Shown here piece by piece: positions 1-64,000 of a stretch of DNA of 64,000 nucleotides; within the stretch, counting starts at the first letter, position 1, and each line of letters opens with the position of its first letter. This DNA is from Mytilisepta virgata. Lineage: Eukaryota > Mollusca > Bivalvia > Mytilida > Mytilidae. A model generated the notes under the pieces. That model was not told where the DNA came from and did not search any database. It worked only from the letters and a program-made list of their open reading frames with translations. A program made the position numbers and the translations under genes. The stretch covers positions 67,626,314 to 67,690,313 of the forward strand of contig CM051521.1 in NCBI GenBank assembly GCA_028015205.1, given 5' to 3'.

Positions 1-81
1 GACACGGGAGGAATCGTGCCATTCGAACGTGGACGAGTGGTGGTAACACTTCACTGCAGAAAAAAGAAGTTTTTAACATGA
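1..81 (+). CDS. C-terminal tail of an upstream ORF in the virus-like element (partial)
   Basis: Frame 1 is open from the first base and stops at TGA 79-81, giving 26 residues that end in a basic tract (CRKKKFLT). The TGA overlaps the ATG of the next gene (ATGA, 78-81), the same tight packing seen at the next two gene junctions, which is the main reason to believe the frame is real. Too little remains to name a family. In related elements the neighbours of the capsid genes are other virion or replication genes, so a structural protein is a guess only. Confidence 0.45.
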   Translation, partial: DTGGIVPFERGRVVVTLHCRKKKFLT

Positions 82-491
82 AAGCACGTCATTGTTGTGA
101 TGCCAAGTCTTACGAAGACTATTATCTTCATCAAGCGGGGAGTGGTTATCCCGTCTATGGGGGAAGTCGATTTCAAAAGGGACACGGATTGGGAAGCGTG
201 TTTGGAGGATTGTTTAAGGCGGCCATGCCGTTACTGAAAAAAGGAGCCAAGACACTGGGTCGCCAAGCGTTGAAAACAGGACTACGCATTGCCGGAGACG
301 CCGTAGAAGGAAAGAATTTGAAACAAGCTGCCAAGTCCAGATTGAAAACGGCAGGCAAAAACATGTTCAAGAAAGCCATCGGGTATGCCGGCCCACCCGG
401 AGAACGAGTTATAAAAAGACCTGCACCCAAGAAACGTATCAGACGTCGTCTGACCAAGCAACGGACCACATCGCAAGACGTTTTCGGATAA
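78..491 (+). CDS. Small basic core/minor-capsid-like protein (pX/pVI-like) of a Polinton/adintovirus-type element
   Basis: 137 residues, strongly basic. After a His/Tyr/Gly-rich N-terminus, residues 35-60 form a Gly-rich hydrophobic segment ([20 protein letters not shown]), followed by Lys/Ala-rich amphipathic helices to about residue 105 and a tail rich in Lys, Arg and Pro. Small proteins with a 'GxGSxFxGLFxxAxPxLKKGAK' look sit beside capsid and protease genes in adintoviruses and related elements and are usually compared with adenovirus pX or pVI, that is, DNA-condensing or membrane-lytic virion proteins. The assignment rests on this composition and on synteny, not on an alignment. The ATG overlaps the previous stop and the TAA (489-491) overlaps the next ATG, so it is probably translated from a polycistronic message. 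The opposite-strand frames here are shadows. Confidence 0.65.
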
Positions 492-1792
492 TGTCACTCG
501 TACATCCACACTCGTGCGAATGCACTAAATCGGAATTGGACTTGTTTGGGGTGCCACCCACCCAGACCAGTGTTGAACACGGATATTGGGAACAGAAAGG
601 TGTGACATCGGCTCTGACGGACCAAGGACCTTACGAATTCGTCGTAAGCGGGGCCGGAGAAGACTACATCGACTTGGCCAACACGTATCTATTCGTAGAG
701 GCACAGATCGTGAAAGCGGACGGAAGCAATTTGGCCAACGATTCGGACGTGGGACCCGTGAATCTATGGATGCATTCGCTCTTTAGCGATGTCAGTGTGA
801 GTCTCAACGAGAAATTGGTGTCCCCGCCCACGAGTGTTTACCCGTATCGGGCCTATATAGAAACTTTGCTCAGCTACGGACCCGGTGCCAAAGAATCTCA
901 ATTGACCGGAGTCATGTGGTACAAAGACACACCCGAACACATAGAGGCTAGAACCGACGACAACGTGGGATTCTCCAGCAGAAAGGCATTGATTGCCGAA
1001 AGCAGACAAGTCCAGATGATGGGAAAACTTCACGTAGACTTATTTTGTCAAGATAAATACTTATTAAATCAAGTTGAACTGAAAATCAAACTGAGGAGGA
1101 GCAGAGACGTCTTTGCTTTGATGGGACATGCCAATGCTTTCAAGGTTAAGATTAGAGATTTAGGTCTATTCGTCAGAAAGGTGCAGTTGAGCCCGGCCAT
1201 TCGCATGGCCCACATCAAAGCTTTGGAAAAAACGAGCAGCAAATACCCCATACGACGGGTGGAAGTCAAAGTGGACACTGTACCTAGAGGAAACACCAAT
1301 TACGTCCAAGACAACATGTTCCTGGGACAGATGCCCAAGCGATTGGTCATAGGCTGTGTAGAAAGCGATGCTTTGAACGGCAACATCACGAAAAACCCGT
1401 TTAACTTTAAACACTTCAAGATAAACTTTGTCGCGCTCAACGTGGACGGAAAACAGATACCCAGCAAACCTCTGCAGCCGGATTTCGGTGGGGAAGGATA
1501 CATTCGAAGTTACATGGGACTCTATACCAGCACCGGAAAGATGTTTCAAGACGAAGGAAACGCCATTTCCAGAGAAGACTTCTCTAAAGGCTACACCTTG
1601 TTTGGCTTCGATTTGACCCCCGACATGTCTGAAGTGGGTACCTTTCAACTGATAAAACAAGGCAACTTACGTTTAGAAATTCATTTTGCCGAAGCACTTC
1701 CTGCTACCATCAACGTGGTTTTGTATGCAGAGTTCGACAACGTCATCGAAATAGACAGAAATAGACAAGTCCTCTTTGATTACAGTGCCTGA
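491..1792 (+). CDS. F54H12.2-family capsid-like protein (candidate major capsid, jelly-roll)
   Basis: 433 residues, beta-rich, no signal peptide and no membrane segment. It resembles the protein family annotated in many invertebrate genomes as 'uncharacterized protein F54H12.2-like', which in nematodes lies in a transposon-derived cluster with an integrase gene. Features that fit a virion jelly-roll protein are the N-terminal '[20 protein letters not shown]' segment, the '[14 protein letters not shown]' strand pair, a '[14 protein letters not shown]' segment and many short beta-type stretches to the end. It lies directly upstream of an adenain-like protease, the usual capsid-protease arrangement of Polintons and adintoviruses. 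The ATG shares its A with the preceding TAA. Whether it is the major (double jelly-roll) or the penton-like protein cannot be decided without structure prediction. The frame is intact, with no stop or shift. Confidence 0.7.
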
Positions 1793-2244
1793 TGAACACT
1801 TTAGAGATCGAAGGCGTCTTAAACGATCATCCGGGGACCAGATCAGTGTTTAAAGGAGTGTACGCCAGAAATCGATTACCCAGACAGATGAACGTGCCTT
1901 CGGCCTTGGTGGGGAACACGGATCCTGATAGTCGAGAGGGAAAACATTGGATAGCTATATACATCGATGCCAATTCCATGGGAGAATACTACGATCCTAC
2001 CGGCATACCACCTCATTCGATCGCTTACCTAAACTTCATGAATCGACATTGTCGAATGTGGACATACAACACCGTCAGGGTACAAGAAGAAGGTTCAACG
2101 GTGTGCGGTCAGCACTGCATTTTTTATCTGATACATCGGAGTATGGGACATGTCATGAAGGATATCACTAGACTATTGGAGGATCCAAAAGAGGCCACGG
2201 ACACTGTGAATAGATTCGTGTTACGACTCGTTAAAAAAATTTAA
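1792..2244 (+). CDS. Adenain-like cysteine protease (virion maturation protease)
   Basis: 150 residues with all the landmarks of the adenovirus/Polinton (C5) cysteine protease family: catalytic His52 in 'GKHW', an acidic third residue in 'EYYDPTG' (Asp68), the oxyanion Gln98 in 'VRVQEEG', and the nucleophile Cys109 in 'VCGQHC'. The length is short compared with about 200 residues in adenoviruses but typical for transposon-borne members. These enzymes cleave capsid and core precursors at Gly-Gly-type sites during particle maturation, so the two genes upstream are likely substrates. The ATG (1792-1794) shares its A with the TGA of the capsid gene. The TAA at 2242-2244 runs straight into an A-rich tract. 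Reading frame and catalytic set are intact, so the gene is not visibly decayed. Confidence 0.85.
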   Translation: MNTLEIEGVLNDHPGTRSVFKGVYARNRLPRQMNVPSALVGNTDPDSREGKHWIAIYIDANSMGEYYDPTGIPPHSIAYLNFMNRHCRMWTYNTVRVQEEGSTVCGQHCIFYLIHRSMGHVMKDITRLLEDPKEATDTVNRFVLRLVKKI

Positions 2245-2325
2245 AAAAGAAAAAAAAAAGAAAAAAAAAAGAAAAGAAAAAAAAAAAAAATATAAAAAAA
2301 AAAAAGAAGGGGGGGGGGGGGGGGG
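2231..2325 (+). repeat. Template-encoded A-rich tract ending in 17 G
   Basis: Almost pure purine on the + strand: A-runs broken by single G or T, then G(17) at 2309-2325. It starts at the last codons of the protease gene. A similar, shorter A-rich tract follows the next gene (3434-3479). It may act as an encoded poly(A) or terminator-like end. Homopolymer length is also the least reliable part of any assembly. Confidence 0.8.
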
Positions 2326-2370
2326 TAATGCAGCCTATCACTAGCCAGTCACAAGCCTGGATAAATGCAG
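2326..2370 (+). promoter_or_regulatory. TAATGCAGCCT ... AATGCAG intergenic motif, copy 1
   Basis: TAATGCAGCCT at 2326-2336 and a second AATGCAG at 2364-2370, directly after the purine tract. The same pair in the same order (AATGCAG at 3481 and 3549) follows the next gene's A-rich tract, so it is a conserved intergenic module of this element. Its function is unknown; a 3' processing or promoter-proximal signal is possible. Confidence 0.5.
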
Positions 2371-2461
2371 AGTGACCCACCTCTCTCATTCGTTCCCCAG
2401 CATGTTTCATGCAACCTACTCGACATGTTGCGACACGTACCGTGGGCGCCGCCATGTTTCA

Positions 2462-2469
2462 TGACGTCA
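2462..2469 (+). promoter_or_regulatory. CRE-type palindrome TGACGTCA upstream of the CARD-PC4 gene
   Basis: Perfect TGACGTCA within the 10-bp palindrome ATGACGTCAT (2461-2470), the consensus for CREB/ATF dimers. It lies about 160 bp upstream of the TATA box of the CARD-PC4 gene. Another perfect copy occurs in the array downstream of that gene (3674-3681). Confidence 0.5.
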
Positions 2470-2473
2470 TGCA

Positions 2474-2493
2474 GACATGTTGCAACATGTCGT
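2474..2493 (+). promoter_or_regulatory. p53-family-like response element around the palindrome CATGTTGCAACATG
   Basis: Two CATG cores exactly 10 bp apart (2476-2479 and 2486-2489) form a 20-mer that matches the p53/p63/p73 pattern RRRCWWGYYY-RRRCWWGYYY at 17 of 20 positions with no spacer. The central 14 bp (2476-2489) are a perfect palindrome. A weaker relative lies at about 2423-2443. Binding is inferred from pattern only. Confidence 0.35.
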
Positions 2494-2625
2494 GGACGCG
2501 GACCTGATCGTAGACACCCATGGTGCTCTCTATTCCGTCCACGTTCAGGAAAAAATCGAAAATTTTGGTCGACGCGGACCTGAGCGAAGACACCCTTGGT
2601 GTTCTCTTTTACGTCCGCGTTCTGG
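2492..2625 (+). repeat. Two tandem 58-bp promoter repeats (period 76 bp)
   Basis: Units 2492-2549 and 2568-2625 align along their whole length. Both begin GTSGACGCGGACCTGA and end in a CGTTCWGG motif, and about 18 A-rich bases separate them. They sit just upstream of the TATA box of the CARD-PC4 gene, so they probably carry its upstream promoter elements. They also create an open frame (from 2477) that is continuous with the gene but is better read as promoter. Confidence 0.7.
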
Positions 2626-2626
2626 C

Positions 2627-2635
2627 TATATATAT
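2627..2635 (+). promoter_or_regulatory. TATA box of the CARD-PC4 gene
   Basis: TATATATAT lies 34-42 bp upstream of the ATG at 2669 and right after the second promoter repeat. With the usual 25-30 bp distance the transcript would start at about 2657-2665, leaving a very short leader. This supports 2669 rather than 2477 as the translation start. Confidence 0.55.
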
Positions 2636-2668
2636 CGTCTTATTCCTTCGAACGTTACAGACGTCGAG

Positions 2669-3433
2669 ATGCAACCACAACACAGACAAGCCTTGCTCAA
2701 GAATTACGTTCTTTTGGTGAACGAAACGCCGGTAGACGAAGTAGTCGATGTATTGGTACAACGAGGCATAGTGGACGAGGACCAGAGAGAATTCATTTGT
2801 CATCAACCAACCAGGAAGATGCGGACCCGTACCTTACTACAATTACTACCCAGAAGAGGTCCGGATGCATTTAACGGTTTTTGTCACGCCCTGATGGTGA
2901 ATAGGAGGGACGATCTGCTAGGAGTCTTGACAGATCCCGACAAAGAGGACATGGAAATCTGTTTCCCGGAAGAGTCCAGCTTTCATCTGGGAGGCAGCTT
3001 ACACCTGAAGGTTGAAAAGGAGGGAATCACCTTGACTGACGGGAGGATGGAAGTGTATTTCCCACTGTTTCGCTGGATACAACTCCAATATACCTTGGAC
3101 GATATCGACGAGGCCGTTCATTACTTGGAACACAACAGATACGCGTCCCTACACAAACACCTCGGTGGAAACGTGTACGTCACGGCACAGAGTCCGGAAT
3201 TAAAGTTAGACGTTCGCCATTACTCTCTATCGCCTCTGGACGAAGAGCTACATCCGACAGACCAAGGAGTGAGTTTGGATTTTGAACAGTACGAAAAATT
3301 AAAGGAGGTGGACAAAGTCATCCCAGAACTCGTTCCCGAGTTGAGGAAAACCTTACCTTGTGCAGTAACCCACCAGAACGTGGAAAGTGCCATGTTTTGC
3401 AGTGAATGTCAACCAAATGGACCAGACTTATAA
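2669..3433 (+). CDS. CARD - PC4-like - PC4-like protein with Cys/His tail
   Basis: 254 residues from the ATG at 2669; the frame is open back to 2477, but that part overlaps promoter repeats. Residues 1-88 read as a CARD death-fold: 'HRQALLKNYVLLVNE', then 'VVDVLVQRGIVDEDQRE', and 'LLQLLPRRGPDAFNGFCHAL', the hallmark LLDLLPRRGxxAFxxFxxAL helix pair of CARDs. Residues 106-155 (FHLGGSLHLKV... IDEAVHYLE) look like a degenerate PC4 fold. Residues 166-222 are a clearer PC4 core: LGGNVYV, KLDVRHY, 'LHPTDQGVSLDFEQYEKL'. The tail has a C-x3-H ... C-x2-C pattern (CAVTH, CSEC) that could bind zinc. PC4 domains bind single-stranded DNA and act in transcription; CARDs recruit caspases or innate-immune adaptors. 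The combination suggests a viral modulator of host death or sensing, or a DNA-binding signalling protein. Function is inference; domain reading is fairly confident. Confidence 0.75.
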   Translation: MQPQHRQALLKNYVLLVNETPVDEVVDVLVQRGIVDEDQREFICHQPTRKMRTRTLLQLLPRRGPDAFNGFCHALMVNRRDDLLGVLTDPDKEDMEICFPEESSFHLGGSLHLKVEKEGITLTDGRMEVYFPLFRWIQLQYTLDDIDEAVHYLEHNRYASLHKHLGGNVYVTAQSPELKLDVRHYSLSPLDEELHPTDQGVSLDFEQYEKLKEVDKVIPELVPELRKTLPCAVTHQNVESAMFCSECQPNGPDL

Positions 3434-3479
3434 CCAAAAGAAAAAAAAAAAAAAAAAAAATTAGAAAAAAAAAGAAAGT
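3434..3479 (+). repeat. A-rich tract directly after the CARD-PC4 stop codon
   Basis: A-runs broken by single G and by TTAG, starting within ten bases of the TAA at 3431-3433. It mirrors the tract behind the protease gene and, like it, leads straight into TAATGCAGCCT. No separate AATAAA signal is seen. Confidence 0.7.
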
Positions 3480-3555
3480 TAATGCAGCCTGCATTTGAAG
3501 CCATCATAATGGTTTGCTTCGAATGTTGACAGTTGACAGCCTTGTTTAAATGCAG
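3480..3555 (+). promoter_or_regulatory. TAATGCAGCCT ... AATGCAG intergenic motif, copy 2
   Basis: TAATGCAGCCT at 3480-3490 and AATGCAG at 3549-3555 repeat the module of 2326-2370. In this copy the first motif is also a perfect inverted repeat, AATGCAG-C-CTGCATT (3481-3495). Confidence 0.5.
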
Positions 3556-3649
3556 ATCAGCTTTTTTTTGTCTCCCCTTGTATTGTTGGAGGAGATTATG
3601 GGGAAAAGTTATCTCCCCCTTGGAGGAGGTCTCTTTGGACTTCCACCTA

Positions 3650-3930
3650 CACATTCGGGTCCCAGCACGTGACTGACGTCACTTCCGTCAATGGAGAAAA
3701 TCCACTACTTCCGGTTGCACCAACCACTTCCGGTTCCGCCCGAACATGCGCAGACCACACATCCGGGTCCTACCACGTGACTTTCGTCACTTCCGTCAAC
3801 AAATGGCGGAAAAAACACCCTACTTCCGGTTGCGCAAACCACTTCCGGGTACTTCCGGTTCCTGAACATGCGCAGAACACACATCCGGGTCCTAGCACGT
3901 GACTTGCGTCACTTCCGGCAACAAAGGGCG
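3650..3930 (+). promoter_or_regulatory. Tandem array of ETS, E-box, CRE and NRF1-like sites (2.4 units)
   Basis: Units start with CACATCCGGGTCC at 3650 (CACATTCGGGTCC), 3758 and 3880; unit lengths are 108 and 122 bp, and the third is partial. Each has an E-box CACGTG (3666, 3774, 3896), a GTCACTTCCG or TGACGTCA site (the CRE at 3674-3681 is perfect), several ACTTCCGG ETS/GABP sites, and AACATGCGCAGA, an NRF1-like half site. This mix is typical of CpG-rich TATA-less promoters and of viral enhancers. It lies downstream of the CARD-PC4 gene with no gene visible after it, so it could be an enhancer or origin-like region, or a promoter now cut off from its gene. The open frame across it is an artefact of the repeats. 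Confidence 0.65.
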
Positions 3931-4756
3931 GTTGTTGTGATTAATCCAATTATGAAGGTGTGATTACACATATTTAAAAAGATGATAGATGTTAATCCTT
4001 TGTTTAATTGTTGAATATACCAGTACGCCTACATGATTAATTTAATTTAAAATTGAATAATACTTAATGTATATTATATGAGCGAATCATAGCTTTGTAT
4101 AACTTAAACATCAAAATTACAGTATATACACTTTGCTAACAATACAACTTTTTGGCGAAAATTAAACAAACAAAATTGAAAACGGATAGTTTAGTGCACA
4201 GGGGCTCGACTTCTGGATATTTATTTCTTTTTCATTTTATTTTTTGTTGTTGTTTTATTTCATGAGTACTTTTAATAAATATTTACTATTACAACGAATA
4301 TTCTGTGTTTATTATCAATGTGCTATACACTATATCCACGTCCTTATACTAAAAAATCCTAAAGGGATATAAGCCGCCATTTTGGATTTCCTTCCCTTGT
4401 CACGATTAAAATCAATTAAAAATACTTCCATGTTACAATTTATTTCATATCTGCACTCAATCTCCTCCAAAATGAATGATCTTCAAAGTCCAATCATCAT
4501 TTTGGAGGAGATTGAGGGCATTTTTTTTTTGCATCGCCTTATTATTTTAATCTAAACTGTCACCTACTATTTCATAATTTACACTAGATGAGTTTGTAAG
4601 TTCTTATAACAAGGGGCTCCATTACATACTCACTTAGGTCACAAGGACAGGTTTAAAATTTGCCTCAGGTCACTAGATCACTTTTAAGCAAATATGATAG
4701 GTAATGGTTTTGATCATTTTTAAAGGTTATGGGTTATTTTAAATGAGACATCAGGT
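3931..4756. other. AT-rich spacer without genes; junction between virus-like element and surrounding DNA
   Basis: GC content drops sharply here and no coding frame or conserved motif of the left element is seen. The only structure is the hairpin at 4456-4516. No terminal inverted repeat of the virus-like element can be recognised, so its right end is not defined. Confidence 0.5.
4456..4516. repeat. Near-perfect hairpin, 24-25 bp arms, 12-base loop
   Basis: Left arm 4456-4480 (starting CTCAATCTCCTCCAAAATGA) and right arm 4493-4516 are reverse complements apart from one extra A. The loop is 4481-4492. The size resembles a miRNA-type precursor stem, or the end of a small mobile element. A related TTGGAGGAGATT occurs near 3586. 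Confidence 0.7.
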
Positions 4757-4974
4757 GACAATCTCTGGTGCGTCTAAACACCACACAGGACTCCTTAGTG
4801 CACTAAGGACCCAAAATGTGCACTAAGGACATGATGCATTTGTTTTAGATTAATAAAAGACCTGTTAATGGTTTCTAATCATTATAAATAACATAAATCG
4901 AAAGTTTTGTAAAGATATTATTATCGGTTTTTAAGTTATTAAGGATTTCGTAAAAATCCTTTGATGTTCCGCGC
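4757..4974 (+). repeat. Left terminal inverted repeat of the 3.5-kb element
   Basis: Reverse complement of 8036-8253; similarity fades beyond both ends. Contains the palindromic TCCTTAGTGCACTAAGGA at 4791-4808. Confidence 0.75.
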
Positions 4975-5316
4975 TATCCTGGTGGTGGGACGGATCGTCT
5001 ACCATAAATCAATAAACAAAGTCAAGTCAATAAACAAGGTCATGGATCATTGAGTTTGTTAACATTGTGTCATTAGGAAATAAGTTAAGAATATAAATAA
5101 AATAAAACTCTATTGTAGATAGATAATTTAATTGTTGAAATCATATATTAAATAACAAACAATAAAAATTCTTAATACAAACATGCAAGCGCACCCTCAA
5201 ATGTTTTTTTTTAAAGAAATAAATTACAAACATAATTAATTAATTCCAGATTGAATAATAAATAATTAAAGTATATAATTTCAGATTATGCATGTCATTG
5301 TTACTAACAGTTTTTA

Positions 5317-5700
5317 CTAATATCTGGGTTGTGTCCTAACGATTCTTGGTCGCTTCTTTTGATGGGGTTTTCTGGCTAATTTCTGCGATTTAGGCACTGT
5401 AAATTTGGCACATGTTGACTTGACTTCAGTACATAGAGGAACATGATCGTTTATGAGTCTTTGGAAGAGACGCTCCTGCTGCTCGAGGGTTTTCGAAGCC
5501 CAACACTGCTGGGAAACGCTATGTTTCTTGTACCTGCCATAAAGTTCGTAGTTACCGGTACCGTAAATAGCCCGCTTTAAGTCTACGTGTTGAACTTTGA
5601 CAATGTTCATAAGCTTAGCTGTCGGCAAACGAAATACAGGTAAACTGGACAACTCTTTTGACGCTACTTCCTCTAAATTGAGAAAGCCAAACTTGCTTGC
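5317..5700 (-). CDS. Terminal exon of an unrecognised two-exon gene inside the 3.5-kb element
   Basis: 127 residues plus stop after a good acceptor (polypyrimidine TTTTTATTTTTCAG at 5701-5714 on the minus strand); upstream of it the frame is junk (hydrophobic, AT-rich intron). The C-terminus is very basic (KPHQKKRPRIVRTQ), possibly a nuclear-localisation or nucleic-acid-binding tail. 'VFRLPTAKLMNIVKVQHVDL' and 'AIYGTGNYELYGRYKKHS' look like ordinary globular sequence. I do not recognise the family. Splicing phase 0 matches the candidate first exon at 7464-7550, which supports a real spliced gene. A DNA-binding or accessory protein of the element is possible but unproven. Confidence 0.45.
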   Translation of the reverse strand, partial: ASKFGFLNLEEVASKELSSLPVFRLPTAKLMNIVKVQHVDLKRAIYGTGNYELYGRYKKHSVSQQCWASKTLEQQERLFQRLINDHVPLCTEVKSTCAKFTVPKSQKLARKPHQKKRPRIVRTQPRY

Positions 5701-5916
5701 CTGAAAAATAAAAAGCAAACATAAAGTAAAAATAAACCAGAATAGTGACAAAGTCAGGACGCCTGGCTCCAAAATACCTAAGATTGCCCTACAATTTTAG
5801 ACGAATCTGCATGAAATTTTAATAATAATTCTTAATCTCTTTTAGTGTTTTATTGTTTACCAAAACGAATGAATGACGGACGGACGGATCTTCGATGCAT
5901 GCCCTAATTAGTTTTT

Positions 5917-6181
5917 GTTTGTTTGTTTAGTTTGGGTTTAACGCCGTTTTCAGCACATTTGGCCATTTCGCGGCGGCCAGTTTTTATTGGTGGAGGAAGC
6001 CGGAGTACCCGGAGAGAACCACCGACCTTCAGTAGGAAAATTGGCAATCCTTGTCAATTAAGATCGGAGTCGAACACACCCCGCCACAGGTGAGATTCGA
6101 ACTCACAACCCCAGCGTTGACAGGCTAGTGATCATTAGTAGTCATGGCGAACTACCTAGACCACTTGGCCACCGAGGCCCC
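5917..6181 (-). mobile_element. tRNA-derived SINE, copy 1 (in the intron of the 3.5-kb element gene)
   Basis: On the minus strand it starts GGCCTCGGTGGCCAAGTGGTC (A-box) and has GTGAGTTCGAATCTCACC (B-box), then a conserved molluscan-type body (ATTGACAAGGATTGCCAATT, TGTGCTGAAAACGGCGTTAA) and an AAAC-repeat tail. It is flanked by a 15-bp target duplication CCCTAATTAGTTTTT (5902-5916 and 6179-6193). It resembles the RUDI/Meta-SINE type of molluscs; the exact family needs a library search. Two further copies lie at 33387 and 45899. Confidence 0.85.
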
Positions 6182-6508
6182 TAATTAGTTTTTAAAAAAG
6201 AGGATATTACCAAAGATTAAATATAACGAAACAGACACGACAGGAGAAAATCTAGGCAAATATTTGTAAACACCACTGAGGATAGAAGCAAAGGTGTACC
6301 AAAGGACAATCATATGACACAGACAAAGTCGGTGGACATAAAATAATTACAACAAAAAACAAAAAAAAAAACAAACAAACAAAAACACACATATATAACA
6401 GCCAAAACCAAGGACAGACGGACGGACGTCAAATCATGCATGGACGATATATGTATTTTTGTATGTTTGGTTTTACAGATTAATTTTTTACTTATGTGGT
6501 TTTTTTTT

Positions 6509-6903
6509 ACTAAGATACACATATAATCCATCCTTTTGAGTCCGTCTGTCAATGCTCTTGGCGTGAGTATTTTATTTTGGTTAGTTTATAATTTTTTTTC
6601 TTGTGTTTTTTTTCTTCGTTTTTTCACACCCTGGACATTGACAGACGGACACCAAGTAATGGACGATACATATAACATAGTAAAGCAAGGACAGACAGAC
6701 GGACACTAAGTGGTGAACGATACATATTTTTTTTTAATGTTTGTTAAACTATATTTTTTTTATTTTCTGTTTTTGGTTTTTTTTTTACTAAGATACACAT
6801 ATAATCTATCCTTTTGAGTCCGTCTGACAATGCTCTTGGCGTGAGTATTTTAGTTTGGTTGGTTTATAATTTTTTTCTTGTGTTTTTTTCTTCGTTTTTT
6901 CAC
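6509..6903. repeat. Direct duplication, 118 bp, period 278 bp
   Basis: 6509-6626 and 6787-6903 share 'actaagatacacatataat', 'ttttgagtccgtctg' and 'gctcttggcgtgagtattt' through to 'cttcgttttttcaca'. The intervening and flanking parts (6394-6470, 6640-6720, 6920-6960) repeat 'aaggacagacggacg...atggacgata'. No coding content. Confidence 0.7.
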
Positions 6904-7463
6904 ATGTAACATTTAGTAAACCAAGGACAGGCAGACGGACGATACATGGATTTTATAGAAAGTAAAATAAGGAAAGTAGAAAGACAAACACCAAGCTATG
7001 CATGGACGGTGCAAAATGAAAAAGAAATAATTTTGTTTTATGCCAAGAATACATAAACTATGGGCCAATGAAGAACAAACTGTAAGTAGTTCACTTAACA
7101 TAAAACTCGTTTAAAACACACTCACACAAAAAAACCTTTATAAAATAATAAATTCGTAAAAGTAAATGAACTTTCAAGGAACTTTAAAGAACGTGTATTT
7201 CTCGCTACTTGATCTTTTGCATTCATGATTCAATTTATTGTACAAATTGATGGGAAAAATGAGATCACAAAAATGTTTCCGCAATTGTCTAAAACAACTA
7301 TATGTTAATTTCATTATCTTACAGAATAAAAACTTACTTTCAAGTTAAAATTTTAATAAGTCTAATTGGGCAAAAATTTCAATTGAAGTAAACGTACTTT
7401 AAGCAATACTAGAGCATTTCGAATTAAATGTTGAAAAAAAAATAAATATATAAAAAATTATAC

Positions 7464-7550
7464 CTCTCCCAATCTGCAAAGGGATTCAATGAAGTTGAAG
7501 CCCGTAGTTGGTGCTAACCAAGGAACGAAACATTGTTGATATATTACGAT
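7464..7550 (-). CDS. Candidate upstream exon of the two-exon gene in the 3.5-kb element
   Basis: The frame reading 'QQCFVPWLAPTTGFNFIES' then 'LCRLGE' ends in GAG followed by a donor GTATAA (minus strand, GT at 7463-7462). It is closed upstream by a stop near 7555, so the exon starts after that, by ATG-less acceptor or an unseen exon. Phase 0 matches the acceptor at 5700. Codon-like composition stands out from the AT-rich surroundings. Moderate to low confidence because it is short. Confidence 0.35.
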
Positions 7551-8035
7551 GTTGAGTTATTGAAGAATTATTGTAAAATGATCAAAATGAACAAATTCGT
7601 ATATTTTTATACATTATACATGTCACAGGGACTCAAATGGTTTCACGGTGCATATAGGTTTTCTTTGTTATTTTAGCAATAAAACTGTCACAAAAGGGAT
7701 GTTTTGTTAGCACTTTCAATTTCAAACGGTTGGTTTATAACCAAAACGGTTGTTTTGATAACAATTTAACAAATAAATAATTATTTAACCTACCCATGTC
7801 AAAAATGACTTCAAAGATTCTTACAAACCTTTTATAATCCGAGGGGAAAAATCTTTTATTTATTTAATATATATATTTTTTATATATATTATACTTGTTT
7901 TTCGATATTTTTTTTTTATATATATCTAATTTTAAATTATATACTAATTTCCTTGCTACCTGTATTAATATAATTGTTAATTCTATGCTTATTGAATTTT
8001 CACGCTCGATTTGACGGATCTCAGCGGGATCTTGC

Positions 8036-8253
8036 CGCGAAACATCAAAGGATTTTTACAAAATCCTTAATAACTTAAAAACCGATAATAATATCTTTAC
8101 AAAACTTTCGATTTATGTTATTTATAATGATTAGAAACCATTAACAGGCCTTTTATTAATCTAAAACAAATGCATCGTGTCCTTAGTGCACATTTTGGGT
8201 CCTTAGTGCACTAAGGAGTCCTGTGTGGTGTTTAGACGTACCGGACAAATGTC
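8036..8253 (-). repeat. Right terminal inverted repeat of the 3.5-kb element
   Basis: Reverse complement of 4757-4974, differing by a few substitutions and small gaps, which suggests an insertion that is not recent. Confidence 0.75.
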
Positions 8254-8323
8254 GCCCATCTAAATTAATCCCCCGAGGTCACAGGTTGAATTTAACCATG
8301 TTTAAGCCGCAAGAAGTAAGAGG

Positions 8324-8770
8324 ATGTCGACAGTTTTACCAACACACATAAGCCACAATTACAGTGTTGGGATGTCTCAAAAGAGCAACGTATTCCAACT
8401 ACCAATTCAGCATAAGAACGAGGCCAAATATGAAGATATCCTTGATGTGATGGATGAATATGAGACATTGCTTCATAAAACATTTAATGAATCACATGGT
8501 TTGTGGCTGTCAGATAGTAACAAATTTTTGTTTCTGGAAACAAACAATATGTCCAGTTTTGGCAAAACTGGCTTAAAGTATATGATGTCGGGCAGTGAGG
8601 CAGAGAACCTAATTTGTGTAATCTTTCTTATACTTATATATTTATCGATGTTCACAAAGAACCTTTTTAGCACAGCCACAGGTTTCGCGCCTCCGTCTGC
8701 TTATCATGTTATCTCTGATTACTTTCCCTCAGATGCAATGACTCCTATCTTCATCGTTGCCAGTTTATAA
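8324..8770 (+). pseudogene. Fragment resembling the N-terminal part of a DUF6589-type protein
   Basis: 148-residue open frame. Residues 17-60 (GMSQKSNVFQLPIQHKNEAK, then YEDILDVMDEYETLLHKTF) look like the 'lp...KNEqkYedvvdImdxYE' segment of the DUF6589 proteins that are scattered through cnidarian and mollusc genomes next to transposons. The second half is hydrophobic and looks like read-through into non-coding DNA. The rest of the gene is missing here, but a C-terminal piece of the same kind of protein lies at 42224-43272. The family assignment is by memory of the motif style and needs a profile search. Confidence 0.3.
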
Positions 8771-9830
8771 CTGTTAAAAACTGTGTAATGTTACCTGCTC
8801 ACCGGGCCTGCTGACTGCCACAGATCCTACTGATGGAGAAGGTATCCTAATATTATATTAAGAAAGGTTAAAGTTTAAAAAAGATGCTATCCTGATGTTA
8901 TTTCTTACCCTATAATTAAAAAAATGTTACAATCAATTTCAGAAATATATAAATTTTGTCTAGATATTTTTCAAATTTTTCTATTTATAAAGGATTCATT
9001 TGACTTCAGCTTTCCGGTCTCTTGTTGTAAAATTTAATTTTCCTTTGAACATTTTTTTAGTCCCCTACCAGCTATATTGAGTTTCAAGCTGATCGGATAT
9101 TTATTGAGAGAGTTGTTGCCCTTGGACATAGAAATTATTGCCTAAATAATAGTTTTCCACACTTTTTTGGCAAACCTTTTTACCTATAAATCCCTTTTGG
9201 GATTCTGTGTCCGGAGCAATTTGTCTACTGAGGATGGCCAAGTCAGATAATTACCAAGTGATCTTATTTTTAGTATTTGAGCTTATAATGATGAGATACT
9301 CATCAAGTTTGAGTTTCACACAGCACGAATAATTATTGTGAGAGTTATGGCCTTTGAAAATAGGAATTATTGCCTAAATAATAGTTTTTCAGATTTTCTT
9401 AGCAGGAATTTTTACCAAATAGTCTTATTTTTGGTATTTGAGCTCATAATGATGAGCTACAGAGTACACATCAAGATTGAATTTTATGCTGATCATATAA
9501 TGATTGTGATAGTTATAACCCTAGGAAATAGGAATTATTATCAAAATATTAGTTTTCTGGACTTTTTTTGCAAACCCTTCTACCAAGTGATCCTATTATT
9601 GGTACATGTATGTGAGCTTATAATAATGAGCTACAGACAGCTGATTGGGTAATTATTGTGTACCCCTTACAAACATTGTTTCAGGATTTTATAAAGTCAG
9701 TCTGTCCATACGTCTTCATCCGAATCACATACTGAGGAGATTTTGCATGTTTTCTCACAGCTCAAGCCGGTAGGGGACATTGTATTGCCCAGAAATACTT
9801 TCAGAATGCTTGTTTTTTATGCCTCGCCAC
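8771..9830. repeat. AT-rich DNA with about three diverged ~170-230-bp tandem units (9070-9655)
   Basis: 'gcctaaataatagtttt' near 9140 and 9372 and a relative at 9541, each followed by 'ttttgg/agcaa...cctttttacca' and 'gagctYataatgatgagctac'. The units cover about 9070-9655. The open frame at 9338-9652 is produced by the repeats. 8771-9069 holds nothing recognisable. Confidence 0.6.
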
Positions 9831-11222
9831 AACTGTGGCTGGGGCATATAGATTTACCCTTGTCCTGTCCGTACAGTACATACGTCCCGATTCGGTTAAG
9901 TTTTGCGTTTAGCTCCATTTTAGTCCAGTCAATCTAGCATAAATTTGACCCTAACCTTAAAGTAATTGCAAAAGAAGATTTTTAAATTTTAATCTTTAGC
10001 ATTATACCCCAAATATATACAGAAAAAAGTCCAACAAAATCTAACTTGAGGAAGATTAAAAAATCACGATTTTAAAATTCCTGTGGACATTTGCATTGAA
10101 AATGGGAGATAACTGTGCAAAAAAGACTGAAATATCAATAAAAATTTATACAAAATTATAACTTTACCGCTTCTATTCAGCAGAATGTATTGATTCTTGA
10201 TATTTTAGCCATCTTGAGAGTGTAACAAACAACTCTAAAGTTTTTTTCATATCTTTTAACAAGCTACAACGTAGGTTTCGTAATTCATTAGTTGACCATT
10301 TATTAAATTTTTCAACTTGTCAAGGTAAAGAATCTCAAATTTAATAAAAATAATTAAGCATATATTCTTCTTTTTGTGGTTTAAAGTTTCTTTAAACAAG
10401 GTAGATGCTGATCAAATTTAATTTACATATATAAACAATACCAAATTTTCACATTATTTTTTCAAAATGGTCACATTGCCACAAATTTGCAATTTCTGTA
10501 ATGAAAAATGCGCAAAAAAAAATAAATACCCATAAAATTTCGGTTTTTGTACATTTCAAGAGCAGAAGATTATATAATATAGTCAAATACGAACTTATAA
10601 CCCCATCAAAGTATCATACTTTACATGAATTTTAAGAAAATCAACCAAAAACTGACAAAAAAAGACTCATTTTTGCAGAGTTATCTCCCCTTTCCAATGT
10701 TAATTTCCATAGGAAATTAAAAATGCTGATTTTGAGTTTTCCTCAAGTTAGATTTTATGAGACTTTTTTCTGTATATATTTGGGGCTTAATGCTATAGAT
10801 TAGAACTAAAACATTTTCTGTTGCAATTAGTTTGAGGTTAAAACTTAGTCTGACTGGACTATTTCTCAGAAACCCACATGTATAGTAATATCTCAATGAT
10901 ATTTCACCGCTACAGTCCTCTTGTATAGTACAACGCAGTTCAGCAACAATTGGGTTGCTATGACATACATTTCATGCTTCAGTGACTGGTTAAGTTTTGC
11001 GTTTAGGGTCATTTCTCAGAAACCTATTGTAATATATCAATGATATTTCACCACTACAGTCCTCTTGTATAGTACAACACAGTTCAGTAACACTTAGGTC
11101 GCTATGACCTACATTTCATGCTTCTGTGTCTTTGGTTAAGTTTTGCGTTTAGGTTCAATTTTCAGAAACCTATATTGTTTCTAGGGTGGGGCATCCGTGT
11201 CTTATAGATACATTTTCTAGTT
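9831..11222 (+). mobile_element. Dispersed bivalve repeat with TATGCC...GGGGCAT ends, copy 1 (interrupted)
   Basis: Starts TATGCCTCGCCACAACTGTGG and ends GTGGGGCATCCGTGTCTTATAG...TTTTCTAGTTTTT. The same layout is found at 41810-42223 (TATGCCCCGCCCACGAATGTGG ... GGCGGGGCATTCGTGTCTTATAG). Inside are repeated 'ggttaagttttgcgtttagg' and 'catttctcagaaacctat' blocks. It is interrupted at 9921-10861 by an inverted-repeat element. No coding capacity; class unknown. Confidence 0.6.
9921..10861. mobile_element. ~0.94-kb MITE-like element with ~220-bp imperfect inverted repeats, nested in the dispersed repeat
   Basis: It begins TAGTCCAGTCA and ends TGACTGGACTA. The arms keep pairing inward for about 220 bp, for example 'ccccaaatatatacagaaaa' and 'aaaatctaacttgagga' on the left against their reverse complements near 10738-10790. 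Outside it the host repeat 'tttgcgtttagg...catttctcagaaacc' resumes as in its uninterrupted copies at about 10990. The target duplication is only about three T and cannot be fixed. Confidence 0.65.
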
Positions 11223-13323
11223 TTTAAAGTTATAGTCAAAAATGTTATTAAAGCCATCTTTGCGTATGAATTAACAATTTGTGTAAATTAACATTATGCG
11301 AGTATAAAAAGGGGATTCGAAACCACCATGGAATATAATGTTAGTGAAATTATTCAGATATGTTGTTGAAATGCAGTTCTAACAAGTGCAAAAAGGATAA
11401 GAGTTTTTGTTATATTTTTCAGCTATTTTTCTTTGTCAAATAGGGACTCTAAGCATAAATTAACAGTTATTTTGTCAGTTAATATTGAAAAATGTTCAGT
11501 CTTAAAGATCTCCAAACAAAAAAATCCATCGCAAAAAAACGAATGAAAGTCAGTCAACAAAAGTGATATGCTTTAATTCGCTGACAGATATGAGGCAAAT
11601 TTTGGAAATCGTTGGCAGAATTCTTAGAATTTCCGAAAAAGAAGCATTTTGAACCTTTAATTAATTAAAATATCTATGGTTAAAATTAATTATTAATCAA
11701 TATATTTATAAACCTTCCCTCATTTGTTACTAGAACAAAATTTCAAATTCAGATCAATGAATGACAAAATTATTCCTTATCAAAGATCAAGTAAAAAGCG
11801 TTGGACTTTAATAGTGTTTTTTTCAGTTGCACCTTAAAAATATTGGGGAAACCATGCTTGTATTAGACATTTCAAATATTTGTGCCGAAATCAGGACCGA
11901 GACCGAATCTGAAACCGAAACCAACTGGTAGAGTCTACATATATATATTTCTGTTTAATTCTTGTATATTAATAATACTTAAATCACATGTACATGAAGT
12001 TTTTGTTTATTGTTTCAACAACATTACCGGAAATGTCTGTTAGTAAGAATGAATTTTATTTTTGATATTTCAATACTTTCTTAATTTGTTTGCATTTCCA
12101 AGGGTATTACTTTGGGGTAATTTGATAAATCAGCTATTATGACACATTTCATTAAAAAAAATATTGGATAATTGAAATCTGAACATCGTAACCAGTCATG
12201 CCAGCCGCGAAGCTGATTTTCATGCTAGTTATTTTTTAGAAGTCCTCATACTGGACTGTGAGAATACAAATTTTAGCAAAATGGCATACAATTATCCAAT
12301 AAATTTATTTCCCTTGGATACTCTTTTCATACACACTCATCTAATAGGGCACCAAGGTCATTATTTAATTTGGTGAATGGCCTCTCAAGTGAATTTAGTT
12401 GTCTGATTACTTGTAAAATAGGGAATTTTTTTATCCTAGGAATTAATAATTGAGACAATTGTGAAGACTGTGCAACACTCCGGGTAAACTATTCACAAAT
12501 ATAATGCCAATCCATGCTCAAATAACAATAAAGTATGGTTTCCATGATTTATTTCTGAAACAATTTAGAATGAATCTGTAGTGAATTTTTAAGCATTTAA
12601 TGAACCACCAGTTCTTTTAAAATTAATTTAATTTATAACATTACACAAAATCAAAGAGATGGAAATAGCAATTAGGTATTCTTTCTTTTTTTGTTAGTTT
12701 GTACATGTATGTAGTATGTATGGGCTTTAATTAATATCATGAATATTAACAACTGATGAAATTTAAGTTTGGATATTGAAGAAATTTGAGTTTGAAACCA
12801 AACTATGGCATTACCATAAAACAACCAAGTAATGACTACATAGATGACATATGATGAGATAAGATAAGGACCTATTACATTGTACTTATAATCATTTCTG
12901 CATGACCGAACACCACTCCACTGACCCACCCTTATACACACATATATAAAAACATTTGCTCAAACCCCTTTCCCCCAAATTTATGTCTTCATTGACAGCC
13001 CTAAGGGTGATGCAGTATCACTGATGACACCCCCCCCCCCTAAAATGCTCAAATAGCTTTTAATTGTATATCTCTAAATTTATTTCTTAACATTGATATA
13101 ATGGATTGCAGGATTGTTTGGTAATAGTAGAGACATTAATAGGCCTAAGACTGCTGTCCAATTCATTTGTTGTTTGTATGAATTAATAATATATACATGT
13201 ATATATATATATATATATATATGAATTGAGTTACCTACAGAAACTTGAAGAAAAGACACACTTAAATACTAGACATACATGTATATACTAACCAGGTTTA
13301 CGAACATATTTTCATGATAATAT
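11223..13323. other. AT-rich DNA, no gene recognised
   Basis: No frame with coding character on either strand; the minus-strand frame at 12672-12941 is AT-driven. Simple sequence only: a short C-run near 13030 and an alternating TA tract at 13196-13222. Confidence 0.6.
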
Positions 13324-15454
13324 TGTAAGCTACCCGTGAGTGCCTGTCCGTAACACCCACCGATAGTTCACAGTTTGTATCCTTCCATTACAAGAAAGAT
13401 TGTTAATACATATCCACCATATAAGACCGTGTTAGTCTATGAACGTGACTCTCCTTTACCATAGGTATAAAAATATAAATTCCCCAACTGATAATTCATA
13501 TACCTTAACTTCATGCAATAAGGACCCTGAGTAGACCTCAGTAATTGTAACTGTTACTCAAAGACGATGAGTTATTTGCTAGCTTATATATATTTCCTTT
13601 AGGAGCTCTGCTAAAGCAGGATTTTATTACACTCATATGTTTTGTTTAGTTATGTACTGTATTGTTGACCTCTTGTTTTCCTGTCAGCACTGGATCGTAA
13701 ATGCATCCGTGTAGCAGAAGCTCCATATGACTATTTCTTTTAAATTAATCCTAGATTATCCCTTTAGGGTCTCCAAGGCCATTCATATTTGTAATACATG
13801 TTAACTTGTGGAGACAACTTTAGCATAAAGGAGCAACACAAGTGCCATTCAATAATAAGGACCTATAACTTAATTTAGTATTCGCCAAAGGGTCGTCTCC
13901 CTGAATGTATTATTTTTGATATGTAATTCTAATGGGACATCATGATCCGTGTGACAAAATAATATGGTAGCGTTATGGCTTTGCCCCTATTTACGTGTTT
14001 CCATAATGGTAAGGTTGTCCCCTTGGAGTAGAATCCCCATAAATAATCAACAGTTCCTAAGTATTGATTGTATTTTTATATGTTCTCATTCCGATTAAAT
14101 GCAGTTTTCCTGTTTTATTTGGTTCCCTGTATTTTCCCAGTTTCTATTGTGATAAACCTGCTTTCCATATATGTAAGAATTTTTGGCGAGAGTTTCCGTA
14201 TATTTTCGTATTTTGCCGGAAAATATAATTCAATGATAATAACATTTATTTTTGGTCCTAAATGTACATAGCATTTGTATGCACAATAATCCTTATTTTA
14301 TACATGTTATATAGTAATAATCCTTTGGTTAGGAGCGATGTCCGACGTGAGGGAAAAGCATAAATAAAACCCGCGATGTGCGTCAGTGGAAACAACTGTC
14401 ATCTCATTCACATATTCCATGGTTTCCGTGATTCAGAACGGCCCACGGCGGCCTTTTATTTACTATTCAATCCTAAGTAAAATCCATACCTCTGATTTAG
14501 ACTTCAAATGGTGGTTAAGAATAATTTAGAATAAGCGATGTGCTTCGTTCAGAATTTTCACGCTATCTGACACACTGTGCGGGGGTTGTATTTATACAAA
14601 TATCCCAAGTTTAGGCGTGGCTTACGATTAACCAATCAAAAGCCGTCCTTGCCATGATGGACAGGGCGGTCAAAATGAGAAAACTGACAATTACTTAAAA
14701 TCATGAAGTGTTATAACTGTCCGGTCGATGTCCGTTTGTTTTATATCAAAAACGGACACTAATGATACTCTTAACTTATCAAATAAAGCCACTATACACG
14801 AAAGGACACCTTTCCTAGCCGGCGCATTAATTTAGCAGACGAAACGCCGGGTGACGCATCGCACCCAACAATAAAAATAGTTCACAATACAATCGAGAAA
14901 AATCGATATAACATTTGTGTCCGGCAGGGGACTAAAACTGTCCGTGTATACTACTACTAATATAAAGTTAAAATTTAAACTTTGCCGCCATGAAACTTGG
15001 AGATTTAAAAATACTTGATCACATGACTTGACGAGGTTGAAGTTGACAGCATGGCGGCCTCCAGGAAAATAGAAAATGACAACAAAAATGTTTTGCAAAA
15101 ATATGGCTAAACGGCAACAATAATAATGATAAAAATGAAGCGGTCTTGACTAGTAAGTGATGAAAATGACTAGAATCATTCAATGAAAGTGTGAGAACAA
15201 GCAATTAAAAGGAAAATGTAAAAATAAATATTTATCCTGCCAGGACAGAAAAATACATAAAAATTGTCAACAAACAGGCAAAAATTACATTTTATGCCCC
15301 TAGATTCAAATATTAGACATACAAACATGCTGATAAATGTTTCCTAAGTAAGGATTAGCAATAATTTAATATGAAGACCACCCCATTCCCTCTATTTATG
15401 AAAAATGCACCCATTGAGAAAAAAACATTACAATAGCAAGCCCTAATCCTTACA
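13324..15454 (-). repeat. 3' LTR (2131 bp)
   Basis: Begins TGTAAGCTACCCGTGAG on the + strand and ends CCCTAATCCTTACA. Pairs with 27591-29721; visible differences are single substitutions near 14156, 14268 and 14935. The small frames inside (14068-14271, 14832-15098) are not genes; they also occur in the other LTR. Confidence 0.95.
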
Positions 15455-15468
15455 TTTCCCCCTACTTA
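15455..15468 (-). promoter_or_regulatory. Polypurine tract for plus-strand priming
   Basis: On the sense (minus) strand this reads AAGTAGGGGGAAA, immediately upstream of the TG that starts the 3' LTR. This is the canonical position for the plus-strand primer of LTR retrotransposons. Confidence 0.85.
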
Positions 15469-15573
15469 AGAAATAGAAATTCTCCTGAATTTGAAATATC
15501 CTAAAAATGATCCATAATACTTAATGTAAAATTTTACATGAAGTCCCTACTTATTATTGTTCAAAATAAAAGT

Positions 15574-17703
15574 CTAATCATCCTTCAGACGTAGTGGAAC
15601 TCCTTTAAGGGATATTTTCCAACACAGACTGTCCGTAGAATATGTCCTTGACGCACATGCTGTCTCCATCATTTCTACAAATTCCGTACTATTAGTGTCC
15701 TCCTTCTCCTCTAAGACGATTTCCTTAAGAGTCAAATAATTATACAGTTTGGATTTCATGGCGTATTTGGTGTCCTCTTCTTTCAGTGTCTTGGATCCGG
15801 GAAGTGCAAGGAAATTATACTTTAACAAAAGTTCCTCCTCAGTCATTTGGCTCAATATTCCGGTCGAAAGTTCTAGTGCCATGCTGGCATATTTCCATTG
15901 AAAGAGTTTGTCCTTTGGTGACATAGATTTCCATCCCATGGGGGGCCAAACTATAAGGGTTGGGGCTGTAACTAAAGTCAAAGATGCTTCTTGATCCCAA
16001 TCTCTCCTAGCTGGCGGAAACAATGGCATCCCGCCGATCCCTAGCAGCTTCTCCGCTCTCTGTGGAACAGTTTCCGTGGTCTTTTGAAAAGTCCAGATTT
16101 CGTTTCCTGTGGATTGCTCCATTATGGTCTTGATCTCCTCGTTGGTACGGAGGGATTTCTCGATCTCGGCCCTCAAGTGGTCTCCTCCAGACAGCTGGTG
16201 TGTTTCTAACGTCGCTTCTCCTGATGGTACTCTTTCCAGCAGGTCTGCCTCCTCTCTGATGCTCCGTTCGATTTCCCTTATCGCTATGGCGGCCCTTTCC
16301 TGTTCATCCTCTCGTTTCTTTTCCTCCTCATCCCTCTTACGCTTCCTGTCCTCTTGTTCTTTCCTTTCTTCCTCCTTCTTCCGTTGCAGTTCTTCCTCAT
16401 CCTTCCGTCGTTTCCTCTCCTCTTCCTCACGCTTCCTGTCCTCCTGTTCCTTCCTTTCCTCCTCCTCCTTCTTACGCTTTCGCTCCTCCTGTTGTTGCAG
16501 GTCTTTCTCCCTTCTTCTTTCGATTTCTTTCCTTTTATCCTCCTCCTTACGTTTTTGATCCTCGTCTTTCCCGATATCTCGCTGTTTCCTTTCGTCCTCT
16601 TCCTTCCGTATATTTTCCTTTATTTCTTTTAAGATTTCCCGTTGTTCCTTCGGTTGCTCCTTTGTCTGTTTTGCCTTGAGTTTCGACTTCTGTTTGGTCT
16701 TCTCTCTACCCTTGTGTTTGTGCTTCTTTTTACTGACAACTCCTTCTTTTTCGTCCGTCATCGACATCTTTCTTTTCTGTAAGGCCCCGCCGGCTGGCCT
16801 GTTTACTGGTGCCTCCTCCTCATCTAGGGTGATAGAGTTGGTGGATGGTGTCTGTAGCGGCGACATCGGTACCGGTACTGAGTTGGCGGAAGATTTTGAA
16901 TGGAAGATTTCCTCCTCTGTTGAATATATTTCGGCGATCAGGTGGGGAGGAATTGTTAACTTCCTGGCAACGATTGGTGTAATGGTGTCTAGGATGTCCC
17001 CGGTTACCACAGAACTAAACGGTCGATGGACCTGATACGGCTTTCCTCCGAACGCTATGAGACGTCTGGTGAGTGCCTCCATACTTCTGCCATCCTGCAT
17101 TACTTCGTCCCGGACCTTCACCCTAAAGTCCCTGGTGGTCACACTTAGGTCCAAATTGAAAGTACATGTTGTTTGTCCTAGTCCAAGAGTAACAGCCTTA
17201 AGGTCTAGGCCTTCATATAGAGTTGGTCTTGTAGGAGAGTAAATGGGCGGTGGAACATCCCTCTTCTGGTCTTCCGGGGTTCCCTCCATCAGTTTCTTCT
17301 CACACTTCCACCCTTCCGTCCATTCCTGTTTCGTCCTGGTTGTGGCCTTTACCCTTTCCAGGAAGTCGATGACCTCTATCCTAGCCTTGATTGCCTGCAC
17401 TGATTTCTCATCTGAAGGCTGGACGACCCTGGCATACATGGAGGGGTTGTTGGCAAACCAAAAACCGTTGTTCTCAGTGAGGAAGGAGTTGGGCATTAGT
17501 TCCATCTTAAACCTATGATTCTGCAGGATGTGGTCCTTCAAGTCGCATATCCGTCTGAATGACTTCTCCTCGTCGCACCAAACACAGATTACCGACAGCA
17601 TGGAGTGGGGCAGGGCAGCTAGGTGGTTTTTCAGGCCTCGTCTGTCCCGGAATGTGGCTGGGCACAACATACACTTGAGCTCAATCATCGAAGGTGGTCT
17701 CAT
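15574..17703 (-). CDS. Third ORF of the Gypsy element: two C2H2 fingers plus long charged coiled coil
   Basis: 709 residues if it starts at ATG 17703 (the frame is open from 17751). A strong splice acceptor CTTATTCTTGCAG ends at 17705, one base before the ATG, so it is probably made from a spliced subgenomic RNA, as env is in Gypsy. Numbered from 17751: zinc finger 1 uses C27, C30, H43 and H49; finger 2 uses C56, C59, H74 and H79. Residues about 330-545 are an extreme Lys/Glu/Arg coiled coil with repeated 'RKREEEERKR' blocks. The last ~170 residues are globular (PLFPPARRDWDQEA, LTLVTAPTLIVWPPMGW). No signal peptide or membrane span, so not an envelope. The family is unknown to me. The frame is fully intact in a young element, which implies selection until recently. 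A nuclear or nucleocapsid-binding role is a guess. The Ser/Phe-rich + strand frames opposite are shadows of the coiled coil. Confidence 0.75.
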   Translation of the reverse strand: MRPPSMIELKCMLCPATFRDRRGLKNHLAALPHSMLSVICVWCDEEKSFRRICDLKDHILQNHRFKMELMPNSFLTENNGFWFANNPSMYARVVQPSDEKSVQAIKARIEVIDFLERVKATTRTKQEWTEGWKCEKKLMEGTPEDQKRDVPPPIYSPTRPTLYEGLDLKAVTLGLGQTTCTFNLDLSVTTRDFRVKVRDEVMQDGRSMEALTRRLIAFGGKPYQVHRPFSSVVTGDILDTITPIVARKLTIPPHLIAEIYSTEEEIFHSKSSANSVPVPMSPLQTPSTNSITLDEEEAPVNRPAGGALQKRKMSMTDEKEGVVSKKKHKHKGREKTKQKSKLKAKQTKEQPKEQREILKEIKENIRKEEDERKQRDIGKDEDQKRKEEDKRKEIERRREKDLQQQEERKRKKEEEERKEQEDRKREEEERKRRKDEEELQRKKEEERKEQEDRKRKRDEEEKKREDEQERAAIAIREIERSIREEADLLERVPSGEATLETHQLSGGDHLRAEIEKSLRTNEEIKTIMEQSTGNEIWTFQKTTETVPQRAEKLLGIGGMPLFPPARRDWDQEASLTLVTAPTLIVWPPMGWKSMSPKDKLFQWKYASMALELSTGILSQMTEEELLLKYNFLALPGSKTLKEEDTKYAMKSKLYNYLTLKEIVLEEKEDTNSTEFVEMMETACASRTYSTDSLCWKISLKGVPLRLKDD

Positions 17704-17751
17704 CCTGCAAGAATAAGGTATAATATAGTCCTCCACCAAATGAGTATGCAT

Positions 17752-18303
17752 TTTAATTATTATCTAACAATTATGATAATGTAGGGGTGATGTAAATGTA
17801 AAGGTGGCTGAGACCAGAGCACAGTGGGGTGGGCCATTTATGTCACTGTCATTGTCTTAGTCAAATTCCTCTCTTGTATCTGCTTCCTATGTTCTATTTA
17901 TGTTTTTCTCTTGGTTGCATTCCGTATCCTTCCATATGCTCTTTCCTTTTGATATATATATTCCTATCTTCCGATCTTTAATCATGTTTTGTCGCTCCTC
18001 AGGTCAGTAGAAAATGAGCCCTCTTTCCTGCTGAACCTTACCTCACAGCCGCAAGGCTGCTACTAGTATCTCACAGTCTCCTCTTGTTGACTGCTACAAT
18101 AAAATATCCGAGCATTCAATGATGCCTCGATACGTATCCGGAACATGGGCCAGATGTCCCATACATATCCTTCTAGGGTGCATGCCGCCCTAGGTTACTC
18201 ATACAGCTCTTATTCCTAGCTGTACTACCGACGACAAAATTCAGATTATTTATTAGCATATTTGTATGTAAAAAAACTGTTCCTGAAAATATCTATATAT
18301 ATC
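17752..18303. other. Non-coding spacer between pol and ORF3 (550 bp)
   Basis: No frame. It contains the presumed intron end used by ORF3 and is AT-rich; no second promoter could be recognised. Confidence 0.5.
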
Positions 18304-21300
18304 CTAGATTGGTTCTGTAAACCAAGTAGGTGGGCTCTTTCCTCGATACGGCAGCAACCTGTCGATATGATAGACTTTAGCTAGTGCCTTTTTGCTTCTC
18401 TTTACTAAGTAAGTGACATCATCAATTTGTTTTATGACAATAAATGGTCCTTTCCACTTGGACGTTAATTTATGGCAAACTCCAACTTTTCTTGGATTGT
18501 CGTATAACCAGACGGCTTGTCCTCTCTTGAATCTGCGTTTCGTTGATTTCAGATCGTAATGTTTCTTTTGATAATCGGAATTTTTCTTTAACTGTTTACG
18601 GGCCACCTCATGTGCTCTGTTCATCTTGTTCCTTAAATTAGCAATGTAGTCGGTTTCCGTTTCCAAAATATCTTCCTCCGAGACAGACTCCTCAGGTCTT
18701 GGTATTACGGCTTCCATGGGAAGTGTAATGTTCCTGCCGAGCATCATTTTATTCGGCGTTTGTCCAGTGCTTGCATGAATTGAGGACCGATAGGCCATTA
18801 ACAGTTGTGGCAGACATTCATCACATCGATCTTGATTGTCCTCACAGTATATGGTGAGCATACATGCCAGAGTCCTATTGAATCTTTCTACATTTCCATT
18901 GGCTTGGGGTCGCATACTTGTAGTCCGTGTTTTGTCAATGTGAAGAAAGTCACAAAGTTCCTGAAATAGTTTTGACTCAAAGGACCGACCTTGGTCCGAA
19001 TGTAATTGCAATGGGGTACCAAATCTACATATAAATTCATTAACAATCTTGGTTGATATCGTCGAGGATTCCTGATCGGGAATAGCATATGCCTCCGTCC
19101 ACTTTGTGAAACAGTCACATAATACTAGGATGTATTGATTTCCCGACCTAGTTTTTGGCAATGGTCCCAGAATGTCTACGGCCACTTTTTCCATGGGCTC
19201 CCCTACCAAGTACTGTCCCAGGGGTGCTCTGTTAGCCTGTGGTTTTGCTGGCTTCCTGGCAGCACAACGGTCACACTGTTCACAGTACAAGGATATCGAT
19301 TCTTTCATGTTTGGCCAATAGAAAGTCTGTTGAATTCTGCTGGTCATTTTTTCAGCTCCAAGATGTCCCGCCGATGGGATATCATGATAGTAGTGACAAA
19401 TTTCCTCCCGGCAACTGACTGGAACAACAAATTGTAACATGGTATCCTGACCCTCATTGTAATAAAATTTTCTGTAAAGTAATTTGTTTCTGATAGTCAA
19501 CCTATCCCATTGTCTCCAAAGTGTTTTCAAAGTGGATGTCCCACTGGATACTTGGTCCCATTTTGGTTTCCCCATTCCATCCTCTAAGTGTGTTAATACA
19601 ATCGCCATATCAGAATCTTCCAATTGTTTCTGTCTTAGCTGGTCTGGTTCCCAGCCGGTTAAAACGAGTCCGCTAGGAGTAATATCATCCGGACCTGGTC
19701 CTTGACTTCGAGTGCATACCCGTATGGTGACCTTTTCCTCCAACTCATGGTCACTCAGTTTGTCCTCGTCTACTTCCTCGTCACTGGGATGGTTTCCACT
19801 TTCCTGCTTTTCACAGGATCTACAAGGTCGACGCGATAATGCATCAGCGTTGGAATGGCTCCTTCCTGACCTATGGGTTACCGTCAGATTATGGGTCTCC
19901 AATTCTTGTAACCATCTGGCTGTTTGTCCAGTCGGTTTCTTAAGGTTTTTCATCCAGGATACCGCCGCGTTGTCAGTGCGCAGGTGCACTTCTTGACCAT
20001 ACAAGTATGGATGGAACTTCCGGACAGCAGAAATCACGGCGAGTAATTCTTTCCTAGTTATACAGTACGCTTGTTCGTGGACATTCATCGCCTTACTCAT
20101 ATAGGCTATCACCCTCTCGGTTCCCTCCTGCAATTGCGAAAGTACCGCTCCCACGGCAAGGTCACTGGCGTCCGTATCCAGGATGAAGACTTTCCCGGGC
20201 TCTGGATAGGCGAGTATTGGAGTGGATGTCAATGCAGATTTTAATTTATCAAATGACTGCTGGCAATCATCATTCCATACGAATTTGGTGTTTTTCTCGC
20301 AGACTTTATGTAAGGGTCGAGCATGGTCGGCGAACGATTTTACGAACCGCCTGTAATAGGAAGCAAGTCCCAGAAATGACCTTACCTGTTTGGCAGTTCG
20401 GGGTACTGGCCAGTCTTGGACGGCATTTGTTTTGTCTGGATCCGTAGATATTCCTTGTTCTGAAACTATATGTCCGAGGAACTTTACCTCTTTTTGAAAA
20501 AATATACATTTGGTGGGTTTTAATTTTAAATTTGCATCCCGAAGGCGCTGAAATACTCTTTCGAGCCGTTCGATTCCTTCCTGAAAAGTTTTGGCGACTG
20601 AGATGATGTCATCTACATATAATAAAAGTTCTTCCCATTGTAGACCTCTCAAGACATTCTCCATGAGCCGTTCAAAAGTTGAAGGTGAATTTACCAACCC
20701 GAAGGGCATAACTGTAAATTGGTATAATCCCATGCTAGTGAGAAAAGCAGTTTTATCCTTGTCTTCTGGAGCCATGCCAATTTGCCAGAATCCACTATTC
20801 AGATCCATGGATCCAAACCACTTTGATCCCGACAAGGCGTCGAGGCAGTCATCAACACGCGGAAGTGGATAACTGTCGACTACCGACTTTGAGTTGACGA
20901 GCCTATAATCTACTGCGAATCGCACATTCCCATCCTTTTTCTGCACCATTACGATGTTAGAGGCCCAAGGGCTCTTGGAGGGCTCTATAATCCCACGTTG
21001 TAACATCTTTTCTACTTCCCGTTTCTCAACTTCCCGTTTGCCAATGGGCATGCGCCTTGGCCGTTGCCGGATTGGTATGCTATTTCCCGTATTGATCTTG
21101 TGAGTCACTAAGGTTGTCCTTCCTATGTCTTCCGGTGTTTTGGAAAATACGTCCTGATATTCCTGTAATAAGGCTGCTAACTGGTTGCCTTGATCCTTTG
21201 TTAAATACTTAGAACTCCTTTCCAACAGATCCACCAAATGTTCTGGTGTGTATGCGTCCTCCTTTCCCTCGCTTGCTGACCTTATCATATTAATGGTTTG

Positions 21301-22080
21301 TGGGTATTGGTCTCCCTCCTTATCCATGTATGACTCGCATGTTCCTATGGTCTGCTTCCGATATAAAGTAGCTTCCTCCTCACTACAATTAACTAGGTTA
21401 ATGTGTATAGTTTCCTGTGTTGTATCTATTATTCCTGGTACAAGTACTATAGATTCCTTTAATGTACCGTTATCCTCAAAGTACCCAAAGTTCGTGAGGT
21501 GCTCTGCTCCAGGTATGTCCACTTCCACCATAGTGCTACTAAGAGGTGATATTTTCTGTGTGTCCTTGACCTCTATTCTACATATCATTCTGGCTTGTCC
21601 TCCAAGCCAACATTGAATTTCCCTGTTGTCATTTGTGACTATCCTCATTTGTTTATAATTAATCTTGCGTATCTCTGCCAGCAGAAAATCTTGGCCTATA
21701 ATGCCATCCTGCTTTATATCACAAACTAAAAATTGGTGTTTGAAAACTTCCCTTCCCATACAAAAATTAATTGTAACTGCTCCTATTGTGTTTACTTTGT
21801 TTCCATTTACATCATGTATATCCGATTTGCATTCCTCCAATAAACTTTGTATATCCCTAGGCAGTTTACCGAAAATATGTAAAGATAATATGGTTGCAGT
21901 TGATCCACTGTCAAACAAGAAGTTGACAGGGGTATTTTCAATTGACCCTCGTGTATAAAATCCATTGTCCCAGTTATCATCAATTTCTCCAATATGTCCA
22001 GTTCTAACTTCATTGTTTTCCTTAAAATTTGGCCTCTCCTCGACTGCTGGCTCCCGGCCTACTGAGACAGCTTTCTCCCG
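18304..22080 (-). CDS. Gypsy pol polyprotein: protease, reverse transcriptase, RNase H, integrase (complete copy)
   Basis: The stretch from the protease motif is 1204 residues (21918 down to a TAG at 18306). The frame is open upstream across the end of gag (to about 22080) with no usable ATG, so pol is made by a -1 frameshift. Numbered from 21918: aspartic protease DSGS at 3-6; reverse transcriptase with 'FGSMDLNSGFWQI', 'FTVMPFGLVNSPSTF' and the catalytic YVDD near 434-437; RNase H with 'FILDTDASDLAVGAVLSQ' near 578, 'TRKELLAVI' and 'LRTDNAAVSWM'; integrase HHCC zinc finger near 841 ('HYYHDIPSAGH' ... 'CEQCDRC'); DDE core starting 'VDILGPLPKTRSG' with 'LHSDQGRSFES' and 'MRPQANGNVERFN'; C-terminal GPY/F module 'WKGPFIVIKQ'. 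Domain order is Ty3/Gypsy. No break is visible. Confidence 0.95.
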   Translation of the reverse strand, partial: REKAVSVGREPAVEERPNFKENNEVRTGHIGEIDDNWDNGFYTRGSIENTPVNFLFDSGSTATILSLHIFGKLPRDIQSLLEECKSDIHDVNGNKVNTIGAVTINFCMGREVFKHQFLVCDIKQDGIIGQDFLLAEIRKINYKQMRIVTNDNREIQCWLGGQARMICRIEVKDTQKISPLSSTMVEVDIPGAEHLTNFGYFEDNGTLKESIVLVPGIIDTTQETIHINLVNCSEEEATLYRKQTIGTCESYMDKEGDQYPQTINMIRSASEGKEDAYTPEHLVDLLERSSKYLTKDQGNQLAALLQEYQDVFSKTPEDIGRTTLVTHKINTGNSIPIRQRPRRMPIGKREVEKREVEKMLQRGIIEPSKSPWASNIVMVQKKDGNVRFAVDYRLVNSKSVVDSYPLPRVDDCLDALSGSKWFGSMDLNSGFWQIGMAPEDKDKTAFLTSMGLYQFTVMPFGLVNSPSTFERLMENVLRGLQWEELLLYVDDIISVAKTFQEGIERLERVFQRLRDANLKLKPTKCIFFQKEVKFLGHIVSEQGISTDPDKTNAVQDWPVPRTAKQVRSFLGLASYYRRFVKSFADHARPLHKVCEKNTKFVWNDDCQQSFDKLKSALTSTPILAYPEPGKVFILDTDASDLAVGAVLSQLQEGTERVIAYMSKAMNVHEQAYCITRKELLAVISAVRKFHPYLYGQEVHLRTDNAAVSWMKNLKKPTGQTARWLQELETHNLTVTHRSGRSHSNADALSRRPCRSCEKQESGNHPSDEEVDEDKLSDHELEEKVTIRVCTRSQGPGPDDITPSGLVLTGWEPDQLRQKQLEDSDMAIVLTHLEDGMGKPKWDQVSSGTSTLKTLWRQWDRLTIRNKLLYRKFYYNEGQDTMLQFVVPVSCREEICHYYHDIPSAGHLGAEKMTSRIQQTFYWPNMKESISLYCEQCDRCAARKPAKPQANRAPLGQYLVGEPMEKVAVDILGPLPKTRSGNQYILVLCDCFTKWTEAYAIPDQESSTISTKIVNEFICRFGTPLQLHSDQGRSFESKLFQELCDFLHIDKTRTTSMRPQANGNVERFNRTLACMLTIYCEDNQDRCDECLPQLLMAYRSSIHASTGQTPNKMMLGRNITLPMEAVIPRPEESVSEEDILETETDYIANLRNKMNRAHEVARKQLKKNSDYQKKHYDLKSTKRRFKRGQAVWLYDNPRKVGVCHKLTSKWKGPFIVIKQIDDVTYLVKRSKKALAKVYHIDRLLPYRGKSPPTWFTEPI

Positions 22081-23132
22081 TTTCCCTGGTTCCTTGAGGC
22101 ATTGTTGTGCTGGTTCCTTTGAAAGTAGGGTTCTCTCCTCTGGTCATTCCGGTCAAAGTTTGATCCATTCCTATATTGTTTATGCCTGTTGTGGGGACAG
22201 TCTCTTATAATATGTTCCGTGGAGTTACATTTGTAACACCTTGTTTCCGACGGATTCCTCCTTTGCTCCATGGCTGCCTTTTCCATCTCTAGTTTTTCTA
22301 TCCTTTTCTCCAAGCTTTTGATATCCTCCTTCTCATCTTTTTGGTATTCCTCTCTTTCCTTTTTCGTATCCATTGCTCTCACTGTGTTCCTTTTCTTATC
22401 TCCATCCCCAACTACCGATTCATAACGTTCAATTACATCTACTGCCTCTGCAACAGTCCTGCATTCCTTGTCGATGCAGTGATATTTCATTTCTGCAGGA
22501 ACGGTCTTAAATAACTGGGCTAGTGCCAGTGCTTCTTGTGCATCTATATCCAGATTAGAGTAAGCTTTCTGAGTTAGCTGTCTGATATCGTCTCCTAATT
22601 CTGCAATACTTTCGCCAGGCATTCTTTTGCGCATTTCCAGTTTCGACTGCCACTTATAGTTATTCCTAGTACTTCCAAATCTCTGTGCCAACTTCTGTAC
22701 TAGCAAGGCATATGACCCCTTGTCCCGTCTCGTAAGACTCATATAAAATGTTCTAGCCTGTCCTCTTAGGCTGGCAGCAAGAAAAAGTAACCTGGTCCGA
22801 TGGTCCCATAAGCCCAACTCTGCACAATCCTCGAAATGTGACAGGTATTCTTCCCAGCAGTCTTTGCCATAATATGGTTCTGGTTTCAGAATCATATTCA
22901 TCTGATTAGCTACGGGCATATTAAAGTCATCTCCTCCATCATGTCTACCACGAGGGTCACCCCGATCCATCCTTGGTCTCCTCCCTAATCCATTGACATT
23001 TCTATCCCGCTCCTCTTCTTCCGTGTCTCCATCATATTGGTCATGATTGTCACGTACAATTACGTCCCTATCAGCCTGTCTGCGGTCAATATTAAATTCT
23101 ATTTCTGAGTCAGGGGAGGGTGCTCTGGCCAT
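22059..23132 (-). CDS. Gypsy gag (complete copy 1)
   Basis: 357 residues from a true ATG. It has an acidic/Arg-rich N-terminus, a retrotransposon-gag capsid region around residues 80-230 (YYGKDCWEEYLSHFED ... LFLAASLRGQARTFY), a charged helix near 255-290 and a single CCHC zinc knuckle near residue 300 (CYKCNSTEHIIRDC). It assembles the cytoplasmic particle and binds the genomic RNA. The C-terminus is Asn/Arg-rich and ends NQGNGRKLSQ, where pol continues in the -1 frame. It is identical in length to the copy at 26233-27306. Confidence 0.95.
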   Translation of the reverse strand: MARAPSPDSEIEFNIDRRQADRDVIVRDNHDQYDGDTEEEERDRNVNGLGRRPRMDRGDPRGRHDGGDDFNMPVANQMNMILKPEPYYGKDCWEEYLSHFEDCAELGLWDHRTRLLFLAASLRGQARTFYMSLTRRDKGSYALLVQKLAQRFGSTRNNYKWQSKLEMRKRMPGESIAELGDDIRQLTQKAYSNLDIDAQEALALAQLFKTVPAEMKYHCIDKECRTVAEAVDVIERYESVVGDGDKKRNTVRAMDTKKEREEYQKDEKEDIKSLEKRIEKLEMEKAAMEQRRNPSETRCYKCNSTEHIIRDCPHNRHKQYRNGSNFDRNDQRREPYFQRNQHNNASRNQGNGRKLSQ

Positions 23133-23273
23133 CTTATCTTTAATTTCTATAAAGTTTAATAAAGAATTTCATACATGCTACTGAAATTCCTCGTTTACAC
23201 GGACGCACGATTATCCCTCACGTCGGTCGTTTATTATTTAAGTTTATTCTTATTCATGTGTTTCATTCGTGTT

Positions 23274-23274
<1 letters not shown>

Positions 23275-23319
<45 letters not shown>
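23275..23319 (-). repeat. 45-nt poly(A) in the retrotransposon leader, copy 1
   Basis: A run of 45 T on the + strand, that is, poly(A) in the sense RNA between the primer site and the gag ATG. The second unit has 48 at 27449-27496. Exact length is uncertain in any assembly. Confidence 0.8.
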
Positions 23320-23322
<3 letters not shown>

Positions 23323-23390
23323 CTAATATCTGAACGGTTATATCGGACATTACTTGGTTCGTATCACTGGATGCCAATTAGAATTTTGAC

Positions 23391-23408
23391 ATCCCACCGC
23401 TGCCACCA
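23391..23408 (-). promoter_or_regulatory. Primer-binding site for tRNA-Leu, inner copy
   Basis: Sense strand TGGTGGCAGCGGTGGGAT is the exact complement of the 3' end of the metazoan tRNA-Leu whose acceptor side reads ATCCCACCGCTGCCA plus CCA. It begins 5 bases after the LTR 3' end. Confidence 0.85.
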
Positions 23409-23413
23409 AAAAT

Positions 23414-23702
23414 TGTAAGCTACCCGTGAGTGCCTGTCCGTAACACCCACCGATAGTTCACAGTTTGTATCCTTCCATTACAAGAAAGATTGTTAATACA
23501 TATCCACCATATAAGACCGTGTTAGTCTATGAACGTGACTCTCCTTTACCATAGGTATAAAAATATAAATTCCCCAACTGATAATTCATATACCTTAACT
23601 TCATGCAATAAGGACCCTGAGTAGACCTCAGTAATTGTAACTGTTACTCAAAGACGATGAGTTATTTGCTAGCTTATATATATTTCCTTTAGGAGCTCTG
23701 CT
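23414..23702 (-). repeat. 289-bp LTR fragment (3' end of the LTR) inside the composite element
   Basis: Identical in layout to 13324-13612 and 27591-27879. It breaks after 'aggagctctgct' and is followed by about 8 bases of filler (ctgtggga) before pol sequence resumes at 23711 (equivalent to 19537). In sense it is the last 289 bp of an LTR attached to the PBS. Confidence 0.9.
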
Positions 23703-23710
23703 CTGTGGGA

Positions 23711-26254
23711 TGTCCCACTGGATACTTGGTCCCATTTTGGTTTCCCCATTCCATCCTCTAAGTGTGTTAATACAATCGCCATATCAGAATCTTCCAATTG
23801 TTTCTGTCTTAGCTGGTCTGGTTCCCAGCCGGTTAAAACGAGTCCGCTAGGAGTAATATCATCCGGACCTGGTCCTTGACTTCGAGTGCATACCCGTATG
23901 GTGACCTTTTCCTCCAACTCATGGTCACTCAGTTTGTCCTCGTCTACTTCCTCGTCACTGGGATGGTTTCCACTTTCCTGCTTTTCACAGGATCTACAAG
24001 GTCGACGCGATAATGCATCAGCGTTGGAATGGCTCCTTCCTGACCTATGGGTTACCGTCAGATTATGGGTCTCCAATTCTTGTAACCATCTGGCTGTTTG
24101 TCCAGTCGGTTTCTTAAGGTTTTTCATCCAGGATACCGCCGCGTTGTCAGTGCGCAGGTGCACTTCTTGACCATACAAGTATGGATGGAACTTCCGGACA
24201 GCAGAAATCACGGCGAGTAATTCTTTCCTAGTTATACAGTACGCTTGTTCGTGGACATTCATCGCCTTACTCATATAGGCTATCACCCTCTCGGTTCCCT
24301 CCTGCAATTGCGAAAGTACCGCTCCCACGGCAAGGTCACTGGCGTCCGTATCCAGGATGAAGACTTTCCCGGGCTCTGGATAGGCGAGTATTGGAGTGGA
24401 TGTCAATGCAGATTTTAATTTATCAAATGACTGCTGGCAATCATCATTCCATACGAATTTGGTGTTTTTCTCGCAGACTTTATGTAAGGGTCGAGCATGG
24501 TCGGCGAACGATTTTACGAACCGCCTGTAATAGGAAGCAAGTCCCAGAAATGACCTTACCTGTTTGGCAGTTCGGGGTACTGGCCAGTCTTGGACGGCAT
24601 TTGTTTTGTCTGGATCCGTAGATATTCCTTGTTCTGAAACTATATGTCCGAGGAACTTTACCTCTTTTTGAAAAAATATACATTTGGTGGGTTTTAATTT
24701 TAAATTTGCATCCCGAAGGCGCTGAAATACTCTTTCGAGCCGTTCGATTCCTTCCTGAAAAGTTTTGGCGACTGAGATGATGTCATCTACATATAATAAA
24801 AGTTCTTCCCATTGTAGACCTCTCAAGACATTCTCCATGAGCCGTTCAAAAGTTGAAGGTGAATTTACCAACCCGAAGGGCATAACTGTAAATTGGTATA
24901 ATCCCATGCTAGTGAGAAAAGCAGTTTTATCCTTGTCTTCTGGAGCCATGCCAATTTGCCAGAATCCACTATTCAGATCCATGGATCCAAACCACTTTGA
25001 TCCCGACAAGGCGTCGAGGCAGTCATCAACACGCGGAAGTGGATAACTGTCGACTACCGACTTTGAGTTGACGAGCCTATAATCTACTGCGAATCGCACA
25101 TTCCCATCCTTTTTCTGCACCATTACGATGTTAGAGGCCCAAGGGCTCTTGGAGGGCTCTATAATCCCACGTTGTAACATCTTTTCTACTTCCCGTTTCT
25201 CAACTTCCCGTTTGCCAATGGGCATGCGCCTTGGCCGTTGCCGGATTGGTATGCTATTTCCCGTATTGATCTTGTGAGTCACTAAGGTTGTCCTTCCTAT
25301 GTCTTCCGGTGTTTTGGAAAATACGTCCTGATATTCCTGTAATAAGGCTGCTAACTGGTTGCCTTGATCCTTTGTTAAATACTTAGAACTCCTTTCCAAC
25401 AGATCCACCAAATGTTCTGGTGTGTATGCGTCCTCCTTTCCCTCGCTTGCTGACCTTATCATATTAATGGTTTGTGGGTATTGGTCTCCCTCCTTATCCA
25501 TGTATGACTCGCATGTTCCTATGGTCTGCTTCCGATATAAAGTAGCTTCCTCCTCACTACAATTAACTAGGTTAATGTGTATAGTTTCCTGTGTTGTATC
25601 TATTATTCCTGGTACAACTACTATAGATTCCTTTAATGTACCGTTATCCTCAAAGTACCCAAAGTTCGTGAGGTGCTCTGCTCCAGGTATGTCCACTTCC
25701 ACCATAGTGCTACTAAGAGGTGATATTTTCTGTGTGTCCTTGACCTCTATTCTACATATCATTCTGGCTTGTCCTCCAAGCCAACATTGAATTTCCCTGT
25801 TGTCATTTGTGACTATCCTCATTTGTTTATAATTAATCTTGCGTATCTCTGCCAGCAGAAAATCTTGGCCTATAATGCCATCCTGCTTTATATCACAAAC
25901 TAAAAATTGGTGTTTGAAAACTTCCCTTCCCATACAAAAATTAATTGTAACTGCTCCTATTGTGTTTACTTTGTTTCCATTTACATCATGTATATCCGAT
26001 TTGCATTCCTCCAATAAACTTTGTATATCCCTAGGCAGTTTACCGAAAATATGTAAAGATAATATGGTTGCAGTTGATCCACTGTCAAGCAAGAAGTTGA
26101 CAGGGGTATTTTCAATTGACCCTCGTGTATAAAATCCATTGTCCCAGTTATCATCAATTTCTCCAATATGTCCAGTTCTAACTTCATTGTTTTCCTTAAA
26201 ATTTGGCCTCTCCTCGACTGCTGGCTCCCGGCCTACTGAGACAGCTTTCTCCCG
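23711..26254 (-). pseudogene. Truncated Gypsy pol (protease, RT, RNase H only)
   Basis: Same sequence as the complete pol (about two substitutions, for example MFDSGS/MLDSGS and ESIVLV/ESIVVV) up to 'DQVSSGTS'. The frame then runs into LTR sequence (HRAELLKEIYIS) and stops at 23669. The integrase and C-terminal GPY/F module are gone. YVDD and RNase H residues are intact, so it could still yield active reverse transcriptase but not integrate on its own. It starts by the same -1 frameshift at the end of the outer gag. Confidence 0.92.
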
Positions 26255-27306
26255 TTTCCCTGGTTCCTTGAGGCATTGTTGTGCTGGTTCCTTTGAAAGT
26301 AGGGTTCTCTCCTCTGGTCATTCCGGTCAAAGTTTGATCCATTCCTATATTGTTTATGCCTGTTGTGGGGACAGTCTCTTATAATATGTTCCGTGGAGTT
26401 ACATTTGTAACACCTTGTTTCCGACGGATTCCTCCTTTGCTCCATGGCTGCCTTTTCCATCTCTAGTTTTTCTATCCTTTTCTCCAAGCTTTTGATATCC
26501 TCCTTCTCATCTTTTTGGTATTCCTCTCTTTCCTTTTTCGTATCCATTGCTCTCACTGTGTTCCTTTTCTTATCTCCATCCCCAACTACCGATTCATAAC
26601 GTTCAATTACATCTACTGCCTCTGCAACAGTCCTGCATTCCTTGTCGATGCAGTGATATTTCATTTCTGCAGGAACGGTCTTAAATAACTGGGCTAGTGC
26701 CAGTGCTTCTTGTGCATCTATATCCAGATTAGAGTAAGCTTTCTGAGTTAGCTGTCTGATATCGTCTCCTAATTCTGCAATACTTTCGCCAGGCATTCTT
26801 TTGCGCATTTCCAGTTTCGACTGCCACTTATAGTTATTCCTAGTACTTCCAAATCTCTGTGCCAACTTCTGTACTAGCAAGGCATATGACCCCTTGTCCC
26901 GTCTCGTAAGACTCATATAAAATGTTCTAGCCTGTCCTCTTAGGCTGGCAGCAAGAAAAAGTAACCTGGTCCGATGGTCCCATAAGCCCAACTCTGCACA
27001 ATCCTCGAAATGTGACAGGTATTCTTCCCAGCAGTCTTTGCCATAATATGGTTCTGGTTTCAGAATCATATTCATCTGATTAGCTACGGGCATATTAAAG
27101 TCATCTCCTCCATCATGTCTACCACGAGGGTCACCCCGATCCATCCTTGGTCTCCTCCCTAATCCATTGACATTTCTATCCCGCTCCTCTTCTTCCGTGT
27201 CTCCATCATATTGGTCATGATTGTCACGTACAATTACGTCCCTATCAGCCTGTCTGCGGTCAATATTAAATTCTATTTCTGAGTCAGGGGAGGGTGCTCT
27301 GGCCAT
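26233..27306 (-). CDS. Gypsy gag (complete copy 2, outer unit)
   Basis: 357 residues, with the same protein sequence as the inner gag in every part compared, including the CCHC knuckle and C-terminus. It is closest to the 5' LTR, so in a transcript from that LTR this copy would be the first translated, followed by the truncated pol. Confidence 0.95.
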   Translation of the reverse strand: MARAPSPDSEIEFNIDRRQADRDVIVRDNHDQYDGDTEEEERDRNVNGLGRRPRMDRGDPRGRHDGGDDFNMPVANQMNMILKPEPYYGKDCWEEYLSHFEDCAELGLWDHRTRLLFLAASLRGQARTFYMSLTRRDKGSYALLVQKLAQRFGSTRNNYKWQSKLEMRKRMPGESIAELGDDIRQLTQKAYSNLDIDAQEALALAQLFKTVPAEMKYHCIDKECRTVAEAVDVIERYESVVGDGDKKRNTVRAMDTKKEREEYQKDEKEDIKSLEKRIEKLEMEKAAMEQRRNPSETRCYKCNSTEHIIRDCPHNRHKQYRNGSNFDRNDQRREPYFQRNQHNNASRNQGNGRKLSQ

Positions 27307-27447
27307 CTTATCTTTAATTTCTATAAAGTTTAATAAAGAATTTCATACATGCTACTGAAATTCCTCGTTTACACGGACGCACGATTATCCCTCACGTCGG
27401 TCGTTTATTATTTAAGTTTATTCTTATTCATGTGTTTCATTCGTGTT

Positions 27448-27448
<1 letters not shown>

Positions 27449-27496
<48 letters not shown>
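27449..27496 (-). repeat. 48-nt poly(A) in the retrotransposon leader, copy 2
   Basis: Equivalent of 23275-23319, three bases longer. Slippage at such tracts is expected, so this is weak evidence of age. Confidence 0.8.
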
Positions 27497-27499
<3 letters not shown>

Positions 27500-27567
27500 C
27501 TAATATCTGAACGGTTATATCGGACATTACTTGGTTCGTATCACTGGATGCCAATTAGAATTTTGAC

Positions 27568-27585
27568 ATCCCACCGCTGCCACCA
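27568..27585 (-). promoter_or_regulatory. Primer-binding site for tRNA-Leu, outer copy
   Basis: Same 18 bases as at 23391-23408, five bases from the end of the full 5' LTR. This is the functional primer site of the composite element. Confidence 0.85.
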
Positions 27586-27590
27586 AAAAT

Positions 27591-29721
27591 TGTAAGCTAC
27601 CCGTGAGTGCCTGTCCGTAACACCCACCGATAGTTCACAGTTTGTATCCTTCCATTACAAGAAAGATTGTTAATACATATCCACCATATAAGACCGTGTT
27701 AGTCTATGAACGTGACTCTCCTTTACCATAGGTATAAAAATATAAATTCCCCAACTGATAATTCATATACCTTAACTTCATGCAATAAGGACCCTGAGTA
27801 GACCTCAGTAATTGTAACTGTTACTCAAAGACGATGAGTTATTTGCTAGCTTATATATATTTCCTTTAGGAGCTCTGCTAAAGCAGGATTTTATTACACT
27901 CATATGTTTTGTTTAGTTATGTACTGTATTGTTGACCTCTTGTTTTCCTGTCAGCACTGGATCGTAAATGCATCCGTGTAGCAGAAGCTCCATATGACTA
28001 TTTCTTTTAAATTAATCCTAGATTATCCCTTTAGGGTCTCCAAGGCCATTCATATTTGTAATACATGTTAACTTGTGGAGACAACTTTAGCATAAAGGAG
28101 CAACACAAGTGCCATTCAATAATAAGGACCTATAACTTAATTTAGTATTCGCCAAAGGGTCGTCTCCCTGAATGTATTATTTTTGATATGTAATTCTAAT
28201 GGGACATCATGATCCGTGTGACAAAATAATATGGTAGCGTTATGGCTTTGCCCCTATTTACGTGTTTCCATAATGGTAAGGTTGTCCCCTTGGAGTAGAA
28301 TCCCCATAAATAATCAACAGTTCCTAAGTATTGATTGTATTTTTATATGTTCTCATTCCGATTAAATGCAGTTTTCCTGTTTTATTTGGTTCCCTGTATT
28401 TTCCCAGTTTCTATTGTGATAAACGTGCTTTCCATATATGTAAGAATTTTTGGCGAGAGTTTCCGTATATTTTCGTATTTTGCCGGAAAATATAATTCAA
28501 TGATAATAACATTTATTTTTGGTCCTAAATGTACCTAGCATTTGTATGCACAATAATCCTTATTTTATACATGTTATATAGTAATAATCCTTTGGTTAGG
28601 AGCGATGTCCGACGTGAGGGAAAAGCATAAATAAAACCCGCGATGTGCGTCAGTGGAAACAACTGTCATCTCATTCACATATTCCATGGTTTCCGTGATT
28701 CAGAACGGCCCACGGCGGCCTTTTATTTACTATTCAATCCTAAGTAAAATCCATACCTCTGATTTAGACTTCAAATGGTGGTTAAGAATAATTTAGAATA
28801 AGCGATGTGCTTCGTTCAGAATTTTCACGCTATCTGACACACTGTGCGGGGGTTGTATTTATACAAATATCCCAAGTTTAGGCGTGGCTTACGATTAACC
28901 AATCAAAAGCCGTCCTTGCCATGATGGACAGGGCGGTCAAAATGAGAAAACTGACAATTACTTAAAATCATGAAGTGTTATAACTGTCCGGTCGATGTCC
29001 GTTTGTTTTATATCAAAAACGGACACTAATGATACTCTTAACTTATCAAATAAAGCCACTATACACGAAAGGACACCTTTCCTAGCCGGCGCATTAATTT
29101 AGCAGACGAAACGCCGGGTGACGCATCGCACCCAACAATAAAAATAGTTCACAATACAATCGAGAAAAATCGATATAACATTTGTGTCCGGCAGGGGACT
29201 AAATCTGTCCGTGTATACTACTACTAATATAAAGTTAAAATTTAAACTTTGCCGCCATGAAACTTGGAGATTTAAAAATACTTGATCACATGACTTGACG
29301 AGGTTGAAGTTGACAGCATGGCGGCCTCCAGGAAAATAGAAAATGACAACAAAAATGTTTTGCAAAAATATGGCTAAACGGCAACAATAATAATGATAAA
29401 AATGAAGCGGTCTTGACTAGTAAGTGATGAAAATGACTAGAATCATTCAATGAAAGTGTGAGAACAAGCAATTAAAAGGAAAATGTAAAAATAAATATTT
29501 ATCCTGCCAGGACAGAAAAATACATAAAAATTGTCAACAAACAGGCAAAAATTACATTTTATGCCCCTAGATTCAAATATTAGACATACAAACATGCTGA
29601 TAAATGTTTCCTAAGTAAGGATTAGCAATAATTTAATATGAAGACCACCCCATTCCCTCTATTTATGAAAAATGCACCCATTGAGAAAAAAACATTACAA
29701 TAGCAAGCCCTAATCCTTACA
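27591..29721 (-). repeat. 5' LTR (2131 bp)
   Basis: Equal in length to the 3' LTR. Differences seen: C/G near 28425, A/C near 28534, A/T near 29203. In sense it ends at 27591 with ...TTACA, five bases before the PBS. Confidence 0.95.
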
Positions 29722-32700
29722 ATATCATAAAATGTGAATTTCTAAAATTAATCTTATGTTGTCCTTTAAAAAAAAAGATTTAAAAAATATGTTGAAAAAA
29801 TAAAGGAATGAAGAAATGTTATAAGCAGGTTACACTAATCATTATCATTTGTATGTACATGTACAAAATAATGTTCTAGTATCCCATTCAATGTAAATTT
29901 ATTGGCTGAAATGTCCCTGAATCATTCTAATGCTCTCAAAATTTAATACACCTACATTGTAATATAAGTACAAGTACAACCAAATTTTTAATTTTACTTC
30001 AGTTGACTGCAAATTTTAAATTCAAAAATGTTCATCATTTTGTTTTTGAAACATAGATTTCTTATGATCACATCATTTAAAAAAAAATTAAGCATTCTGG
30101 TTTCAGTCTCCTTAGGGATTGTTTCTGAATACAAATAGATAATATATGAAAAATGTATATAATTACCATGTTTACTTACCATCATTTTATCTACATGAAT
30201 ACATCTGTGGAAGGCTTTATATAACAGATCCATAAAAATCGAAATTCTCAATGAAATATTATTTCTGTTTAAGAAGAGTTGTCCAAATAACTAAAATTAT
30301 ATGTATTATCAGAAATACACACCATATTATTTGGTCACCACAAACTATTCTTAAAAGTTTTGTTAGGCCTGATGGTCTATCTAGTATCTGATTGGTTGGC
30401 ACTAACATCTATTGATAACTGACCTCTAATTACATTTTTGTACCTGACCCATGTTGACCCATATATGTGAAGAAGAAATCTGTTCAGTTCATTAACATGT
30501 GACTTATATTTATACATGTTATAGTTTAAATAACTGCAGACTGTTCAGCTTGTTTTGGGAATACCTATACATGAAAATGAAAATGGTTATGAGAAGTCGG
30601 TGTAGGTAATTATATCATTTTATATAGTAGTTCCTTAAGCATGTTTAGCTCATAATAAATTTATAAACTTTGACATGATTAATGCTGTATTGCAGTAGAA
30701 ACAGCTAGCAATTGTAGAGCTACATTCAATGGCAATTTTTGAATGAAATAATCTATTTTTGCAGTTGGATCTAGGATCTAGGAATGTCAACATTTTTAAT
30801 GGCCAAAATACAGAATGTATGGATTTTAAGTGTGGGATTTTGAAGACTTTTTTTTTGTTTTTGTTTATTTTACTTATTACATTTATAATATGGAAATTTT
30901 TTTTTTACTTTAAACAGAACATAATGATACATAATTCCCTGCATTGTAGACTGGTCTTTAAATTACATGGCTTAAAAGGCCATATTGTCTTTTGCCATCA
31001 CTTGTCCGTCCATCTGTCCACAATTATAAAAAAAAATCTTCTCCTCTGAAACTGCTCAGCCAATTTGGACCAAACTTTGGTAGAATGGTTCTTGGGTGGC
31101 CTTCTTTCAAAAATATCTCAAGCATTCCTGACTTTCAACCAACATGGCTGCTATGACAAAAGATAGAAAAAGGGGGGATGAATTTTAAAAATCTTCTCGT
31201 ATGTAGAACAACATGGCCAGTTAGAACAAGATGTGTGGTCCTTTTTCAGAATTGTGTCCCATGACCCAGACGATGAACCAAGATGGCCACAAGAACGCAA
31301 CTTAGTTTAACATAGGACCCTATGGGAAATTCATTTAAAAATCTCTTTTTCTGAAACTACTGAGCTAATTGGAACCTTGCAGCAATAATCCTTAGATGGT
31401 CCTCTTTCAGAATTGTGTCTGATGATCCAGAAAGTCAACCAAGACGGCCACCACAGCCGAACTTAGTTTAACATGGGACCATATGGGAAAATTCATTAAA
31501 ATATCTTGTCACATTCATGGTTATTCTTGAATATTCCACCGTTCAATATTAATGGACATCCCTTTTCACATTCATGAATATTCCTGAATATTCTGTAGAT
31601 AAATATTCATGTTAATTCTTGGTTATTCAGTTCATACAATATTCATGTATATTCATGGTGCCATTTAACATTCATGAATATTCATGAATATTCATGCATA
31701 GTAACCTTGAATATTCATGGATATTCCAGAATATTATTCATGAATATTCTGGAATTATTCCAGAATGTTCATGAATAATTCAAGTTCATGAAAGCAGGGT
31801 AGAGCCTTAAAATCGACAAACACAACTTTTTATTTTGACTACAAGTTTTAAGAATTGAAATGCTTTTTGCCCAAATTATTTTTGTCAATTTTCAATATTC
31901 CAATATATGATAAAAAATTGATAAATAAGCTTATTCATATCAATAAATTTTAAGGTTATTAAAGTTTGAAATTTGAGTAAAAAGTTTAGGAAAAAGATAA
32001 ACTATAAAAGATTTCAATTAAATAATTGTTACTTTTGTTGGAATATGAAATTCTAATCACTGATGTCATAGAAAGAAGAAAATGAATAAGCTAAATCACT
32101 TTAAAGATAAGGAAACGGAACTTTTAAAAAAGATGTGTCAAATACATCTTTTGATCACTTTTGTGTGCCCCTTCGTACCTGTTGATGAAATTGGCTAACA
32201 GGTTAAATTGTTATGCATTACTACTGAAAGTGACCAATTTAAACCATGTTTCTATTGTGTTTACATGTTCGGCAAAGTGACAATATAGGGGAATCGGAGA
32301 TGGAGCAATTTCTAATAATGTATTTTATTTCTTTAAAAAAGTTATTGTTTTATTGTCACAGTTTATGAAATAAAGGTTCATATATATTATAGTGCACATT
32401 TTTAAATTCATCAAATAAAGCAAATCAGTAATTTATAACACCTGTGTACTTTCAGTTGTATAAAATATGCAGTTCATTTAATGTTTTTGAATTGAATTAT
32501 TTCTCCAGTCGTTTTTTAAAATAAATGTAAATCAATATCTTGCAAAATTTTAAATAATTTGCTTCTTAAATATTTATATTTATCTATTTTTTGAACTAGT
32601 ACATCTATTATTCACATTAAAACAATTACTTTTTTCTTGATAATGCACCTTTCTTCCTAATAATGTACTGTCATCAGACAAATTAAAAGTTGAACACATT

Positions 32701-33386
32701 AAGCCAAAGAATGTTTGAAAAACCTAAGTACAAAATATATATAAATTTATTAATCATTGCAGTTTAAAAAACTTTGACAATCAAGTTTTACATGTTATTG
32801 AAAAAGTGTCCTTTTATAAAACTTTACAAAACATAATAGTTAATATTGGAAAATATTTTATATTATTAGAATTTTATGGAATAATTTTACAGATAAAAAA
32901 TATTGAAAAAAGATAAAACTTAATCATGTTAATTTAACCAACCTAGAAATGTTACAGAACTTTTTATTGACTCTTAAAATTGAAAATTTCTAAAGATGAG
33001 AGCCTCCTTTATCTATTTGCACATTTTATTTGACCACTTTTTATCACCTCATTAAGAACTAATTTTCACCATTACTGTTAGCAAGGAGACATATTCCATA
33101 ACAAAATGATTGTTTATAACTTCCCCAGATGTTGTTATCTTATAATGTTTTCTTCTTCAACATGCTGACCAGTACTTATGTTACAAGTAACATTTAAAGG
33201 TTGAACTGTATGGGGTGAGTAATCAAGTGTGGATAATTATTCCAATAATCAACTTAGTTTAGACATGTTAGAACTGCAAGTTTCGTTAATGTGAAAGTTA
33301 ACAAGATCATCTGGTCAGTGTAGTTTTATTACATTTCACACTATCAAAGTCAACTTTGTATTTTTTTAATTTCCTAAATATCTTTT
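29722..33386. other. AT-rich DNA without recognisable genes; contains repeats
   Basis: Frames here (29994-30251 minus, 30759-31049 plus) are AT-driven with no family character. 30960-31500 is a degenerate copy of the 'ggccc..aagggcc...gccatcactt..gtccgtc' dispersed repeat seen at 36795 and 40976. 31513-31790 is described separately. 31800-33370 holds nothing I can name. Confidence 0.55.
31513..31790. repeat. Degenerate TTCATGAATATTC short-repeat field
   Basis: About twenty variants of ATTCATGAATATTC in 280 bp, several of them palindromic. The core 31671-31693 reads TTC-AT-GAA-TA-TTC-AT-GAA-TA-TTC, five alternating heat-shock-type pentamers in perfect register. Confidence 0.7.
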
Positions 33387-33623
33387 GGGGCCTCAGTGGC
33401 TACTAATGACAAGTAACCTGTCAGTACAGAGGTTGTGAGTTCAAATTTCACCTGTGGTGGGATGTGTTTGACTGATCTTAATTGACAAGGATTGCAAATT
33501 TTCCTATCTAAGGATGGCGGTTCTCTCTGGGTACTCTGGCTTCCTCCACCAAAAAAAAAAACTGGCAGCCTGAAAATAGTCAAATGTGCTGAAAACGGTG
33601 TAAACCCAAACTAAACAAACAAA
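33387..33623 (+). mobile_element. tRNA-derived SINE, copy 2
   Basis: GGGGCCTCAGTGGC then a deletion through the A-box region, B-box GTGAGTTCAAATTTCACC, body ATTGACAAGGATTGCAAATT and tail ending AAACAAACAAA. Flanked by TAAATATCTTTT (33375-33386 and 33624-33635). More diverged than copies 1 and 3. Confidence 0.85.
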
Positions 33624-33635
33624 TAAATATCTTTT

Positions 33636-34539
33636 AAACCCAGTAAGTGAGGGGAAAGTAATTTAAAGGGTATTGAGTATGCATTAAATTCATTTAAATT
33701 CTGTTTAATTTTAAGATCAGTAAGACCAGATAAAATTAATATTAAGTGATTCTCTTTTCATCAACCCCTAGGCCTGCATTTATCTATGGAAAAACTTGTT
33801 TTAATTTGAATTTTCCATCTGACAGAATGTTCATATTCAAAAAGGCAAACAATGTTAAAAGTTGACATTGCTAACAGATGCTCCCCAAATTGTACAATTA
33901 TTGGGAGTAGGGAAACAGAGTTGTCTGTCATATTTCTGGTGTGGAAAACAGTATGCTTGTGAAAGTATTATGGTTGTGTATTATTCCTCTGGTGTGTATT
34001 TGGCCATTTTCAGATAAATTACCCATAGAATCTTACAAAGTATCTCATAAATTTGCTATGATGACACAGAATATATACAGTTCTCAAGATATCTATTTTT
34101 TTTTAACTTTCATAAAATAAAGGGATTGAAACTATCACCCCATGGGGACAAATGAAATATATAATTTGATTGAGGAATTATTAAGGATGGAGATCCCAAC
34201 CATTTTCATGATATTTGAAAACTTATATGCAGGGGATTTTAGTCGCAGAAAGCTCGACATAGTTATAGTGATCTGGCGGCGGCTGCGTTAACTAACTTCT
34301 TAAGAGCTTTATATTTTAGAAGGTGGAAGACCTGGATGCTTTATACTTTGTGTATAGATGCCTTATGTTACGAAGTTTCCGTCTGTCATATGTACATTGT
34401 CCTTGACCTCATTTTCATGGTTCAGTGACTACTTGAAAAAAAAGTTAAGATTTTTTGTAATGTTAATTTCTCTCTTATTATTAGTAATAGGATAACTATA
34501 TTTGGTATGTGCGTTCCTTACAAGGTCCTCATCCCCGTC
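33636..34539. other. Non-coding AT-rich DNA
   Basis: No frame with coding character and no obvious repeat structure; nothing recognised. Confidence 0.5.
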
Positions 34540-35240
34540 AGACAGTTTTCAATTGACCTCGACCCCATTTCAGGGATCAGTGAACAAGGTTAAGTTTTGG
34601 TGGTCAAGTCCATATCTCAGATACTATAAGCAATAGGTCTAGTATATTTGGTGTATGGAAGGATTGTAAGGTGTACATGTCCACTGGCAGGTGTCATCTG
34701 ACCTTGACCTCATTTTCATGGTTCAGTGGTTATAGTTAAGTTTTTGTGTTTTGGCATGTTTTTCGAATACTGTATGCAATAGGTCTACTATATTTGGTGT
34801 ATGGAAGGATTGTAAGGTGTACATGTCCAACTGGTGGGTGTCATCTGACCTTGACCTCATTTTCATGGTTCGGTGGTTATAGTTAGGTTTTTGTGTTTTG
34901 GCCTCTTTTTCGAATACTGTATGCAATAGGTCTACTATATTTGGTGTATGGAAGGATTGTAAGGTGTACATGTCCAACTGGTGAGTGTCATCTGACCTTG
35001 ACCTCATTTTCATGGTTCAGTGGTTATAGTTAAGTTTTTGTTTTTTTGGCCTGTTTTTCGAATACTGTATGCAATAGGTCTACTATATTTGGTGTATGGA
35101 AGGATTGTAAGGTGTGCATTTACAACTGACATGAGTCATCTGACCTTGACCTCATTTTTATGGCTCAATGGTTATAGTTAAGTTTTTGTGTTTTGCTCTG
35201 TTTTTCGAATACTGATAGCATTTACTTTCATTAGAAATAC
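34540..35240. repeat. Tandem array, ~146-149-bp unit, 4-5 copies
   Basis: 'tatggaaggattgtaagg' recurs at about 34654, 34801, 34946 and 35096, each with 'catctgaccttgacctcatt' and 'gttatagttaagtttttgtg'. The minus-strand frame 34723-35013 is a repeat artefact (its protein is itself a duplicated block). Confidence 0.85.
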
Positions 35241-35612
35241 ATGACAGGCGAGACATTTTTGTGTGCCCACTCTTGTTTTATAAGGGAAGGTGGAAGATTT
35301 ATCCCCAGAGCCTAATAAATATATAATATAATTTAATTCATCATTACAAGAAAGAAAAATAGATATGGCTCAAGGCACATTTTCAAAATAATTGAAAATT
35401 TATAAAATGGAGGGGTGTAGATTACCCTGAGGGACCAATTAAACATATAATTTATTTTATTTTAAATATAAAATATTCCATGTAGTAAAATTCTGTATTG
35501 ATGAAAATGTTCAGTGACCTTGACCTTTGATCCACTAACCCCTGAATTCATAAACTTAAAAAAATGTATAAATTGAAGTTTCAGAAATGTTAAATTTCTC
35601 TTTCTTTTCTTC

Positions 35613-35709
35613 AGACCAACTCTTTTTCAAATGTTTGAAGCAGCATTGAAAGTTATTCAAAAATGTGGAGCAAGCCAGTAAAAGTGACTATGAAAAGAAC
35701 ATAAGGAGG
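35613..35709 (+). other. Possible short host exon (low confidence)
   Basis: It sits between an acceptor-like TTTCTTTTCTTCAG and a donor-like ATGTAAGTA, and in one frame reads 'RPTLFQMFEAALKVIQKCG' then stops (TAA) 22 codons in. It could be a terminal coding exon or a decoy. A further acceptor-like T-run plus CAG lies near 38057. No other exon could be linked. Confidence 0.15.
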
Positions 35710-35716
35710 AACAAAT

Positions 35717-36794
35717 GTAAGTATAAAGTATGATTTTTTCCAGATTTTATCCAAAGTTTGAAATGGTTATAAATAATTGACCCCTTATGCAGTTTTTGCC
35801 CTTTAAAGATAATTTTTCGCATTTTTTGTCATCTTTGTAAACTTTCAAATATTTTATTCTCTGAAACTACAGGATCAATTTCAGCCAAACTTAGGCCGAA
35901 AGATCCTTAGGGTACCTAGTATAAAAACATAACCAAAGCCAAAATTTACCAAACTTGGACAGAAACTTGTTCATTATCAAAAGATAGAGGAAAATTTTGT
36001 TTAATTTTTTTTCCCCTTTTCCCATATTTAACTTATAAATGGGCTTAGTTTTTCTCCCAGTTAACATTACATACAGTCTGCAGTTAAAGTTTTCAAAACA
36101 TTAATTACTTTCTTAAACCATCCTGGATTTTTACCATACTTGGACAGCGGCTTCTTCATGATCAATAAATAACATGTGGAGAAAAATTATGTACATTCCA
36201 CTATTACACTGAAATATAGACAACTGCGAAAGCAGGTGAGACACTGAGTTCTGTGGAACCTGTACAAATTTTTTTAAGTAAGAAATACAATAAAGACATT
36301 TTTGTGTAACTTTTGTCATTGCAGAGATAAAAGTGGCCAAAATTAGCCATTTTGAGGGACTAATGTTTATTTTTTTTTAATCCAATTTTTTCTTTTAATT
36401 CATCTTGATGATTACTTTCAGTGGTATATCAACAGATTTTTCCAATCTTTTACAGTTTTGATGGTTTAAGGGCCCAAAAAAGCAAGGTAGCTGGAATTCT
36501 ATTTTTTTTTTTGTTTTTCATCTAGTATTTGTGGAAGGTAGAATATTTCTGTGTAATGTATATTATATTATCAGATACTTTATTGGGTAAAGCTGAATAT
36601 GTCCACATTTATACTAATTCTTTACCTGTTGACATGTTGCGGTCGTATCATGCTGTGCTTAGCGAAGCCCTTTATTAAATTTTTTTTGAAAACTCAGCAT
36701 TATTGATTAAAAGACTTTTTCCAGTTCAGTGCAGAACATTCCTTAATTTTTAATTACTATTGGATTATCCAATGGAAAAAGTCCTGTTATTAGC
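35717..36794. other. Non-coding AT-rich DNA
   Basis: No gene recognised; the small minus-strand frame 36131-36340 has no family character. Confidence 0.5.
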
Positions 36795-37860
36795 TCACCT
36801 TGCCCAAAGGGCCATGTGAACTTATGCCATCACTTAGCGTCCGTCGTCATCCGTCGGGGTGGGCGTCGTTGTCATCACAAACTATTTCAAGAATCTTTTG
36901 CTCTGAAACCACTGGGCAAAATACCTTCAAACTTTAAACTGAATGTTCCTTAGGGTATCTAATGTATAAATTATATCTGAAGTTTTGATCTATCAACAAA
37001 CATGGCCGCTGTTGCTAAAATTAGAACATTGGGGTCAAATGCAGTTTTTGGCTCATATCTCAAAAACCAAAGCATATAGAGCAAACTGATGGGGTAATAA
37101 TGTTCAACAGGTCAAGAACTACCAGCCATGAAATTTTCTGATGATTCGGACAACCCTTTGTTGGGTTATTGCCCCTGATTTCTTAATTTTAAGGAAATTT
37201 GCAGTTTTAGGTTGTTATCTTGAATATAATAATAGATAAAGACAAACTGTAAACAACAAAAATGTTCAGCAAAGTAAGATCTACAGATAAGTCAACATGA
37301 CCAAAATCATCAGTTGACCCCTTATAGGAGTGTTTGCCCTTGAAAGATTATTTACATGTAAACAGAAAATAATGGTCTGACATTGTCACAGATGTTTAGG
37401 GCGTTACTTGAAATAAATTAAATGGTAGCAGTACAAGTAAAATGGAGGGTCAAGGTCATTGAAAAATTCCATAGCAACCGATGAAAAAATCCCTGGCAAC
37501 AGATGAAAAAGTCCTTAGCAACCATATATATTTGGATTAAGGACCTTATAATTTACCTGTACAAGTCAAAAAGAAAGGTCAAGGGTCAAGGTCATTGAAA
37601 AAGTCCATAGCAACTGATGAAAAAGTCCCTAGCAACCAGATATATTTGGGTTCAGCACCCTACAATTTACCTGTTCAAGTCGAAATTGAAGGTCAAGAGT
37701 CAATGCCATTGGAAAGTCCATAGCAACCAATGAAAAAGTCCCTAGCAACCATATCTATTTGTGTTCAGGATTCTATATTTTACCTGTACAGGTCAATATT
37801 AAGGAGGAAATTGTGACTGTAAACATCAAATAGTAAAAATAATACAGGGGCAGTTACAGA
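36795..37860 (+). mobile_element. Dispersed repeat with CTCACCTtGCCCAAAGGGCC head, copy with 117-bp tandem units
   Basis: Starts GCTCACCTTGCCCAAAGGGCC and continues 'gccatcacttagcgtccgtcgtc', like 40976. Inside, 37440-37800 repeats 'cctagcaaccatatatattt' and 'aatttacctgtacaagtc' three times at about 117-bp spacing. Non-coding; probably a non-autonomous element widespread in bivalves. Confidence 0.6.
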
Positions 37861-39110
37861 TTAATTAGAAATGACTAGAGCCGAAAGACCATTTTAAGAT
37901 TTTTTTGGAGGATTACTTTACCAATATCAGTGTTATTACTGCCAAGTTACATTTTCAAAGTTGTTTTGGGCAACTCTGAAAATATGATATGAATTATAAG
38001 AATGTTTTTAGTTTCATAAAGATTCACCATTAGTAAATTTTGCTGTTTTTTTTCAGGAAGACAAAGAAAAATAAAAAAATATCAAAACCTAACCAGACAC
38101 AGAGGAACAGAGAATTTTTAAGAACATAGTGAGGGAAAACTGTTAATCATACTTTTCTTGGTGTTCCATTTGGTGGCTTTAAAAATGTGGTCAGGGAATG
38201 GTTGAACTGATTTATTAATTTGTAGCAATTTTGGTTGTATTGGTATTGACACTTATTTATACATTTTAGAGATTGATAGATTATATTCTGGAATGCAATA
38301 ACCCATATATTAATTGATCTCTGATATTCAAATGCTCATATGTCATTATTGCATAGCACAATTACTGCAGAATGAAAGTCTAGGGATATTGTCATTGTAT
38401 TTATCAATGGTGGTCTCTTGTGACTTGGATTTCTTCATCAAGTCCTTTGATTGTCCCCTGTCAAAGGTGTGTCTGATATCCATACAGGGGAGGGGGGAGG
38501 ATGGGACTGGACCTTGTTCAAGAAACAATATTTCAGAATCTCTGAAACTGCCAATTGAAGCTTAACTTAGTGGTATGGTCCTTAGCCTGGCCTCTTTCAA
38601 AATTCAAAAGCCAAGACATTGGACCAATATGGCCACTATAACTAAAAATAGAAAAATCGGTCAAATTTTAAAACAATGATCTTATTCTGACCAAAAGTGT
38701 AAAGCCAAAATATGTATAAAGGACAGAGTTGTGCACTAGGAATATACTCCTTAGTTTTCACAAAATTTAACTTTTAGTAACAGTAAATTTATAGTAATAC
38801 CAATTTTGGGCTAGTATTAAAATACTGGCAACTGATCTGATTGTACCCTCTGTAACGTGAGTCCATCATCAGATGTATCGAATTAGTGGTAATATTAAAT
38901 TCTATGATGCTAATTTTGATGCACTATATGTGTACATTTCATGGATTTATGGCTCATCAGCTGTGCTCAAGGCCAAAAATGTTTTTTAAATGTGCAAATG
39001 AAATCCAAGAAAGTGAAACTGGCTTCTGGGAACCTCTAGTTCAATGTTATTCATCCAATGAAAAAAGAAAATAGAGGAATTTAAGCAACTTTATGATGCT
39101 TCTGAAGATA
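37861..39110. other. Non-coding DNA with degenerate dispersed repeat
   Basis: 38530-39030 contains weakly conserved pieces of the same family (for example 'ctggcttctgggaacctctagttc' near 39020, compare 'gctcctgggagcctctagtttc' near 41580). Frames are short and without family character. Confidence 0.45.
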
Positions 39111-39122
39111 AAAAATATTTTC

Positions 39123-39347
39123 GGGAAATTTCCTGAATCTTGTGTCCTGCATTTGAATATAAAAAAAAAGGCAACTTAAAAGTTTTGGGAAATTTCCCGA
39201 ATAGGTGATGGTACATATATTATAATATATTACACTGCATCAATTTATTTTTGAAATATCACTACATACTTATAGAATTAAGTTTCGGGAAATTTCCCGA
39301 AAAATTTGTTGCAAACTTTATAAGGAAATCTTTTCGGGAGTTTTCCC
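39123..39347. promoter_or_regulatory. Cluster of four kappaB-like palindromes
   Basis: GGGAAATTTCC at 39123-39133, GGGAAATTTCCC at 39187-39198 and at 39287-39298, and GGGAGTTTTCCC at 39336-39347. The third sits in a 20-bp perfect palindrome TTTCGGGAAATTTCCCGAAA (39283-39302). All fit the NF-kappaB/Rel consensus GGGRNWYYCC. Whether any promoter uses them is unknown; a degenerate repeat family with a palindromic unit is the alternative. Confidence 0.45.
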
Positions 39348-40661
39348 AAAATATTTAGAGAAAAGCAAATATTTTTAAATAAATTACACATCTTGTTGTA
39401 GTTGATATATAATGTCATTGAAAAAGCTATGTTTATAATGCAAATAGTAGAACTGGTACCTGTTTTTAATAGAAACTTATTAAATTGCTATCATATTTTG
39501 TTTTTTCCTGAGTTAAATACTTACAATTATTGCATCCATGGTTTTTCATTTGAAAAGGGAATAAAATAGAATTTCCCTTTTTAAAATAGAAGAGCTTATA
39601 AGTTTTTTTACCCCAAAATCTTTTAAGTGATATTTATAATTCAAAGCGGCTTCAAAATTTTCCAATAAGGATTTATTTTTATTTCCACTTATTTCCTAAA
39701 ATCGATCACAGACATCGCAAATTTCTTCAAAACATTCAATAGTTTTTAATATTTTAGCGACATCAAATGAGACTCCTTTAAAATTTTCATCAAGTCTTTC
39801 CAAAAACCAACAAACACCCCCAAGTTGAGATTTTGAGATGTTTTTCCTTGATAACATGTATAATTTTTATTCTAATATGACCTGCTTCGAATGCTTTCAG
39901 TCTACATCTGTGGTAAAATATGGATATATTGGTCCCAACGTCACAGACGCCTGACTGCTTGTTTGACAACGTCATAGTAAAGTTTCCCACAAGCTTTAAC
40001 AACATCATGGTATAACTTGCATTGTGTAATGACGTCTTCGTGTCTGAATACATATGTTGCGGCGTTTAAAAATTTCATAGAAACTGTCCTATTAGAATGG
40101 AAATAATTCACGGTGGCTTGAAAATTTCCAGATTTTACCACTGGCAGGCCCTTTATGCCGATATTTAATGCTCATGGCAAAATATTTGGCATAAATGGCC
40201 TACCGGTGGTAAAATCAGGATATTTTGAAGCCACCATGAATTATTTCTCAAATAGAAAATCTCTAATGCATTAATCCGAATAGCATGCACAAATATAATG
40301 GCAAGTAAGCAAAACTTGTGAGAACAGTTTTAAAGATTAATTTCGGACAGTTTTTTCAAAAATATGTTTTAAAATGTTCTAGTTTTCGTCTCCTGAAATT
40401 TCTAAGTGGGGTATTGAAAAAAGCAGCCTTTTTGAAAAAGCCGTAATAACTGGTTATTGTGAACAAAATCCTGTAATGGCCCGGTTATAATGAACAAAAT
40501 CCTGTAATGGGCCTGCTGTAATGCATTCATTTTGCTAATAAAGATAAGGCATTTTTAACGTATTTTACCCTACTGGTTAATAATAAGTTATAAATGTTCT
40601 TCTGACCAGTATAAAATTCCTTCGTGGTTTCAACTTAAGCATAATGAATGCTAATAATATC

Positions 40662-40665
<4 letters not shown>
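39348..40665. other. AT-rich non-coding DNA with an imperfect inverted repeat
   Basis: 40105-40245 forms an inverted repeat: 'aataattcacggtggcttga' pairs with 'gccaccatgaattatt', and the inner part 'taccactggcaggcc' pairs with 'ggcctaccggtggta'. No gene. Confidence 0.5.

Positions 40666-40716
<51 letters not shown>
40666..40716. repeat. (TA)n microsatellite
   Basis: About 25 uninterrupted TA units; length uncertain in assembly. Confidence 0.95.
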
Positions 40717-40718
<2 letters not shown>

Positions 40719-40975
40719 TACCACTGCATCAAGTGTGATATATTTCTCCACTCGAGACAGTTAAATTTTAAAATTTAAAGTAATAGTCTTGCCGAGCATT
40801 TTAAATATTTCAAATGTAAATCTTGTTGAGAGATGAGAAATATCTTTTTACATGAGACATGGTGCTGGTATAAATTTCTCTAATGATTTTCAGACAGTAT
40901 TAGATAAAGTTGATCCTTCCTTTTCAATGATATGCAGAAACTTGTGTCTTAATATGTGACGTTGTCGCCTTTTTA

Positions 40976-41598
40976 TCTCACCTGGCCCAAAGGGCCATGT
41001 GAGCTATTGCCATCACTTGGCGGTAGTCGTCCGTCGTCGTCGTCGTTAACTTTCCTTTAAAGATCTCCTCTGAAACCACAGAGCCAATTGGAACAAAACT
41101 TGGCAGCAGTGGTTCTGAGGTGGTCCTCTTTCAGAATTATATTCGATGACCCGGACCATCATCCAAGATGGCCGCCAGAGCCGAACATAGTGTAACATAG
41201 GACCCTATGGGAAATTTACTTAAATATCTTCTTGTCTGAAACCACTTGGCCAATTGGAACAAAACTTGGCAGAAATGGTCCTTAGGTGCTCCTCTTTCAG
41301 AACTACGTCCGATGACTACATTCTCCATCCAGGATGGCCGCCAGAGTCGAACATAGATCTTCTTGTCTGAAACCACTGGGCCAATTGGAACAAAAGTTGA
41401 CAGCAATGGTCCTTCAGAATTATATCCTATGACCCCACCCGTCATCCAAGATGGCCACCAAAGCCGAACAGTGTTTAACATATGACCTAAGTGGAAAAAT
41501 CACTGAAAGATCTTCTTTTTTTGAAACCTGTGAGCCAGGTTGTCAGTCAAGATGGGCATAGTCCAGTGAGCGATTCAGGCTCCTGGGAGCCTCTAGTT
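40976..41598 (+). mobile_element. Dispersed repeat with palindromic CTCACCTGGCCCAAAGGGCC head, ~143-bp internal units
   Basis: The head at 40978-41003 folds on itself (CTCAC..GGCCC-AAA-GGGCC..GTGAG), followed by 'gccatcacttggcggtagtc'. Inside, 'tctgaaaccact.ggccaattggaacaaa' and 'catccaagatggccgcca' recur three times over about 41060-41500. It ends 'ggctcctgggagcctctagtttc'. The minus-strand frame 41137-41481 is a repeat artefact. Confidence 0.6.
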
Positions 41599-41809
41599 TC
41601 ATGATGTCACAGTAGGAATTCAGAGGAAAGCAAGAAATTTTGACATAATAATTGAATTGCGACCAATGAAGATCTGAGACCAATTGAACCACACATTGAA
41701 TATAAAAATATAATCAACTATTTGGGAAATGTATAAATCGGCTTACAATTAGAAACATATGAGCACAATATGTACAGGTAACAACTTTGTAAATAAATAA
41801 TTTATTTTT

Positions 41810-42223
41810 ATGCCCCGCCCACGAATGTGGATTAAGCATATAGAGTTACCCTTGTCTGTCCGTATGTCCGTACATCTGTATATATGTCCGAACTTTTGTA
41901 CGTACGTCCGAACTATGTGGAGTAGTTTTGCGTTTAGGTTCATTTCTTTGGAACTAAGCCTAGTGCATCAATGAAACTTCGTCAGTGGATGTGCCTTGGA
42001 TAGTACTGAGCAGTCATACAATAATTGGGTCATTATAACTTACATTTTACGCTTGAGCGACTCTGGTCAAGTTTTGTGTTTAGATTCATTTCTTTGGAAC
42101 TAAGCACAGTGTATCAACGAAACTTCATCAGTGGATTTGCCTTGGATAGTACTGGGCATTGATACATGATGACGTACATTTTAGGCGGGGCATTCGTGTC
42201 TTATAGACACAATTTTCTAGTTT
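41810..42223 (+). mobile_element. Dispersed repeat with TATGCCCCGCC...GGCGGGGCAT ends, copy 2
   Basis: Inverted ends TATGCCCCGCC (41810) and GGCGGGGCATTCG (42185), then 'gtgtcttatagacaca' and 'ttttctagttttt'. Two internal copies of 'gtttag.ttcatttctttggaactaagc'. Same family as 9831-11222. Non-coding. Confidence 0.65.
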
Positions 42224-43272
42224 TTAATGTTTTTAATAGAAAGCTTTCAAAACTGTACAAAAAAGACTCCATGGATAAAAGAGGAACATTAGCTTTTTGG
42301 AGGAACCAATTGAAGAAGACAGATATAAATGGAAAAGTAAAAGGTCAACTCCCATAGTGAATTTTTTAAATTAATTGTCAGAGAATTAATTCGCGAACAA
42401 GCCATGGAACTATTTAAAATTAATGTAGAGGAAAAGTTTCCCTTTCCTGAAAATATTAACGAGGTCAGTTTATCAACAAAGGAAACAAAAGTAAAAAACA
42501 TAACCTACCAGATTCTGGAAAAATTTGATATTATGCAGACCCAGTTTCACCATGAAAGCAATGATCGATGAGTTACTGAATTACAGTACAAATTTGGTCA
42601 TTAAGGGCTTACACTACCTACAAATGGAAGACACTGTGAAAGAAGGTGACAACTCAAGAGTTGTACCAAACTTGAAAATCTGCATACCCCTGTTTTATGC
42701 CCATTCATGTCTATCCAAGTATTTGTTTGAATGTATTGATTATTTTGAGAAGGTCGGCTGCTTTCTTTCGCCTTTAGACAAACTTAGAGTACTTGAGGGT
42801 AGTATGGTAAACATGAGGGGGGACAAGGTAATAATATTGAAGCCGATCTCGTACAGGAACACTCTGTAAGAAACCAAAAGGAATTGATAAGGGGTCTTTG
42901 TGCCAACAAAAGTCAGAATGCAATTTAAGCAATTACTGCACCAGTTATAACAAATATTTGTGACAATTTTGACAAGGAACATTTTTTTCCAAAAAAATCA
43001 AGACATAATAAGATGATATCTGTAAATGACATTAAAGTGGTGTCAGAGACTTTGAGGAAAATAAGACCTTTTCAATTAACTTATGGAAGAACATGTTCAT
43101 TTCCTGACATACCAGCCCAGCCTTGTTCCAAAATAGATATTATAAAAATGAACATTGATTTGGATGTTATGCTAGGAAGAGTCCGCAGAGGCTATGTGAA
43201 TATAGATGATGACAATGAAGAAGACAACAATGAAACAACTGATGAGGAGAATTTGCCAGATATACCACTTTA
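42224..43272 (+). pseudogene. Frameshifted DUF6589-like gene (C-terminal half)
   Basis: Coding-like blocks in changing frames: 'MDKRGTLAFWRNQLKKTD' (to 42357), 'RELIREQAMELFKINVEEKF' (about 42370-42560), the block with 'EGDNSRVVPNLKICIPLFY' and 'LSPLDKLRVLEGSMVNMRG' (42525-42810), and an acidic C-terminus (43013-43272). At the G-run 42817-42822 a one-base shift restores 'NNIEADLVQEHSVRNQKE', so at least three frame breaks exist. 'EGDxxRv...lkiclplf', 'LSP..KLRVLEGSMVNMRG' and 'NNIeaDLvqEH' resemble the C-terminal region of DUF6589 proteins. Function unknown; many copies accompany transposons. A piece matching the N-terminal half lies at 8324. Confidence 0.5.
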
Positions 43273-43360
43273 ATGCAGTTAATGGTACCTCTGTACAAAC
43301 TACTTGTTTTTATTATTGGATCAAAACAGAATGTATGAATTATCTCAGGACTTTATTATA

Positions 43361-44450
43361 CCCCCGCTTTTTTTCAAAAAGTTGGGTATATAGTATTCGT
43401 TGTGTCCGTCCGTCCGACGTTTGTATCCGCAACTCCTCCTAAATTACTGAATGAAATTTGATGAAACTTTCAGAGAATCTTCATCCCATGATGGCATTGT
43501 GCCCCTCCTATTTTAGAATTTGATCGGACCAATTTTTGGGGTTTCCTATAGAAAAACACGGACTTTGACTTTCAATGTGATAGGGGGTACCATGATGCCA
43601 TCCGCAACTCCTCCTAAACCACTGAATGGAATTTGATGAAACTTTCAGAGGATCTTTATTACATGATGCCATAGTGTACCTCCTATTTTAGATTTTGATC
43701 TGATGAATATTTGGGGTTACCCATACCAAAACATGGACTTTGACATTCATTGTGATAGGGGTACCATGATGCCATCCGCAACTCCTCATAAACCACTGAA
43801 TAGAATTTGATGAAACTTTCAGAGGATCTTTATTACGTGATGTCATAGTGCACCTCCTATTTTAAATTTTGATCTGACCAACATTTGGGGTTTCCCATAC
43901 CAACACATGGACTCTGCCATTCATTGTGATAGGGGTACCATGATGCCATCCGCAACTCCTCCTAAACCACTGAATGGAATTTGATGAAACTTTCTCAGGA
44001 TCTTTATTACATGATGTCATAGTGCACCTCCTATTTTAGATTTTGATCTGATGAATATTTGGGGTTACCCATACCAAAACATGGACTTTGACATTCATTG
44101 TGATAGGGGTACCATGATACCATCCGCAACTCGTCCTAAACTACTGAATGGAATTTGATGAAACTTTCAGAGGATCTTTATTACATGATGGTGTAGTGCA
44201 CCTCCTATTTTAGATTTTGATCTGACCAACATTTGGGGTTTCCCATACCAACACATGGACTTTGCCATTCATTCTGATAGGGGTACCATGATGCCATCTG
44301 CAACTCCTCCTAATCCATTGAATGGAATTTGATGAAACACATCTCACTGCTGTTGGAGTTTTTCCTATCCAAAATATTGACATTTCCTTTCATGTATCTT
44401 ATGTAAGGCGGGGGTATCAAGTAGTGAGCTTTGCTCACAGTATTTCTAGT
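43361..44450 (+). mobile_element. Dispersed repeat with a 174-bp tandem array (6 units)
   Basis: Head 'tatacccccgctttttttc..aaagttgggtatata', tail 'aggcgggggtatcaagtagtgagctttgctcacagtatttctag'. Between them 'tccgcaactcctcctaaa' recurs at 43426, 43601, 43775, 43949, 44123 and 44297, a strikingly regular 174-175-bp spacing, with 'gaatttgatgaaactttc' and 'gataggggtaccatgat' in each. No coding content. Confidence 0.8.
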
Positions 44451-44455
44451 TTTAC

Positions 44456-44580
44456 TACACATCTCAGAACTTTTATTTTATTACTACAGATATCAGCACT
44501 TTACTTTATTATTATAGATATCAGTACTTTCCTTTATTTGATTACATATCTCAGCACTTTATTGTATTACTACCAACACT
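44456..44580. repeat. Short tandem repeat, ~32-bp unit, four copies
   Basis: Variants of 'ttactacagatatcagcacttta'. A further copy lies at about 50515 on the other side of the DNA transposon, so the transposon probably split this array. Confidence 0.65.
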
Positions 44581-45898
44581 CTTAAGGAAGCTATATTGCA
44601 TTCACCTTGTCCGTTGGTCCGTCTGTTCGTGCAACAAATATTTCCGTCACACTTTTCTCAGAAACAACTGAATGAAATGACTTTATATTTGACCAGCAGC
44701 TTAAAGAGTAACTAAAACGCTTATAGCAAGTTATTTTCATTTTATAGTACTAAATAAACGTATAAAAACGCAAAAAAACCCGATGAAATTTGGTCAAGTA
44801 ATAACGGAGAAAATAGCGAGTGAAGTTGGATTATTTTTACCTGTGGGAAATCCAATCAGCGCTATTTCCGGAAACAGGATTTCCTCGCTGAGTGACCCCG
44901 ATTGACCGGAAATGACGTACAGTGCGGGCTACTCTTGAACTTGTTTACATTGACCTCTTCATGTTCTTGAACACATAAGGCATCAACAAATTAGGTTTAA
45001 ATAAATAAGTTTATTGTTTATTAGATTTTTGGGAAACGATACTTTTGCCATGTCTTTAAAAAGGGGATGTTGTAATTTTAGAATTATCAGTGCTTACCAA
45101 TTTGAAATAATAATTTAATTCTAGAAATGGGGAATTCTGGTAATAACTATAATAGTATAGCCAATAAATTTCAATAAATCCTCCCATATACCAGGGATCA
45201 TATAATACTAACGGGATATGTCACTCGGTTATAATAGGATATTTCTAGGACTCTAATACAAAGCTAGGAACCGATAATTTACTTTCGCATTTAAACATTA
45301 CACGAACAAAGCTAGCATTATTTTCGTATTTAGAAAAAATAAAATCGAGTTCGGAAAGTTTGACAAATATCCGGCTTTGAGTAATTCGATTTATTTATAT
45401 TTCAGGATGTTTCTTTAAATGGAGGTTACTATATAATTTATTTTGAAATTAATTTCAGTAACTTAATTATATATTGTGTATGTATATAATGTTTCAAAAA
45501 GTTATATGGAATCTTTTGGGACACGCAAGCTTTTATTGTCAATTCATTGTTGGTGAATTTTGTTTTTCTTTTTGATGTCCCGTAATTGTATAAAACAATA
45601 TCCATTCATTACAATTTCATTTCATCGGTATTGATCATTAAATGATTTGTTTAACTGCTTGATTCTTATTCAATTATGTCTTCAATTGGTGTCGACTTTA
45701 GTTTTTCTTGATAACATTCAATTACATTTTAATTAAGATATGATCGAGAAAATTTATAAAAGAAAAAAAAAAAGAAAAGGAACATACAATGGTTTTGTAC
45801 AAACACAAGCATCGAATTCATAAAACTTTTTGACAAATTTATCCATACTATTTCTTAAAATATTACCATATTATCATGTCGGCTAAAAGTGATTTCCC

Positions 45899-46147
45899 GG
45901 CCTCGGTGGCCGAGTGGTCTAGGTAGTTCGTCAGGACTACCAATGATCACTTGCCTATCAACACTGGGGTTGCGAGTTCGAATCCAACCCCGTGGCGGGG
46001 TGTGCTCCGACTCCGATCTAAATTGACAAGGATTTCTAATTTTCCCACCGAAGGTCGGTGATTCTCTCCGGCTTCCCCAACCAATAAAAATTGGTCGCCG
46101 TGAAATAGCCAAATGTGCTGAAAACGGCGTAAAATCCCAACTAAACA
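45899..46147 (+). mobile_element. tRNA-derived SINE, copy 3 (inside element A)
   Basis: The best-preserved head: GGCCTCGGTGGCCGAGTGG (A-box), GCGAGTTCGAATCC (B-box), body ATTGACAAGGATTTCTAATT, tail GCTGAAAACGGCGTAAAATC. Flanking 'aagtgatttc' and 'aagttatttc' may be a mutated target duplication. Absent from element B, so it inserted after the two diverged. Confidence 0.85.
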
Positions 46148-46444
46148 AAAATTAAGTTATTTCTTGTCGTGAGACGATAGTGACCTGAACTTAGATTTGC
46201 CCTTCGGGGAGTTTACTGTTTCAGATATAGACTCTGATAGTGAAAACACACCACCTAAAAACACCAGGAAAGACATTAAAAATATATGTATAAGTGCCCC
46301 GAGTGTGACTCTTCTTATTCTTCCGTGTCCTGATGCTTTTCAATCGAGAGAATAAAAATACACCCCCAAAAAATCGTTTGTTTACTGGTCTTTAGAATAT
46401 GGAACAGTGGCGTAACTTCCATTAAGGCAATTTGCCTTAGTAGT

Positions 46445-47440
46445 TTTATTTGCAAAATTTTATTCCCCCGCAACAAAAAGTGGGGGCATCTTGTTTTACC
46501 CCTTTCCGTCCGTCCTTCCGTAATACAGTTACTTCACAGAGTTGAGTGCAGGGGGCATCACTTTGTCTAGATTTTAATAACACCGTATAATTTTGGAAAT
46601 TTGAATAAAAAATGTGATTAGATTACATGTATACTTTAGTTTAATAAGATATTAGAAATGAAACCTCCGGGTGTCAAACTTAAACGTAGTATCTTTTATA
46701 TATATCATCATTCATTGTATTCCATCGCTGCTTTGGTCACTATTCATTATAAAGCATCAAATCGGTGCTATAGTGGCTTGAAACTTTAAGGGTAAAAATT
46801 AATGATTTCTACGTATTGAAGATCTCACTGCAGGGATCACCACAGAAAATATTTTAAGAGCGGCGCTAACATCAATTTGTATAAAATTATAAGATCTTGG
46901 TTAAATTTGTTAAACATGTGAGAATCTGTTGAAAATACTTGTGTGATAATTAAGTTTTAACACTATTTATTATGTCGGTTTAGTTTTTTCTATTTTTGTG
47001 TTTTAGTTCTTGGCGGCTTATTGAATCTAGTGCTTATTGAATTGATTTTTATCGTTTGTCTTTTATTATTTTGACCACTGACCCATAATGTAGGGGGAGG
47101 GCTGAGTACTCACAAATAAAAATGTAACGAATAATGAGATTCAACAGTTTTTAATTGAAAAAGTACATGTAATTTGAAGATTAAGTATATGTAGAATGCA
47201 ATGGAAAATTGTAAAACACTGTCAGGCTTTGTAGTCGGCCCATCAATCAAATGTAGATCAGGAATCTCCTAGAATCTGTTGTCTGAAAAAAAAGAGCATG
47301 GCTAGGTTATTTTATGAATTTTCAGGAAGGACAGACCTAAATGCTTCTGTCATTATCAAGACAGACAGTAACCCTAAAGTTAAAATATTCAAATGTTTTT
47401 GACTCAATATCTAAAAGTATTTTGCTCACAAATTATTATA
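46445..47440. other. Interior of element A, no gene
   Basis: Starts with a short repeat 'ccccgcaacaaaaagtgggggcatc' (46465) of the type that heads bivalve dispersed repeats; the rest is AT-rich with nothing recognised. Confidence 0.45.
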
Positions 47441-47445
47441 AAAAT

Positions 47446-48189
47446 CCAGCTAAATTTAAACAACTTCTAGCCCTACTAATTAATGTTTAGAATAACAAAA
47501 ACTTTATAAAATTAGTTTAATACGATCACAATATAAATTAGTTTTGAAAAAAAAATGGTTTTAATGAACTGGAATAAGTGATGAAGACGGCCATAAAAAA
47601 AAACATTGGGCTATGAGGGTCATTTCTGAGAAAAAATCCAGCGAAATTTAAACAACTTCTAGCCGTCCTTATTGATGTTTAAAATAGCAAAAACTTTATA
47701 AAATTAGTTTTATGCGATCACAATATAAATTAGTTTTGAGAAAAAAATGGTTTTAATGAACTGGAATAAGTGATAAAGACGGCCATAAAAAAAACATTGG
47801 GCTATGAGGGTCATTTTTTGGGGAAAATCCAGTGAAATATAAACAACTTCTAGCCCTCCTTATTGATGTTTAAAATAGCAAAAACTTTATAAAATTAGTT
47901 TAATACGATCACAATATAAATTAGTTTTGAGAAAAAAATGGTTTTAATGAACTGGAATAAGTGATGAAGACGGCCATAAAAAAAAAACATTAGGCTATGA
48001 GGGTCATTTCTGGGAAAAAATCCAGCGAAATTTAAACAACTTTTAGCCCTCCTAATTGATGTTTAAAATAGCAAAAACTTTATAAAATTAGTTTAATACG
48101 ATCACAATATAAATTAGTTTTGAAAAAAAAATGGTTTTAATGAACTGGAATAAGTGATGAAGACAGCCATAAAAAAAAAACATTAGAGC
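47446..48189. repeat. Tandem array of four ~192-bp units inside element A
   Basis: 'ccagcgaaatttaaacaact' recurs at 47446, 47638, 47829 and 48022, each followed by 'tttataaaattagtttaata', 'atggttttaatgaactggaa' and 'gacggccataaaaaaa'. High similarity between units suggests recent expansion. Not present in element B. Confidence 0.9.
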
Positions 48190-48727
48190 ATCGACGATAC
48201 GAATTGGACAAAACTTTCAATTGCAGTCAACACCACTCTTTAGACAGCTTTGTAACTAATTACGTCAATGTAAATGTTTCAACCGGATTAATATACAAAA
48301 AATAAATAAAACACAACATTATGGCATTAATAACTTACCCTGTTAACTCTTTCTCAGGATCAAAATCACGAAATTTGTAATTGAATTTTTTCACACCCGC
48401 TTATAAAATGGCGTATACCGGAAACGACCGGGTGATCCCGGAGACGGATACGAATTATTTCCGCCGAGCCGCAGAAAGATCTGTCAATTTACAAAGACTT
48501 TACATATAGATTCATGTCCCCTTCATATACAGTTCCTGCATATACATATATATAAAAAGAATGAAAATGAAATTATAGATATTTTGAAAGGTGTGTATAA
48601 CATAAATACAAATAGAAGACCATCTTATAGGAATAAAAAGCAAACACTATTTTTTTAAACAAGCAAATATAAGACACAATATTAATTGGTAGTTTTAAAA
48701 CAGATGTTTTACAAATAGTGATATAAG

Positions 48728-48759
48728 CTGGGACTATTATACTAGTATAATAGTCCCAG
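48728..48759. mobile_element. 32-bp perfect palindromic insertion with 7-bp target duplication
   Basis: CTGGGACTATTATACT followed at once by its reverse complement, flanked by ATATAAG on both sides (48721-48727 and 48760-48766). The homologous stretch in element B (56361-56380, opposite strand) lacks both the palindrome and one ATATAAG, so B shows the empty site. Confidence 0.8.
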
Positions 48760-49914
48760 ATATAAGTTACTGAATAGTAATATAGATTTTGATGTAGAAT
48801 TGTAATGTGTTTTTTTTTTTATTGAATTGACAGATTCATAAAATTTCAGAATTTTCTTATAAAAATATAATAAATTTCTTAGTTTAATCAGAGACATATA
48901 TGTAGAGAGGGATAAGTAATTTCTTACAATCCTTCTTGTAATAATAAAAATATGTAGAGAATCGTTGGAGAAACTGCACTGTACACCTAAAACTTTAATA
49001 AAAGATTTTGATGGATTTTAATAAAAAAAAAATTATTCAGCTTATAAAATAATTCCCACATTTGTAGAGTTATAATTTGGTTAATATTGGTTATGGGACT
49101 TTATGCCCTTTGTGTAATTTGAATTATAATATGAGTCAAAACTGGTTTTCATAACACCTTTCTAATTACTTTGTTATATTGATTTACTCCACAGTTGGTA
49201 GGTGCATGGCCAAGTTGTTATTTACCTGATTGGAGGGATTAAAACTTTTGTTTGATCTTTATTACTAGATAACAGGATGTTAATTAATAGGTGCTAAAAC
49301 TTTAACTGTTTTAATTATCAGGATTAAAGGTGATAAATATCCATCCACATGTTTACTAATTTGTTTTATATCATGAACTAGTTTTAATTTTCACAGGTGT
49401 TTAATACTATTTAGGGGAAAATAAAATTTCTTGCACGATTGGAAGTGTCATATATATATATATTTTTTTTTATAAATAATGAATAAATAAATACACATTC
49501 TTTTAATAAATAATTAGACATTCAAACTTTGCTTTAGCTTTACATTGCCTAATGAAATAGAATGTCTTTAAAAAAAAGCTACATTTTTACCCAAATTATT
49601 TTCAGCATTATCAGGATATGTATACTGCTCATGCTGGTTGCCCATTTTTCACACAAGTAGAAATATATAAAATTATATATATTAAAACAGTAAGTTAAAG
49701 TCCTCTTATACATATATGAACAAATTTAGGCAAAATATAAATCACAACCCTCCATCCAAGACACAATGTAATAAAAGTGAGCAAACATAGGTTAAGTCTT
49801 TATTCAATTAAACTTTTATAATTCTATTATGGCACCAAATGCACATCAGCTGTTTAGCGCAAAGAATTATGACGCTTTATATTATTTCTGAAGTCTCTAG
49901 GTATTCAAACTCAT

Positions 49915-49965
49915 TCGGTCATCTTTTGGAAAAGCGTGTTGAGTATGTACCGTTTTTGCAGAGTT
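49915..49965 (-). pseudogene. THAP-domain remnant in element A
   Basis: On the minus strand reads '...HTQHAFPKDDR' then diverges. The part of the gene holding the start codon and first zinc cysteines is deleted compared with element B (about 145 bp missing, B 54403-54546). Confidence 0.6.
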
Positions 49966-50235
49966 GAATCTGCTTTTACTTTGCAAATGACCTGTACCTA
50001 TTTATGTAAAAGATCTGAACCGCACAGTACGTCACTTCCGACGAGTAGCAATATTAGAATAAGTGGCGAGTTTTTTAACAAATCGTTCAGGTGTGCAAAT
50101 GACGATCGGCCAGTATTTTGCTAATATCTCGAAAACTAAGTTACCAAATTTCATCGGGTTTTTTGCGTTTTTATACGTTTTTTTAGTACTATAAAATGAA
50201 AATAACTTTCTATAAGCGTTTTAGTTACTCTTTAA

Positions 50236-52540
50236 TAGTGATGATTTGTAATGTGTGAGGACTTTTCACATCTGTCATATACCTACTTCCAGTTTGCCGA
50301 TACTTTAAATTTTTCAATATGTTGAATGAACGTAAAATTTTTTGTCACACTTTTCTCAAGTACTAATGAAAAATGAGTTCATACATTGTTAGTAGCTTAA
50401 CAACGACCAGTCATGGCGGCCATGTTTATTACCTACTTCCTGTTTGCAGATACTTTAATGGTGCCGACCTCCGACCAAGATGGTTGCCACAGCCAGTCTT
50501 ATATTAGCACTTTATTTAATTACTACAAATCTCAGCACTTTATTCAATGTATGCTTATTGTCTTTATTATGCATTTGAATTAAACAATTACTTTTCAATA
50601 TTAGCTTTTGTCTTAATTTTCTTATAAATAATAAAAGGTGATGTTATGAGTAAACTACTGTCTAGGTACAGGCTACTTTTACATTTAGTTGATGCTATTT
50701 GTGTAAATATTGAAGATAAATTTATTACAAACAACAAACCGGTACTCTATATTACTATCAGTCATATAACAATTAACACACATACTATAACTTATCCAGG
50801 CATTACAGTAACAGATTACAACAAATATTACCATTATATGTTTCCTTGTCAAATTATCTATTACAAAGTTGTTAATAAAACCATATTTCAAAAAGGTTTT
50901 TATATACTTCTTTTTGTAATTTCAGGTCAATTTTATACATAAATGAGAGATCACCTCTAGTTTTAAGTTCGAGGTCAAGAGAAAAATGATGGAGTCACAA
51001 ATATTTTTACTGGATTAATAGAAAAAAATATTTATAATATTGAAATTTTAAATTAATATATTACTTTTAAAAACTAGTAAAAGTGATATGCCATCAAGCC
51101 CCTGATGTCAGGCATAGAAGCAAATAAGTGATACTTTTGCATGCAAAGCAACTCAAGTTCCTCTGATAAATTTTACAAATGTATGTCAATTTTTAGACCA
51201 GGAATGAATTCAGTAATTTTTCTCCATAAACATAAAATTTGTTAAAATCAAAGCACTGTATTTTGCCAGCTGTTTTGTATCTGATTGGAAACCAAAAATT
51301 TATGACACAGAAAAGTACTTTATTTCAAATCACACATTCTTTAGTTTTTTTTTAAATATAAAAAAAGTGCCTTAACCATATGACAGTGAATCCTGAATAG
51401 TTTTTTTCACTTGATCCCATATTTTTTAAGTAAACGATATGTAAATATTTAAGTTTTAATTTAAGAACTTTAAGTGACCCACGTCCCTCATATTTAAGAG
51501 AAAAGCGACCTGATGGCATATTTTTTTCTATTCGGCAAATAAGGTAAACGTAAAGCCTGTTATAGGGAATGTCTTCTACATGTTTTAACCAATAATGTGA
51601 TATGCACATTTCTCAAATTTCTATGTGTTTGGGACAATTATATTCCGTGTGAGATTCATGCATCCCACATCACATGACCTACCTTGACGTAACAATGCCA
51701 ACAATCGTCACATCACAATGCTAGAACGTCAGAAAAAACACAACTTCACACAAATGGTACAACAACGTCAAAATTAAAAGCCCTTCAATTTGAAAACCCC
51801 TGAAGCAAGATTCGTTTCTGAATTGAAAATGTGAACCCTCGGGCGGAATTGTCCAATCTCACATCTAAGACCATGACTGATTATTATAATCTCATTGCAT
51901 GCCCAATGTATTCCATTCGGCGCCAGCAAATACATTTAACTCTGAGGCATTTTACATGTGCCCGTCCCATTTCAGTAGCCAGTAATTTAGTTGTAGTCAT
52001 TATTTGCTATTTTTCATAATTGTTTTTCATTTGATTGTTTTGTATATAAATCAGGATGTTGGTTTTCCTGCTTGAATTATGTTACAATGGTCATTTTGGG
52101 GCCTTTTATAGCTTGCTATGAAGTGTGATCCAAGGCTCTGCGTTGGAGGCCTTACTGTAACCTATAATTGCTTTCATCAACAACATTTTGACTTTGGTGG
52201 AGAGTTGTCATTGGCAATCATACCACATCTTATTTCATATATATCCATGTATGGTTGTGTATGATATATAGTCTTTGAGTTAGCATCTGGAAACCTAAAT
52301 GACTTAGAGACAGACCGATGGACAGAGTGAGATGGCCCAAAAAATATATACCCATTCGCTTCTTAATATAACAAACTTTGAATACCCCAGAGCCACCTAA
52401 ACTGCATCATAACTAAAATGTAATCACAAATTCAGCTCATTTATAACACTTACCAACTGACAATTTTCACACCTACATGCTATTGAGCAGAAAGAGCAAC
52501 ACATACATACATTCAGGACTCTCAGCTGTTTTTCATAAAA
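50236..52540. other. AT-rich non-coding DNA, with scraps of the helicase family
   Basis: 51889-51917 is a 29-bp exact repeat of 52935-52963, inside the helicase pseudogene, and 51547-51585 resembles its zinc-binding tail on the opposite strand ('KACYRECLLH'). Frames at 50646-50942 and 51831-52019 have no family character. Confidence 0.45.
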
Positions 52541-52544
52541 AAAA

Positions 52545-53264
52545 AATGTAGAAGACATTCTCTATAACATGCTTTATGTTTGCAGTAAGTAATGATGTCA
52601 TCTTCTATACCTGGAAGGTTTCATGATATGTCCATATTAGAAAAATTCAATATGGCAGTAGATAGTTCACCACTCCTTCCAGCTCTACCAATTTCCTGAA
52701 GATAGTTGGTAATACTTCTTGGACATTTACAATGTATTACCTTAGTAATTGAAGGGGGGTCAAAACCCACACCAACTACTGTAGTGGTAAAAACAAGCTT
52801 AAATCTAGGTTGAATACTCTCCAAATCAGTTATAATACATTTTATAATTTCCTCTAATTGGTTAGAATACAGGCAACCAAAAGTTGCATTAAATAATGTT
52901 ATATTGTTTACTCCCCCAAAAATGTGATTTGCATATCTCATTGCATGCCCAATGTATTCCATTGGCATGAACATTAAAGTTACTGGAAAATTAATTCCTT
53001 CAACCAAGAGCTGGTCAATCTGAGACTGCCTTTACTTTTTTCATTAACTATTCATTTTAAATTGATCTTTTCAGGACTGACAGAAATTATTTTAAAATCA
53101 CTAATACACAAATGCTTTGACAAAGCAGCTATATGTTTCCCTGTAAGTGTACCACTTAAACAGGCTATTGGGATGTTGTCAAAGAATGACTTCAGGACAG
53201 CTAATCCTGAAAAACTTCTTCTGAACTCTTTTCCCCTGAAAGAAAAGAATATATCAATGTTCAC
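52545..53264 (-). pseudogene. RecQ-like DNA helicase fragment, broken
   Basis: In sense order: 53264-53052 gives 'RGKEFRRSFSGLAVLKSFFD' and 'IPIACLSGTLTGKHI', matching the 'GHDFRpxY..L..l....p..ALTATa' stretch (motifs II-III) of RecQ helicases. After a stop and a frameshift, 53007-52621 gives the C-terminal helicase domain with 'FTTTVVGVGFDPPSITKVIH' (motif V) and 'SITNYLQEIGRAGRSG' (motif VI, arginine finger). After a TGA the same frame continues 'EDDIITYCKHKACYRECLLHF', which looks like the RecQ zinc-binding region. At least two stops and one shift make it non-functional. Walker A is not visible. Such copies are abundant in bivalve genomes, probably spread by mobile elements. Confidence 0.75.
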
Positions 53265-53299
53265 AACTTTTTTTAAATAACACCTTTACCCAATAATAA

Positions 53300-54140
53300 A
53301 GTAAAACCTTTGTTGTTGTTGTTTTTTTCTGCAAAGGGGGTGGGGGCTAAGATCAAATGTTTGATCCTACCTATTTAATTCTTCAAAATTTTTGTCCTGC
53401 ATTAAAGTTTTTAAATTTTCATTTAAACCCAAAAAATTCCTGATTTACACATGTGCTGCATTTTTTTCACACCTTAGGTGATCATGCCTTTTCGTCAAAA
53501 ATTTCTTGGCTCCTATGAAAGAGAAAGATTCTATATTTGGTCAGGAGCTTGATTATGTTGAGTTGTAGCGTGTAAGCAATTTTGGCCTGCAATGCAGCTG
53601 CTACTTCCTGTTTGGATATAGTCTGAAATTTAACCACTCATTGTACAAGGAAAATTGTGAAAATTTTCTTTGCTTCTATGAAAGAGAATGATTTTATATT
53701 TGGTCTTGATCTTATCATGTCGAGTTGTAGTGTGTAAGAATTTTTAGATCTGCCATTCAGCCACTTCCTGTTTGCTATAAGTTTGAAAGTTATCCACTTT
53801 TTTGTCAAAGTTTTCTTGGCTTCTATATATGATAGGGAATTATTTTAGATTTGTTTTGTGTCTGACAACTATATGAAGTGATGCAGGTCCAGACACAGTA
53901 TTGGTCTTGTTTTAAGAATGAGTGGTGCCTTTAGCCTAGTAAATTGTGAGAAATATAATTCTCCCATTTTTTTTTTGTTATGCCTCATATCCAATTCATT
54001 TATCAACAAAATAAAGTTATAAATTAGAAGGTTTTGATAAATTTTTCTAAATTCACAAGTGAGGGACAAATAAATAGCCTTGAGAACTTATCATACTGCC
54101 ATCTTATAATACATGTATGTTTATAATGCATATGTCTTTA
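53300..54140. repeat. Non-coding DNA with ~165-170-bp tandem units (53490-53865)
   Basis: 'ttcttggcttctatgaaagagaa' and 'gagttgtagtgtgtaag' and 'cacttcctgtttg' recur two and a half times. No coding content. Confidence 0.6.
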
Positions 54141-54512
54141 TTAAAGTGGAACTAAAACGCTTATAGAAAGTTATTTTCATTTTATAGTACTAAAAAAACG
54201 TATAAAAACGCAAAAAACCCGATGAAATTCGGTAACTTAGTTTTCGAGATATTAGCAAAATACTGGCCGATCGTCATTTGCACACCTGAACGATTTGTTA
54301 AAAAACTCGAATATTACTAGTCGCCGGAAGTGACGTACTGTGCGGTTCAGATCTTGTACATAAATAGGTACAGGTCATTTGCAAAGTGAAAGCAGATTCA
54401 GTTGATTGTTTATACGTTATTGGTGACAACTATCGATTGACAGTGCTTCTTATATATTCACCGACACTTGTTTGATGAAACATTGTACTTAATTTAAATC
54501 TACAATTCAACA

Positions 54513-54929
54513 ATGGGAAGGAATTGTGCAGTTGCGGGATGCAGCAACTCTGCAAAAACGGGACATACTCAACACGCTTTTCCAAAAGATGACCGACAAC
54601 GTAACTTGTGGGTTCGTTTTGTAAAACTAACCTGTGTAGATTTTACTGTGTCAACTAAACACTCAGCCATATGTTCATAACACTTCTCAGAAGAATGCCA
54701 TGAGGTTGACAGGTTGAGATTCAAGGAGTTATTTGGTTTATCTGCTCATAACGGCAAGAGACTATTGCCAGGTTCAGTGCCAAGCATTTATCCCAACCAG
54801 CATGACCAGTATACATGGTATAGTGACGGTCTGCACCAAAATACTTTTGAAAAAATAATTCTAACATGTCTGATCTTATTTGTTTTTATATACCATGCAT
54901 ATGTCTTTATATATACATCAAATTTATGA
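54513..54929 (+). pseudogene. THAP-domain gene exon with an in-frame nonsense codon
   Basis: ATG at 54513 opens 'MGRNCAVAGCSNS', then 'HAFPKDDRQRNLWVRF', then '..AICS-stop-HFSEE'. This is the C2CH THAP zinc finger: C5 and C10, FPKD, the invariant Trp, and C-x2-H, where the codon between Ser and His is TAA (probably from GAA, giving the usual CSEHF). The frame continues after the stop with 'RLRFKELF' and 'RLLPGSVPSIYP', the conserved THAP C-terminal AVPTIF-type box, up to about 54800, and then runs into intron-like sequence. THAP domains bind the ends of P and Kolobok transposons, which fits its position 0.37 kb from the element's left end. A single nonsense change is the only visible defect in the domain. 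Confidence 0.75.
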
Positions 54930-56545
54930 GTATATATGCACATGTTTGAAAATGAATGCATTATCATAATGTCATTGTGAGAATAAGCCTACATTAAGCC
55001 TATGCAGCCTCTCCTGTTGAATCAAAATTTTTTACGTATAACTATATTGTACCTTTACATCATACATAGGGTATATTTAAGGGTATTTTTAGAGTTATTT
55101 TGTTTGATTTACACCCCTTCTTTTCAAACCACCACAGTTACCAACATCCTGAACATAGGGCTATTTAAAAATATTATTTATGGAGTAAGTAGAAGGTACA
55201 TGTAAGGCCGCTTATATCAAATGCAGAGCCTTGACAGGCATGACTTTGAAAAGATGTAGCCAACAAGCTAACATAAGTTGTAGTACAAAAAGAGGCTATT
55301 ATAGCGAAATGTGTAGCTCCATAAAAAGTTATTCTGGCCCCATGTCCCTCTGAATTTTTTTCTCTTTCTATGAGCATAAAAGTTATACATTTGTAACCAT
55401 AATAATTTCAAATATTAAGAGTCTGCTGACTATGGTAAAATAATACAATATAGAACAATACATGTACTTCCATGATATAACTACCTCTCTATTTATATAA
55501 CATGTTCATGATCATAATCCTGATAATGCAGAAAATAATTTGGGTAAAAATGTAGCTTTTTTTAAAGACATTCTATTTCATTAGCAATGTAAAGCTAAAG
55601 CAAAGTTTGAATGTCTAATTATTTATTAAAAGAATATGTATTTATTTATTCATTATTTATAAAAAATATATATATATGACACTTCCAATCGTGCAAGAAA
55701 TTTTAATTTCCCCCTAAATAGTATTAAACACCTGTGAAAATTAAAACTAGTTCATGATATAAAACAAATTAGTAAACATGTGGATGGATATTTATCACCT
55801 TTAATCCTGATAATTAAAACAGTTAAAGTTTTAGCACCTATTAATTAACATCCTGTTATCTAGTAATAAAGATCAAACAAACTTTTTAATCCCTCCAATC
55901 AGGTAAATAACAACTTGGCCATGCACCTACCACCTGTGGAGTAAATCAATATACCGGTAACAAAGTCATTAGAAAGGTGTTATGAAAACCAGTTTTGACT
56001 GGTATTATAATTCAAATTACACAAAGAGCATAAAGTCCCATAATCAATATTAACCAAATTATAACTCTACAAATGTGGTAATTATTTTGTAAGTTGAATA
56101 ATTTTTTTTTTATTAAAATCCGTCAAAATCTTTTATTAAAGTTTTAGGTGTACAGTGCAGTTTCTCCAATGATTCTCTACATATTTTTATTATTACAACA
56201 AGGATTGTAAGAAATTACTTATCCCTCTCTACATATATGTCTCTGATTAAACTAAGAAATTTATTATATTTTTATAAGAAAATTCTGAAATTTTATGAAT
56301 CTGTCAATTCAATAAAAAAAACACATTACAATTCTACATCAAAATCTATATTACTATTCAGTAACTTATATCACTATTTGTAAAACATCTGTTTTAAAAC
56401 TATCAATTAATATTGTGTCTTATATTTGCTTGTTTAAAAAAATAGTGTTTGTTTTTTATTCCTATAAGTTGGTCTTCCATTTGTATTTATGTTATACACA
56501 CCTTTCAAAATATCTTTCACTTTCATTCTTTTTATATATATGTAT
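54930..56545. other. Interior of element B, AT-rich, no gene recognised
   Basis: 55540-56530 is the reverse complement of 48540-49450 in element A and preserves no open frame, so it is probably old non-coding or intronic transposon sequence. Confidence 0.6.
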
Positions 56546-56881
56546 ATGGGGGCATTTATTGAAATTTATTGGCTATACTATTATAAATCACTAGCATTGC
56601 TGTCTTCATCCATAATATATTCCTTCTGGTCAATGTAAACAAGTTCAAGAGTAGCCCGCACTGTACGTCATTTCCGGTCAATCGGGGTCACTCAGCGAGG
56701 AAACCCTGTTTCCGGAAATAGCGCTGATTGGATTTCCCACAGGTAAAAATAATCCAACTTCACACGCTATTTTCTCCGTTATTACTTGACCAAATTTCAT
56801 CGGGTTTTTTGCGTTTTTATACGTTTATTTAGTACTATAAAATGAAAATAACTTGCTATAAGCGTTTTAGTTCCACTTTAA

Positions 56882-58190
56882 CACTGATATTCAATTTTTG
56901 TATATGTCATGTATTAAAATTGTTAATGATTTCATAAATCATGTACTGCTATACATATTATTTACTTACACATGAAATTTTATAATAGGATATATGCAGA
57001 TGATATTGTTTAAATCTTTGAAAATGTACAATCAATGTTAGAAAGATATTGTCATTATTTACTCAAACAAATACAATTTATATATTGATTAATGGGAATT
57101 TCAAAATGCTCATCTTTCTGACATCAAATCAAATTAATAATTTAAAGGTAACAAGGGTTATCTTAGGCTGAATAAAAACCGGTTTTTGTTTTTTTTTGTT
57201 TTTTTGGTAAACTGTTTATAATTGAACAAATCTTGTGTAATAAGCCTATATTTTATTTCCAATGATAAAATAGTAAAAACACAAAACAGATGAACAAAGC
57301 AGTATAATTCCAATGTTGTTTCCAAAACATCCAATCCAGTAATTTAATTGGCTAACAGCAACTTCTGGTTAAAAGTTTATAACTTGATAAATTACTTTCA
57401 TGACGTCGTGCGTATGACTACATACTCATGCAATATTGTGCATGAGGAAAATGTTAATTTCAAATGGAAAATGTCATATTTCTGCATTACTTTTGAATTA
57501 TAAGTAATAATCGCCCGAGTGTACACATTGATAAATTCCTTCATTACTATAATAATCTGGTTTAAACAAAATAGAGAATAACTATTATGACAAAGTAACT
57601 TTGTTGACTGTATATTGTGTATACTTGTGCTTGTGTCGTGCTCTGTGATCATGGTGATCAGTTGATTATTTGTGCCAAAAAATGTTATTTTACAATGTTA
57701 TATAATCTGGTTATGATATTGTGCAAAAATCAATTATTTGTCTACAAAAGTATATTATCCTGTATTTGCTGTATATTGAAATATAAACTTTCTCTGTTAG
57801 GAATAACTCTGAATTGTAAATGTCATTGAAGAAATCTGTAAAAAATATTTATATAGGTCAATTCCTTTAAATAAAAATATATGAAATATAGTTTTATAAA
57901 TCAAATGAATTGATGGAGTAAATATTCATTTATTATGCATTGAGAACTTATTTGACTAAATTTGTACTGTAATTCAGTAACTCATCATTGCTTTCATTTG
58001 GTTTTCAAATAAAAAGTATTGGAAGATGTCAGAAAAATAGCTACATGTAACAAGCCTATAACTAACTTAATACAATGAATTAAACTGAAAAAAAAACATC
58101 AAAGAATACTGATTTGTGCAAAAGTCTAAGATAGTCTTTATTTAATGAAAATGTTACATGATCATCTGCATTTGATTGTTGACAAAGATG
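56882..58190. other. AT-rich non-coding DNA
   Basis: Small frames (57398-57652 minus, 57617-57829 plus) have no family character. Nothing recognised. Confidence 0.5.
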
Positions 58191-58193
58191 GTG

Positions 58194-58436
58194 CTATTTT
58201 TGTATTTTTTTTAAAATTATATGACAGCTTTTACTGTACAGTTGTAAAACAGGTATTAATTGATCTGAAGAAACAATATACTTTAATGTACATTTTTTGA
58301 TAAATTTAACAATATACCGCCAGTAAACCCTCTCTTCACGACGATTCTTTACCTGGAAACGGTAATTGTTGTGAACAAGACTTTGTCCACCTCTACTGTT
58401 CTCTATGAATTCTATGTTTAGCTGTGCATTAGCCAT
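58194..58436 (-). CDS. Short single FLYWCH-domain protein (degenerate)
   Basis: 80 residues from ATG at 58436 (the frame is open to 58541). 'IEFIENSRGGQSLVHNNYRF' then 'REERVYWRYIVKFIKKC' matches the FLYWCH zinc-finger pattern F-x-S-xRGG-xxL ... Y-x-Y/F ... YWRC ... C. The first zinc Cys is Tyr (YWRY) and the His pair is not seen, so zinc binding is doubtful. Bivalve genomes carry many intronless FLYWCH ORFs starting in just this way; some belong to Mutator-type transposases. Here nothing else of such a transposase is visible. Probably a decaying copy. Confidence 0.5.
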   Translation of the reverse strand: MANAQLNIEFIENSRGGQSLVHNNYRFQVKNRREERVYWRYIVKFIKKCTLKYIVSSDQLIPVLQLYSKSCHIILKKIQK

Positions 58437-58541
58437 TTTGACTTTGATACAAGTTGTAGTAGTAAGTGAGTTTGGAAGACGACTTTCCAATTCTGGAAAT
58501 TGCGCCTTTGATATCTTATAATCTGTATTTAAATAATACAC

Positions 58542-60887
58542 TGTATATCTCTTGTATTTAGTTATTTATTATTACATAATTTTGTGGAAGTTTTGGTGAG
58601 TTTTTGAGTTACCAATTTACAATTCTTAGATTGAAAGTACTTATTTAAATGATTTAATTGTAAGTGTGTAACGACTAATTTATTTATATGTTTTGTAGAA
58701 AATTTGTGATGGTATTTTATCAAATCAGTATCACATAATTTGTGTGGTGTGTACTATATACTTTGTACTGGTGACAAACTCTGCTGATATAGGTATGAAA
58801 GGCACTGTGGCCTCCGTTTTCCCTACGCTTTATAAAGATCTCAATTTTCCTTGCCTATCTTCCCTATTGAAAACCTAATAATGTATTTAAAAAAAGGAAG
58901 GAAACTACCAATTTTGTCTTTCCGTAGTTTGGGTTATTGCCCCTCCATCAGTGTAGATCGCTGGAAGACTTATGTTATCTCCAACTGCCCACACTGATCG
59001 AGGATCAACAGCAGACCATGTGCATTGTGATAAAAAAAAGCCACATACACATGATTCCAGACAGCGGTAAGTTTTATTAATTAAATTTTAGGCATAAAGA
59101 AAATAAAGTCTTTACATGTCTCGGTGCACTGGTCGGGTATTGGTTAGCTAGGCCAATCCCTCCCATAAAAAAAAAGCAAAAAGCACACAGAACCAAGTGT
59201 TAATGTTCTACTACATTCAAATTAATAATGCTACAAAAATCTTTAGTACCTGGTGTTGAGATTACCTTATTTTGTTAGTAAATTTGTTAAGAATAAAGCA
59301 TTCAAACACCAGGTTATGAAATGCCAAAATTATTATCAATTATGAATGTAGAGAGTAGCACACCAAGACATGTTCAGGGTCTGTCACCAGTTCTGTAAGA
59401 ACTAATATTTTGGTTGTAGTATAGAATATAGTGTAGAGCAAAATTAATAAATGTAAAGCTGAATATGCTTAACTAAGTGTTTGAATCTGATTTTGGATCG
59501 ACAGGATCGATAAATTGATTGACCGCCTACTGTACCTGTACAATACCCTTAGTTCACGGGTGATTTTTGAAGGTATGGCAATACACCGTGTACTTTAACA
59601 AAATATAGATTAATATACTCGAAAGTTAACCAAACTGTTTTGGTGTTTGTATATAATGCAGATAGAGACGAATGTAACAGAAAGGAACTATTGAATTATA
59701 GTTGATTGAAATAGTATATGTATTTTAACTGGTTATTAGATGCATTTAATTTATTAATGAATGTATGCAACTATTAGGTAAAAGAGGGCCATAGCGATTT
59801 GTGTGTATTGGCTTTGTCGGAGGATATTTGTAAGGTATTAACAGACGTAAAGTATCTTTAACAGTTAAGATTAAAGGGTTAACAACCGTTATTTTTGTGA
59901 GAGCTGCTTCTGCAAGAAACATATATAGGTAAACTCTTGTGCTTTTTTGTGTATAATTTTGTTTAAGAGAAAAGGGGAAACATTTTATTATGAGATTGCA
60001 ACTAGGTATTGAAAGTTAACTGTAATAAGATTAATATTATAACTTAAGACCAGCATATTTCGTGTATATCTTTAACATTTTAAAGAAAGCAAATTCTGAA
60101 TTCTAAATTTAGCACCCAATAATCGGCGAGCGAGACAATTCCCATTCACCGCCCTATCGTCTAATTTTTTTGACGATAATTGTATTATTGTCAATAAAAA
60201 GGTCAATAAATTTTTACTATTTATACCGAATATTGTAATACTATGTACTATGAGTATATCATATAAAGAAAAACATAGTTAGAAATTAATCATAAGCTTT
60301 TCTGAGCTCCCACAGCCCCCACACATGTGGCAATGCCGCCCTATGCAGAGAATATGTAGAGATCAGAAAACGAAATAAATAATAAGCAACTGAAAAAATT
60401 ACGGTGTATTGTAGAAAGTAAATTTATAGTAAATATTAAAACAAATTAATATGCTATTTTTTCACGATACCATTGACTTGTTCAATGTTTATTTAATGGT
60501 ATATTATCCTCTTCAGTTATATATTGTTAAGTTTGTAGAAGGGAGTTTGACTTGACTAAGTGGAATAACTATAATATTTGTTGGTAATAGAAATATATTT
60601 TTATTTATTGTTCACTGAAAGTAGTTATTAAAAGTAATAACAAAAATGACGAAGGGGGGAGTATATAGATAAGTAACTTGGGTTAAGAAAAGGAAAAAAA
60701 AATTATAGGAGTACTTTTTGTGAGGGTTGATCTGAGTATGGACCATCCTAATATAGGTATACCCTCATTTCACATATAAGTAAAAGGTAAAATTAGCTGT
60801 ATATGGTTAATTATAACCATAAATAGTGTGAATTGTAAGTGTACACAAGACACACTATTAGTATATTATGATTAAAAACAAAAACTA
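58542..60887. other. AT-rich non-coding DNA
   Basis: No coding frame of interest on either strand; no tRNA or other RNA gene recognised. 58930-59030 has a weak inverted repeat (tcagtgtagatcgctgg / cacactgatcgagg). Confidence 0.5.
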
Positions 60888-60890
60888 ATC

Positions 60891-60916
60891 ACCCTGTCAT
60901 TTATATTTGGCAGGGT
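60891..60916 (-). repeat. Stem-loop in the retrotransposon 3' UTR
   Basis: ACCCTGTCA (60891-60899) pairs with TGGCAGGGT (60908-60916) with a single mismatch around an 8-base loop. Such 3' hairpins are often the recognition structure for the element's own reverse transcriptase. Confidence 0.45.
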
Positions 60917-60987
60917 ATTTAGTCTGTACTACCTTTAGGGAGGTAATTCACATTTTGTATGCTCACTTGGTATATATTACCTTATAT

Positions 60988-62300
60988 TTAAAATCTTTTA
61001 GTTGAAGTAACATAATCGAATACGGACTGGAAATTATTTCCGGATAAAATGTATTTAAGCTGGAAGTTATTAACTCCAACTTTAATTAAATTATCAGTCA
61101 TAGTTTGTCTTTCTTTGTTAAATTTGCTACAGTTTAATATAAAGTGTTCTACTGATTCTGGTTGATTGTAGTGTGGACACGTATCAGAATCTTTTATACC
61201 AATTTTATTCAGATATTTATTTAAACCGATGTAACGATTTCTTAACCGAAATAATAATATCTCTTTAAACCTTGGTAGCCTTGGTGTATTAATATTAAAA
61301 TTAACACTATTACATATAGAATATAGTTGTCTACCCTTTTTATTATCATCCCACTCTTTTTGCCACATGTTTTTAAGTAACTTGCGACACAATGTTTTAA
61401 TATCCTCTTTATACATAGGAACAGTAACAAAAATATTATCTAGTTTTAATGCATTTTTGGCCTCAGTATCAGCTAATTCATTACCTAGGATACCAACATG
61501 ACTTGGTATCCATTCTAGTAAAATTTTAACACCAGTTTTTGCTAGAGCTGTATAAATATGATAAATGTCATAAATAATTTGACTTTTTACTTGATATATA
61601 GGGGTTCTAATTGCCTGTAAGGCTGACAGGGAGTCTACAAATATAGCAACATTATCAGGTCTAAAATCCTGTATCCAGCATAGTGCTAGAAAAATTGCAG
61701 TAAGTTCTGCTATGAAAAGAGATACGTGATTTTGTAGCTTGAAGCCTTTTTTAATTTTTAACTCTGGTATAACAAAAGCACAACTACTAGTATTTGTATC
61801 TGGTTCCTTAGACCCATCAGTATATATCTTTAGAATATTATTACACTGAGTATCTATTAATATATTTCCTTCATTTTTAATTAAGTGAGGCATGTCTTTC
61901 TGAGTAACAATATCATGTAACTTTGTATGAATTTCAGGTTTGAGTAAATGCCAAGGGGGTGTTGGACATACTGAGTACTTATAGACATTGTTTGTGTCAA
62001 AATTATTTACTGTAACTACACTATTTGCAACACAGTAGTATGGTTGTTTCTTTTTATCTATATTCTTTTCATAGTATTTGAACATAAAGTCACTCTGCAA
62101 GGTATGTTTGGCAGGGTGTGAATTATCAAAACTTAAAATATTGAAATAAGATTTTGCAATTAGGCTTTTTCTTCTAAGTTCATATGGTGGGTCGCCCATT
62201 TCTACCTGTAGACTGGAAAGAGAAGCAGATTTCATAGAACCTGTGCAAAGCCTCAATGCTTGCAATTGAATAGTATCTAGTATTTTTTTTAACTGCATAG
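60988..62300 (-). pseudogene. Non-LTR ORF2 C-terminal part: RNase H domain and Cys/His tail
   Basis: RNase H with all catalytic carboxylates: 'IYTDGSKEPDTN' (D), 'LFIAELTAIFLAL' (E), 'IFVDSLSALQAI' (D), and 'HVGILGNELADTEAK' (H, D). The tail 'DTCPHYNQPESVEHFILNC' matches the usual C-x2-C-x(n)-E-x2-H-x4-C motif, but the second Cys is Tyr. The upstream join to the thumb region (62180-62680) needs a one-base shift at the T-run 62283-62290. Confidence 0.8.
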
Positions 62301-62680
62301 GAAGCTGAGTTGTATATCTCACATCCATAATCTATTTTTGACTTAATTAATGCAAAATACATATTGCGTAAAGTGTGACTATTGGCCCCCCAGTTTGTGT
62401 CAGTAAGTAATTTCATGCAATTCAATACTTTAGTACATTTAGTTTGTATATATTGGATATGTTTTAGCCATGTTAGTTGGCTATCGAATATAATTCCCAG
62501 AAATTTGACTTCTTTGACTATATCTAAGACATGTGAACCCAATTTAAGTACAAGATTATCAATTTTTTTCTTTCTAGAGAAAATAACACGTACAGTTTTT
62601 GTTGGGGATATAAGGAAGCCCCATGTATTACACCACTTACTAAGATTATTTAAATCCTCTTGTATCTTTTTTGTAGAAAA
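62180..62680 (-). pseudogene. Non-LTR ORF2 thumb/connection segment, separated by frameshifts
   Basis: 'EVKFLGIIFDSQLTWLKHI' is the conserved block that follows the FADD motif in these reverse transcriptases, and 'KSKIDYGCEIYNSA' is the next one. It is in a different frame from both flanking parts. The shifts fall at homopolymers (T-run near 62668-62673 and near 62283), so sequencing error is a possible cause. Confidence 0.75.
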
Positions 62681-64000
62681 TTTATACTATTACAAGATTT
62701 CCAAATTGCACCATCATCAGCAAATTGTGATACATCACAGTGTTTTATACATGATGGAAGGTCATTAACCATAATATTAAATAATGTAGGGCTAATACAG
62801 CTACCTTGTGGGGTTCCATTTTGTAATATATAAACATCTGAAGATGTATTTAGTCTGACCTGTAGAGTTCTGTTACTCAGAAAATCATTAACATATGCTA
62901 ATAAATTACCAGTTATACCCAATGATTTCATTTTTTTATGTAAACCATGTTTCCAGAGCATATCAAATGCTTTCTGAAAGTCTATAAAAACCCCAACTGT
63001 ATTCATTTTTCTAGCAAAGGATCTTTGTATATCTGTTTCCAGTCTAATACACTGTTCTATTGAATTTCTATTTTTCCTAAAACCACTTTGGTTGGGATTA
63101 TACATATTATTTAAGTACCAATTAAGTCTATTATTGACCATTTTTTCCATGATTTTATTAAAATTCGAAGTTAAGGATATAGGTCTGTATGATAATGGGT
63201 CACTAGGATCTTTTCCAGCTTTATAGCTTGGTATAATTACAGAATGTTTCCATTCTTTGGGTAGTTCCTGTAATATCCAAATTCTATTTATAAATAGTAA
63301 AATTATACTTAGTGCTTTATCAGATAAATGTCTGAACATATTATAACCAAGTTTATCTTTCCCTGGAGCACTATTATTAGTGTCTGCTGTAGCATCCTTA
63401 AGTTCTTGTAAATTAAATTCCTCATTATAACTTTCAGAATTATTATCAAATTCAGACATACTGTCGTTTTCTTAATTTTCAATATACTCTTTATGGGTTA
63501 TAAATTCTGGAGTATAATTGTCAGTGCTACTGACTCTACTAAAATTTTCAGCAAATAAATTTGCCTTTTCTTCTGTGTTATCAATAATAATCCCATTGTT
63601 TTTTAAACTTGGAACTTCTTTTTTATTGGGAGATTTTCCCAGCATTTTTTTAATACATGTCCATACTTCTGATAGTGTTGTATTGTTACTTAAACTATCA
63701 CAATATGATTCCCAATACTCTTGCTGTGTATTACGTAAAAGTTTTCTACTGTATTTTTCTTTTTCTTTGTATTTTACAAAATCATCCCCCATACCAGTGT
63801 GTTGAGCTCTATTTCTAGCTTTATTTCTTTCTTTAGTAGCAGTAGTACACTTATCATTCCACCAGGGCACTGATGGTCTATTATGTTTACTATTTTTATG
63901 CTTTACTGGGATGAATTCACCAGCAGCGGTTATAAGTATTTCAGTGAGTCTTGAACTGGTCTCCTGTATATTGTTTGAGACCACATCATGACTAAGTCTA
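62650..64000 (-). pseudogene. Non-LTR ORF2: pre-RT region and reverse transcriptase, with one nonsense codon
   Basis: The frame is open from the right edge. 'RPSVPWWNDKCTTATKERNK' is the typical 'PWWn..c' block between endonuclease and RT. A TAA at 63472-63474 interrupts it and the same frame goes on: 'NNSAPGKDKLGYNMF', 'IIPSYKAGKDPSDPLSYRPI' (RT motif 1), 'VFIDFQKAFDMLWKHGL' (motif A), 'NGTPQGSCISPTLFNIM' (motif B) and 'SQFADDGAIW' (catalytic FADD, motif C). The frame then shifts near 62668. RT motifs themselves are intact. Confidence 0.9.

Follow-up and report, generated by a model that had tools for sequence, protein, structure and literature searches.

Virus-borne CARD folds are known from iridoviruses (vCARD, for example GIV-CARD of grouper iridovirus) and herpesviruses (E10) and, to our knowledge, all known viral CARD proteins come from vertebrate viruses. 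GIV-CARD is described in PMC4457926 as an inhibitor of apoptosis and as a CARD-only protein of 91 amino acids resembling ICEBERG and caspase-1. Adintoviruses encode proteins named MOSUB, a name presumably derived from the fungal PC4 protein MoSub1. PC4/Sub1 and PUR-alpha are built of sheet-helix units, and repeats I and II of PUR-alpha pair within the molecule.

Here we describe a protein of 254 amino acids (P0001), encoded in a window of 64 kb (the whole stretch of DNA that was analysed), in which a CARD is followed by two PC4 units and a Cys/His tail. Its architecture, predicted folds, family and viral neighbourhood were shown here. While adintovirus MOSUB proteins and viral CARDs were already known, the fusion of a CARD to tandem PC4 units in a Polinton-type element appears to be new: no description of it was found among open-licence papers, and neither CARD nor PC4 occurred in a text search of PMC11071296 and PMC11071308. 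The sequence-only reading of this DNA knew of no described protein with such architecture. This holds for the open-licence literature but not for the databases, where CARD and PC4 Pfam domains are annotated jointly in 11 of the 125 listed relatives (6 from the direct search, 5 more from the PC4 profile) and where adintovirus MOSUB proteins are the top viral fold matches.

Gene neighbourhood

The CARD-PC4 gene and its surrounding features are as follows.

78..491, plus strand: 137-aa basic, glycine-rich ORF, putatively virion-core-like, with homologues in all four related capsid loci (L001-L004)
491..1792, plus strand: F54H12.2-like double-jelly-roll major capsid protein, 433 aa
1792..2244, plus strand: adenain-like cysteine protease, 150 aa (Peptidase_C5, E 0.0031, 17.7 bits against a cut-off of 21.3)
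2492..2625, plus strand: two 58-nt direct repeats (84%)
2669..3433, plus strand: CARD-PC4-PC4-Cys/His protein P0001, 254 aa (translation, Pfam, 33 relatives, AlphaFold2 model)
3649..3931, no strand: repeat array of 3 CACGTG, 5 CACTTCCG and 2 CATGCGC words, probable right edge of the element

The gene was thus correctly read as a neighbour of capsid and protease genes. The double-jelly-roll fold of the capsid protein was shown in the present analysis, while the 137-aa ORF at 78..491 matched no Pfam family above cut-off. The assignment of the protease as adenain-like is supported by the sub-threshold Pfam match together with synteny; its homologue in L002 (39% identity) is itself just below cut-off, with 20.9 against 21.3 bits. 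Neither PolB nor an rve integrase with chromodomain was seen among the long ORFs of the window, whose rve match at 18307-21759 belongs to a Gypsy-type ORF, so the element type rests on synteny with L002, which carries both. GC content is 0.55 in the bin 3601-3900 against 0.29 in the bin 3901-4200, and the array at 3649..3931 is the probable right edge of the element. The CARD-PC4 gene lies between the protease and this likely edge and shares the base composition of the element.

Every CACGTG in the window lies in the array (3 copies, where 4.7 would be expected in 64 kb). So do 5 of the 6 plus-strand CACTTCCG words, for which a first-order model predicts 0.34 in 64 kb. The array may be a terminal region of the element or an enhancer. 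Both the protease gene and the CARD-PC4 gene are followed (at 2245-2371 and 3436-3556) by an A-rich tract with TAATGCAGCCT and TAAATGCAGA behind it, and a 25-nt part of this gene-end module recurs with 96% identity downstream of the protease in L001 (11779-11803). The module looks duplicated, as though the CARD-PC4 gene had been inserted as a cassette. Taken singly, the words are weak evidence, since TAATGCAGCCT with at most one mismatch was found twice, a count reached by 22 of 100 shuffles; AAATGCAGA was found four times, reached by 1 of 100. The RNA folds of the two modules were not significant (z -0.79 and -0.75).

The four related loci were obtained by a capsid-alignment scan of genome contigs with a few short peptide patterns. 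They are animal virus-like elements inside bacterial MAG records (Thiodubiliella, Escarpia endosymbiont and Breoghania), presumably host or other contamination. None of the four carried a CARD-PC4 gene when searched by tblastn (eight PC4-type queries including the window protein, E <= 0.01) and with tandem-PC4 and CARD HMMs (E <= 1). A constant place of the gene beside capsid and protease was therefore not supported, and the gene is at least not universal in related elements. This absence is weak evidence because the copies look decayed, the capsid match being in pieces in L001, L003 and L004; the contigs of L002 and L004 also stop no more than 1.5 kb from the capsid, whereas sequence continues past it for 10 kb in L001 and 5.5 kb in L003. 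A PolB-like frame was seen by eye near the capsid of L004. Scans with a few short peptide patterns, in which silence is weak evidence, gave no CARD-PC4 relatives in viral contigs (patterns from P0001, alignment A2, oyster-type alignment A6 and PC4-type alignment A7) or in genome contigs (alignment A2), and no match to capsid patterns in viral contigs.

Elsewhere in the window, all on the minus strand, are a Gypsy-type retrotransposon (18304-27306) with RT, RNase H and integrase by Pfam, including at 23669-27306 a second copy of the Gypsy-type proteins, near-identical by eye and shorter at one end; RT and RNase H ORFs of a probable non-LTR element (60988-63459); and a 725-aa ORF (15574-17751) whose long middle part is rich in Lys, Glu and Arg and which matches C2H2 zinc fingers below threshold.

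Reading frame and upstream region

The ORF at 2669-3433 on the plus strand is an uninterrupted run of 254 codons, as had been read before, with many stops on its reverse strand. Chance as an explanation was rejected, given the agreement between E-values, the fold match and intact relatives. A second in-frame ATG lies upstream at 2477; the start at 2669 is favoured because relatives share the same Met, present at the matching site in 19 of 21 aligned rows. A promoter of its own had also been proposed for the gene. The TATA-like run at 2627-2634 and the 58-nt repeats just upstream of it fit this proposal, but TATA-like words are frequent locally (21 matches in the first 8 kb), and run and repeats are only consistent with a candidate promoter.

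Domain architecture and predicted fold

Four parts were recognised in P0001.

2675..2938, plus strand: CARD, residues 3-90, all-helical death fold
2972..3130, plus strand: first PC4-type unit (residues 102-154), of degenerate sequence
3146..3331, plus strand: second PC4-type unit, residues 160-221 (PF02229)
3359..3409, plus strand: Cys/His tail C231, H235, C244, C247, possible zinc site

The CARD was matched by PF00619 over residues 6-77 with E 9.3e-11 and 42 bits, well over the cut-off of 23.9, and the AlphaFold2 model (mean pLDDT 84.9, pTM 0.56) predicts for it a six-helix death fold. PF02229 matched residues 179-213 with E 3.3e-5 and 23.7 bits when the whole protein was searched, below the cut-off of 25, and with 25.1 bits when the C-terminal part was searched alone; human PC4 in the PDB was matched to the second unit by profile (E 1.5e-5), and the unit is modelled as beta-beta-beta-beta-alpha. 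The first copy had no Pfam match in P0001. The model nevertheless predicts a beta-beta-beta-beta-alpha unit at residues 102-154, and the relatives P0234 and P0225 each have two PC4 stretches (E about 1e-15). In the model the two units are paired, as are repeats I and II of PUR-alpha. A second PDB fold comparison was dominated by CARD rows and tested the PC4 half only thinly. The tail pattern C231-x3-H235...C244-x2-C247 is invariant at all four residues in 8 near-full-length members; across the larger alignment of 31 rows, 19 of 20 have H235 and 21 of 23 have C244, with C231 and C247 below 90%. Model confidence is low there, and a zinc site is possible. The CARD, the PC4 core, its degenerate first copy and the Cys/His tail, all recognised earlier from the letters, thus agree with profiles, alignments and the predicted death fold and sheet-helix units.

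Relatives of the CARD-PC4 protein

A database search at E <= 10 returned 33 relatives of P0001, every one at 2.8e-13 or better. In the family alignment of 31 members including the window protein (P0029, P0032 and P0034 were left out), CARD was matched in 24 and PC4 in 19 at E <= 0.1, and the missing matches are partly due to truncation, as the alignment includes several fragments. With a profile built from five PC4 parts, 112 proteins were retrieved at E <= 0.001, 92 of them beyond the set of 33; the PC4 family profile also matched MoSub1. Among the relatives examined, some have a CARD, either of window type or, at a length of about 300 aa, of oyster type, and others are CARD-less (P0033, P0160, P0170 and P0205). 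Among the jointly annotated ones is the uncharacterised Ostrea edulis protein P0234 (LOC130049568), which like the other oyster-type relatives shares with P0001 a CARD and two PC4 stretches but differs in its separate clade, longer linker and retained basic loops. CARD-less status appears firm only for P0033, P0160 and P0170, which have a start Met just ahead of PC4, an upstream CARD exon aside; P0166 has no start Met. The Cys pattern of the C-terminus is invariant in an 11-row alignment of relatives, and of 8 oyster-type rows only P0234, which ends short of it, is without the pattern.

Some relatives have zinc-knuckle-like or zinc-finger-like pieces in place of the CARD, all sub-threshold or seen by eye: an N-terminal zinc-knuckle-like stretch in P0190 (zf-CCHC, E 0.00087, just below cut-off), a similar one by eye in P0193 and a zinc-finger-like insert below cut-off in P0186. 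The accessory part of the tandem-PC4 family seems exchangeable.

For a PC4 tree, 55 of 126 proteins (the window protein and the 125 listed) were chosen by completeness, and 6 near-copies or fragments were dropped to leave 49 rows. The window CARD clade (14 rows, 100/100) adjoins five CARD-less rows with support 97/94. The oyster clade (9 rows, 100/100) is placed elsewhere; 5 of its 9 rows have an annotated CARD, while P0214 and P0216 start within the CARD stretch and P0217 after it. We do not claim two captures of a CARD, since a tree holding window and oyster clades together was not rejected (p-AU 0.244) and CARD-less status is firm for three rows only.

Class of the CARD and proposed role

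When a profile of eight family CARDs (seven window-type, one oyster-type) was compared with solved PDB chains, the best matches were RAIDD (5.9e-12), CED-3 (1.1e-11), the designed CARD 7vty (1.5e-11) and Apaf-1 (9e-11), followed by CARD8 (7e-8), Dronc (3e-7) and caspase-9 (3e-6), with NOD1 and cIAP1 beside caspase-9; BCL10, NLRC4, RIP2, caspase-1, ICEBERG and MDA5 were weaker. By profile similarity, the CARD of the P0001 family appears nearest to those of the apoptosome and PIDDosome, not exclusively so, given that CARD8 outscores Dronc and caspase-9, and such similarity cannot tell an inhibitor from an activator. The viral structure library (BFVD), searched with the whole P0001 model, gave CARD proteins of Cod iridovirus, Lymphocystis disease virus 3 and equid herpesviruses (E 0.002-0.006), all from vertebrate viruses. 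P0001 is not a CARD-only viral protein, as PC4 units come after the CARD. In contrast to GIV-CARD, which PMC4457926 presents as CARD-only and ICEBERG/caspase-1-like, its CARD is nearer RAIDD, CED-3 and Apaf-1 and is fused to tandem PC4.

Our tentative preference, a little short of an even call, is for an accessory adintovirus/Polinton-type protein, a MOSUB-type tandem PC4 fused to an apoptosome-class CARD, that blocks assembly of the host apoptosome or initiator caspase. The CARD would bind host apoptosome or initiator-caspase CARDs (Apaf-1-, RAIDD-, CED-3- or Dronc-like), we infer, and once bound would prevent productive assembly, so that a cell that is infected or expresses the element would live longer. 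Both PC4 units would pair within a single chain into a PC4-like (PUR-alpha-like) platform that may serve as scaffold and localiser, giving stability and localisation; the Cys/His tail may have a role as well. Decoy action would be the simplest reading of an apoptosome-class CARD that has no protease domain, by analogy with GIV-CARD (PMC4457926).

DNA-binding motif of the PC4 pair

In PDB alignments the loop of human PC4 ahead of the last strand reads GRKG, and its basic pair and the Trp of DIREYW are, we assume, the contacts to single-stranded DNA. P0001 shares a PC4 sequence profile with PC4/Sub1 and PUR-alpha but has two PC4 units in one chain and a fused CARD, and its clade has lost the basic loop pair. 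Among 35 chosen rows of the 55 aligned, [RK]K was absent from all 13 window-clade rows, P0009 having a single Arg. All 4 CARD-less sisters had the pair, as did 8 of 11 other rows and all 7 oyster-type rows, the latter in both PC4 copies where these were shown. P0001 has Ser at the Trp-equivalent of the DIREYW strand, and its copy 1 is also without the motif. PC4 halves of the window clade have a low pI (4.6-6.6), but acidity alone does not set the clade apart, as some other rows are acidic too (range 4.75-9.86). Much of the canonical binding to single-stranded DNA is probably gone from the platform of the window clade, and some nucleic-acid binding may be left, given that the Arg of the DIR/DVR strand is retained in 11 of 13 rows.

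In the BFVD search the top two matches of the whole P0001 model were adintovirus MOSUB proteins, A0A5H3CIS2 (Branchiostoma lancelet adintovirus) and A0A5H3CT48 (Bos-associated insect adintovirus), with E 3.0e-5 and 4.9e-4 over 183 and 138 alignment columns and only modest TM scores (0.38-0.54). The likeness is one between fold models. Judged by the name and the shorter length of MOSUB (203 and 197 aa, against 254), the matches are probably to the PC4 half.

These data bear on an alternative, closest to the earlier idea of a DNA-sensing decoy, in which the PC4 pair binds single-stranded viral DNA such as replication intermediates and the CARD masks this DNA from host death-fold adaptors or concentrates them on it. 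Membership of the PC4 family by profile, the MOSUB fold matches, the basic loops of oyster-type rows and the retained strand Arg would all suit it, and the PC4 folds invoked by the decoy idea were indeed found. We consider it rather unlikely, doubting DNA sensing by the window protein mainly because the basic pair is lost in all 13 rows of its clade that were examined, and also in view of the altered DIREYW strand and copy 1.

A role as cofactor of viral replication or transcription, with the CARD as a self-assembly module only (oligomer or filament) and no part in host cell death, is decidedly unlikely. CARDs are established to self-assemble, and the CARD-less tandem PC4 proteins P0033, P0160 and P0170, neighbours of the window clade on the tree, presumably do the core job; against this, the CARD of P0001 is not an arbitrary one, being nearest to apoptosome and PIDDosome CARDs. 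That bivalves domesticated the PC4 pair and CARD as a sensor triggering death or immunity on foreign DNA is very unlikely, since, for all that Ostrea edulis annotates such a protein and oyster-type rows retain basic loops, the window gene, which lies between the protease and the probable edge, resembles the element in base composition, and its clade has weakened DNA motifs.

The blocking of apoptosome or initiator-caspase assembly stays the preferred reading. The presence of the CARD-PC4 fusion in this virus-like element, probably of a shellfish genome, and of relatives of the protein elsewhere suggests that such elements use it to interfere with host cell death. It is also conceivable, though unlikely, that bivalve adintovirus-type elements captured an apoptosome-class CARD on a tandem-PC4 MOSUB-type protein at least twice, turning a DNA binder into a death-fold effector; the window lineage, without the DNA loop, would then be a pure scaffolded CARD decoy, and the oyster lineage, which kept the loop, would place CARDs on DNA. 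If true, viruses would here have a counterpart to the death-fold receptors that sense DNA, only built in reverse.

A CARD on a protein of nucleic-acid fold in invertebrate Polinton-type elements would give a concrete handle on how such elements deal with host cell death, and on a possible defence of molluscs against them by CARD signalling of the apoptosome type. The CARD-PC4 family also offers, inside one family, a change from DNA binder to death-fold effector that can be tested.
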